Assembly (NCBI GenBank): GCA_916610825.1
Contig: OU744450.1
Location: 806,001-870,000, forward strand
DNA from: Haliclystus octoradiatus
Taxonomy: Eukaryota > Cnidaria > Staurozoa > Stauromedusae > Haliclystidae
Reading direction: 5' to 3'
DNA length: 64,000 bases
Shown here: piece after piece, positions 1-64,000 of the stretch
Position numbering within the stretch: position 1 is the stretch's first letter
Layout: the number at the start of each line of letters is the position of its first letter
Made by a program: the position numbers and the translations under genes
The notes under the pieces: model-generated
What the model was told of the DNA's origin: nothing
Databases searched by the model: none
Seen by the model: only the letters and a program-made list of their open reading frames with translations

Positions 1-3000
1 GAAAAAACTTGGCAACGTAATCAAGTCACTTATTACAGCAACTTAATGTAAAATTTTTGATTTTCAATTTTTTATGATTTGACCCTATTCCATAAAAAGC
101 GATCAGATATTTATAAAAGCTGGTACAGGCAACGTTTGAAGCTCGAGGTTTTGCTTTTGAACAAAATGTTTTGCCAATTCATGATACTATTTTCGCGCGC
201 TTTGTTCAAATTTCTCGAGTCTGGGTTTGACGGAACGAAAATATTTCCATAAAAACATTTGACTGGTACCTGTCCAAAGGGAGCCAAGAGAGGCACATCA
301 AAAATGTTCCAACTCTTGTGAATAGCTGGCATTAACAGTCCCATAACATTTCTAATTTGTTATCCGGTTGACTTCTGTTACAAAATTAAATCTGAGAGTT
401 CATTTATGTAATGTCCTTATGAGTTGTGTAATGATATCCAGCCTAAACTATTAGTGATAAACGTGTATCTCGACATCACATTGTGTTATTGGTTTAGAGG
501 CCAGATAGTTATTTTAAGTATATGTTTAGTATTAAGTCAAATAAATTGTAATTAATTCTACCAGTTATAAATATATATATAGCACAAATAAATATGCAAC
601 ACCTGCAAACTGGACCGCACGGAGAGATATTTTCGCTCCATCTCGCCCTTCTCATGAGGTTATATTTCCCGATTGCATGTAACTTGCACGGATCAATACG
701 AAGCAAACGAGGCTAATTATTTAATCATGGCATTTCATTCGGATACATGTAAACAAATAAGCAAGGGAGATAGCTATAACATTAAACAAGATTTAACTTT
801 TATATTATAATCATAATTAGCGCATTTTATTGATGTAGCTACATTATAATTACTATTTAGTAATGAATTTGAAGCTATATGAATAGAACATCGAGTATGC
901 ACACCCTTGAACAAAGTCATCAGTTTTGAATCGTCTTGTGCAACACGTCCTTTTGCAGCTCAATAAATCTACCAAAAGTAAACTGTTTCGGATTTCAGAA
1001 GATTGACGAACACATGAGTAAATTTATAAAGCACCGCGTTCAACCTACTGAGTCATTATGTATACATTTTGAAGAGCATAACATGGTACACAGCAGAGGA
1101 CGGTGTACAGAAGCCGGAGTCAAACTCCGGCAGAATTATCATCATTTCAACAGGAGCCGGATTTGACTAAATTTTTTTTGCCAGTCAGAGAAGGAATCTG
1201 AGCTGGCGGAGTCTAGAATGATATACTGCTGATACTTAATCCATTTTCGGATTTTGTACAGGAGTTTATTTGAGATACTTTGGAGCCGGAGCCTGAGTGT
1301 ACTTTTCTTGAATGAGTTGAACGCTTTTATAAAGACCTTTTTGGATTCTGAGTCAAACGATTCTGACTCGGTACACCTCTGATATGCAGTATGTTATCTT
1401 GGAATTTATGAAAGGCGAAACGAATAATTTGATCGAGATTGCGAATTCTACATTTCAAAACGTCCATCAAGGAGTACACGATTAGATTTGCAAATTTATA
1501 AACAGCTTTGGAGCTATAATACACGTATTTTATGAAACAAAGCAAAGGCTGTGTAGTCTACTAAAATTTCCTTAAATTTCATATAATTTTAGTACCAAAA
1601 GTTTCTAAAAGATTTCATTATACTCAGAGCTGTAAAATAGGCAAAAATATATTGAAAAATATAAGCATTTCATTAAGCTACAATAGAGTACACGAGTTTG
1701 CACTACGCAGCCATAACCTATGGTTTCCAGTCTGATCATGCAGAACGGGTGAAAACATTGCCGTATTGACATTTTCATAGGCCTTCGTGTATACATTACG
1801 AGTAAACTGAATTGCTATAAAAGAATTGTGTATTCTGTTGGAGAAAATATTTTGGTTTCTTTAATATTTTCGAAGAAGTACTAAATATTTTCTTGACATT
1901 TTTGAAAGTTTCTTACAAAAAAACTACGTGTAACTCAATCGAACTTTATTGTTGTTTCTTTTTACAAAATAAACGTTTCTTTGATAATCAGTTTAATTTT
2001 AATCGACTGGTATATATAATCCTCAAATATCTTTAGTAAATAAATAACAGGTTGATATGCGGTGGAATGTGAACAACTGCGGAAATTAAAAATTAAAATT
2101 CAGTTTATGACAACATCATTGATTTCTGAATTGAATCGTCGAAATGGACGCTGACAAAAATTAAAAATAAAGCTTCTTTCTAATTGCATACGCATTTTCA
2201 GGTATCAGTAAAATCGCAGAATGATAAAAGTAATCTAATTTAAGAATAATGATTTACATTAAAATAAATATAAAAGAAGGAAATACAGTGTTTCAAACGA
2301 TAAAAAGTAATAGAGATGCAAGTTCCCATATATTCTATATGCTAACTTATTAGATGCTTAGATGTCTTTATCTCGTGATAATCTACAAACAATATTTTAA
2401 TTTATTGCAATCGTCTTAAACATAAAAGTAAACAAACATAGTAAAATTTACATACATCCTCGATTGTTTAAGATATAACTGAGATATTTCAAGTCAATCC
2501 AGAATTCCATTAGTAGATTTAGATAAGCACGACTTTCAAACATTACAGTGGCTTAATTAGATGTTGAGTGGTTGTACTATATGATAATATGATCAGAATG
2601 GGTGAATATAGATGCATTTAAATATCTATATCAAAATGGGACTATTGGTTATGCTGATTTTATGGTGAGTAACGACTACGAATATTCATATTATACAACT
2701 TCTAAACATCGCAGTTGTTCTTAACTGGAATGGATATAGATATCAGGATGGGGGCGTGTCTCTAGTTAAGGAAAGGAGTGAATTATTTTGATAAACATCA
2801 TTAATTGGGCAAAATAAGAATTCTGATAAATTAAAATTATTTGTAAGGGATGATAATCGGAGTCATCGGGCGTTATTTTATAAAGTAATGATCGGTAATG
2901 CAGCTATATAGACTAAAGTAACAGCTGTACCGCGGCAGTAAATAAGCATTTGTCGCCTGTTTCCAGTCCTGTTTATAACTATATTCCCAAATGGCCCAAC

Positions 3001-3356
3001 AAATAATAAAGCGGGCGTGTTTCGTTGGAAAAGCGCAAAGAGCATTTTTGTGATTAATATATAGGGGTTAGAATGGTTGTATGGTGGACCTGTCTAATTG
3101 TCAACCTCACCTCGAAGTTCAAAGACCCTGAGATTACGGACGACCCTATTCATCATCATAATCATCATCATTCAATTTATTTAAATTCGTTTCAACTGTT
3201 AATTAAATACAGTTGCCATAGATTGTTTTATGAAATCTATACTCTATAGATTGTCAATGTGGAAATAAAGTTAAAGATAAGACGTTGTCTTCGTTACTCA
3301 GAGTTTCACGCGATATCGCTCATCACACGGTTGTTTCTATACTTCTCTGTCATTTA
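1..3356. other. Upstream non-coding region with no recognised gene
   Basis: Only short unconvincing reading frames are present, with no recognisable domain. Around 1105-1370 the sequence is rich in degenerate GGAG(C/T)CGGA / ACTCCGG words, including a short palindromic stretch near 1111-1130, which looks like an old interspersed repeat. The last few hundred bases probably contain the promoter and/or 5' untranslated exon of the giant gene that starts at 3371; I could not place a TATA box or transcription start. Confidence 0.5.
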
Positions 3357-3370
3357 GGCAGAAGCACTCA
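3330..3370 (+). other. Candidate splice acceptor just upstream of the giant gene's start codon
   Basis: A pyrimidine-rich tract ends in TTTAG at 3353-3357, followed by 13 bases and the ATG at 3371. This fits a 3' splice site for a 5'-UTR intron. In ascidians it could also be a spliced-leader trans-splice acceptor, since SL trans-splicing is established for Ciona. Which of the two applies cannot be decided from sequence alone. Confidence 0.4.
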
Positions 3371-6300
3371 ATGGATGTAAAACCATCAATACTCAAAATG
3401 GATTTGATTGTGATACGGGATTGTGATTCCGCCATATTTTATATGACCATTACTGTATTGTCTCTTTTCAGTTTTGCTGCCTCGATCACAGCACAAGACA
3501 TCCCTATCACAGTAAGGACATTACCCCAATTGAATATAACCAATCAATACACATTCAATTATACGTTACCAGTAGATACATTTAACGACCACACAGATGG
3601 CAATACGAGGTCGCTTAACCTCTTTCTGCTGCAATCAGATGGTAACCCCGTTGATAGTGACTCATGGATTCATCTACAAAAGTCAACATTGAGTATTATT
3701 GGTTATATAACACCGTCAGTATTCACCAATCAACCCGCAAGTGGATTTTACTCATTCAGAGTACTTGCATTAGATACAGACGGACATTCGGCTGATGCTG
3801 GATTAATCGTCCGAATTTTAACGCCGTACGTACGTGGTCATTACATCGTTACGTATAGGTTGATCTCGTTTAATCCACTCGTTGTAAATTCGTTGAGTAA
3901 TTCTGAGCTACTTATGATTCTTCATGGTCGTATGGCGCCATATTATAATTTACAAGAGAGTGACTTCGTACCAGAGGGTTTAAGCTATGTGCCTAGCACA
4001 GGACAATCAACAATATCTTATAATTTTACAACAAAATATTTCCAAGGAGACACGTGCAACCTGGATAAGATTGTTTCGTTTCGAAGAATGTTATTACACA
4101 ATACACAAAAGTTAACCGTATTCAGACCATTGATGGAGATTGTTGGCACAAGAGAACAATTCTTAGGTCCTTGTAGTGGACTTACGGCTGATATACCACA
4201 GATTGGTAATACAATATCTAGTTATACAGCAAATATTGGTCGGCCTTTTACATTTTTAATTCCACGCTCAAGTTTCACACTACCTCAGGGTAATACAATG
4301 CCGTTAACATTAAGCATTCTATTTAGTAATGGCAGTGCAGTTCCTTCATTTTATTGGGTAGCTATTTCCGATCCAATATTATCAGCAACAACAACAGTTA
4401 AAGGTTATGTTAGTATCGAAGACGTGGGAAATAAACGAACATTTGATTTTATTATTCGAGCATCAACACCGTTACAAGAAACAGCTTCGCAGACATTTCG
4501 CTTAACTATCGATGGCAATGTACCAACTGTTAACTTTGTTAGCACGATCACAGCCCAGAATACATTAGGATTATCGTATAATGACATTACTATTCGATTA
4601 TCCCAAGTACTCAGTTCATATCTCAATATTAATTTAGAGACGATAGCATTCACTAAAATAAGATCTGATACAGAGATAAGTGTGAGCTGGACATTTTTAG
4701 ACCTGGGCACAACAACGTGCGATAATGCTAGAGTCTCTGGTTTGATCAGGCAAATGACAGATGATAGAATATCACCCACTCAACTATTTCAACAACAACT
4801 AGAATCTCTTGGTTTGAGATCATCAACAATCAGTATTCAAGCATCCGGAATATGTGATGTACCATTTATTCAAAGACCGTTCCCTGGTCCATACGACATG
4901 ACATTTGGATCAATACAAACGTACACTATACCGAATGATATGTTTTATGATCCGACAGATGGCACTGATCTTACATTAACTTTATTACAAAATGGTAACG
5001 TTGTACCAACTACATCTTGGGTATATCTCGATGTGCAGAACAGAATGATTTACATTGTACCAATGACTGAGATCACACCGGCGACATCGAAGCAAATATT
5101 TCAACTACGTGCAACGGATAAAAGTGGATCCTATATCGATGAAAATATCATTATAAATATTATTGATAGTATCCCAACGTGGAATTTTCGATTCCAAGTA
5201 GTCGAATCGTCAACGCAACGTCCTGCGGCACAATACGCATATCAATTCCAACAGAAATTACTGTCATATTATAATGATGCCGTTGATTATTACGTCATTT
5301 TCCATCGCGTATCTTACAGTTCAATTCTTGGAAATCAGATATATTGGTCAAACGCAACATTTCAATCGACCACGTGTTCCTATTCGAATATTTACGATGT
5401 TTACATTCGTCTATACAATGCTCAAAGCAGGATTGTTAATGAGCAATTTCAAAATAGAATGAAGCCAGAATTTACTGTCACGCAAATCTTAGACGAGCAT
5501 GTTGGGGCATGTGCTGATTGGGGGTCACGTCCACCCCAGTTGAATGTCCAGTTATTCATAGCGTTAGATACACAAAGGACAGTTTCATTCTGTAGTGTCA
5601 ATAGTCTGGTATTACCTGTCAAACTATTCGAAGATGAAGTTGATGGAGATTTACGAACATTGACAAAATATCTGAGTTACGACAACGAGACAAGGATCCC
5701 TCGAGACAGTTGGATTGGTCTCGATTCAGTAGATAATACAATCTATGCGGTCCCCAATAACAAGGCCTGGGATCAAAAGCCGCCCACGTCTGCTATTTAT
5801 GTCATCAAATTCAATGCAGAGGATTCAAGCCAACGGAAGGGACAAACGCAGTTACGTTACACGTTAGGCGGTACCAGACCTCCTCAGTATTACACCATTA
5901 CGTTAACTATGAATATCTTTGGGATGATAAATAAGGCAGAGGCTGTTCAAACAGGGCGGATTTTAAATGAATTATTCACATCTATTGGACAACAACCAAT
6001 CAAATCACTCTATCCTAAATCATACTCAGTTATAACACGCAATGGAAATGATGGTACGACCGCAATGGAGTGTGGCATATGTGGCATGCAAGAAGGCCAA
6101 TGCAACAATGCCCTCATTTTATCAATTAGAGATGTATTTCTGATGCCTGGGACAGATACAATGCGTACTGGATTAGAGGCAGTCATCGCAGGAGCATTTC
6201 AAATAACTCAAATTACAGAACAGTATTTTGGGCCATGTTTTGATAACCCACCCGTCGTAGGCCGCAATATTCCTGGTTTAGCAATTGGTTTGCGTAGCAT

Positions 6301-9300
6301 GCTCTCTACTACCATCTCCAGTGACACCTTTACAGATGTTGAAGATGGCAATGCAGACAACTTAAAATTAACTTTAACCACAGATAGTGGGCAAGCATTG
6401 ACGCAGCAAAGTTGGATTCAATTTGACAGTACCACGCGTACAATTACAGGGCTGTTAACAGCAGACATGAATATAGCACAGTTGCCTGCAATAGCCTCAT
6501 TTCGACTAACTGCAACAGATTCGGGCGAGAAATCTGTCGCCCAAACAATTCAAGTGGCTTTCAATAAAGCCTCGTTCACATCTTACTACAGGGTAACTAT
6601 GGTGATGCAGCTACTATCAACCACAACAACAATTAACAATCTTCATACGGTTGCCTCTCTAATCGGTACTTACATGGATGACAATGGATCTGGTCTTCAT
6701 ATCGTTTCATATCAACAAAGTAGCAACCAAAACCAGTTCACCATCGTGTGGAGTAACAGCACTGTGCAGTGGGACCCTTGTGATTTCAATCAATACTACA
6801 GCTTCCGTTCTGCTCTGAAAACAAACGATGGAGCTTTTAAACAGTCATTCACAAATATCTTCAGCCCGCAATTCCGCTTGATATCAATCACGGATAGCTT
6901 GACAGGGCCTTGTGGTACAGACGCCCCACCAAGGGTACAGCAAACCATTGATAATGTCGATATTGATTCGTGTCGAACAATGTTATTCCCAATCCCAGCA
7001 TCGACTTTTATTGATAACGAGGATGGTAATACGAGGTCACTGACGATCAACCTATTAAGAAGTAATGGTTTACCATTGGAGAACAATGATTGGCTTAGCT
7101 TTGATCAATCACAGCAACAGGTAACAGTCGTTGCATCGAGGTCGCTCAAATCGTTGACGTCTTCAGAGTTAAAATTTATCGTCAAGGCAACAGATCAATC
7201 TGGTCTTTCTGCTGAAACATCAATTCAATTTAACATCCTCGCCAGCGATACATCCCCCAGTCATACTGTACGGTTTAAATATCAGTTGAAAGGAACGACG
7301 GCTAACACTTTATATACTGATGTTTACAATAGCCTCAGGAGAGATCTCCTTGTTTACTTAGGTGAAGAAACCTGGTCGAGGACGATAGAGTATCAACAAC
7401 TACCAACTGTATTAGATGATCTAACTGAGCAATCATTGGATTTACGTAATTGTTTACAAGATAATACTCGATGTGATAATACTTCCATAACAGCATTGAT
7501 GGCATCGCTCCAAGGTGTTAATAATGCACCATCAACTGGACTACAAAATGCATTAAAAGATACATTTGACGTCACATCTGTTGAATCAATCTTCTCAGGT
7601 GTTTGCAAGCCTGAACCACCAACAGTAGCAAATACTATCCCAGTGTTGGACATAGCTTATTGTGGCTTCTTAGAATATCAAATACCATCAAATATATTTC
7701 ACGACCCAGTAGATGGCTCCACGGATAATCTAGTACTAGAATTATTGAATAGCTTTGGTGGTCCGTTGGCTGCGGATTTCTTCGCCAGTATTACACAATC
7801 TACGCAAACGTTAACTGTTGTATTGAGTAACGAATTATTCGATTCGAACAATATTCCAGCCGAATTATTATGGGGTCTGAGAGCGACTAACAAAGCTGGT
7901 TTATCTATTACAACTGCACTCCGTCTGAAAGTGAATCAAAACAACTTTCAATATAGTTACTACTACAATATGAATCTAAGAATCGATGGGGCAAACCCAG
8001 GTGATATCCCCTCCAGTATTGTTGTAGCAAATTTCATGAAACTAACCCAAAAATATCTGACGGGTAGCGAGACATCAAATCAAATTCACATTATTAAACT
8101 CAATAGATTATTGCCACAGATGATCAATCTACAGTGGACTACCTGTGAATTAGGATATGAACCATGTGAACGTGATAAGATTCGTGATCTCGATGCAAAA
8201 CTCATCAATCCATTGGGAACGAACACACAATATTCCGACGCACTCTCGTCACAGTTTACGGTTTTGTTTTTTCAAAATTTAAAATCTGGACCATGTGCTA
8301 TTGCAAATTTGAAACCTCAAGTGAGAAAACTGGTTGGAGACAGAATTGTTGAGCCTTGTTCATTTTTCAAAACTGATTCACTGAAGAATTATTTCCAAGA
8401 TGAAGAAGACGGAAGGAATCTGAATTTTAGAATAACGCAAATTAACCAAAGACCGGTGTCAGCAAATCCTTGGGTAAGACAAGTTCATTAGCTGGGGGGG
8501 TTACAGGGTCATAGACGGATATACATAATTTGTTATTTCTTGTAAGTCATTCTTCTTCGTTTAATAGTTGGTCCAAATACACATAATCCATTTCATATAC
8601 CCCTATTGGATCCATCTTTATTGGATCTTATACCTGGACAATGCTTTCCCGTAGTTTTAATGATCTATTTGAGATTCAAATGTCTCACATTCTAATTTCA
8701 ATCAACGTTCAATATGTTCCATCATAGACGATTAGCTCAACAGCAACTAGACTGTCTCTCCATGTTCCAATCCCCCTGAAGGTCAACTCATGCAGCCTTG
8801 ATTTTTTCCTGGAACATCAATTGATAGAACCCTCTTCTGATAGCGGACGCAATAGTCAAGAGAGAATATTGCATTACGAGTAGCTGCAGTGTAACGTTGC
8901 GCATTGGCTATGAAGACCTTTCTCAAATGAAATCTGTTGGAATTGATATGCAGTGTTCGCGTCTGAAATATTTAACGTGCACATTTCATCATTTCTCTAG
9001 GTCACTCTTGTTATTGGATACCATATGCATTATTCCTTATAAAGAATAAATATATCCTATGATGCATATGTAGTAATGAATTTGCCTTCGATGGAAAGTC
9101 ACCTGTCTATAGCGGTCACACAAATTAACAGTCCATCGGTATCTGTTATAATTTCCAAGGGGTGTTGTAAACATGTTTATTGGATGTGCCAAATAGTGAA
9201 TGATAGTGAACCCTTCTTTCATCAGATATCAATTCAATTTAAACTCGATTATTTAAACAGTTATTCTAATTTTGCTGTGAGCGCCACATTATACGAGACC

Positions 9301-12300
9301 CAACTGGTCATTTGTTTTATCAGCATTTCTGTTTTTCACCCATTTGAGAATAAATCCCTAACGGCATATTATGTTGAGTTCCTATTCTAATTATAACGTT
9401 TTATTCTTGTTTGTTTTCAAGATCTGTGTCAATCACGTAACGTATGAAATCAACGCCGTCATCACGTTAGACGTTGTGAAGAACCAAAGGTACGATGGCT
9501 ATAACATTACTGTGAGAGCAACAGACACGGCTGGCGCATTTGTTGAATCAAGTTTCATGATTACATTAACAACAGATATTCCACCGCAGGTCTTCTATCA
9601 GATACGCGTAACATTAACGGCAAGTGATCATAGCACACATGAATTTCAATCAATCTACGATCGTCTGGATGTTATTTCATCTATAAATACATTTTATAAC
9701 ACGAATGCAACAAATGTTATATCGTATAGCAGACAGAACACGCAAGTGATTATCACGTTGAGTTATTGTGGATTGCCAAACAGGTGTGATAACAACTTAG
9801 CGAATCAACATTTTGCAAGACTGGTCTCGAGTACAGGTGTACCTGATTCTCAATTCGCACAATCATTTCAACCAACGTTTAGTGTCAACTCAATCGCAAC
9901 AATTAAAGATGAAAATTGTGATGGGCCTGTCAACCCACCACGCCCTACTGTCTCAGAATGGACGTGGACAATGTCCTACTGTGGCGGATTTCGGCGTCAA
10001 GTGCCTGCTGGTTTGTTCATTGACGAGGAGGAAGGTGATGCTAGGAGCCTTACTTTATTCCTTCGTACATCAACAAACCTCTTGATTACTCGATTCAACT
10101 GGATTCAATTTGATCAATCGACACAGACAACATTTGGTTTAGCTTCGAGATCTGAGGCATTGGCTCACAACACAGCAAATACTCTCTATACTTTAATTGC
10201 CAGAGATAGGACAGGGCTTGAAGCAGAATTGAAAGTCAGAATCATATTCGAAATACCGCAAGAGCCGACATATTTATTCAACATAGCATACGCAAAGACT
10301 TTTTCTACAACGGAACGAACAGTTGAAGAAAAAATATTATTTATGAATCAGTTAACATCATATTTTGGTGATCAAACAACAAACAGTTTTGGTTTAATTT
10401 CACAGCAGTTTAAGACAAACGATGAAAGAGAAACAAAGTTCTGTAACTGTTCAGTGTCGTATAATCCATGTGATATTGCGCAGTTATTGATTCTTCAAAA
10501 TAGAATGTTTGGTTCTGACAATGTTCCAACAGGTGAATTCAAAGCAGGGATGCGTCCCCCTTTCAGTGTTACTTTGGGTTACCCAACCGTCTTAAGCCCC
10601 TGTGGGGTAACTACTAATCCCCCTATACTAAGGAACCCCATTGTTTTACTCAACATTTCTATATGTACTTATTACACCTTCAAAATTCCTGCTGACGTAT
10701 TTTATGATTACGACCAAGGAGATACAAGGTCGCTACAATTAAAATTATTAAGGACAGGCTCAAATACCCCATTTACCAACTTTGAATGGATGACATTAGG
10801 CAGTAGTACACAGACAATAAAGGTTATTGCTACAGTTGAGAGCTTATTACTATCACCTAGCATTGGATTCCCAACTACTTTACAAGCAACAGACAATACA
10901 CAATTAACGGCCAATGATGATTTCGATGTGAAATTATACGGACCAACTCAAGTACTCCAAGAATGTTCCTTCACGACAACATTGAAGAGTTCAACGTCAT
11001 TAATAAATAGCATTACTGTAGATCTCCTTCAATCCTTCGCATCCTCTATTGCTAGCTATTTTGGTGTAACTAGAGAAGAGATTGCCTTCATTGGATATCA
11101 GCAGAGCCTCTCTGGCGATACATTTACTTTCACATGGAGTTACTGTTCACTAAAATACTCTTCTCTCACATCACTCCAATCAACTATGCAAGTGGATTAC
11201 GATAGTCTTGTTCATAAGATTCTAAAACAATTGTATGAATCAGATCAAAGCACACTTAGAAGTTCTTTCAGATCTGCGTTTGGATTTCAATACACTTTGG
11301 ATGTATTCACGCAAACGTTTAGTGGACGTTGCGAAAACTTTCCTCCGACACCACCATCTCCTGATTACACTCTCCATATAAACGTTACATCAAGTGGAAG
11401 CTACAGATTGCTGCTAGAGGAAACATTGTTTTATGATCGAGAAGATGGAAGCACAAGCAATCTCAAATTAATGATTACAAATGAACAGTTTCAAACTGTG
11501 AGAATCGATAGTTTTATAAATGTTGAAATCACGCAGCGTACATTATATATCGCTATGAGACGACAACAGCGACAAGAAAGCATCACCAAAGTCTATCGGT
11601 ATTACCTCGTTGCAGAAGACTCTGGTGGCAAACGAGGTCACATTACATTACTCATCAAAAGACTGCCATTTGTGAATCATCTTTCGCCATTTTGGTTTAC
11701 CTTTTATTTCAGTGTTACGCAGACAACAACGACAGCAACAACATATGCAAAACAGCTAGATGATATTATCCAATCAATAACATCGTATTATCAATACCAA
11801 AGTAGAAGTAGCGTCTCAGTAATTGATTATCTCTACAGCCAAAGTATCTCATCTTCATCACGGGTTCTGATGTGGCGCCCTTACCTCCAACAGACGTGTA
11901 CATCTACAACGTATCAACGGACAAGAGAAGCAAGGACTGTAACAGGACAAGTTATCTCAGCCTTACAGCAGGCATTTCCTGGTAGCCTTCATCTTGATCG
12001 TATATACATTAATTCAACATGTGAAGATAATACCACCCCACCAAGCCCAGTTGATCCTGTCCCCACTTTGAATGTCAGCTACTGTTCCCTATTTAGTTAT
12101 TCCCTTGCACTTACCACGTTCGTTGATCAAATCGATGGAAACATCAGAAATTTAAATTTACGCCTGTTAGATGAAAACCTCGTTCCTATAACATCCGCCT
12201 CGTCAATGCAGCTTGATCAATCAACGCTGTCATTGTATACAATAGCATCTGACAGTTGGTATAAATCAAATGAGATCACAAAGTTCTATTTGGAAGCTGC

Positions 12301-15300
12301 AAATAGTGCTGGTCTGCGATCTAGAACACCAGTCTCCGTCGTCTTGAGTCAGTCGCCGTTTATCAGCGATTGTCCATGTACTAGTTCATTCCGGACACTG
12401 CCGACCGAAGTAAGCAGCGTTGCCGATATTGATGTCGCAATTCAGTTTCTTAACCAATTGAAATCCTATTATCAAGATTCTATAATTCGAACAAAGCTAA
12501 TTCGGTTTACACGTACATCATCAAGTGAATATTCTATTACTTGGAGTAACTGCTCATTTTCATTCGCAACACAGTATCAAGCCTTATTTGGGCTTCAAGA
12601 GAGTGACCGTACAGCCATTAATTCCATTTTTGATTTATTAATTAATAGAGCAGATGGATCAATTAATTCTAATATGATCACTTCATTTTCATCACGGTTA
12701 AGTGTTACAGATGTTTCAACTAGTTACGCTTGCATTGAAACACCGCCTGAGCCGCAGACCATATCAACAACAATCTTAGCTGAATTATGCACGACGTTTC
12801 AAGATCCAATTTCAAAGACACTATTTATAGACAAACAAGATGGCGATGCCAGCAATCTACATTTATCTTTACTTAATTTAGATGCAACACCATTGGCTAA
12901 AGATAGTTGGGTGAATTACAATGCTTTAACTCAAATCGTCTTTGGTACAGTTACTCTGAAAGTCAGGGTCGATGTGCCAACTAATGGATACCGATATCTT
13001 CTCATTGCAATCGATAAATCGGGTAGATCATCCAATTTGACATATATTATTAAAATGGCCAATCCATTACCGATATTCGAGATAAAGTTTGTGATGGGAT
13101 TTATCAACCATCAGCCATTTGATACAACCACTGCTGTATTTTTTTCAAATATTACAACGAGGCTAACCTCTTATTTGAAACAAAATTCAATTGATAACCA
13201 TGTATTTATTCATGAATATAATATAGCATCACATATAGTCTGGTCACCGTGTGGATATAAATGTACTCCAACATCTAGATCGAATCTATTAACATTATTG
13301 CAGCAAACAAACGGCTTCCCTGCACCATCACCAAACCTTTTAAGTGCACTCCGGCCATTATACACGGTTACATCGATTTCCGAAGAGACGAACAAGTGTG
13401 AATCATCCACCGGTATAGTGATTATCACAACAATTATAGTCAGGTTCAATGCTTCGATTTGTGGCTGGTTTGAGTATCAGCTCCCAAGCAACACATTCAC
13501 TGACAACCAAGGGAGAGTGACGTCACAATTTAATGTTGATATGGTATTCACATTCGACGATATGGCCTTGCCTTCTGATTGGATAATACAATACAACAAA
13601 GCCAAGCAGACAATATCTGGTGTAGCGGTGGGCCAAGCTCTATCTCAAACATACACGTTCAAGCTAATTGGATCATCGATAACAACTGACCAAAGCGCAT
13701 CAACAACGCTTCATTTGGCATTTCCTGGATACCCATTAATTAAGCCGGTTGTATGTTCCATCATTTTTGAATTTGAAATTAGTTACAATGAAGCATTATC
13801 TGATGCTTTTATTCTTATTGAAATACTCAAGAAAATTTCAGAAGTTCTAGAAACCTCGACACAACAACTACATATCGTTCAGTATAGTAAAACAGCATCT
13901 CAGTTAACAGTTGAATGGACAAACTGTACATTTTTTTATCTCTTACAACAAAGTCAAATATCAATCTACCATCAATATACAGCAGTACTGATTAATCGTG
14001 TTTTTAGTACCTACACATCTGACAGTGCAGTGCTACATCAACGCTTCTTAAATAAATTTCAAGGACAGTTGAAGTTAATCAGTGGTCGTACAAACGGGAA
14101 TTGTACCCAACCACCACCAACTCCGCCAACAGTAAATGGTACAATCGTCATCACGGTTACTAACTGTGGAATGTTCCATCGCCAAGTATCACGGTATCTA
14201 TTTTATAATTCAGATGGGACAGATGCAAGGTCAATGGTACTGCAGCTCATCTCATCTGATAATTCCGTCTTATCAAAGAAATCGTGGATTTCAATACGAA
14301 ATAATCAGTATATTTTTGGTACACCAACATATTCAAATCAACTCATTCAGCCATCTGGTGGTTTCGTATTCCGTTTAAAAGCAACTAACATTCATGGATT
14401 AAGTATTACGACAAGTGTTACCGTGATTTTAAGCGGGCCCAAAGCAGTCACGCCCGTGTTTTCAATAACTGTGATTAGCAATATTGCGCCATGGAATCAG
14501 ACATCTGATCATGACGTCATCATTCCAATTTTTAGGAAAGTTGGTAAATACATGGGAGATCCAAACGCTCGTCTCAGGCTCCTTGGTGATGTTATTTATG
14601 ATTCTAGTTCAAGTGTTCTTACGATGACATTTACAAACTGCAGCAGTTGTGATCTGACCACTAATTTGAAACTCCTCCAAGTTGACACTGACGTAACATT
14701 TAAACAAAATATGTTGCCTGAATTTGCAGTAACTCTTGTTGAAGTATTCCCAACAGAGATCGATGAGTCAGAATGTGATGACATTGAGGTAAGACCAAAG
14801 AGAGCCCTCAACGTATCATTCTGTGAACGATTAATCTTAACGAGTCAACAGTTTTTTGATGGCATTTCATATCAACCAACAAATGACTATGTTATTGATA
14901 TAGGGACGGCAACAAACAACCCCCTACCAATTGATTCCCCTATTTGGATTGACCCTACAACTGGGATCCTCTATGTAGTTCCCACGCCAGAAGCAAAACA
15001 GAGTCAACCTTTCGATGGAGTCGTTTATCAAATATCGATTAAACTGAAATTGAGTAACATTGTCATTGCAAGGCAATTATTGACGCTGACCATTATGGAT
15101 GAACCTCCTCAGCCACGTGTAACCTTATCACTGCGCATGCGTACAGTTTTGAGCTCTTCGAATCAAAACATGATGTTTGTCAATACAATTTGGAATCACT
15201 TCTCATCCTACTTAACAGTTTCAAAGTTAACACATATCTCATTCACAAGAACATCGTCATCTCCTTTCATATTTGAACATAAATTTGGAAATTGTTCTCT

Positions 15301-18300
15301 TCCGTCGGTTTGTGAGGATCCACAGGTGTCATTATTAAAGAGCCTCCTTTTCAATACTGACTCTTCGATAAAACAAGAGGTAACAGCAATATTCGCTGCG
15401 TCATCCTACACCATCGAGAGTCTTTCAGTAAATTGCATCAGTTTCCCTCCAACAAAGCCACCAAATATCACTATCACGGTGCCGACATGCGGACTATTTC
15501 GCTATAAGTTACCGGCCTCCTTTTCAACAGATAATGAAGATGGAAACCTCTACTCCATGCAAGTAGAATTACGCCATCGAGATGGTAGAGCGTTAACACA
15601 AAATTCATGGATCCTACTGAACTCTGTAACTTACGAAATAGTCGCTCTCCCGCACGAGGGCTTTGTGAGATCGTATTCTGCTGGAGAGAGCATCGAGTAC
15701 CACATTGTCGTTCGTGACAAGGATGGTAACGAGGTCTCCTCTTTTTTGAAAGTTTTCTTTAGGGCATCTATCACTTCTTATATACGCATATCAGCGACAT
15801 TTGATAGTCTTCTAACTTCGTCTACTAACTATTTGGATTTACAAATTCAATTCTTACAGCAGCTCACAAGTTACCTTGGTTTCACGAGCACAACAACCGT
15901 GTCTCTGTCACGGTACCATGTCAATACGTTCTCATCTACGTCCATTTCATCTAATTCCTATTTTATCAAAGTCACAGACTGCAATGTTGGCCCGTCCGTT
16001 TGCTCAATTGAAGATCAAGTCATACAAACAATGATCGCCAAATTGGTATCGAGTACAGGCAATGTCAACGCTCGATTTGTATCTTCAATGGCTACCTCGT
16101 TCTCCATTCATAGCCTCTCTGTTGAAAGCAACTATCAACATGATACATCACCTACAGTCGTGACACCTTTCTCTAGTATCACCATGGCGACATGCAGTAT
16201 GATAGTTCGTGATATTTCTGCTGGAACATTCTACGACATTGAAGATGGGGATGCCTATCATTTGAAACTGGAATTACTCACAAACAATAACAACAAGGTG
16301 TCTACCTCGTATTGGATACAACTGATTAATTACCAACTCTACTTTATACCAAATGGTAATGTCATATTGGGTGAGCATATCGTACATTTAAGAGCAACTG
16401 ATAAATGTAATCAAACCGTGACTACATCAATTACGGTGACGTTGGTCTCAAACGAACCTTCGCAATATGGTTACACTGTTACAACCTCATTCTCCATAAG
16501 TGGACAGCAACGATCTGATGTTTATTACCTTGAATTAATCATGCGAATGATTAATAAATACTTGAAGAGTGAAACGTACTCACTTCGTATCATTACATAC
16601 ACAAAACTGGAAACCTCTATTTCAGTACAATGGGCAAATTGTCAAATCACAAATACTAATTGTAACGTCACTGTCATTAATTACATTTCATCGCTTATGT
16701 TAATCAATACCAATGTCATCCAGCCTCAATTCAAAGCACTATTTGCATCTACCTCGGTTTCATTAATCAGCATCATCGAACAGAGATCAGATGATTGCAC
16801 AATACCAACCATAGTACCAGGTGACGATTTGGAGCTGACAGTGTCAATATGTTCCGTGTATGGTTTTCAAATACCAGAAAATGCCTTCCAGAATATACAA
16901 GGGGGTACTACAAGAAATCTGAAATTAACTTTATTAAACGTTGATAATACACCCGTAGGGTTAACTTCTTGGTTTCAGCTGAACACTACTTCTCAGCGAT
17001 TTTATGGTTTGGTGAGATATACACCAGGTATTCAATTAATTAGACAATACAGCTACTTGCTAATGGCTAGAGGTAATAACATGGGCACTGCTACAGTGAA
17101 GCTAGGTGTGACTATCATAGGATCTGCACCAGCAAGTAATTACAAAGTGTCGATGAAAGGCAGAACTAATATTCCCAACACACTGCCTGATGTTTATCTA
17201 GAAACTGTATTATCATTACAACTTCGAGTATTCTTTACTGAACAGTATTTGAGTAACATAAAATTGCAGAGAGATACAAGATTTCCATACGTTGTCACAT
17301 ACGAATTTGGATTTTGCAGCATGAGAAATGAGCCCTGTGATTGTCAATTCATATCAACAATTAAGGATCGGATGCTCTCATTGGCATTACTCCAACAAAG
17401 AATGAGTCCACAATTCGAAGTTGAAAGTTTAGCTGAGATTACAAGGGGTAGCTGCGTTAATACTAATCCACCACAATTAGTTCAGGACTTAAAAATCATT
17501 GTTGCACAACCAGGTAAAACTTTCACTCAGATTATACAAGAAAATGCATTTTTTGACGTGGAAGATGGACGGACGAGAAATTTGAGTCTAACAATAAAAA
17601 GAAGTAATTCCCTAACAAATTCAAGATGGATATCCATTTCAACACAGCAATTACTAATCTGTGGTGTTCTGACATTACAAATGCATAGAGAAATATTTAA
17701 ACAGCAAACGAATAATCGTTTGGAATACCATTTTATTGCTACGGATGCTTGTGGCAAAGAGGCAATCGATATATTTCAAATCGAAATGAGCTCAACATTG
17801 ATACAAATAAATTATAAAGTATTCTTCACGTTCTCTGGTTACTATGGTGATTATTTAGCGAATTGTTCATTGGTAGATAATGTGATTTCAACCATTAGCA
17901 CGTATTTATTGATTGACATTAATTTAATTTACATCGATAGCATTGCTGCCAGTAATGTATCTTCCAATGAAACGATTTTTGTTTGGGGGATTCACGAATG
18001 CAACCTTGAAACTATTTCAAAAATACGTGAATTGTTGATTTTAAGTAACGGGGAGCCCTACCCAGCCTTAGAAACGGCTTTAAGTAACAGTCACAGCCTC
18101 CTTGCCATTCGTGATACTTTTTATCAAGCTTGCCCTATACTACCCCCTACAGTAAAGCCACCAGACAATGAATTTCCATGGTGGATTGTTATCCTCATTC
18201 TTGTGTTGGTTGGGATATTCTTATTTCTATGGTTGCTATGGTTATGCGTCCCAAGATGCTGCCCCATATGGTGTTCTACTTGGTTACCTTTTTGTACAGT

Positions 18301-19747
18301 GTGTTGTTCAGGTAAATATTCATCTCTTAGGAAAGAGAATGAAAAAGATGAAGAGGATTCATTTGAAGAATGCACAATAGTAAGTGAAACCGGAAGTCAG
18401 GAAAGTATTTCACTACCACAATACAAAACAGATCCAAAATACATTAAAACCGGCATCACAGGAGACAGTGGCGCAAGTGACAGCAACGCAAAAATTAGAA
18501 AGTGGAGCAGTACTGATCATATCTCTATTGATTCTGGTATGGGACAATCAGATCGTTTTAATGGCCAAGATGATCAAAGGCCTCCATCAGCAAGACCACT
18601 CCCTTCCTATTCTAGGTCATCATCAAGAAAATCCAGTTTAAATGATGAGAAATATTTTTCTGATAATGAAATACACACAGGCGAACAATCATGGCGGAAA
18701 ATGAACAGCAGGCGAAGATCTTACGACGGTGGTAGTGAGAGAAATCTAGAGGAGGCCCAGTTCCAAAGGAGAGCATCACTTGGTCAAGTCTCAAAGAATA
18801 ACTTCAATCATGAGTACGAATCAACCAAAGACGTGAAACCATCTGTGAAGATATCAACGTATCACGATCCAAGATCATCAGCAATCTATGGCCAGCAGAC
18901 TTCGGGTAGTGGCATGCGCGTTAATGTGCGTCAACCGATTGCCCTTAAAATAAAGAAAGACGCACTACGCCAATCTTTAGATTACAGTAATGATTATTAC
19001 GATGATTATCAACAAAGGCACCAAAGGAGCAGAAGCAGTGGCACGTTGCAAATAGACGGACCAATTCATCACAGAAGACGGAACAGATCATTAGATTCAA
19101 TACTAGATAGACCCATTACGTTGGGAATAGATCAAAGGTTGGTAGCAACAAGAGCAAAACGTAGTAAGTCAGTTGATTCGTTGCAACGCCGTCACAGAAG
19201 TACGTCTGACGTAATGCCAATAAGATTAACGCAACACCGTAGTAACAGTCTACATCCAGGGAGGCGTGATAGAAGGTCTAGGGCTTATTCTGAAGACGAG
19301 ACGATTACTATTAGCCCACGAAGCATTAACCTACGCCTAGATGGTCCTCCATATCTGAGTCACAATCACCGTGGACGAGATCATAAACACCATGATACAT
19401 CTATGCAATTACAAATTAATGATAAAGATTTATCACAACTATTAACAGGCCAAGGCGTTCGTATTAACACACGGAAAAGCAGAAGAAGAGAGCGGGAGTC
19501 CGACAACTACGCCACTAGCACAGACACACCCTCATCTGACTCTATATATTATTACTTAAACAACAACAGAGCAACCGAAAGAGGTCAAATCTCCACGAGT
19601 GGGCATAGAAATGGACGCACTTCTGGATCATTCGATTCTCGAGCACGGCGTTCTAGAAGTTATGAGATGCAATCAACTGGTTACAGAAGAAGTCGCCGTG
19701 ATGGTTACTATAGCAACCGTGGTTACCAAGACGACTCTTATGCGTGA
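3371..19747 (+). CDS. Giant dystroglycan-module transmembrane protein, two exons (3371-8473, 9422-19747)
   Basis: The two very long open frames are one gene. Exon 1 ends after Trp codon 8471-8473 at GTAAGA; exon 2 starts at 9422 after TTTTCAAG. Both are phase 0, and the join restores a CADG domain whose halves lie on either side. The product is ~5,142 aa. A hydrophobic signal peptide lies at about residues 25-43. Then come about 20 repeats of ~230 aa, each a cadherin-like CADG domain (pattern F-x-D-x-x-D/E-G-x-x-R/x-x-L) followed by an SEA/S72-like domain (W-x-N-C, x-P-C, ending G-x-C), matching the juxtamembrane ectodomain unit of vertebrate dystroglycan. A TM helix starts at Trp4621, followed by a Cys-rich juxtamembrane stretch and a ~500-aa Ser/Arg-rich tail. 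No PPxY dystrophin-binding motif was seen; an LPQY occurs early in the tail. Many N-glycosylation sequons. Probable adhesion or matrix receptor (inference). The first Met could instead be residue 10 or 25. Confidence 0.88.
8474..9421 (+). other. Single internal intron of the giant gene
   Basis: It starts GTAAGA and ends TTTGTTTTCAAG, 948 bp, phase 0. The first reading frame runs 18 bases into the intron to a TAG, and the second open frame begins with an in-frame ATG at 9371 inside the intron, so an unspliced reading would wrongly give two genes. The intron contains a decayed SINE body (about 8866-8966) and a fragment of a dispersed CACCTGTCTATAGCGGTCA-type repeat near 9100. Confidence 0.88.
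8866..8966 (+). repeat. Decayed SINE body fragment
   Basis: It aligns by eye with the body of the SINE at 40118-40462. The shared words occur in order: ATTGCATT..GAGTAGCTGC, GTTGCGCATTG, GAAATCTGTTG and AATTGAT.TGCAGTGT. It lacks the tRNA-like head. It lies inside the intron of the giant gene. Confidence 0.6.
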
Positions 19748-19786
19748 CATGTGTGATATAAACGCCGTCAACATAGTCAGCATCAC

Positions 19787-19792
19787 AATAAA
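19787..19792 (+). terminator. Polyadenylation signal AATAAA of the giant gene
   Basis: AATAAA lies 40 bp after the stop codon at 19745-19747. A second AATAAATAAA run at about 20144-20153 could serve as an alternative. The gene is convergent with the Tbx1/10 gene, whose own signal lies at 20215-20220 on the other strand. Confidence 0.5.
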
Positions 19793-20214
19793 TAATTCCT
19801 TTTTTCAACAACATTAAAAAACGTTCATACATCTTACAGTACCTTAAAACATAACTCAATTATCTTTTCTCTTTCTATTTTATAGAATTTTGTATCTTTC
19901 CCATCCAACAATGATATGCTGCTGTGCATATTTCATATCTAAAATATTTATAAATCCAATTATATATACATATTGATGTTTCTTCAATTCAACTCTTTGT
20001 TTGGTCATAAATGTGCACTAATTACAGCTGCTGCGTCAACAGTAACAAAAACTGCTTCTTTAAACATAACAGAAATGATTATATTTTCTACCATCGATGG
20101 GGCATTTGTCAATATGAAGTCAGAAATTGTTCTGTTTGACAATAAATAAAATTCTATGATTTGCCCTCCGGTTAAATGCATGATAGTGAGACTCCCTTGA
20201 GATGTCTCTACTGA

Positions 20215-20220
20215 TTTATT
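20215..20220 (-). terminator. Polyadenylation signal AATAAA of the Tbx1/10 gene
   Basis: TTTATT on the + strand reads AATAAA on the - strand, about 117 bp beyond the TGA at 20337-20339. Confidence 0.5.
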
Positions 20221-20336
20221 TAATACATACAACTTTTACAATTCAAACATATTTCAAGCTGATCACTTCTAGGTCGTTAAGTTCATAGGCCACGCCCTTT
20301 CTCTTTGTGGCTTTTACTGGCCAGTGCGTTCTAACA

Positions 20337-23300
20337 TCATGTTCTCGTGTGACATAACATCTCACAGCAATGAGGTGAAAAACGATTATAGCCACTCGAT
20401 AACTTCGTGAAATATTCCGCTGTTAGAGGCTGATGTAGATCTACAGAAGAGCGTTGGTGTTTGAGTTGGTGTTTAAGTTGATGTGTAGATAAGCCGTTGA
20501 CTTCGCAGTGTGGTTGATACGCTTCTTGATGGTATGGGTCACCTTTTCATTACAAAAGAACAGGAAAGTTTTATAGGACGATGAGTTGCGCGTATATCAA
20601 GACCGGTGAAAATGCGTGTACGAGCGCGTGTATATTGTAAAGATTGCAGAGTATGTGTGCATGCGTGAATGCGAATAGATAAAGAATAACTATCTAAAAT
20701 TAATACTGAACTGCCGATGATCAGCTGGTAAGAACACATATAGATAGGCTTACGATCAAACTCAATTATCCATACTTAATCGATTGAAGTGCAGTCAATT
20801 TCTCTGTATCTGCTGTCATGGTTCAGTCGTTGATTGACCAGAGAAATATTACAGCTATTTAAATCAAGCCAATTTAATTAAAAACCAAAACAAATGTTAC
20901 TTACCTTGACATGCGTGAGAGTGACGACATTCTCCCGTTGCCATAGCATTAGCTGTATCATTCCAATCAATCACCGATCGATCCTGTTGATTGCAGTCAC
21001 TGAAATAAGAATGCATAATTATAAAAGTTTACATATAGACGAATGTATGTAAGTGGTTTATGCTTGCATTAGGAGACACACTGATATGTTGCTATACAGT
21101 GAAACCTGTGTATAAAGGTCATCCTATAGAGCAACCACCTGTCTATAGCGGCCTCTTTGTCATAGTGTCACAAGTTTTCATTTCTATTAAATATTTGATC
21201 TCTTCTTAGTCGTCAGTTTTACTCACTTGGTTTCTCCTTCACATTCTCGAAAGCCTTTTGCGAATGGATTGCTGGCGATTTTCAATCGAGTAACCTGTCA
21301 TTCGAAAATATCAATCAGATCACACACTGCATCATTTGCGTGAGTCATGATGAGAATATTTGCAGTGTGACGATCGAAATAATGAGTAGTTTCGATCATT
21401 CATTAGTAACGACCGTGCAACTCGTGTGTAGCTCAGTGGTCTCTCAGTACAGGTAGATTGGCGAAGTAATAGATATGCTATCGCTTACAGCAGGCATTAG
21501 ATATTTTATAAAAGTGCCTCGTCAATCTCCGTCAACCCACAACTCCTCCGCTAATTCCTTTATGCTCCTTTCATCCGTATTCGAGCATAGTTACCATTAG
21601 CTTCATGATTGACATATACGCGTGAAACCGGTAATTGCCTGTAAAGTAATTATCTGTCTGGAATTCATTTGAAAACTTCTGAAATTGAATTGGAAGTTCT
21701 GAAATTCACTTGAACAAAGGTGTAGAACAGCGCCATTGACGGGGCTTTCGATAAAGGGCGTTACTGTCTACATTTCACACTCAGTCAGAGTCAGTCATAT
21801 TCTAGCATCCAAATGAGTTTTGATAACTATAGCGACAACAAACACACATTTCAATGTTCACCATTTAGATCTTACAGGCCAACAATCTAACTGGAGTATA
21901 ATTGTTCAACTGTACGACTCCATTTACATATGCTCTGATACCGTATAGTTATATACTTTGTCTCATTTATTTCTCATAGGGAATCTGCATTGGGTCATAT
22001 CTTCCATTTACCCTTCTATAGGGTGTTGCAATATATTTTCTATTTTTACCATGTGATTTTGATAAGCAGTTACAGCGATGAAACTCGTTTCTGGAAATGA
22101 AAATGATCTCGAATGTTCTCTTCCAATAGCATTGAACTGATGATCAGATGGTGTATTAAGATCATTAGAGGCTACAACATGCAACCGAGGCATGTATTTA
22201 TGCATTGAATTGAGAATAATCTAGAAGAAAACAACAACAAAAAATAGATGTAAAATACTAGACCACATGTATCGTCATATTCATTTCTATTGTTGTTTCG
22301 ACCTTGATCTGATGTATATTGACATGCGCAGTACAGACAAATAAAAATGTTTACTCACGTGTCCATTCTTATCCATGACATTGTTGGTTAATTTCAGTTT
22401 ATCAAATGAGACCCCCTGTTTCATCCAATGAAAGCCAGTGTTAGGTGATTCAGGATGAACATGAACTCTTCCAGGGAGACCAGGGTCGGCTTGCCCTGCA
22501 TCCGACCATTGTGAGTTATGAAACGCATACCGATATCGTTTGTTATCCATCGGGACGAAATCGAGAATCAACATATATCTAGTCAGAGGTTCTAGACCAC
22601 GTAGACGGACTTGAAATGTCGGGAACATTCTCCTTTAATATAAATAATAAACACATTGAACTACTCGTGTATTGGATCTTCTTATTAAAAAGATCATGAA
22701 AAACAATAATAACGCTCAACACGAGAGTCAAACTCATTTTGAAAAATGATTTACAATCATATGTTGGTAAAGAATAGCAAAGATCAACTCCAAAAGATTT
22801 GAAGGAAATAAATAGAACGAATAAAAATTCGACTTCATTATACTTAGTAGCTTTATTTGTCGCTACTAAGTATAATGAAGTCGAAATTAAGAACCTCTCA
22901 AAGAAGAAAAATTCAAAAAACATAAATTCCCAATTTTAAACTCCCCTTTGATATGAATAATGAATGTACGTCACAAAAGACGCACCATTATTACTTTAAG
23001 ATTTGTTATTTTCAAAAATTACAAATAATAGACAAATAGTGTTATTTATACTCGATGATATTTGAAATCTTGATTAATGACGTGTTAATATCATCAAAAT
23101 GTAAAATAGATTAAACTTTATCGAAAGAATTAAATCACAGCACCCTAAAGATGATTTATGAAATATAGACTCTGAAATACCCGCAGAAATGAGATGTCAC
23201 CTTCTTTTGCGTGAGTACTCAAGGATACATGTAAAGTATATTCAACTGCATTTTTGGTAAACGAGAACACAATTTATAAGACATATAGGCTCGAATTGCT

Positions 23301-26300
23301 AAAGATTTAAGAAGAAACTGTAAACACATTTGAATAAAAATTTGTAAGTCAAATAGTAAATCAATAGTTTATTTCATTTTCTGTGAGTAGCTTATACTAT
23401 TGTTGGTACTTGGACCCCAGGGGTGTGGAGGCCAGGCCATCGATTAACTAGTAAATAAACATCAAGGAGGCATTCAATTTTACTGTGTATACGTATCAAG
23501 TTCCTACGATCTAGTTTTAACGATGATCTCAAAATAAACGCGTGAAACTCCGAGCTACGGAAAAGGACCTGAATTAGAATCCATGTTGGTTCAACATTTG
23601 ACAAATAATAGCCATTTTTAATGAATTTTATAATTCCGTATCATGCAGATTACCAAGAGGATTACCAGTGCGAGATTTGCGGTTGAAAATTGGTTTTAGA
23701 AATGACGTTTTCGATTACTTTTATTCTATTCCAAATGATGACAGGGCCAGTCAATACATTAAGTGAAGAATAATCCAATGCGTAAAGATATCTTATTGAG
23801 ATTCAATCCGTATGAGATATAAGCACTGAATAGAATCACGCATTATCCTTGCAACACATCAAACTCTTTTCATAATCCAACGTCAAACCTCAAAAGATTA
23901 AATCAAAGTATTAATCGTAATACAAAATAATCATTATAAATACCAGTAACTACTTTCTTCTCCATACAAACAGATCTCAAATTTCACTTCTTATTACTAT
24001 AATAGTAGTATATCAATTACATAATTTATATATGAATATTTGGAACCGAGTCTATGGAATCCAATATATGATATTTTCAGAATAGATTCACTGATTCACA
24101 TAACAGTTACAATATATAAAGCCATGTTTCGTTTGTGAAAATGCTTTTAGTTTCGTAAACAAGTCCAAAGGAGTATAGTAGAGTTTCTTCAAGGCGTTGT
24201 ACTATCGATTTTTGCACTATCAAATTATTCATATTTATTACATTTACATTCAGTCTTAATCAGGGCAATTAGTCTATAAATAGTTTATTTGTTTGCCATC
24301 TGGTTTCGCACAAAATTACTCCCCATCCCCATTTATTACCCAGTACCCATATCCCAGCCCCATTTTCGAGAAGATTGTACATGTGCAACAGTTTTTAAAA
24401 TATAAAATGATTTAACAAACATAATATGATAAGTAACGTAAGTGATAATATTAAGTAGATCAAATTCGTAATGATAAATTAATCCGTGTGGATTTGCACT
24501 TCTCCGTCAAGTAAATCAAGATGTAAATATTGTACGTGGTTGGTAATCTCTCTGTAGTTCAATATTTTAAGCCATGATAAGCCACTTATTAAAAGCTATG
24601 TAGAAATAAGCAAATATATAGCGCTACCTACTTAGCGAAGGCCAGAGAGTGAAAGTTCGGTTATAGCAAAGACAAAACAAGAGAAAAAAGGTTTCGTAAA
24701 CTTGACATGTGCTATAGATGCCTGCCGAGCTGAGAGACACATGAACAGGCTGAATTTATCAAAGCGTAATATCTACCTTTGACAATAATATTTTCTTTCT
24801 AGCACGTTACATTATCGTGCAGCCTCAGTACGGGACAGAAAACATGGTTCTTATCATTCGAAATTTTAAATTATTAAACGGTTGAAGCCTTCAGATAATT
24901 TCAAGTGGCTAACTTCAAGTTTTAATTTGTACCAAAAAATATTCAAGGTTGATTTTCCAGCTCTCGCTATCATGTTGGCAATTTTCAAACTGATGAAAAC
25001 AGGGCGTGGATTAAAAAAGGGGTCACGTTAAGCTTTTCTCGGAATGTGTTCAAGAGGCACGTAGACCATGGGTACCGAAAGCATAACAGAAGTTCTTGTG
25101 GTCCAACCACCCCCCCCCCCCCCTTTTCGATCATATTCGTGATGTCCCATCGCTTACCGTCCCGCTTTCGTTACAATCATTTCAGTGCCAAGGACATTGA
25201 ATTGTTGCCATAACGACCGTAGCTCCAAAGAAACATTGATTGCTGCTAATGAGGAAGACCAGGCACGTGATCGGCTGTTTCTGTGACTGATTAAGTCTGC
25301 AGGTGTGCCATCAACATAATACCGTGGTGAGTGAAATGGTTTCTCGATGACGTGAGATTTAACATAATCAAATGGAAATCCCTTCCAATCCTTCGCACCT
25401 AATTACAAGAGACAGATCGTAAAATAATATAGTCAAGTTTTTATTGGAATGTATAAACATTTAAATCAATTTGTAAAGCGATTTTAATCTGATTTGAAAA
25501 TAAAATCCGATAGTTTTGTTTTAAATTAAGTGTCTAAAAACTATTCTTAAGAAGTTTCGAGTAGATAATTGTATTGATGTAACGGAACAAACGCAAACAG
25601 ACAGATCGATAGATCGCGAACAGTTTAAATTTTGAAATGACTCTGTTTTGTGAATTACATTTGATTTTAATGACTTTTTTTTAGATAAACAACACAATTA
25701 GGATCAAGAAGTAGAGAGCTACGGATCATCGATACGTCTGACAGAGGAATTAAAAAAGAAAATATGCCGTGATGTATAAAAGCTATCAATGAAAGTTATA
25801 AGCAATCTTGCATGTGGTTACCAATTAACACAACAAGTCTGATGATGATAGAATAAGAATCTCTGTGGTACATCTGTCGTCTATATCCACGTGCAGTGAT
25901 GACATACGTAGTGTGACACACAGTGTCATAGGATACCACAATGATGATGACATAGTCGTCAGACATCACAGCAAACAACTCAACGAACTGATTGCTTGAC
26001 AAACACTTTTCACGGCTATTTCACATTTTCAATAAACAATATCATTCGACACATACAAATAAAGTCTGAGCTTGGTAGAATCTATTATTTGATTACAGGA
26101 TATGAAACAAGGCTATTGTTTGATACTGTAGCTAACGAACAACGGAAACGTAGTTCTATACTGCATAACGCACATGGGTACCTCCCCTAGGCTATTTGAT
26201 AACAGTGAATCAATACCAAAATCACTGCCAACGTGTTCATCGTTTAATATACTTGACATGGAGATATTTCATTAATATTGAACAGGCTTAAACGTTATCA

Positions 26301-27059
26301 CACATTGCTATGATATCTCTATTAAAGAGTTTATGACCAAAAATGAGCTTTAAATCGTTTGTTAATGTCATCATCGCATTGTGCTAGACTAGCCTTAACA
26401 GCATTCCTGTATTATAATCGGCCAGTACTAATTCTACAGTCGATATATATGTAAACTATTATATTAGTAGCATATGTGTGAGCTGTAATGTGTTCAAGTA
26501 ACTGTCGGCAAAGAAGACAAAGATCTAATAAACAGTTTTGCAATGTCATCATTGAAGTAAAACCAAAAAATATTACCGCTGCTTCAGAGTACTAACCAGC
26601 ATATTGCCGCACTATAGGTGATCACTTATTATCGAAGCTGGTTAATTATACTATTAATTATAATGTTTAACTTTAAAAAATAACAACCTCGGATGTGCTA
26701 TTCTATAGTAAATTAAAACATCGTAGCGTACTCCTTCTCTGTAATAGGTTGCGCTAAACATAAGATCGCCATATACTGTACTTTAGTACGAAATCCTAAT
26801 TGTATACATCGTACTCCCAGTTGGACAGGTATTCCACAAAACAAATCAAACATATATTTATAGCTAACATCAATAATGCATAACTAATTGGAGCTCCGTG
26901 ATTCTTACATTGTTGATGTTTTCTTTCTTGAAATAAACCATTTTCTTTTTTCCTTTTTGATTCGATCGAATCATGCATAGGTGTACATTGCAATGGTTTC
27001 GTATCCTTCTCTAATAATTTTTCGATAGTAAAGCTACTTGATCGCTTCTTTGCAGCCAT
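20337..27059 (-). CDS. Tbx1/10: T-box transcription factor, Tbx1/10 type, seven exons
   Basis: Exons on the - strand: 27059-26909, 25398-25158, 22632-22359, 22220-22050, 21294-21227, 20999-20905, 20542-20337. All have GT-AG borders and all phases agree, giving 401 aa. The T-box spans about residues 113-295: it opens [19 protein letters not shown], continues RRMFPTFQV, then [40 protein letters not shown] and [13 protein letters not shown]. The [21 protein letters not shown] and [11 protein letters not shown]-(D/E)-C words match the Tbx1/10 subfamily better than Tbx2/3, 4/5, 15/18/22 or 20, as I recall those families. Residues 10-16 (FTIEKLL) resemble an eh1 Groucho-binding motif. The product is a nuclear DNA-binding regulator; in ascidians Tbx1/10 acts in pharyngeal and cardiopharyngeal mesoderm (family knowledge). 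The last exon is the least certain, being supported only by frame and composition. Confidence 0.88.
22828..22885. repeat. Perfect 24-bp hairpin in Tbx1/10 intron 2
   Basis: The arms 22828-22851 and 22862-22885 are exact reverse complements, separated by a 10-base loop. It lies about 200 bp upstream (in transcription order) of the exon 3 acceptor. It could be a small fold-back element, a recent inverted duplication, or an RNA structure near the splice site. It is too perfect and too short to call a microRNA precursor. Confidence 0.8.
22886..25107. other. Tbx1/10 intron 2, nothing recognised
   Basis: Most of the 2.5-kb intron (22633-25157). I see no coding exon or identifiable element here apart from the hairpin at 22828-22885 and the poly-C run at 25110-25123. 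Confidence 0.5.
25110..25123. repeat. Poly-C run of 14 (poly-G in the transcript)
   Basis: Fourteen consecutive C on the + strand, about 35 bp inside the intron from the 5' splice site of Tbx1/10 exon 2. In the pre-mRNA this is a G-run near a donor, a position where G-runs can affect splicing; here that is only a possibility. Confidence 0.9.
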
Positions 27060-30022
27060 CCTGATCTCTTACGCATAAATCCCCTTCAGACTATAGTGAT
27101 GTTCAGACATCAATCAACTCAAAGGAACAAATGTAGAATCTGTGCATAGTTCTGTGTAATCTGGGACGGTTACCGGATGTCGGCAGTAGATTAACAAGCG
27201 GTAAAAAGGTTGACTTAACAACAGGAAACCGCTGACCAACTATGTGATTTGATAGTTCGATGCAGAGTAGTTATCTTTATTTGGGTCGTTAAAACCGTCT
27301 CCGATCATCGCTGATATGTGTAAAGAATGAATTGTGAATGTAAGTGGGACTTACAGTGTATCAGTTGTAGTATTTTGTCTTTGTAATATCATCAGTATTT
27401 TGATGGAAGGCGTGTGCAAATTGTTGATTAATACAGTAAGCCTATCAGTGGACGTATAGGCCTCGTACTATAGTACAAACGGTCAAATGAAAGTAGGGTC
27501 CGTGCCAGCCATATGAATGGAAAGCAAGGGTAGACGATAAAAACTTGATAAGTAGAAGTAGAAGCCTTCTTACGTAATTAATTTAGTATATAAAATGCAC
27601 TGAATCTAATTGCAAGATAAATGTATCATTCACAAGCAATCTGATGGCTCTTGCAAGGGTCATCAAAGGTGAGAGATGCACGTTCAAACATTTCAACAAT
27701 CTATTTGTCAAGATAAAAGAATGAATGATAGTGTTGATGTGTAATATTGTTTGACCTGACATGAGACCTCAATCAGGTGTTAAGAGTAAAATAAAATTAT
27801 ATTATGACCATTAACGGAAATGAAATCAAACAGTTTGAAGAGACACTGTGTCAATACGGATGTCATTAGATATTCGACGGATCTAGAAGAATAACTGTTT
27901 ACTTTGGACGTCTTCGGCGTATACCCTTACCAGCCAAATTTATTATCAAGCATAGGCTATCTAATGACTAATATTTGAATAATTGAATGATATTTTATAA
28001 TGAGCTTTATGCATTCATGATATTCTAGCTAGACCAACCATCAAAGGTTCTGTAATCTGTGTATAATAGGTCCACCACAATACATACATATCTATATAGG
28101 CTACACACCAGCCGCTACAGAGACTGAGGCGACGAAGTCCATTACAGTCACGTGAACAAACTTGATGACAATGATGTAAGCGTGTGGTAACCATGGTGGC
28201 AACAGTGTCAATTCCAGGTACAATGGATAATGATAAATGAGCTATCACAAAAATGGTCGCAGTAATAAGGCTTAAAGCATGATTAAATTCCATTCTGGAT
28301 TTGCAGATTGAGTACATTATGAATATATTATGGAATAACAATTAATCTATCATTGCATGAGGATTGCCATTAGGCCGCACCCGGGACCACACCCACCCAG
28401 TTGGGTACAGAACGTCTCATTAGTGTTTATTGCTATCCTTTCCCGTATGCTGTGTCTCTGCCGAGTAATAGACGATAATCAATCAACAGCGCAATCAACG
28501 GGCTAAGTCTTGGTGATCTATCGATATAAAATTCAAAGTTAAAAAGTCCCAAGTTTCAATTGTGCTAAAAATGTGTAATTCAAAAGTGTAATGGCAATGC
28601 AGTACTAAATTCGATCTCATAACATTTAAATATTCGACACAACGAAGTCAACTAACAATACAATCTTGATTCTGGTAATGGACGGCAATGACATGAAAAG
28701 TACACGGCGGTGAAGTTCAGCTAGCTACTGTATGCAAGATCCAACTGTCGTAGATTGCAATAATCAAGAATCAAGGCCGCGGCTTAGGGAAATATCAAGC
28801 ATGGACGATCAACAATAATACTGTAACAATTGTTATCTGCATTTTCCAAAATGCTCAAAGGCGCTTCACAATTATTAAAAACCACAAATTTTACTTACAA
28901 TTTTATATTTTTATTTTTTTGTAATTCTAATTAATTATGTCATGCTTTACTTTTAATTAAATTACATTAATGGACATACTTTCCTTAAACAATTTTCTTT
29001 AACTAACACCAACATCCACAGTTAAAAGGAAGCGGGGTGCTTACAGTTGCGTTCCCCATAAATTGAACCCCGCTTTATAGTATACAACACCCTCCGCCTC
29101 GGCAGCCCCTTGTCAAAATGTTTTGAAATGCAGATTAAAACAGTAATTACAGAATAATTACATTACATTCAATGAAATGTAGCTGTTTCTCAATAAACTA
29201 ATTAGACCAAGCTGAACAACTGTTTATTGATAATTACTCACCGCATGCTTGTTTAAGAACCGCTCCAATTTCGAAAACAAAGCTTAGCAACCATTGTAGA
29301 ACGACCAAATAAGGATAAACAAAAGATCTACGATATCAATCATCAAGGTGAAAGACAATATCACTTAAACATCAAATTTACCTCTCTGACAAAGTACACC
29401 AGTTGATCTACAGTTTCAATTTTTTGACTCTTGAGTTCATTTTGATTTGAATAACAACGATTTTGGATTCGGTCTCATTTCCATGTTCTAAAAACGAGTT
29501 CTATCCATAATGACCAGGATTTATTGTGAACATGTTCACTTGCCCTAGTCTTCCTCGATCCAGATGTTTATAGATGTTTATCAGAAAGATCACGAAACAA
29601 TAGGACCTTGTAGAGTTATGTCGCTCAGTATGTCAACATATTATTAGCAAGTTGTTCAGACCAATGTGGCCTATAACACAACAATAGTAATATGGATCTG
29701 CAATTCTAGCCGCTGTGTATGTGCTAGACAAAACCAAACTTCGTTTAATCAAACGTATTACCACATAATAGAGTCTGCTTGAGTATATCAATGCTTATAC
29801 GAACTTCAAATAGGATTTGTAATATTGTTTATCTATTGTGGAAGACCATTTTCTTTCAATGACGGCTGAATTATCATTTCATTGGCAAGCAAAAGATTAA
29901 TGCCTCCATGCGGAGATTGCGTTTAAAGATCTAACAATCCTGCAACACACAAGTCTCGTCTCCTTAGTTAAATATGGATTTAATCGACATATTCCTATCT
30001 CGGTGATTAAAACCCGATTAAA
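27060..30022. other. Intergenic region between divergent Tbx1/10 and AKAP10 genes
   Basis: About 3 kb containing the 5' flanks of both genes. No clear TATA box was identified for either. One short candidate gene for a secreted cysteine-rich peptide lies at 28015-28293 on the - strand. No other coding or repeat feature was recognised. Confidence 0.5.
28015..28293 (-). CDS. Candidate small secreted cysteine-rich protein (hypothetical)
   Basis: A 92-codon frame starting at the second in-frame Met (28291-28293). The first ~27 residues have signal-peptide character, with a long hydrophobic stretch (SLITATIFVIAHLSL). Downstream are five cysteines in about 22 residues with spacing C-x3-C-x3-C-x8-C-x3-C. 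Two possible GT donors lie just after the last Cys, so the real product could be spliced. I do not recognise a family. It may be a chance frame: it is short and has no support beyond composition and the leader. Confidence 0.28.
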   Translation of the reverse strand: MEFNHALSLITATIFVIAHLSLSIVPGIDTVATMVTTRLHHCHQVCSRDCNGLRRLSLCSGWCVAYIDMYVLWWTYYTQITEPLMVGLARIS

Positions 30023-33000
30023 ATGGATAGCAAACGGAATAGTAGTCTGCAAGTACCTAGGAGAAATCGTGTTTCCTTCTTTCGTCGCGAAAAGTCGAAA
30101 GAAGACAGCAATACCTCAAAACAAGACCTTAAGGAGAGAAACCACTCTCGGAGAAACAGAAGCGAAACTATCGACGGTATGATAATATGATTAAATGGAC
30201 CTTTCTTTCTTATGATCTTATGATGATACTAGTTACAATTTCTGGTCTTTAAATCTCGAGCCTACATTAATCTAACAGTCATCCAGCTAGATTATGTGAC
30301 CCTTGCATAGAAAAAAGCAAATAGGGCCTACTCACGTTTGAATAAAACATGTCCTAATGACCGCTTGTAAATTACTGCCCCTGAAACAATTAACTTCTTC
30401 TGCTCACAATCTATTGGAAAATAACTAAGGCACTACGAATTTGTCCGAGCTACCCCCTCCCCCTACATTGCGGCCTTGTGGGGACGAAACGTTCCTATAA
30501 TGTGACTGCCTATACTCTACTACTACTACTACCCCAGATTGAAAATATTGCAATTTGCGCGTCTGAGATTTAATGACGTTTAGTTGAAATCCTACGTAGG
30601 AAAATCTGCTGCGCGCCTGAGATCTCAGGCACGCACAACAAACTTTTCAGTCTGGCACTACCCTTCCCATCCTATAGCATCCATAAAGGTATGGACAAAT
30701 AAAAATTTGCGCCACACTATTTTTTTACATAAGATTCTCCAAATAAACCATCACCTTTTCTTGCTCATGAATTCTGAGCCGTGAATTAATTTTGATTGTT
30801 GATTTTGATTATGTATGCATGTACTGTATTGTTAAAATGTAGGGATTGTAGGCCTATCCTCTATCTATCTATCCAGACATCACATGAATGCATTACAATA
30901 TCAATTTCAGAATTCAATAATGGAGAACTTGACCTCAAGGGATTGCTTGACAAGCACAAAACACCACTGAAGGTAATCCCATCAATGAGCATTCCTACTT
31001 AATTTGTCTTTGATTTTAGAAATATGTCAAATTTGCCATGACAGACGACAGAGACTGTCTTATGTTGTCATCTTCTAGATGGAGATTAATAATCTATCCA
31101 ATTTTTGGTGGGGTGGCGTCATTCCCTTACTATATATTTTCCAGTTGAGCGTCATTCCCTTAGGCTACTATTGTTATGAAAAATGAAGTTCAATGTTTTC
31201 CTGCTGATTACTGTGTTTTGATGGGGTGGTGTCGCTCCCTTAGGCCTACTATATATTTTCCAGTTGAGCGTCATTCCCTTACTATTATTATGAAAAATGA
31301 AGTTCAATGTTTTCCTGCTGATTACTGTGTTTTGATGGGGTGGCGTCGCTCCCTTAGGCCTACTATATATTTTCCAGTTGAGCGTCATTCCCTTACTATT
31401 ATTATGAAAAATGAAGTTCAATGTTTTCCTGCTGATTACTGTGTTTTGATGGGGTGGCATTACTCCCTTAGACCTACTATATATTTTCCAGTTGAGCGTC
31501 ATTCCCTTACTATTGTTATGAAAAATGAAGTTCAATGTTTTCCTGCTGATTACTGTGTTTTGATGGGGTGGCGTCGTTCCCTTAGGCCTACTATATATTT
31601 TCCAGTTGAGCGTCATTCCCTTAGGCTACTATTGTTATGAAAAATGAAGTTCAATGTTTTCCTGCTGATTACTGTGTTTTGATGGGGTGGCGTCGTTCCC
31701 TTAGGCCTACTATATATTTTCCAGTTGAACGTCATTCCCTTACTATTATTATGAAAAATGAAGTTCAATGTTTTCCTGCTGATTACTGTGTTTTGATGGG
31801 GTGGCATTGCTCCCTTAGACCTACTATATATTTTCCAGTTGAGCGTCATTCCCTTACTATTATTATGAAAAATGAAGTTCAATGTTTTCCTGCTGATTAC
31901 TGTGTTTTGATGGGGTGGCGTTGCTCCCTTAGGCCTACTATATATTTTCCAGTTGAGCGTCATTCCCTTACTATTATTATGAAAAATGAAGTTCAATGTT
32001 TTCCTGCTGATTACTGTGTTTTGATGGGGTGGCGTCGCTCCCTTAGACCTACTATATATTTTCCAGTTGAGCGTCATTCCCTTACTATTGTTATGAAAAA
32101 TGAAGTTCAATGTTTTCCTGCTGATTACTGTGTTTTGATGGGGTGGCGTCGTTCCCTTAGGCCTACTATATATTTTCCAGTTGAGCGTCATTCCCTTACT
32201 ATTGTTATGAAAAATGAAGTTCAATGTTTTCCTGCTGATTATTGTGTTTTGATGGGGTGGCGTCGCTCCCTTAGGCCTACTATATATTTTCCAGTTGAGC
32301 GTCATTCCCTTACTATTGTTATGAAAAATGAAGTTCAATGTTTTCCTGCTGATTACTGTGTTTTGATGGGGTGGCGTCGCTCCCTTAGGCCTACTATATA
32401 TTTTCCAGTTGAGCGTCATTCCCTTACTATTATTATGAAAAATGAAGTTCAATGTTTTCCTGCTGATTACTGTGTTTTGATGGGGTGGTGTCGCTCCCTT
32501 AGGCCTACTATATATTTTCCAGTTGAGCGTCATTCCCTTAGGCTACTATTGTTATGAAAAATGAAGTTCAATGTTTTCCTGCTGATTACTGTGTTTTGAT
32601 GGGGTGGCGTCGCTCCCTTAGACCTACTATATATTTTCCAGTTGAGCGTCATTCCCTTACTATTGTTATGAAAAATGAAGTTCAATGTTTTCCTGCTGAT
32701 TACTGTGTTTTGATGGGGTGGCGTCGCTCCCTTAGGCCTACTATATATTTTCCAGTTGAGCGTCATTCCCTTACTATTGTTATGAAAAATGAAGTTCAAT
32801 GTTTTCCTGCTGATTACTGTGTTTTGATGGGGTGGCGTCGCTCCCTTAGGCCTACTATATATTTTCCAGTTGAGCGTCATTCCCTTACTATTGTTATGAA
32901 AAGTGAAGTTCAATGTTTTCCTGCTGATTGTCAAGTTTTCGCTAGTTAAAATTATTTTAAAGGGGCATTATTGACCGATGATAATTGTTTTGAAAAAAAT

Positions 33001-36000
33001 ACATTTTTTTCAAAACCTCATTTTCAAACACCAGTTGCAATGAAACCTGGCAACCGGAATATATCACGAGAAGTGTTTCGAAGGCAGTAAAACTACAAAG
33101 AAGTGTTTTGTGATTTGCTAAGACCGTTTACCAAATATGCAATATGGAATATAGCATTTTGTTAAAAGAAAGCATAATGTAGATAATTGTGCGCATTTGA
33201 TACTGTTTTTTTTTTGTTTACAAATCTATGAATGTGATATTTCTTGCAAAAAAGAAACATTTCGAATCTAGCTTCAATTTGCCAACATCAAATCAACGGC
33301 TTATATTTCTGTATTTCAATTACACTGACATTACTGAACCTTGATCGATACAAAATAAAAAAATCATATGTGATTTCTTGGTGTTTGGATATTATGTTTT
33401 GCTACGAAATTGATTCCAACTGAATTTAATTAATAACTGTTGCCCAGTCATTCGTTTTTCTGCGTTTTGTACCGCAATGTTTTTGGCGAGAAATATTCTG
33501 ATAAAATTTCAGACTTGTTTGCTTGGAATGATGATTTTGAGGACATATATATCTGTCGTATTTGAAACCCTGATTGTCATCATCTTTATATTCAACTTGT
33601 ATTGCTTTGCTTGTGTATTTCAAAAAATGTTACAATTTTAGAAGTTGCGTTTCAGAATTCACGACTCAAATATCATCAACTCACTGAAATAACATGAATT
33701 TAATCAAAAAGCTACGAGATCAGATTTCAAAAAATTCCATACAAAGTCTGCCGATTTTGTTTGACCCTTTAAATTTAGCTGAAAATGAAATATTTTAATT
33801 GGGACTGTAACCATTCAACTGCCCCTTCCCCCTGCTAATAAAATCCCGAAAACATCACTGGATCTAAATAGATCAATTATCGTCATCATCATCATCATGG
33901 ATCTTTTAAAATCTTTGTTAGAAGTTTGGAGTCTTGATTTCTGTTCTGTTCTTTGATTGTTTGCTATTAGTAGGCCTAAAGTAGATTCAAGATAAAACAG
34001 AGTTGAAAAAGTTACAAACGATATACAACAACAAAATCTTGACCAATGTGGCTGACTAGTAGATTATTGTCATAGACTGTTTGGATAAACGTTTGTTTGC
34101 TCATAACATGGCATATTTGTGTTTCTTCCTTTGTAGCCTAAAGAATCTGACAAGCAGACATCAAGGCTCATCCCCATCCTATCAGCTGCTTTACAGAATA
34201 GCGCATGTCTTGCCTATTTCATTGAATACCTACAGCTAAAGTTAGCAAAAAGTATTCTTGATTTCTGGTTAGCTGTAGAATCATTCAAAGCTGTTGCCAA
34301 ACAGAGGATAAAACATAAATCCTTTACATCAACTAACCCTAAAGACCGTGCATTGCAACTCAAATCATCACTGGAATTGGAGATGACATGTACAGATCTA
34401 GAGGCGTTATGCATGTCAAAGAAAGATAGATCTGGCTCATCAGATAGAATAACAAAAAAGGGGGTTCAACGCGGGACCAGAAATGGGAATCATTTGACAC
34501 AGATCCAATTCCGTGATGAGTGGCGTCCTTTTAACACAGATGTGTCAGAAAGATTACAGACAGAACCAAAACAAAATACCAAATCTGATGAAAAAACCAA
34601 AGAAGAACCTACGGTTAAGACTGGTATGACTGGACATATATTATAATATACAATCAACTCTGTTTATATCCCTACATAATTAAGATATTATCTAATTTCC
34701 ACTTTCTGTACGTCCTCTCGTGTTTTACCTCTCCTAATATCCCGCATTGTCACCCTATCATCTGCACCGGAGAGGGGAATCTAAGCAAGTTTCATATCCA
34801 ACTGTATTATCAATTATATGCCTTCCTTTATAAGTTTAGCTAGCCTCCGCTCATACCTAAATCTTTTTTTGATAATTATTGTTAATTGTAATAAATATTT
34901 GTCAATTATCAGGTGTTCTTGGTGATGCTGTTGGTATTTACGAGCGTTTTCTATCTCTTGATGCCCCTTTTGCAGTCACATTGCCGATTGGGGTGAGGCA
35001 GAAAACTGAAGGTAACTAGTTAACAACTTATTTGAATATGCATTTGACAATCAATATGGTGTTTGATTTGTATTTATCCTTTGATAACACAATGTTGATG
35101 GCTTGTATTTGTTTTTTTATAAAGAAATCCTTTGTGAAAATCCAGACGACGTTGACCCAGATTGTTTTGCTGCTGCACAGACGCATGCTTTCTTGGAGCT
35201 AGAAAAGTAAGATTCCTGTTTTCTTCAATAAAAATGCTCACGAAATGTTGCGAGTGTTCAACTTGCTACTTGTGTTCTATCCCAGTTTAAGTGTTCTAAT
35301 TTATTTTTTCAAATATTTTAAGTTGAATACTATTTGAATACTAGTTTAATAGTAAAATAGTTGAAGTTTCTTTCATTTTTGCATATGTGTGTGTGTGTTG
35401 ATCTGAATGTACAGAGAAGGTTTTTTTGTAAAGCCTTGTGAGACTAAAAGCTTGATTCCAAGCAAACAATAGTTTTTGAGTTCAATCCTGTCATCCTCTA
35501 TCCCTTCAAGCTGCTGTGTACACTCATGGAAGCAACTCATGTCCAACAGGCCTTAATTAACCAAACATCTCATTAACTTCAGAAAGTGCATCAATCAGCA
35601 AGCACATATTGACATTTTGTTATTGATATTCTTTGTTTTAAAAACTTGATGATGATGATGATGATTATGCTCGTTTTCAGGCATTATTCAAAGTTTCTAT
35701 GTTCTAGTCTCGGTCGTAAATTCCAAATGAATGTGATTCACACAAACACAATCACATTAATGGATATTGTATATGACACAATGGCACTGTTCTATTTTAC
35801 AGAGGTGAGACAAAATATATTATGGAAATCGAAAGTGTTCCAATGATGTGAACAAATTGTTACCTTAATATTTGCCCATGTTTTATTTAATCAACAAACA
35901 TTGTGAGTTGTGACCTTTTTGAGGTGGTTGATTTGCTGATTGAGTACTTTGATAGGAATTTCCAACTGGTAGAACCAGTGTAACCTGTTTAAATGCAATT

Positions 36001-39000
36001 TGAATTTATAAGTGAAATTCCAACTTATCTGCAACCTAGCTTTGAAACCCTCAATGTATTTAGTTGTCGATTCCCTGCCTGTTTATTAATTTTGGAATAA
36101 TGCAATGAAAATCATTGTCAATTTCAAGTTGAGTGGGTTAGACATACAGTGAGACCATGTAAGAGTCAACCAGCTATTAGCTGTATTACAGTAGTATTGA
36201 TTATAGTGGCCACTTCGCTGGCATTGGATAGTATTCGAGGGGGAGATAAAATAGAGGAAATTCCAGGACCTTGACTGAGAGTCTCTTATCCCGTATCCCA
36301 AATTCAGATGGAAGAATTTGAAATTGTATTTAAATATATAATCAGAACAAAAATCAGTTGTTGTATTTCTTTGAAGGGTAAGTCTGAACAATAGTTAATG
36401 TTAAATGTATAAATCAACCCTTTCTATAAAGACCATATGTGTATAGTAAAGTAAGTAATGTAGATGGTGTCGCCCTACCGAAGGCTCCCGTACCATTCCT
36501 CTTTTTTCGCTGAGAGCAATGATTTTAGACGCTCTTTGTTGATCTCAGCCGCGACACTGCAGATCAATTTCAACAGATTTCATGGCAGACAGGTCTCGAT
36601 TGTCAATGCGCAACGATGCGCCACAGCTACTCGCAATGCAATTCCCTCTGGGCCATTCCATCCGCCATCCTCAGATGGTACTCATTTGATGTTTCGGATA
36701 AAGTCAAGGCTGAGTTGACCTTCGGGGGATTTGAACCACAGTTGATCAGATATAATCCGATCTGTAGTTCGGCTGCTCTGCCATCTGAGCTAATCCTCCT
36801 TATGTATAGTGGTCAACTTATTCTTTGGTGGATGTTATATGCAGGTTTTCATTTGCAGTAATACTGTAGCTTCTGATTAATCCTTATGTGTGTATCATTT
36901 TATTATGAGTTGTAGACTGTAGTTTTATAATTTCAGTTCATGGAAATACAAGGTGGACATTCTATACTTGAATTTTGGCTTACTGTTGAGAATTTTGAAA
37001 GAGAATTGGAAAAAAGGTTGACAAATGGTCTTTATGATTTAGATGAGTGTCTAGAAGACGCAATGACAATCTATGGAAAGTATGTTGTTTTAATAAGTAC
37101 AAACCTAGTAGGTATCATTTATGAAATCATGTTGAGTTTTGACCCCTGGCCTCTGCTAATCGTTTTAAACTTAATGTCAAATCCAGCTCCTACATGATTT
37201 AGTCTTCCTTGTCTAAATACATTCCTTGTTAATTAGCTGCTGTCTATATTATTCATCCACCCTTTCAAGCTATCAGTGCTATAAACGTTTGAGGGTATAA
37301 AAGAGTAGCATAGTACCGTCAAGGCCCGACAAACGTACGAATCGTAGATTCCGTAAGGTTAAAGCAAATTCAGAATAAAATTGAAATTTTTAATGATTTA
37401 TTGGTCAAACATCAACAACAAAATTCGTAAGAAAATGTTGAAATGCTTCTTGGATTCCAGACGGCTGAACCTTTACGTTGATTGCGGGCAATTGGACATA
37501 TTGATTAATCTACCTGTTTGTATCCTATTTGGAGTTGAGATATATCGCCTGATGATCGCCTTCTGATGTGAAACTTGAACTAGCGTAATTCTAGCAAGTT
37601 TCATTTTTGACTCTCATTCTATTGTATCCTATTTAACTTGGTATTGTACTCTTGGATTTTTCAAATATATTTTTTTCATAGACCTATATGTTTCTTTATT
37701 CATTTCATTTTATATGACGCCTTCTATAAACTTGATTATTCGATTATTTTTATTTTAGATACTTTTCAATGCGATCAAGTTCTCGTCTCATTGTCGATGA
37801 TAAGCTTCGTATTGTACTTGAAAACAATATTTGCCGTGACGATGGTCCGCAACCAAATTGTTTCTGTATTCCAATGGCGTATGCATGGACAGCATTAAGA
37901 GAGGTTAGTTTTATAAATGATAAAGTTTAACCCGCTTAAGTGCAAGTCAAAATTGTCAACGGTTTTCATTGCAGTTACCCAAATTTTCACTTATCCGAAA
38001 TTGTTTAACAAAGAAATAACTACAAAATAGTCAATAGAGTTTTATATTAGCGGGGATTTCACTTATCCAAATGACATAAGCGGGTAACAGTGTATAAACA
38101 AAATTATATTGGGATTTGAATATACTTCAAATTGCCAGCAGCAAACTATAGCTGACTTATAAAAGACGTACTTTTCTATTGTAGATGAATGACATTATCA
38201 TCTTTTATTTTCCATGTATGACAATTTGTTATCACCTTTTATCGCATGTCATGTGCTCATTTATTGATTTAATACAATCTACTGTAGCTCAGTCAGATTG
38301 ACCACTATAGACAGGTGACATTGATTTTACTTGAAAACATATGCAGATTTTATCTTCCGGTTTTCCCTGAAATATAAGGCAAAAGTCCATGGAAAACTCT
38401 GAGGGAGCTTATATGATCTGCTACATGAAGTGCAAGATGATGAATATTTACATTGAGTTGTGCTACCACATGCCTGTAGTGGTCACTCTAGCAATGTCTA
38501 AAATGGTAGACTATTTCCTGTTGAATCAATCCTGTATATAAAGCCACCTGCATATAATGATGAATTTACCTACCTCTCGTAACTAGCTGCTATTTATGGG
38601 TTTCACTGTGCTCAGAACAGCACCAGTACCAAAGTTACATAAAGTAACATACTAACTTGCTTTAGCATTACTCTAAAATTGCAGACTGTATTCATGCATG
38701 CTGTATCATATATATTTTTCGTTTACTCTAGATATATTTTCCACGATTTGTCAAGTCTGAAATATATGCCCGATATCAGAAAGATTTAGAAAGAGGCTCA
38801 GAAGGTCTGCTTGATGATAATGACAGTGTGACATCATCTGAAGCAACTGCGTCTATCAATGCCGTCATGACAGAAAGTGCATCTCAGTGGGATCTTCTGG
38901 ACATGGATTCTGAGGCAATTTGGCAACGTGGCGGCACAGGGTAAGAAATGGTATCATTGATGCAGGGCTGTAGTTAATCACAGCGTAGACAACACTGAAT

Positions 39001-39212
39001 TTCCTTCAATGGTCAGGGTACGACAAAAGTGCTGGACCCCTCCAATCCTAGATTCCAGAAAATTAATACAACTTGATGAAACCAGAAGAAAATTGATGTT
39101 TTAATAAATTATATGCTGTACTCCATAAAAAAATTGTTTTATTTTTTATTGACGTTTTTTATATAGACAGCGCTTTAGAATATTTATAGTTTTAGTACCC
39201 TCTAAACTGATG

Positions 39213-39245
<33 letters not shown>

Positions 39246-40666
39246 AAATTGAATTTGCATAGGTAATAATTAAGGTAATAATAATTCTTGTTTTTGTTCA
39301 TTGCAGCCGTCTAGCATTGGGTCATGTTGATAAATTTGGTACATTTCATTCTGAATCTGAACCGGAACCTCATCCTAAATCAAACCCACCGCGTGGTGCA
39401 AAAGGTGAGTTGATATTTAAATCAAACAAACAATAATTTCAATCTAAAAATACCTGAGAAAATTCAAATATGATCTTGAATGCTCAATGTTTGTTGAATG
39501 GTATCTAATTGCAGGCTATGTTATTTTTCTCAGGTTCAAAATTTCGTTCTGCGTTGAAACGGTTTATAGCCAATGAACCAGAGGAATATGTAAGTAAAAT
39601 ACTGCAACAATAATATCTACCATAGCCTATACTATAGTGGCCCCTGTTTTCAGTAGCTATACAATCGTTAAATTACAAGGATATAACTTCAAATCCTAGA
39701 TACAGACGTTTATAGGATATCGTCATCAATCCCTTTATTTTCGTTGGTTCATGCTACTATGCACCATTGTGACAACAACTGTTGATGAACAATGGGCAGA
39801 GCGCTTTAATCTGTTGCAACGGAAGCCCAAACTCAGCTGGAGGCTATGATTATATTCACTCTAATCACACATTGTTATAATATTAACCCAGTAGCCACTG
39901 TCAGATTATTTTGCCTGTGACACAGCAATGAAGTGAGGCATTTACAAAAGTGTTTGTTGCCCATCTAGATCACCATAGAATATGTTAGGAGGATGTCCGC
40001 ATGTTCTTGCATGGGACGTGTAATTTGTGAACATTATTTTACACGTTTCAATACCTTAATTATGTAATTATGTTTGTTTGGCCATCTAGGTCGCCATAGG
40101 GTGTGTTAGGAGACTAGGTGTCAGGAGGATTAGCTCAGATGGCAGAGAGACCGAACTTCAGATCGGATCATATCTGATCGACTGTGGTTCAAATCCCGCT
40201 AAGGTCAAATGAGTACCATCTGAAGATGGCAGATGGAATGGTCCAGAGGGAATTGCATTGTGAGTAGCTGCGGCGCATCGTTGCGCATTGACAATCGAGA
40301 CATATCTGCCGTGAAATCTGTTGAAATTGATCTGCAGTGTCGCGGCTGAGATCAACAAAGAGCGTTTAAAATCATTGCCCTCAGCGAAAAAAGCCAGTCA
40401 TCTAGAAATAGAGCAGTGGTACGGATGCCTTCGGTAAGGCGACACCGTCTACATTACTTTATTTAGGAGACTAGCAGTTCCCATATTCTTATTTGGGACC
40501 CTCTAGTTTTTAACATTATTTTTCACCTTGAATAAATTTATTTCATTAATATTGCTAACCTGTTATTTTGTTTTGTATTGTTTCAATTCAGGATGAAGAA
40601 CAATTAGCAATGGAAACAGCTCAGAAAATAATTGAAGATATTAGAAAAATAAACAATTTATCATAA
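30023..40666 (+). CDS. AKAP10: A-kinase anchoring protein 10 (D-AKAP2), twelve exons
   Basis: Exons: 30023-30176, 30911-30972, 34137-34623, 34913-35011, 35125-35206, 35681-35804, 36937-37079, 37759-37903, 38732-38940, 39307-39404, 39534-39589, 40592-40666. All have GT-AG borders and consistent phases; 1,734 bp, 577 aa. The N-terminus carries VSFFRREK, like the mammalian SFFRRK start. The first RGS domain (about 82-320) is split by a polar insert (about 145-235). The second RGS domain (about 322-450) contains ALFYFTEFM, ILEFWLTVENF and NICRDDGPQPNCF. GHVDKFGTFHSESEPEP (about 508-524) matches the conserved linker. The last exon is an amphipathic helix (EEQLAMETAQKIIEDIRKI) equivalent to the PKA regulatory-subunit binding helix. 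It ends NNLS, so the PDZ-binding tail of the mammalian protein is absent. Its role is to anchor PKA and bind small GTPases via the RGS domains (family knowledge). Confidence 0.93.
31107..32931. repeat. 114-bp minisatellite array, ~15 units plus partial ends, in AKAP10 intron 2
   Basis: Units begin (at an ATG word) at 31176, 31290, 31404, 31518, then 31637 with seven more at 114-bp spacing, then 32554, 32668, 32782 and a partial one at 32896. Most units differ by only a few substitutions. A 5-bp insertion (GGCTA-type) in the preceding junction makes some units 119 bp, dividing the array into blocks of 4, 8 and 3. Because 114 is divisible by three, long open frames run along both strands; they are repeat artefacts in an intron, not genes. 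The left end is a partial unit from about 31107, and the right end breaks in CTGCTGATT at about 32931. Confidence 0.97.
32932..34136. other. Rest of AKAP10 intron 2, nothing recognised
   Basis: AT-rich intron sequence between the minisatellite and exon 3. It contains a short CAT/ATC run near 33882-33899 and no coding exon that I can support. Confidence 0.5.
35648..35665 (+). repeat. (GAT)6 microsatellite next to AKAP10 exon 6
   Basis: Six GAT units ending 15 bp before the exon 6 acceptor AG (35679-35680), so the tract occupies the branch-point region of the intron. Confidence 0.9.
36448..36802 (-). mobile_element. tRNA-derived SINE, copy 1 (AKAP10 intron 6)
   Basis: The - strand carries a tRNA-like head with A box TAGCTCAGATGG (36781-36792) and B box GGTTCAAATCC (36727-36737). 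It is followed by the same ~270-bp body as copy 2 at 40118-40462. An 8-bp direct repeat TGTATAGT flanks it (36440-36447 and 36803-36810), consistent with a target-site duplication. Joining the flanks restores a TATAAAGACC..TATAGTGGTCA motif, so the SINE inserted into an older dispersed element. Confidence 0.85.
39214..39243. repeat. (ATT)10 microsatellite
   Basis: Ten uninterrupted ATT units in AKAP10 intron 9, about 60 bp before exon 10. Confidence 0.95.
39950..40105 (+). repeat. Tandemly duplicated intron segment split by SINE copy 2
   Basis: A segment near 39953-40050 (GTTTGTTGCCCATCTAGATC.. onward) recurs diverged at about 40071-40117 and continues after the SINE at 40475-40530. Shared words include CCATCTAG-TC-CCATAG, TGTTAGGAG and AACATTATTTT-CAC. 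The SINE therefore landed in the second copy after the duplication. Confidence 0.6.
40118..40462 (+). mobile_element. tRNA-derived SINE, copy 2, with 12-bp target-site duplication (AKAP10 intron 11)
   Basis: The head resembles a tRNA gene: A box TAGCTCAGATGG at 40131-40142 and B box GGTTCAAATCC at 40186-40196. The non-tRNA body is shared with copy 1 and with the fragment at 8866-8966, and the 3' end reads GTCTACATTACTTTA. It is flanked by a perfect 12-bp repeat TTAGGAGACTAG (40106-40117 and 40463-40474). Ciona SINEs of this general kind are known; I cannot name the family. Confidence 0.9.
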
Positions 40667-41524
40667 AGAAAATAACTAATTATTGTAAATTCAAAATCAA
40701 TGATCAGAGGATGCTTTTCTTCCTGGAAATTTTCAATTCAATATATATATATATATAGTTATAAAATGTAGATAAATTATAAATTGATTTCTAATATTTG
40801 TTGTTAATAAGTTGAGTGATCAAATCATATTTTATTATCAAGATTGATTGTCTTATTATTCCAGATTAATTGTCAATTTAATTGACCAAATTTGGGTCCA
40901 AAATATTTTGAATTTGAAATTATATATAATTGAGTAGAATTGAGTATTTGTTTGAACTAGAATCTTTTCATGGATTAACCATGCTACTATCGTATAGTCA
41001 TCAAATAGCTGTCTACTTCTATCAAGCTTCTAGTTTACATCGCATCATACATTGTAAACGAGCGACATTCGACCTTTGACTAAGGCCACTTGCCTTCAGC
41101 GGTCAGTTATGCCCAAATTCTTGCTAGTGGTTATGTCATTGCTCGACAAAAGCACTTCATGGAAATTGCCATAATATTTCCAACTCTGAATCCTAGTTTG
41201 TTCCACTAGCAAGCACAACAATCATCTTGAAAGCTGAATGAATATTTAAGAAAACTGATACCGAAAATTTGGGTTTGTCTTTTCAATTAAAACTGTTTTG
41301 CAAATTTTTAACATCCATATCTATTTTTGCGTATTGACATATTTCAGATGGTGACATATATTTTTAAGACCCTGTTCCGTCAAAATCGTTACCTACTTTG
41401 AAATGCAATCTGGTGGAAAAACCATGCAAGTAGCAAATTTTGTAAATCCACATTGTAGAAGATAAGTGTATACTTTAATCATCACATGTCTATATATTAT
41501 TTGGTTACATTTTATATTTTTATC

Positions 41525-41530
41525 AATAAA
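41525..41530 (+). terminator. Candidate AKAP10 polyadenylation signal
   Basis: AATAAA about 860 bp after the TAA at 40664-40666. No earlier canonical signal was noted, so a long 3' UTR is likely. The interval 40667-41953 holds no other gene I can support. Confidence 0.4.
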
Positions 41531-41953
41531 GACACACACATATATATACATATATATTCGTAATTACAATACCATATTTACATATTTTACCTGCGTATTG
41601 TATTGACATAACTTTGTTTATATACATTATGCATTCCGTGAAATTTCCTTTAGAAGGAGATCATCATCGCTGTTTGATCTGCAATCAAAAATTAAGCAAG
41701 AGATTATCATAATGCCAAACCTCAGAACTGAAGGCCGGGATGAAATGAGGCTAACGCCAAACATGCAGAACGTTGCAAGAAAGAACAACTCACGTCATAC
41801 ACCTCTTTCCAGCCGGTAGTCCAGTGTGCAATGCAAAAGTATTTGATAATTTTAACTATTTTACATTAAATATTTGCACTCAATTACACAATCAGTGGAG
41901 ACTATTAAATTGTAGAATACCAGTGAAAATAAATAAATATGACGTGGTGATAA

Positions 41954-44900
41954 TTATTCTAACATTTGAAACAAGTCGTAGTTTTTAACAGCACATCTGT
42001 TTGGGAAAAACTTTCTACAATACAATTTACAAACCTTCTTAATTATAAATTCTCTCTTAGGACTGTTTTCTTCGTCTCTTATTTCCTCGTTGCCTTCAGA
42101 CCTATATAATTAAATCATATATTATAATTAAAGTTATACAAGTATAGTTGAGATCTGATACAACAGACAGCTGTAAGGGGTAGGTAAATTGAGCATTGCG
42201 TGCATGTGGTCTTTATATACATGGTTGATTTAATCGATAATATTGTTTAGGCATACCAAGAGTGACCACTACATATAGTTGGTTGCACTGTAGAGGTGAC
42301 CGTTATAACAGGTTTGACTATGACTATAATGAGGGTTAGATAAGAAGCAAACACTCTCAATTATAGATTAAAGTTATTATTAGTAATATAAATATTCTTA
42401 GCATAAATCGCAGGTACGTTGTTTTTCGAAGGACAACACATGAATGAATATTGATTTGGAATGACAACTGTAATAGAGCGATATATGGCTGCAAAACATA
42501 TGGGTGACAGTTAAAATGATGTTGGCTCTAGAGCGTACCTAGCTCGATGTTTTCTTTTCTTTTGTGATTTTTCCTCGCGAAAATGACTAGCCAATGGATT
42601 ATACTTTATTTTTAACTGAATCAACTACAAATATAAAATGGGATTTAAATTGTTGAGGGTTTTAACTGATTCATCTACAAATAAAAAAAGGAATTTAAAT
42701 TGTTGAGATTCAAATATTTATATACAAGGTTATTATTAGACTTTTACTCAAAAATTACTTTCAATATTACAGTCACTAAAATTGAACACTTCTCTCTTAT
42801 CGTACTTCTACATTTAAAAATCATTCCAACTCGAAAGGTGAATAGTGATTATCTGATGACTCTTTCCCGTACCTCGTCAAAGCCATGGAGAGGCCGGCTT
42901 GTGTAATGCAAGGTATATAGAAGAACAAGTGTAATGTATAATATAATAATTGATTGTATATAGATGACTCTATAGTTCTCATTACGTCGGGTTTTACAGA
43001 TAAATACTATAATTTTACTGTATTACCATTTCTTTGGAATGCCCTCTAAAGATCCCTTTGTGAAACTCCCGAATTATTAAAATCCCAGATGTATCTCCTG
43101 TTTGTTTCTACCTCTGGGTTTTGATAAGTTGTCACAGCGACAAATTTTGTTTCTGGAAATGTGAATGTTTTGAAAGTAACTCCTTCAATTGGAAATTCAG
43201 CCTTCGATTTGACAATATGAAGCCTTGGTTGATATCTGTACATCGCAGATAGAGTAATCTAAATAACGATAGAAAGGTAAATGAAGTTCGTATTAAGATT
43301 GTTAGGGATTATGTTTCTTTCGCTCTGCCAAAAGATTCATCGCAGACCTAATTACCTCGACAAAAATCAATTCCTGAAAACAATCACAATAACAATAGCG
43401 AATAAGGCAAAATAAATAAAAACAATAAGAATTACGTACAATGATAAATGCGAAAATTGTCAGCGTAATGCAATAACCAGAAATCTAGGAGCAGTTTGAA
43501 TAGGAGTACAGATTGGATCAAAAGATAGATATAATAGGCCTAGATAGATTATTGTCAACAATGATATGATACACAATTGCCACGGGCAAATGTAATTGGA
43601 AGTACAACTTCCACTGGAAAGCCCGGGGGTAGCTTCAAATGGTTGGCCCATGATACGGGGACGTGCCAATTATTGAGGGTACTTTTTCATGGTCTTTGAA
43701 AATTTTTAAGGTATCTATTTCAGAATTTTCAAAATATTCGGGGTATTGTTTTCAATGAGCAAAAAATGTTGATGAAAACCCACGAAAATGTAAGCAACTT
43801 TCAAATATGCGTCGATAAAAAAGTATTTGGGGTATACATTTTGGTCTGAATAAAGTATTTGAGGTATCAATTTAGGAAAAACAAAATTTTGGGGGGCAAA
43901 TTTCTGAATTCATATTGGCAGCCCCCCCGTCCCTAAAATTTCTTTGAGTTCCCACCCCCCCCTCCCCCCAGACTGGAAATGGTAGCAGTCAGTCTACAAT
44001 TTATGAGGCTTCGAAGTTGATTAAGTTAATAGATACACTGTTTGGAATTACCGTTTCATTCTTTTTGGTGCTTTCATCGTAATAGTTGCTCAATCTCAAA
44101 TGATGAAAATTTAGTGTGTTTAAATGCATCCAAAACTTGCCAATATTTGGTGAATTAGGATGCTCAAATAACTTGGAACGGTTATTTGGTGTTAATCTAT
44201 AGTCAACCTTGTGACTCTTCCATTGGCAATATTTATAGCTATGGCGTTTCTCATCAAGTCGAACCATTTCAATATAAACATTATATGTTTCTTTCGGTTC
44301 AAGTGAATACACGTTATACTCCAATCGAGGAAACAATCTCCTAAATAAAAAAGAATTGTTATTTGTAATGTGTAGAAAACGCGGACTTCACGGAGCGGTC
44401 AATACAATTTAGAATTGACCGCTGTTCGAGCAATTCGATTTTCGAATTGACCTGTTGATTGGTCAATTGACCGTCTACATTACTTTTTCTTTGTTGATTG
44501 GTCATGACTAAATTATGATGATGATGATGATGATCGGCTATAGAGTTATCAAGAGCATGATGTCGAGACACGATCAAAAGTATTTTAAGAATATTTCTGT
44601 ACAAATTTTGTACATTCGATTCGAAACTTATCGAAAGTGATCAATCCAAAACAAATGTTTGACTAATAAATAGAAGCAATTAATTAAAGGGATTAATTAA
44701 ACTCACCTTCCATTTTTAACGATGATCATTTCGTTCGCACATTCATCAAACTCTTGCCATAAGTCTTGATTTACCAAATCCACTTGTGCAGACATTACAG
44801 GCAAATTTGATTCGGTTTCTTCCATATTAAATTCAGTTTCTCGATGCTGATGATAATCCTCATAAGTAACATTCGAAGCAGGATGATGATGTTGATAATT

Positions 44901-45098
44901 TGAAGCATATTTTGGTAATATTGATGGATGTCGTGGTATGACAGTATTATTTACAAATTCAATCGAAGGTAATGAACTGGAATTATTCCTGTTACGATTG
45001 AGGTAAATATTATTTCGATTAAATTCAACATTTAAATCAATGCATCTCCCGTTCATCAAATGTGCATCGTCATTGGTAACGCAGTAACATCCTTCCAT
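41954..45098 (-). CDS. Tbx6-related T-box gene, copy A (most diverged)
   Basis: Exons on the - strand: 45098-44707, 44340-44052, 43258-43112, 42624-42539, then 42101 onward. The T-box opens DLWQEFDECANEMIIVKNGR and continues RRLFPRLEYNV, then [64 protein letters not shown] and LIQLKIKYNPLASHFREE. Exon count, phases and sequence match copies B-D but with many substitutions; a basic KSQKKRKHR follows the T-box. The 3' end is ambiguous. Reading through the donor AAG|GTTTGT gives a stop at 41954-41956 (353 aa). Splicing there to an acceptor at about 41679 gives a four-residue last exon (IKQR) ending at 41664. Likely a nuclear regulator of early muscle/mesoderm, as for ascidian Tbx6-related genes (family knowledge). 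Confidence 0.82.
43618..43890 (+). repeat. Dispersed repeat, copy 1 (intron 2 of Tbx6-related A)
   Basis: It shares a diverged but colinear ~250-bp stretch with 50091-50330. Matching words include CTTCAAATGGTTGG, GGGGACGTGCCAATTAT, TTTTCATGGTCTT, GTATCTATTTCA and TTTCAAATATGCGT. Its ends are not defined. The C-rich stretch 43921-43970 lies just downstream. Confidence 0.7.
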
Positions 45099-47118
45099 GA
45101 TTATTAAACCAGTCCTTCGATGATAGCCTAAAACCAGTTGAATAATATTATTTATTCAACAACGGCATATTCGAATGAGGAAAGATAATATCATTAACAC
45201 CTCTCTATTGTATTGACATCCTACTTCTCGTGAGATACACAATGGTGCCTTTGTAATTCGGTGTGTTTGTAAGACGGCAATGGTGAATGCATGGACGGTC
45301 ATATTAAATGAAGCGTTGAGCTTTATAACAATGAAACCAACAAGTTAAATTCCATTAGCTTCGGATGCGCTATAGTTGTGCGCAAGTGCTCAAATGAAGA
45401 TTAAAACGATAAACTAGGAAAAATGGATCTACGAAATCAAATTGCAATCTCTGGAGTCCCTTTGTCAATTTCATATTTTTAATTGTTAATACCAGTCCCA
45501 AAGATTAAAAGGAAATAATTCTATTAAATTTACTTTGTTATCCTATCTCAGAACAATGAGATTTCTTATTGGGACTCCGAAGAGGCTGAACTGAAACCGA
45601 CTGAAACACCAAACAGAGATTTTCATACGTCACGCCCCTATATACGAGATGCTGGGGCTGCGTTCGAAACCCCCTTCACATTTGTAATGGTCGGCAACGG
45701 ATGAGCAAAAGTAAGCAAATTACAGAAACTTAAAATTTCAGCTTTTTATTTTATTTTGATTCTTAACGTTTCGGGTATCTTCTATACTAAATTATCCATT
45801 TTCAAGGGTAAGAAAATTTTAAATGTTCCACAAATATATACTGAAGTTATTGTAACTGACATATTCTTTGAAATTAGATTAAAAAGAGAATTTTAACCTT
45901 TGGAATTTGGATTTGATTTCAAGTCTCTTATGAAAAGCATATGTAAAGTACAATGTGTACATATGTTCAAATGAAGACTTAAATCTGAAGACTCATCAAA
46001 AATTCTTAGATACAACATATGAATATAATTAAGTCATTACATTTTCTGTAAGTAATTCCCAATCATAGTTGTTTTACAGAAATATAAATTTATTCATTCA
46101 CATTTTATATACGAGGCATGCAGTTTCATTAGCATTCACACTGACGTACTTGAAATCGATTGGTTACTTCATCGATATGGTTTGATTGCCAGCATTTCTC
46201 TTTGCCTGCCAATTGCAGAAGATGCCGGACAGTGTGTTTAATCCTCTCGCCATCTCTGTGATCGTTACTGAATGAATATATATTGGATTATTGGAAGTTC
46301 AATTGTAACTGATTGATTTTTAAGTATATTTATCATAATTATTCGGGAGTTGATTAAGACTTGACTTGCCCAGTCTTAATGTTTCTCTCGTGGTTATTGT
46401 GATTTATTTTTGATATCCATATTTGTAAATCATTTGTATATGAGGTGGGAGGATCGGATCAACATGAGGATCTTTAGAAGAACAGAAAACACCTATACAT
46501 ATGGTCCGATATATATATATATATAACGAAGGCCGCCTTTAATATCCCGTTATAGATTTCGATTGCCTACATTTCCAACAATTAAAGTATCCTCCAAAAT
46601 TTGGCTGATCGAAGAGGCTCTTTGAGTCAGTCAGACATGATTGGAGGCATCTGATAAAGGAAGGTCACGAAACGCTTATAAAAGGTTTGGGGCAATATTA
46701 AATATCACCATCGGAATTCAGAAGTATGAGTTTTGTTGATACATTTAAAAAATAAATGGTTCAAAAACTACGTTACTGAATTGAACAGTTTTTGAATGAT
46801 GTATTATGAAAAATAGTTAACAACAGCTATACATATTTGCATCCCACAAGGTTCTTAGTTGTATAATATCTTTTCAATTAATTTTTATCAGCTTCTAAAA
46901 TAAAAAGGTGTATATTTAATATTGTGTTTATATTTGATATCTTCATCAACGAGTTACAACATCTATGTAATAATAGCATTACTGTATTAAATAGTACTCT
47001 GCTTCGACATTAATGGTCTATATATTTCAACCATATTGTTATCAGTGCATAAAATATGTATATAGTATGTACATCAATTAATTTCATTTGATATATGTCT
47101 AGCAATATAAAATATTTT

Positions 47119-49555
47119 CTAATAATATGAATGTTCGTTGAAGTTGTTTACTTTAGACAAATAAGATGGCTGAGGTAGAAACGTATTTGCAATAGCAGGC
47201 CACTCCCATGGTGCATCAGGTATCAATTGGCTACCATAGTGATTGAAATTGTATGATGCGTCATCAATGTATTTGCTCGGTAGTTCTAGTTTATTTGAAT
47301 AATTTTCATCAAAATCAGTGATGTTGTATGCATATCTTGTATTTTGACCAAATTGATTATCTAATTCTGGAATGTAATTACACAAAATGATATGTTAATT
47401 AATTGTAATACGAACAAGTGGAATATCAATAGCAGAATTCTGATCTCTATATTATTAGTAAACATTAATAATAATACTAATACAAATTAATTATATTGAG
47501 TGTATTATACTGCTGAACGATATAGGAAAACAGAGAAAGCATGACATAGATAGAAAACAAAGCAAGACCAAGAAAGTCTTTTTCGTAGTTCGTATAGTTT
47601 CATATCGTAATGATTTGGGGCCATGGTAATGTTTAAATAATAAACGTTCAATTTATATGTTGCCGAATGTATTACAATTTAATATTATAATTATTATAAT
47701 ATAACTATTGTGTATGTCAATTGCAAGAACTCATGACGATTAATTTCCAATGCCATCAATCAAAGTAAATTCTAGTTTGCGGAGTGGAAAATAGGAAGAC
47801 GTGATGCAATCTAACAAAATTATTTACACAAACCTTTTAAAGTTAAATGATCTGTTTCAATGTCTTTCTCTGTCTTTACTTTCTTAAATTCCTTCTCGGT
47901 GTCATTTTTATGTATCGAACTAAATTTAAATAAAGAGCATGCATGAATTTACTATCAAAAAGTATTAATTTCTTTTTTCATATTCAAGCTGATAATTTAA
48001 TATAACAATGTTGCACACTGTGTGTGGACAGGCCCGTTATCACCCACTGTCTTAAACAATTCAAATGGTTCTGTTAAGAGCTGTAAGCAAGCCAATCTCA
48101 TTGATCTAGTAATGTATGCATAATATATGTTACAGCAAAATACTGAAATACATACCTTTCTGGAGTTATCCTTTTTCTCTTTTTAGATTTCTTGTTTATG
48201 TTATCCTCGCGGAAACGGCTAGCGCATGGATTGTGTTTGACTTTTAGCTGAATCACCTGAAAATGAATATATATTATTATTATCCGAGCTTCACGATACA
48301 TTCTTACTCACTTTACTTATTTAATAGAGCTCTAGTATATTTACGATAAAAGCACTATATATACGATATACTTAAGCAAGTGAAGTGTAGACAGCTTCAC
48401 CTTACTATTTATCAATTATTAATCAAATATAAAGTAAAAAAAAAACTGTAAAAGCAGAAAAACTTATAGTACTGTATATACCTGTGAGTTTTGGTATGAT
48501 GTTACAGCGATGAATTTTGTTTCTGGAAAGGTGAATGTTTTGAAAGTAACTCCTTCAATTGGAAACTCGGCCTTTGATTTGACGATATGAAGCCTTGGTT
48601 GATACTTGTGCATTGCAGATAGCGTGATCTAAGAAAGGAATGAAAATTTCAAAATATACCTTTGTAAATCAACCAAACTATAAGTGACCGCTTTATACAG
48701 ATGCAGGTGGAATTTCAATTGAAACTACTTACATTTTGCTTGACACTTTCATCGTAATAGTTGCTCAATCTCATACTTTCAAAATCAACAGCATTTTCCA
48801 TCCAAAATGCACCGGTATTTGGCGAATCAGGGTGTTCAATTAACTTTGCGTTTAAATTCAATTTATTACTGGCTAAATTACTCCATTCTTCATTTCTGAA
48901 CCGATAACGCTTCTCATCAATTTGTGTCATTTCTATCAAAACGTTGTATTTTTCTTTTGGGTCAAGAGCAGAAATAGTGTACTCTAATTGAGGGAAACTT
49001 TTTCTGAAAATTAAAAGAAAAGTATAACTATCTACATCGTTATGTTAGAACTAAATTGCTTAACATCAAATATAGAACGCCCTTTGCGAGATCTAATAAA
49101 TATCCCGTAACTTATTTAACTTTGCATTTTTAATTTGAGATTCGTATTATTTATTCCACTTACCGTCCCTTTTTAACGATGATCATTTCATTAACGCATT
49201 TATCAAACTGTTCCCATAAACTTTGACTTTCTAAATTCACTTCTGCAGACATCGGCTTATAGCATTCAGTTTCACTGATTCCCATATTCATTTCATCGTA
49301 CATAAATGATTCTTTTTCTGTGGTATTAGAAGCAGTAGACGGGTATGTTGAGGTATCTGTAGGCAGTGGTTGATGATAAAGTCTTGGTGCGGTATAAGAG
49401 CCACATGCATCTGAAGGCATTGGAAGATGATACAGTCGTTGACATTGAGAATAAATACGGCCGTGATAATCTGCACTTAGATCGATGCTATAGCCACTTC
49501 CTTCTTCCAAGAAAACATCGTCGTTTGAATCGTAACTGCAGCGTAAATTATTCAT
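47119..49555 (-). CDS. Tbx6-related T-box gene, copy B
   Basis: Exons on the - strand: 49555-49164, 49003-48733, 48628-48482, 48256-48156, 47919-47834, 47366-47119. GT-AG borders, consistent phases, 414 aa. The T-box spans about residues 112-286: [87 protein letters not shown] and [16 protein letters not shown] basic KKSKKRKR (about 292-299) is a likely nuclear signal. NPCASRFRE replaces the usual NPFAKGFRE seen in Tbx1/10. Exon 1 resembles copy D, exons 2-3 are distinct or closer to copy A, and exons 4-6 are almost identical to copy C: a mosaic. It lies head to head with C inside the palindrome. Confidence 0.9.
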
Positions 49556-49628
49556 GTTGATTATAAGATTGAAATGTTGATCTATCCACTGAAGAAATGT
49601 TTGATATAATTCATTAAAGGTCTTGCTC

Positions 49629-49636
49629 TATTTATA
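49629..49636 (-). promoter_or_regulatory. TATA box of Tbx6-related B
   Basis: TATAAATA on the - strand, 74 bp upstream of the ATG at 49555. It is identically placed in copies C and D. Confidence 0.7.
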
Positions 49637-49685
49637 TAAACATTCTGCGAAGGATTCTATATTATGTTCTCATCAACGCCTAGAT

Positions 49686-49793
49686 ATTGTTACTATTGTA
49701 TTTGCATGGAATGGAGACAGGCACCTTACGCCTATTGTTTTTCCATGTATTGTTATCATATGTATGACTAGCACTGCAAAGTCATCTATTGTT
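49686..49793 (-). promoter_or_regulatory. Promoter-proximal AACAAT/octamer cluster of Tbx6-related B
   Basis: On the - strand there are four AACAAT words (read as ATTGTT at 49686-49691, 49734-49739, 49749-49754, 49788-49793) and a perfect octamer ATGCAAAT (49700-49707). AACAAT fits Sox-type HMG factors and the octamer fits POU factors; binding is inferred only. The cluster is shared with copies C and D. Confidence 0.55.
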
Positions 49794-50090
49794 ACCATTG
49801 TGGAATTAACACATATCTTTAGAAATATATATAGTAAAATGATGTAAAATAATGTAGACTCTCAGAATATGAGCACAAAAGTCTAGCAAGAAATTCGTAG
49901 TATATTACCTATAGAGTTTTTAAATAGTAAAGTCCATTTAGTATTCCTTTTAGTCTCAGCTTGTAACGTAGTACATGAAGCTGAATCACCATCGTTTAAA
50001 GTGAATTTGACCTTGTCACTCCATTCATGGCTTTACCGACCGTATCGCGTTGTAAGATACAACACTTCAGAACATAAGAATATATAAATC

Positions 50091-50330
50091 TCGGGGGTAA
50101 CTTCAAATGGTTGGTATATGGGGACGTGCCAATTATCGAAGGTACCTTTTCATGGTCTTCAAAAATTTTATAGTATCTATTTCAAAGTTTTAAAAAAATG
50201 TTGATATAAGAATAAGCTGTAATCAATTTTCAAATATGCGTATGATGAAAATATATCTGGGTGTATACGTTTTAGCCTAAGTAAAATATTTAAGATACAT
50301 TATCAATTTTGTAGATAAAAAAGGTATTAT
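50091..50330 (+). repeat. Dispersed repeat, copy 2 (inside left palindrome arm)
   Basis: A diverged copy of the 43618-43890 repeat in the same orientation. It has no counterpart in the right arm, so it was inserted into the left arm, or deleted from the right arm, after the inversion. Confidence 0.7.
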
Positions 50331-50479
50331 GCAGAAACAAAATTAATCGCTATAACAACGTATTAAAACTCATAGGTTGAAATTAAAGATCAACAATTTA
50401 GAGATAAGATACTTGTTTAGCATGATGTTTAGTTAGATCATTTCGAAAGGGGAAGCTATAATTACTGATGAAATTGTTT

Positions 50480-50627
50480 CTTAAAATTTCAATAGGTGTT
50501 CAAAGCGACCATCTATTTTCTTGTCACAGGTTGTGATATTTTTATTCATTTTTAGATTACGCTATCTACGATGCACATATATCTACCAAGGCTTCATATT
50601 GTCAATCAAATGCTGAATTTCCAATTA
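50480..50627 (+). pseudogene. Broken T-box exon 3 relic
   Basis: 50556-50627 aligns with the first half of exon 3 of copies C and D: it starts ATTACG-TATC after TTTTTAG and contains ATGCACA-ATATCTACCAA-GCTTCATAT. It has a one-base deletion within the GTCAAATCAAAT word and breaks off after CCAATTA. About 75 bp of preceding sequence matches the end of intron 2 in C and D (GTTCAA-G-GACCAT-TATTTTCT). No other exon of this copy was seen. It lies between genes B and C on the + strand. Confidence 0.75.
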
Positions 50628-50838
50628 CTCAGCCAAGAAGCTGCCTTCAAATAATAACATGTAATGCATTTGAGTTTGTTTCATTAGTTCCATTTCTAAA
50701 GTTATATGTTATTTCCGTAGTTCAAATTGATAAACAAAAATATAGAACAATCAGATGACCTTATGATGCTATATCAATATATCTGAGAACAATATAATTA
50801 TCATATATAACAAAAGAAGTGAGGTGTCTATTTTACAA

Positions 50839-51655
50839 CAGAGGAACACAGCTAAAGTGTGGGTGTTATGATTAAAAACATGTAGTCAATACCTTTTTCA
50901 GAAGCTAGATAGAAATTGTGATCATATAATCTTGAAAAAACAGTTATACTACACATGAAATAAGAGACAAAGATCATCATGAAATATAATCGTACTTTTG
51001 AAAGGATTGCCATTAATTGCTAATTGAAAAGTCCAACCAATAAGTTGCCTTTAATACCATCTAAATTATAGCAATAGCATAGTGATTTTACTTAAAGGGT
51101 TCATACATAATAATACGTACAGTACTATACAACTAATTTAATAAATAACTAAGTATAAACAAATAAGTCAAATGCTACACAATTTGATACTAGTTTCACG
51201 CTTTATGCGATCCTCAGAAGGTTAAAAACTATATGTTAACTAAGAGTTAAATAATTAAATAGAAATAAGATGTATTTACATGCGTAGTATATAATAATAA
51301 ATTCAAGCAAAAAATTAATTATAGTGAGTCTAAACTCAGATACACATTGTAAATGGAAGTGCTCAATATTGGGTAGAACAGTGCATTATAGAATAAACGA
51401 CAAAGATGATGCACTCGCACGACTTTCACGCTCGATATTCTCAGACAGCAAATTAGATTACCGTCTGAAGAACGTTACATTCGAGTAAAGGAAGAGTATT
51501 TTGCTTCATCTTTGTCTTTTATTCCATTTGTAGTATAAATTAACATTTTCAAAATTATATGATAATAATAATTTGTATATAATTTCTAAAAAAGATATCC
51601 ATTGCATGTTTTAATCAGAACAACGACACTTTAGTTAAATTAGTGTCCCTCTGCA
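50839..51655. other. Unique spacer at the centre of the inverted duplication
   Basis: About 817 bp between the innermost matching blocks. AT-rich, with no reading frame or element recognised; it separates the head-to-head Tbx6-related B and C units. Confidence 0.7.
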
Positions 51656-51900
51656 TTGTAAAATAGACACCTCACTTCTTTTGTTATATATGATAATTAT
51701 ATTGTTCTCAGATATATTGATATAGCATCATAAGGTCATCTAATTGTTCTATATTTTTGTTTATCAATTTGAACTACGGAAATAACATATAACTTTAGAA
51801 ATGGAACTAATGACACAAACTCATAATACATGCACATTTTAATATTTGAAGGCAGCTTCTTTGCTAAGCCAATGTGATGATACTGTATATAAATTATCTT

Positions 51901-51922
51901 TATGTATGTATGTATGTATGTA
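51901..51922. repeat. (TATG)n microsatellite
   Basis: Five TATG units plus a partial unit within the arm-specific insertion of the right palindrome arm. Confidence 0.9.
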
Positions 51923-52263
51923 TCTTATTTTGTCAACAATGGTGACAGGCAAATACAGGGAAACTTATGCCTCCCCCTTATGTAAAGCCATTAAAAAAAT
52001 TAAAACAGGTTATTAAGATAAAAGTTTTACAAACAAAATTGCTACTCAAATATTTACAAGGCATTTAGAACTATCTAGGTAAGTTAAAAAGGTTGCAACT
52101 AGGCTTGCTAAATGGGCTTTACTATTTAAAAACTCTATTTAATATACTACGAATTCCTTGCTAGACTTTAATATTAAATTGCGCTCATATTCTGAGAGTC
52201 TATATTACTTTATATCATTTTACTATATATATTTCTAAAGATATGTGTTAATTCCACAATGGT

Positions 52264-52371
52264 AACAATAGATGACTTTGCAATGCTAGTCATACATACG
52301 ATAACAATACATGGAAAAACAATAGGCGTAAGGTGCCTGTCTCCATTCCATGCAAATACAATAGTAACAAT
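52264..52371 (+). promoter_or_regulatory. Promoter-proximal AACAAT/octamer cluster of Tbx6-related C
   Basis: AACAAT at 52264-52269, 52303-52308, 52318-52323 and 52366-52371, plus the octamer ATGCAAAT at 52350-52357, 9 bp upstream of the last AACAAT. Order and spacing are the same as in copy B and nearly the same as in copy D. Confidence 0.55.
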
Positions 52372-52420
52372 ATCTAGGCGTTGATGAGAACATAATATAG
52401 AATCCTTCGCAGAATGTTTA

Positions 52421-52428
52421 TATAAATA
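52421..52428 (+). promoter_or_regulatory. TATA box of Tbx6-related C
   Basis: TATAAATA 74 bp upstream of the ATG at 52502, inside a ~300-bp promoter block shared by copies B, C and D. Confidence 0.7.
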
Positions 52429-52501
52429 GAGCAAGACCTTTAATGAATTATATCAAACATTTCTTCAGTGGATAGATCAACATTTCAATCTTATAATCAA
52501 C

Positions 52502-55052
52502 ATGAATAATTTACGCTGCAGTTACGATTCAAACGACGATGTTTTCTTGGAAGAAGGAAGTGGCTATAACATCGATCTAAGTGCAGATTATCACGGCCGT
52601 ATTTATTCTCCATGTCAAAGACTGTATCATCTTCCAATGCCTTCAGATGCATGTGGCTCTTATACCGCACCAAGACTTTATCATCAACCACTGCTTACAG
52701 ATACTTCAACATACCCGTCTACTGATTCTAATACCACAGAAAAAGAATCATTTATGTACGATGAAATAAATATGGGAATCAGTGAAACTGAATGCTATAA
52801 GCTGATGTCTGCAGAAGTGAATTTAGAAAGTCAAAGTTTATGGGAACAGTTTGATGAATGCGTTAATGAAATGATCATCGTTAAAAAGGGACGGTAAGTG
52901 GAATAAATAATACGAATCTCAAATTAAAAATGCAAAAGTTTAATAAGTTACGGGATATTTATTAGATCTCGCAAAGGGCGTTCTATATTTGATGTTAAGC
53001 AATTTAGTTCTAACATTACGATGTATATAAAGTTATACTTTTCTTTTATTTCCAGGAAAATGTTCCCTCAATTGGAGTACACTATTTCTGCTCTTGACCC
53101 AAAAGAAAAATACAACGTTTTGATAGAAATGACACAAATTGATGAGAAGCGTTATCGGTTCAGAAATGAAGAATGGAATAGTTTGGCCTACAGTAATTTA
53201 AATTCAAATTTCGGTGTAAAGTTGATCGAACACCCTGATTCGCCAAACACTGGTGCATTTTGGATGGAAAATGCTGTTAGCTTTGAGCGTATGAGATTGA
53301 GCAACTATCACGATGAAAATGTAAAGAATACCGTAAGTCTGATAAAATATCCATATTCTCTCGATTAAGAATTTAAACCTGTTCAAGGTGACCATTTATT
53401 TTCTGGTCAATCAACACAGGTTAATTTTTATACTTTTCATTTTTTAGATTACGATATCAGCAATGCACAGATATCTACCAAAGCTTCATATCGTCAAATC
53501 AAATTCTGAATTTCCAATTGAAGGAGTTACTTTCAAAACATTCGTCTTTCCAGAAACAAAATTCATTGCTGTAACAACATACCAAAACTCACAGGTATAT
53601 ACTTGATACTATATTAGAGTGCGGCTTGGATATAATATTACTTTACGATTAAGCTCTTTATAGAGTCCACCTGGCTATACCTCTCTATAGCTAGAAAACA
53701 ATAATATATTTTCTGCTTTTACAGTTTTTTTTACTTTATATTTGATTAATAATTAATAAATAGTAAGGTGAAGCTGTCTACACTTCACTTGCTTAAGTAT
53801 ATCGTATATATAGTGCTTTTATCGTAAATATACTAGAGCTCTATTAAATAAGTAAAGTGAGTAAGAATGTACGAAGTCGTGAAACTCGGATAATAATAAT
53901 ATATATTCATTTTCAGGTGATTCAGCTAAAAGTCAAACACAATCCATGCGCTAGCCGTTTCCGCGAGGATAACATAAACAAGAAATCTAAAAAGAGAAAA
54001 AGGATAACTCCAGAAAGGTATGTATTTCAGTATTTTGCTGTAACATATATTATGCATACATTACTAGATCAATGAGATTGGCTTGCTTACAGCTCTTAAC
54101 AGAACCATTTGAATTGTTCAAGACAGTGGGTGATAACGGGCCTGTCCACACACAGTGTGCAACATTGTTATATTAAATTATCAGCTTGAATATGAAAACA
54201 GAAATTAATACTTTTTGATAGTAAATTCATGCATGCTCTTTATTTAAATTTAGTTCGATACATAAAAATGACACCGAGAAGGAATTTAAGAAAGTAAAGA
54301 CAGAGAAAGACATTGAAACAGATCATTTAACTTTAAAAGGTTTGTGTAAATAATTTTGTTAGATTGCATCACGTCTTCCTATTTTCCACTCCGCAAACTA
54401 GAATTTACTTTGATTGATGGCATTGGAAATTAATCGTCATGAGTTCTTGCAATTGACATACACAATAGTTATATTATAATAATTATAATATTAAATTGTA
54501 ATATATTCGGCAACATATAAATTAAACGTTTATTATTTAAACGTTACTATGGCCGCAAATCATTACGATATGAAACTCCGAATTACGAAAACAACTTTTG
54601 GGTCTTGCTTTGTTTTCTATCTATGTCATGCTTTCTCTGTTTTATCTATATCGTTCAGCAGTATAATACACTCAATATAATTAATTTGTATTAGTATTAT
54701 TATTAATGTTTACTAATAATATAGAGATCAGAATTCTGCTATTGATATTCCACTTGTTCGTATTACAATTAATTAACATATCATTTTGTGTAATTACATT
54801 CCAGAATTAGATAATCAATTTGGTCAAAATACAAGATATGCATACAACATCACTGATTTTGATGAAAATTATTCAAATAAACTAGAACTACCGAGCAAAT
54901 ACATTGATGACGCATCATACAATTTCAATCACTATGGTAGCCAATTGATACCTGATGCACCATGGGAGTGGCCTGCTATTGCAAATACGTTTCTACCTCA
55001 GCCATCTTATTTGTCTAAAGTAAACAACTTCAACGAACATTCATATTATTAG
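52502..55052 (+). CDS. Tbx6-related T-box gene, copy C
   Basis: Exons: 52502-52893, 53056-53332, 53448-53594, 53917-54017, 54254-54339, 54805-55052. GT-AG borders, consistent phases, 416 aa. The T-box contains [99 protein letters not shown] and [15 protein letters not shown], followed by a basic KKSKKRKR. Exons 2 and 3 match copy D, while exons 4-6 and their introns match copy B, with exon 6 protein identical to B. Exon 1 has private changes (PCQRL, LLTD, STDS). The last exon contains PWEWP, also present in B but not in D. It probably acts as a muscle/mesenchyme regulator like other ascidian Tbx6-related genes (family knowledge); which named paralogue it is cannot be decided here. Confidence 0.9.
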
Positions 55053-56100
55053 AAAATATTTTATATTGTTAGACATATATCAAATGAAATTAATTGATGT
55101 ACATACTATATACATATTTTATACACTGATAACAATATGGTTGAAATATATAGACTACCTTACCTACATACATTACCTACAGTCGAAGCAGAGTACTAAT
55201 ACAGTAATGCTATTATCACATAGATGTTGTAACTTGTTGATGAAGATATCAAATATATTAACACACAACATTGAATATACACTTTTTTATTTTAGTAACT
55301 GATAAAAATACATTGAAAAGATATTATACAACTAAGAACCTTGTGGGACGCAAATAGGTAGCTGTTGTTAACTATTTTTCATAATACACTATTCAAAAAC
55401 TGTTCGATTCAGTAATGTAATTTTTGAACCATTAATGAAATTATTTATTAAATTCAATAACAAAACTCACACTTCCGATGGTAAAAACTATTTAATATCG
55501 CCCCAGTCTTTTTTACAAGCGATTCTTGACCTTTCTTTGTCAGCCTTGTTAGCTCATTGTAGTCCTCGCGTAGGCTAACTCCGTTACCCTGTGTGACTCT
55601 GTATGACTATACGTTAGACTTTCAGCACAACATTTGTCGCGACTCTCACTTTCATGGGATAGAGGGTCTCTTGTCTAGCCCCAGCAAAACATGGTCTTTT
55701 ATGTACGACCAGAATAAAAGATGGACCGAAAGAGCTTGTTTGACTATAAGGATATATACAAATTAATTATATTTAAGATATTTTGATAAGTCTTCAGATT
55801 TAATAGTTTGAACAATTGCACATATTTTTTTTTACATTTTTACTTTTCATGAGAGACGTAAAATCAAATCCAAATTCTGAATAGTATTAGTACAGAAGAT
55901 TCCAGAAACGTTGAAAATCAAAATAAAATTTGAAAACTGAAATTCTAATCAGATATCATTGTAAAATTTCTTTAATCTGCTACATTGTTGGCGACCACTA
56001 CAAATATCAAGGGGCTTTGACACAGACTTTTTGGCCTTTCTTTGTTACAAACATGCAATTCTATTCGGACACGTTGGGTAAATCAAAACAGCGATCCATT
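55053..56100. other. 3' flank of Tbx6-related C
   Basis: Mostly palindrome-arm sequence matching the 3' flank of copy B (to about 55540, then 55790-56035). The segment 55540-55790 is specific to this arm. No gene was recognised. Confidence 0.5.
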
Positions 56101-56109
56101 AGATGGAAT

Positions 56110-56285
56110 ATTTACTGAAAAGTAGTTGGCTGTTTCCTTTCGAAATGTATCAACTCGACGTGTAGCAATCTCTCGATCAGTGATACTGTTTTTGTCTATA
56201 TTGTAATTATGTTTGTAACTATTTTAATTTTATTATGTATGAGCCCTTTGAAAAAAACTCAAACGGCTTAAAGGCTTCTCAATAA

Positions 56286-56324
<39 letters not shown>
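56110..56324 (+). mobile_element. Possible LINE 3' tail ending in (ATG)13
   Basis: A non-coding stretch ending TATGTATGAGCCC..CTCAAACGGCTT..AATAAATG, followed by thirteen uninterrupted ATG units at 56286-56324. An AATAAA-like end joined to a short tandem tail is typical of 5'-truncated non-LTR retrotransposons. No reverse-transcriptase remnant is visible and no target-site duplication was established, so the assignment is weak. The microsatellite itself is certain. Confidence 0.35.
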
Positions 56325-56326
<2 letters not shown>

Positions 56327-56504
56327 TGATAATCGAAGTATATGTTCTATGAATGAAGATTAATTGGAATTAATACTGAAATAGCATAATGATACATGCT
56401 CTAATTCAATAAAACAGAATTTACATCGTATTATATTACTTTGGATAAAAATAATCTGTTGAGTACATGTTTGGCTGGTCTATATTTCTAAACCTTGTTC
56501 TAAA

Positions 56505-56640
56505 CATTTTGTGTTAATTCCGTGGCTATTTTGATAAACAGAGATACAGAAATATGCTGTAACAATAGATGACACTGCAATGCTACCAATATATCTGAGA
56601 ACAATGGAACAGATAACAATAGGCGTAATTAAGGTGTTTT
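56505..56640 (+). promoter_or_regulatory. Orphan copy of the Tbx6-related promoter block
   Basis: Diverged match to the B/C/D promoter. Shared words in order: TGTTAATTCC, GTAACAATAGATGAC, CTGCAATGCTA, GAACAATGGAA and AACAATAGGCGTAA, then the match fades. AACAAT occurs at 56561-56566, 56600-56605 and 56615-56620. No TATA box or T-box exon follows before the intact D promoter at about 58003. It could be the remnant of a lost gene copy or a retained upstream enhancer of D. Confidence 0.6.
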
Positions 56641-56649
56641 ACTATACAA

Positions 56650-58000
56650 AACACTGCAGAGGAACACCTTCGAAATAGGCGTGTCTCGATGAATGAACTC
56701 ACAATGTATTTATTACTTTTTTTAAATATTTTCTACATATCCCATAACTTAATCATACAATTAATTTGAGGTAACGTTTTAAATTACTTTCAACATTATA
56801 AATCAAAAAGGGTACGATCCAGTCTCATTTTAAATTACGCTTAATTAAGTTATCTAATTATAACACATGCGAATAATGCATGATCCTCAAAGCTAGACAC
56901 GTATAAACATATAAAGATAATTTTTACTGAAAATTAATCAATATAATCAGTAACTAATTAATGTACCATTTTGGAAGCTCTAAAGCGATATAGAGCCTTT
57001 ACAATATAGATGGTTGGTTGTTTGGTTGTTGGCATTCGACGTGCAAATTGAAATATATTCAGCGAAATTTCGATCAAGTCTCTGGATTAAGACAATAGTA
57101 GTGGTCTTGAAAATAAAAACAATATATGCTTGGAAATAGCTATTAAAAGTTTTGAAGTTGAATATTTGGTCTAACAGGAACATTCTTGATTAAACTTATT
57201 AATTTTTTGTTTTCATAATGATATTTTAGTACATAAAAGCCTCCATAGTATAACTATTAGTTTGAAATATACGCTTCAAAATATACTTCATTATTTTGGA
57301 TTGGGGTAGTATTACTGTACCGATGTACCATATCCAATTATACTCTTGTAGTCCTTGGACGGATTTAGTATTACTGTCGTACAGTCGTACCAAGTACAAA
57401 TGGGGGGTATGTGTGTACCGATGGTAGTTATAACTAGACGAGAAAGAGAATGTCTACCGCATGAATCGAACGCGTTATTTGTTTGACGTGGCTGATTAAG
57501 TTGTTATAATGATATCTTGGATAAAAAAATAACTTTTTTGGTTATGATTACAATGAGAATTTTGAGTTTAATTAAATCAATAATTATGGTTTTAAATTTG
57601 ACCCAGCATCGTCTCTGATATTTAAATTACAATTGCGGATTTAAAGAAGTGATGACAGGTTTCCAAGGGCAATTCAAAGTTCATAATTAACATAAAAATG
57701 TTTACAATGATGTCGAGAAGATTTCCCGCTAGTTGTTTTACTTTTATTGAGTAGCACGCAAGCAGCAAATTTACTCCGCAGTTTTTATTTTTTTGTATAA
57801 GTATGTAAATTATTAATTTATTTCTAAAATATACGCTTATGCTTCTCAGTGAAATTTAAATATAACTTGGTATGTTCGAATCTAAGGTCTCTTATACACA
57901 AACCATTTTCATAAAGCATCAAATTAATTAATATGACTTAACTGTACATGATAGCTGCGTGTAAGTTGAGTACTATACATTTGATATCAGTCCAGAGATA
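56650..58000. other. Intergenic sequence upstream of Tbx6-related D
   Basis: AT-rich, no coding exon recognised. Contains a near-repeated phrase with TTAGTATTACTG / TAGTATTACTGT at about 57307-57380. Confidence 0.45.
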
Positions 58001-58002
58001 CA

Positions 58003-58208
58003 TTTCTAAAGATATGTGTTAATTCCCAGAAGCAGAAGAATGGAACAATAGATGACTTTGCAGTGCTAGTCATACATATGAGAACAATACATGGAAAGAC
58101 AATAGGCGTAAGGTGCCTGTCTCCATTCCATGCAAATACAATAGTAACAATATCTAGGCGTTGATGAGAACATAATATAGAATCCTTCGCAGAATGTTTA
58201 TATAAATA
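58003..58208 (+). promoter_or_regulatory. Promoter block of Tbx6-related D with TATA box
   Basis: Homology with copy C begins at about 58003 (TTCTAAAGATATGTGTTAATTCC). AACAAT occurs at 58044-58049, 58083-58088 and 58146-58151; the third site of B and C has become GACAAT here. The octamer ATGCAAAT is at 58130-58137 and TATAAATA at 58201-58208, 74 bp before the ATG. A short insertion lies just upstream of the first AACAAT. Confidence 0.6.
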
Positions 58209-58281
58209 GAGCAAGACCTTTAATGAATTATATCAAACATTTCTTCAGTGGATAGATCAACATTTCAATCTTATAATCAAC

Positions 58282-60874
58282 ATGAATAATTTACGCTGCA
58301 GTTACGATTCAAACGACGATGTTTTCTTGGAAGAAGGAAGTGGCTATAACATCGATCTAAGTGCAGATTATCACGGCCGTATTTATTCTCAATGTCAACG
58401 ACTGTATCATCTTCCAATGCCTTCAGATGCATGTGGCTCTTATACCGCACCAAGACTTTATCATCAACCACTGCCTACAGATACCTCAACATACCCGTCT
58501 ACTGCTTCTAATACCACAGAAAAAGAATCATTTATGTACGATGAAATGAATATGGGAATCAGTGAAACTGAATGCTATAAGCCGATGTCTGCAGAAGTGA
58601 ATTTAGAAAGTCGAAGTTTATGGGAACAGTTTGATAAATGCGTTAATGAAATGATCATCGTTAAAAAGGGACGGTAAGTGGAATAAATAATACGAATCTC
58701 AAATTAAAAATGCAAAAGTTTAATAAGTTACGGGATATTTATTAGATCTCGCAAAGGGCGTTCTATATTTGATGTTAAGCAATTTAGTTCTAACATAACG
58801 ATGTAGATAGTTATACTTTTCTTTTATTTCCAGGAAAATGTTCCCTCAATTGGAGTACACTATTTCTGCTCTTGACCCAAAAGAAAAATACAACGTTTTG
58901 ATAGAAATGACACAAATTGATGAGAAGCGTTATCGGTTCAGAAATGAAGAATGGAATAGTTTGGCCTACAGTAATTTAAATTCAAATTTCGGTGTAAAGT
59001 TGATCGAACACCCTGATTCGCCAAACACTGGTGCATTTTGGATGGAAAATGCTGTTAGTTTTGAACGTATGAGATTGAGCAACTATTACGATGAAGATGT
59101 AAAGAATACTGTAAGTCTGATAAAATATCCATATTCTCTCGATTAAGAATTTAAACCTGTTCAAGGTGACCATTTATATTCTGGTCAATCAACACAGGTT
59201 AATTTTTATACTTTTCATTTTTTAGATTACGATATTAGCAATGCACAGATATCTACCAAAGCTTCATATCGTCAAATCAAATTCTGAATTTCCAATTGAA
59301 GGAGTTACTTTCAAAACATTCGCCTTTCCAGAAACAAAATTCATCGCTGTAACAACATACCAAAACTCACAGGTATATACTTGATACTATATTAGAGTGC
59401 GGCTTGGATATAATATTACTTTACGATCAACCTCTTTATAGAGTCCACCTGGCTATAGTGACCAACTCTTGAAAATATCGTTATTTTGGTTTTTCTGCAT
59501 TCTTATGCGGTCCTAGCTTATATTTTAATAATTAACGGAGTAAACTCATAATCTTCGATTCACTATTTATGAATAATAATAATTTATTGACTACTGAACT
59601 AAAGTCAACATCACCTATTATTCTTATTATATTTGATTAATAATTTGTATAATTATTTTCAGGTGATTCAGTTAAAAGTCAAACACAATCCATGCGCTAG
59701 CCGTTTCCGCGAAGATAACATAAACAACAAATCTAAAAAGAGAAAAAGGATAACTCTAGAAAGGTATGTATATATTAATAAGTTAGCTAGTTGTTTCTCG
59801 TTTCATTGGGTAGGCCTAATAATATACGCTAGCATGACTGCAATGTTGCATGGTATTGTCAATAAAACTGTTGTATCCAGGGCAACAGTAGTTTGCATAG
59901 TATGCTATTCCCTGTTATACCAATTGGCTTGAAATAGTTTAAATTACTTCTAGCTATTTACACTGTTTAGACACGTAGATGAAAATTCGAAACTTAAATA
60001 AGATTTAATGGGATTAACAGACAAAATTGAAAAATACAACTAAACTATTATCTATTTCAGATTGATGGACACAAATCAAATCAAGGAAGAAAACAATTAT
60101 AAGAAAATTAAAATGGAGGAATTTGATCTATCAGAAATGGCTTTAAAAGGTATGTCATTGTTTCTATATAACTAAAATATTTCTTGTTATTTGAATTAAT
60201 GGATTGACGCTAAATGTTTGCCAAGCTCAATTTGAGGCAGCGGTTCAAGCAGTCACAATAATAATTGAAATATTCTTTTTGTAATAATTTCATATCATGA
60301 TGGTAATTTGCGATAAAAATTTCCATCATGATATTAATGTCAAGTAGCCTACATATCTATTTTTTACTTGTAATAATTTCATTCTAAAAATCATTGATTT
60401 TTCTGCAGTCGTGAATAACTGACTATGTTTTTACTGTTTGGAATGTTTTGCAGTGGCTAGGCTACCCCAGCCAGTTCCTATTCCGACATATTCTTCATAA
60501 ATTATGATAATTTATTTTACCATTCATCGATGACACTACTAACTGCACATTAGACATATCTTTGCATAATTAATTAATAATTAATTTTGTGTAATTACTT
60601 TCCAGAATTAGATAATCAATTTGGTCAAAATACAAGATATGCATACAACATCATTGATTTTGATGAGAATTATTCAAATAAACTAGAACTACCGAGCAAA
60701 TACATTGATGAAACACCATATAATTACAATCACTATGGTAACCAATTGATACCTGATGCATCACGGGAATGGCCTTCTAATGCAAACATGTTTCTACCTC
60801 AGCCATCTTATTTGTCTCAAGTAAATAATTACAACGAACCTTCATATTTTCAGATCTCATTACCTAGTCCTTAG
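58282..60874 (+). CDS. Tbx6-related T-box gene, copy D
   Basis: Exons: 58282-58673, 58834-59110, 59226-59372, 59663-59763, 60061-60149, 60606-60874. GT-AG borders, consistent phases, 424 aa. From the promoter to intron 3 it is nearly identical to copy C (exon 1 closer to B). Beyond about 59457 the introns are unrelated. Exon 4 remains very similar. Exon 5 is clearly different (MDTNQIKEENNYKKIKMEEF). Exon 6 is diverged and longer, ending FQISLPSP. The T-box and basic KKRKR motif are as in B and C. The C-terminal PWEWP of B and C is SREWP here. An AATAAA lies at 60962-60967. This sharp change of similarity inside the gene indicates partial duplication or gene conversion. Confidence 0.9.
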
Positions 60875-61774
60875 AAATTAGACAATTTCTGCTAGACAAT
60901 TATTAATTATGAAATTATTTGTGTAAATATGTATAAAAATATGGGTATGTTGTAAAGAGCAAATAAATAGTCATGTGATATATAGATATAAAAAATAGAA
61001 TTATCTACTTGGATAATATATCAATTTTCAAAAGAATCAAGTTAATACATTTTTGATGTTATCAGACAGCTATGACCTTCTTCAATTATATTTAGGGAGT
61101 TGGGGAACGGTTAGGATTTTCGATAGAGTGAAACAGCAAATATTTTAACCGAGAAATAAATATTTTATATAAAAACAACTTTTTCAAATGAAATTGGTAA
61201 AAGTACAACACCAACAAATTTTATTTTGCTATATAGAAGAAATTATTTGTCTTCTTAAGTTCATAAAGTACATTTTCAGAAAAACTAAACAGATGATTTC
61301 TACAAAATTTGTAGAATTGGGCGACTATATGACATGCATGAAACGCCAATTTAATTATTAAATTCAAGTGAAGTTAATTTGGCAATGCAATGCTGAGCCC
61401 TGAATATGAATAATTTAAAATATGATATGCATTCTTCTTAGTCATTTTAAATATTTATAAAATTAAGAACAATGAATATGATTGCTAATTGATTGTTTAA
61501 ATCGCATTTACTCAAGACTGCAGTGTATTCAAATTTCTCAAATTAACAAGTGTGTTATGATTTACTTCACGGTTTTTTATTACATGTTTTATGACTGCAT
61601 GAGGATCGCATAACGTCGTAAATCATATGTTGCTACCTCTTTTGGATAAAACACCCAATTTTACAGGTCTCCCATTATTTTATACAATTTAACACTTTTT
61701 GGATGTAAAAATGTCAGCATACTTACATCATGATCGAAAAATCAAAAAGCTCACATTTATATTTAGCAAATACC
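60875..61774. other. Intergenic sequence between Tbx6-related D and the TMEM177-like gene
   Basis: Contains the D polyadenylation signal AATAAA (60962-60967) and the 3' flank of the convergent TMEM177-like gene; a TTTATT (AATAAA on the - strand) lies at 61576-61581. Nothing else recognised. Confidence 0.5.
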
Positions 61775-62653
61775 TTATTTTATGTGACATTTTTGAATTT
61801 CTTGTAATTGTTGTATTCTTGCTTTGATTGGCGGGTGATTGGAAACCTTCAACTCGTTGCCTTGGCTATCATACAATTCATTTACTTCATTATGATGAAG
61901 ATGTTTAAGTATTAGATTTATATTTTGTCTCTTTCTTAAATAATCAATTCCTCCATTGCATAAACTCTCATCAAGTTCACCAGCAAAATAATCCGCTTGA
62001 AATTCTTGTTTTTGGCGAATTGCTCGATAGCATTTAAAAAATAAAATTGACGAAATTCCAGTAATTAAAAGGGTGTAAACTTTATTACTTTTTTTAAATA
62101 AATAGAATGCAAGTTGACAAGTGGACCAAAACCAAAACGATGAAAAACATGATAGATTAAGCCAATGTTTATGCACCAAATGACCAAGCTCATGAGCCAT
62201 TGTAAATTTAATATTTTCATTTGAGGGAATAAGTTCTTTAGCTAAGAGCATTCCTTCATTTGATTTCCAATCAATTGCTTTACCTTTAAATAACAAATTA
62301 CATAGTTCTGCATCATTTTCAGATTTGAACAAAAATGTTCTAGGTAATCCGACATTGGCTGTTCTTTGAACTCCTCCGCCAGCATTAACAGCGGAAAAGC
62401 CACGGTTTATAAACAAAACTGTTTTCAGTTTCTTCAACCTCGACGGATGATATTTTTCAATAATAGTTTCTACTTCGTTCCATGCATCAACTAATTCTAA
62501 GGGTACCTCTTTCTTTGAATCAAATAAGTTTTGGCAAAAAATAACAGGAAAGTGATGTGGGATTGATATGTAACCAAAAACACAAGCCGTTGCCACAGAT
62601 GTATATTGTTGTACACGGTTCCGAAACTTGAACATTTTCCATTTCATTGCCAA
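61775..62653 (-). CDS. TMEM177: TMEM177-like membrane protein with intact M48-type zinc-protease motif, single exon
   Basis: 292 aa, uninterrupted. The order of features matches the TMEM177 family: an N-terminal hydrophobic segment (about 17-39), KAIDWKSNEG (about 125-134, compare the DWRSPAG word I recall from the human protein), two hydrophobic segments (about 170-207), NGGIDYL, YDSQGNELK and a C-terminal P-x-K-x-R-I-x-x-L. TMEM177 is a mitochondrial inner-membrane protein that helps stabilise COX20/COX2 in complex IV assembly (family knowledge). Unlike the human protein as I recall it, this one has HELGH at 154-158 and E217-x-x-A-D221, the zinc ligands and catalytic Glu of M48 metalloproteases, plus a late HPP (273-275). 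OMA1 and STE24 were considered, but the flanking words fit TMEM177 better. The start is the first Met; M3 or M7 are possible. Confidence 0.8.
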   Translation of the reverse strand: MAMKWKMFKFRNRVQQYTSVATACVFGYISIPHHFPVIFCQNLFDSKKEVPLELVDAWNEVETIIEKYHPSRLKKLKTVLFINRGFSAVNAGGGVQRTANVGLPRTFLFKSENDAELCNLLFKGKAIDWKSNEGMLLAKELIPSNENIKFTMAHELGHLVHKHWLNLSCFSSFWFWSTCQLAFYLFKKSNKVYTLLITGISSILFFKCYRAIRQKQEFQADYFAGELDESLCNGGIDYLRKRQNINLILKHLHHNEVNELYDSQGNELKVSNHPPIKARIQQLQEIQKCHIK

Positions 62654-64000
62654 GAGCTTGCTGAAATCATTGGACTAATTTCAAATCATTCATCGCTCCT
62701 TGCAAAGACACCAAATAGGAAAATAAATCCTGTGAATGTCTCTACAAGTTTCGTAAGAAATGGAAGTGGAAATCTAAAATGTTGCTATTACCTCGTATCC
62801 GAGAGCCTCACAAGCCCGCGAAATCAATTTCTGTCATGGCGGACCAAAGTGGACTTTGTTGCTTCTGATTTCAAATTATTCAAACATCACTTTTATGGGC
62901 AGTGTATGATGTGAATAGTTTTTTTTAACACGTATACAAATGGAAAAGCCTCGTCATGTATCACCGCGTCTGCGTTGCCTAAAAAAAACGCCTTCAAAAT
63001 GGAAAGAAAAGCTAAGAGAAGTAAGAATGCTGAAGCCTGAAAGCTGAACTTGTTTTTATTGTAACGCCTAACGGCAGTCTCTTTTGAACTCTCACATGGC
63101 CGCTCTTCAACAATACTATACTCGTTTTTGAACTACAACACTCCTTTGACAGACAGTTTCGTTTTATAAAGGGTAACCGCAGTAATGTATGTATGTAATA
63201 TTTATTGGGATAATCGACAACAAAAACCAAGAAAATTAAGCTGCAAGCATTAATGGCATTAGGAAAATTGAAAACACAAGACACTACTGTAGAAGTAACG
63301 ATCTATTGAAAGGATTCCTATTTATATTGAAGCTGATGACGTGTAAATTTAACGTGTAAATGGGTCATTGAACTCATTTCTGGTTAATTTGATATTTGAA
63401 TAATCATTTAAAAATTTAAATATCCAATAGTTATAAGTCCTATATAAGCTGTACTTCTCGCCTGACAGCATATCACGTGCTACTGTGATGTGTGTACTAA
63501 GATAATGTTCTTGATATGTTTTGTGTTACCATTAACTTATAGTGAAGCCGTAAAAAATTGAGAAGTTGAAAAAAATACAAAAGATTCAACAGACCAGCAA
63601 ATTAATAAATCACAGCATTGATGAATTAGTTTTAAGTAGTCAATGATGGTTTACGTTATTGAATTAATTATCAATAACTTACGAATTCTGCGATGAGCGA
63701 TCTAAAATTATTGGACCATGGCAAACCAAATGGGGTGAATCAGCCACCTAGCGTTCTTGTGACATCGGTTTTAATTATTAATATGGTTTTATCAACTCGG
63801 GCTGAAAAAGAAAATATTGCTTTGTGAACACAAAATGTAAAATAGCAAGGCGTATGCCAATCTCGCGTCAGGATGACCTACACAGTGATATTAGGGAGGT
63901 TTAGATTTAGTATCAGTACTGGTTCAAGTTCATGTTTAGGCCTACTCGATAGGAAGACTGGGTTATACCAGTACTCGTTCTTTCAAAACAAGACGTTAAT
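62654..64000. other. Right edge, no gene recognised
   Basis: Holds the 5' flank of the TMEM177-like gene. The remaining reading frames are short and have no recognisable domain or credible splice partners within the window. Confidence 0.5.

Follow-up and report, generated by a model that had tools for sequence, protein, structure and literature searches.

A predicted giant paralogue of dystroglycan with 20 tandem IG2_MAT_NU modules in the cnidarian Haliclystus octoradiatus

The genome of Haliclystus octoradiatus encodes a predicted giant type-I membrane paralogue of dystroglycan (gene A), in which 20 IG2_MAT_NU modules probably form an uncleaved, braced rod that binds matrix or other cells. 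Sequence comparison and fold prediction establish its homology to dystroglycan, the number and fold of its modules, the lack of the G-S maturation site and the correspondence with a sister gene, B. Dystroglycan is known as a laminin receptor that is cleaved and linked to dystrophin. In this genome, a cluster of three genes carries 20 to 26 copies each of its membrane-proximal module, and an ordinary dystroglycan gene is retained elsewhere. Dystroglycan itself is described as present in most animal phyla (PMC10293626).

Results

Gene A and its predicted product

Gene A lies on the + strand of C6 (chromosome 5, OU744450.1), within C6:806001-870000, the 64,000-nucleotide stretch analysed here (the window), to which coordinates without a contig name refer. 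The source is a cnidarian, not the tunicate that the initial annotation had in view. The gene (3371..19747) consists of two open frames, 3281-8491 (1,736 aa) and 9362-19747 (3,461 aa; 10.4 kb without a stop), whereas 20 mononucleotide shuffles of positions 20001-64000, read in three frames, contained no frame above 139 aa. The two frames join in frame via a gt-ag intron (8474-9421) to give a predicted protein with one stop and the 5,142 aa first proposed. Since the half-modules flanking the intron match positions 3-62 and 62-231 of the module HMM, splicing restores one whole module (U08). Because no other module of A is interrupted, this intron is perhaps younger than the array. Judged by start contexts, M1, M10 and M25 are candidate start codons. 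The gene is confirmed as real and correctly located, as a predicted gene model, with the following features:

3371..3493, + strand: signal-peptide-like start (aa 1-41; most hydrophobic at aa 20-23; cleavage site after aa 41 placed by eye)
3488..4174, + strand: module U01, CADG + SEA-like (starts, by the HMM, two residues inside the signal-like stretch)
4175..4855, + strand: module U02 (HMM)
4856..5512, + strand: module U03 (HMM)
5513..6238, + strand: module U04 (HMM)
6239..6913, + strand: module U05 (nearest to dystroglycan, PDB 8yt8_O, E 9.7e-15)
6914..7606, + strand: module U06 (HMM)
7607..8296, + strand: module U07 (structure modelled, pLDDT 91.5)
8297..9919, + strand: module U08 (interrupted by the intron)
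8474..9421, + strand: intron, gtaaga...ttcaag (948 bp; dispersed repeat inside at 8764-8969)
9920..10603, + strand: module U09 (HMM)
10604..11332, + strand: module U10 (Cys3 replaced)
11333..12022, + strand: module U11 (HMM)
12023..12733, + strand: module U12 (Cys3 replaced)
12734..13399, + strand: module U13 (HMM)
13400..14104, + strand: module U14 (Cys3 replaced)
14105..14776, + strand: module U15 (HMM)
14777..15436, + strand: module U16 (HMM)
15437..16135, + strand: module U17 (without terminal Cys)
16136..16798, + strand: module U18 (HMM)
16799..17455, + strand: module U19 (HMM)
17456..18133, + strand: module U20, membrane-proximal (HMM; alone gives no Pfam match)
18179..18247, + strand: transmembrane helix (aa 4621-4643; hydropathy up to 3.2)
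18245..18307, + strand: Cys-rich juxtamembrane stretch, common to paralogue B (34/68 residues identical around the helix)
18248..19747, + strand: cytoplasmic tail (499 aa + stop; Ser/Arg-rich)
19787..19792, + strand: AATAAA polyadenylation-like signal, 40 bases past the stop

The single membrane helix and basic tail of the initial annotation are borne out. The tail gave no family match and no PDB match, and it contains no PPxY, only GPPY at aa 5009. Urochordate and placozoan dystroglycans are likewise reported to be without the dystrophin-binding site (PMC4582122).

Twenty diverged modules of dystroglycan type

A module HMM built from 10 modules of A recovered all 10 held-out modules (i-E 3.6e-14 to 8.8e-38). 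The modules follow one another directly over aa 40-4605, and a later model leaves no more than 8 aa between neighbours; the roughly 20 CADG plus SEA-like units originally suggested are 20, end to end. Their mean pairwise identity is 18.6% (12.3-27.5), and DNA self-comparison of 3281-19750 revealed no repetition among them; together these observations show that the array is old. The two matches that this comparison gave elsewhere in the window both stem from the dispersed repeat in the intron (about 76-78% identity to 36542-36736 and 40212-40352). In the rest of the window, no module was found; two matches there (E 0.3 and 0.84) are no better than chance.

Single modules of A match Pfam weakly (DAG1 in 5/19 at E <= 1), but profile and PDB matches place the repeats in the dystroglycan family. 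The assignment made initially thus stands, in a narrower form: the repeat unit is, more exactly, the C-terminal IG2_MAT_NU module of dystroglycan, combining IG2 (CADG) with MAT_NU (SEA-like) as in DAG1. The repeat motifs proposed alongside it held in part, with F-x-D-x-x-x-G, the form searched for here, in 14 places for 20 modules, the W-x-N-C cysteine in 14/20 and the terminal Cys in 19/20. The predicted fold of U07 matches the CADG/SEA-like pair of dystroglycan; the pair of PCDH15/CDH23 type is also among the fold matches, and 9c3c_a and 8yt8_A, which we take to be alpha-sarcoglycan, rank below dystroglycan. No sarcoglycan name appears among the matches listed in the sequence searches with A. 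A model of two adjacent units (pLDDT 81.5, pTM 0.53) does not settle the inter-module angle and hence the straightness of the chain.

Cysteines and the maturation site

Cysteines equivalent to DAG1 Cys669 and Cys713 are present in 17/20 and 19/20 modules of A, respectively. Cys3 is missing from modules 10, 12 and 14 of both A and B; in A, these three carry a different Cys close to the first SEA-like strand. In addition, 14/20 modules of A carry an added pair, one Cys in the CADG domain and one after the SEA-like strand, while the other 6 have neither (2.6e-5 by simple counting). When the pairing was shifted by one module, agreement was only 13/19. On the poorly resolved module tree the joint state changes at least 6 times, against an average of 6.0 with shuffled labels; changes this frequent mean that the pairing is not explained by shared ancestry. 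Among all modules of A, B and a third giant, C, 63/66 are concordant (46 with both, 17 with neither, 3 discordant; Fisher 1.2e-12). In the U07 model the first added Cys, residue 19, separates strand 14-17 from strand 21-25; the second, residue 180, directly follows strand 172-179. These positions fit a putative bond within one module. Module U20, next to the membrane, is without the added pair.

No G-S maturation site was found in any of the 20 modules of A, either in register or up to 12 residues before the W column, and none of the 66 modules of A, B and C has G-S in exact register. Some accepted dystroglycans are also described as missing it (PMC4582122). In module B02, G-S lies one residue further out than the register and is followed by hydrophobic residues; from this motif, B02 may be cleavable and paralogue B perhaps cut once.

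The dystroglycan family of Haliclystus octoradiatus

Taking gene A alone, as had been done initially, gives an incomplete picture, since the genome holds two more giants and a conventional dystroglycan. Gene B (C6 803,909-787,010, minus strand) is head to head with A and encodes a predicted 5,420 aa after splicing of a 640-bp intron, comprising an alpha-DG-N head (PF18424 1.8e-10; PDB 1u2c 4.7e-7), 20 modules, a transmembrane helix and a tail. Gene C (C6 785,677-763,877, minus strand) has 26 modules in a predicted 7,005 aa after splicing of a 786-bp intron; its tail is unlike that of A and B and contains PPPPY.

The conventional gene is on another chromosome than A (C4:8.228-8.232 Mb) and comprises two frames (a_DG1_N2, PF18424, 1.7e-6; DAG1 2.2e-20). 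Its predicted product has an RRQ furin-like site, a Ser/Thr/Pro-rich stretch, a G-S site (RGSVIF), a transmembrane helix and a C-terminal SPPPYNN. Two smaller paralogues lie side by side at C4:1,510,765-1,513,284 (839-aa frame, i-E 6.4e-46) and C4:1,517,507-1,519,726 (739-aa frame, i-E 6.8e-41); both have long tails and, by eye, no G-S in the maturation region. The giants therefore carry 20, 20 and 26 modules, and the conventional gene and each small paralogue one. A genome search for the module gave at least 49 matches at E <= 0.01; 48 fall within the C6 cluster and the other lies at C4:1,510,984. These counts are lower bounds, and all the gene models are predicted. PF09068, a dystrophin/dystrobrevin EF-hand family, gave 4 matches in the genome, two with an internal stop, consistent with the normal gene keeping the dystrophin axis.

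An alpha-DG-N head was not found in searches of A. The start plus U01 gave He_PIG only, and none of the 15 + strand frames of at least 50 aa upstream of A contained PF18424. With phmmer, the alpha-DG-N exon of B had no + strand match in C6:803000-809800, and this same query detected even that of the conventional gene at just 0.024. An exon of A that is diverged, short or far away could have escaped these searches.

The 20-module array predates the A/B split

Modules of equal index in A and B are 26.6% identical. Permutation (20,000 times) gave 18.4% and never more than 21.5, and no other offset between -15 and +15 exceeded 19.0. The best B match of a module of A has the same index in 16/20 rows and 15/20 columns. 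FastTree recovered 18 A/B sister pairs with support of 0.77-0.999, each of them joining modules of equal index; A01/B01 and A05/B05 were unpaired. Given this position-by-position match and the shared losses of Cys3, the sequences indicate that the 20-module array very probably predates the separation of A and B, its count unaltered since. No clear register was found between C and either of the other two, the best offset reaching 20.2 with A (mean 18.6) and 19.5 with B (mean 18.2), and with 26 modules in C the number 20 is not universal among the giants.

Neighbouring features

A better conserved T-box gene adjoins gene A (22287-25402, minus strand; PF00907 4e-32). Several diverged T-box gene fragments lie within recent duplications at 44001-60874, where 46651-48475 and 53698-55543 form an inverted pair (93.7%) and 52227-53679 and 57998-59457 a direct pair (97.2%). 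A tandem array at 31128-32929 comprises 15.7 copies of a 114-bp unit; as this length is divisible by three, long open stretches occur on both strands. Frames at 34137-37197 have RGS-domain matches barely under the Pfam cut-off and perhaps belong to an AKAP10-like gene. An M48-peptidase-like frame (61775-62674, minus strand; PF01435 1.5e-11) may correspond to TMEM177. Elsewhere on C6, at 756049-758961 (+), a 971-aa frame appears LINE-type reverse transcriptase-like by eye.

Discussion

Gene A shares with the C-terminal part of DAG1 the module fold, the profile, the Cys669/Cys713-type pair and type-I topology. It differs in having 20 modules instead of one and an extra Cys pair, and in lacking the mucin region, the G-S site and the dystrophin-binding PPxY. 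By these last three features of its sequence, we class A as a paralogue of dystroglycan and not as dystroglycan.

The initial annotation knew of no described protein of such architecture. This holds for the giants, as searches of the open-licence literature showed no report of them, nor of multi-module paralogues that exist as separate genes next to a dystroglycan with one module. It does not hold for tandem modules as such: IG2_MAT_NU is reported six times in Nematostella, twice in arthropods, Saccoglossus and Trichoplax, and as an inserted repeat in Ciona (PMC4582122). What is known, then, is the tandem arrangement within dystroglycans; what is new is the extreme multiplication of the module. 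Like the dystroglycan of Nematostella vectensis, also a cnidarian, A has the same kind of complete modules in tandem before one transmembrane helix. In Nematostella, however, six modules lie inside dystroglycan itself, the last being nearest to human (PMC4582122), whereas Haliclystus has separate paralogues and its own dystroglycan has one module. The tandem modules described in PMC5216574 sit in one large exon, while in A an intron splits U08.

Adams and Brancaccio (2015) propose that tandem modules make a more rigid molecule that extends further from the cell (PMC4582122). In A, the modules would remain covalently joined, and each unit would be stiffened by an additional disulphide that links its CADG half to its SEA-like half. 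The long rod could thereby offer its distal modules, well away from the membrane, for binding to matrix (mesoglea) or other cells, anchored inside by a tail that would not use the dystrophin-binding motif. From domain sizes, a module would measure about 7 nm. Twenty modules would thus span at most about 140 nm. That both A and B kept 20 modules suggests that their length is under selection. More tentatively, the giants might be length-fixed molecular rulers, in which the modules (20, 20 and 26), braced by disulphides and (nearly) uncleaved, are selected for number and positional character and set cell-matrix or cell-cell spacing, apart from the laminin-dystrophin axis of the normal gene.

We consider it unlikely that A is instead a mechanosensor or shock absorber, whose CADG/SEA-like chain would unfold stepwise under tension and whose membrane-proximal module would be a force-gated proteolytic switch, by analogy with that of dystroglycan in a Notch chimera. 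SEA-like domains next to cadherin-like domains, including the CADG/SEA-like pair of dystroglycan tested in a chimera, are described as proteolytic switches (PMC6586460); A has the same fold, and its U20 is without the added Cys pair. In 14/20 modules, however, that cross-domain pair would oppose opening. A also resembles PCDH15/CDH23 in the cadherin-like plus SEA-like pair; those proteins have a single such pair, next to the membrane, and many plain cadherin repeats further out.

Less likely still is a glycocalyx or mucus-barrier protein by analogy with MUC16, which has tandem SEA domains in closely similar repeats. Both are very long surface proteins with many SEA-type domains, the ectodomain of A has 21% Ser+Thr and 36 N-glycosylation sequons, and in the neighbour C linkers of at least 10 aa occur at 14/25 junctions, mostly Ser/Thr-rich by eye. 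MUC16, however, is not known to have a CADG partner, and the modules of A are old and diverged. Moreover, A has no inter-module linkers of at least 10 aa, and hence not the central mucin-like region of DAG1, and A and B show module-by-module conservation according to position, which would be needless for a mere spacer.

It is very improbable that A is an enlarged orthologue of ordinary dystroglycan forming a laminin-dystrophin link, as may be presumed for the six-module protein of Nematostella. The module is the same and B kept its alpha-DG-N, but the conventional gene on another chromosome has the RRQ, Ser/Thr/Pro-rich, G-S and PPPY features, of which A has neither G-S, tail PPxY nor mucin-like linker. 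That smaller genes or decayed repeats were misread as one is scarcely credible: gene A is known as a predicted model only, but the long stop-free frame, the exact restoration of a module by the intron, the positional match with B, the lack of DNA-level repetition and the quality of the HiFi assembly (QV 56.6; PMC9975415) all speak against an artefact.

An ordinary dystroglycan and giants in one genome separate the parts linked to the fold from those linked to maturation and dystrophin. The sequences suggest that the receptor module of dystroglycan was reused for long molecular rods. Most interesting is the A/B pair fixed at 20 modules, and whether the length of proteins in cell-matrix adhesion is under selection becomes a testable question.
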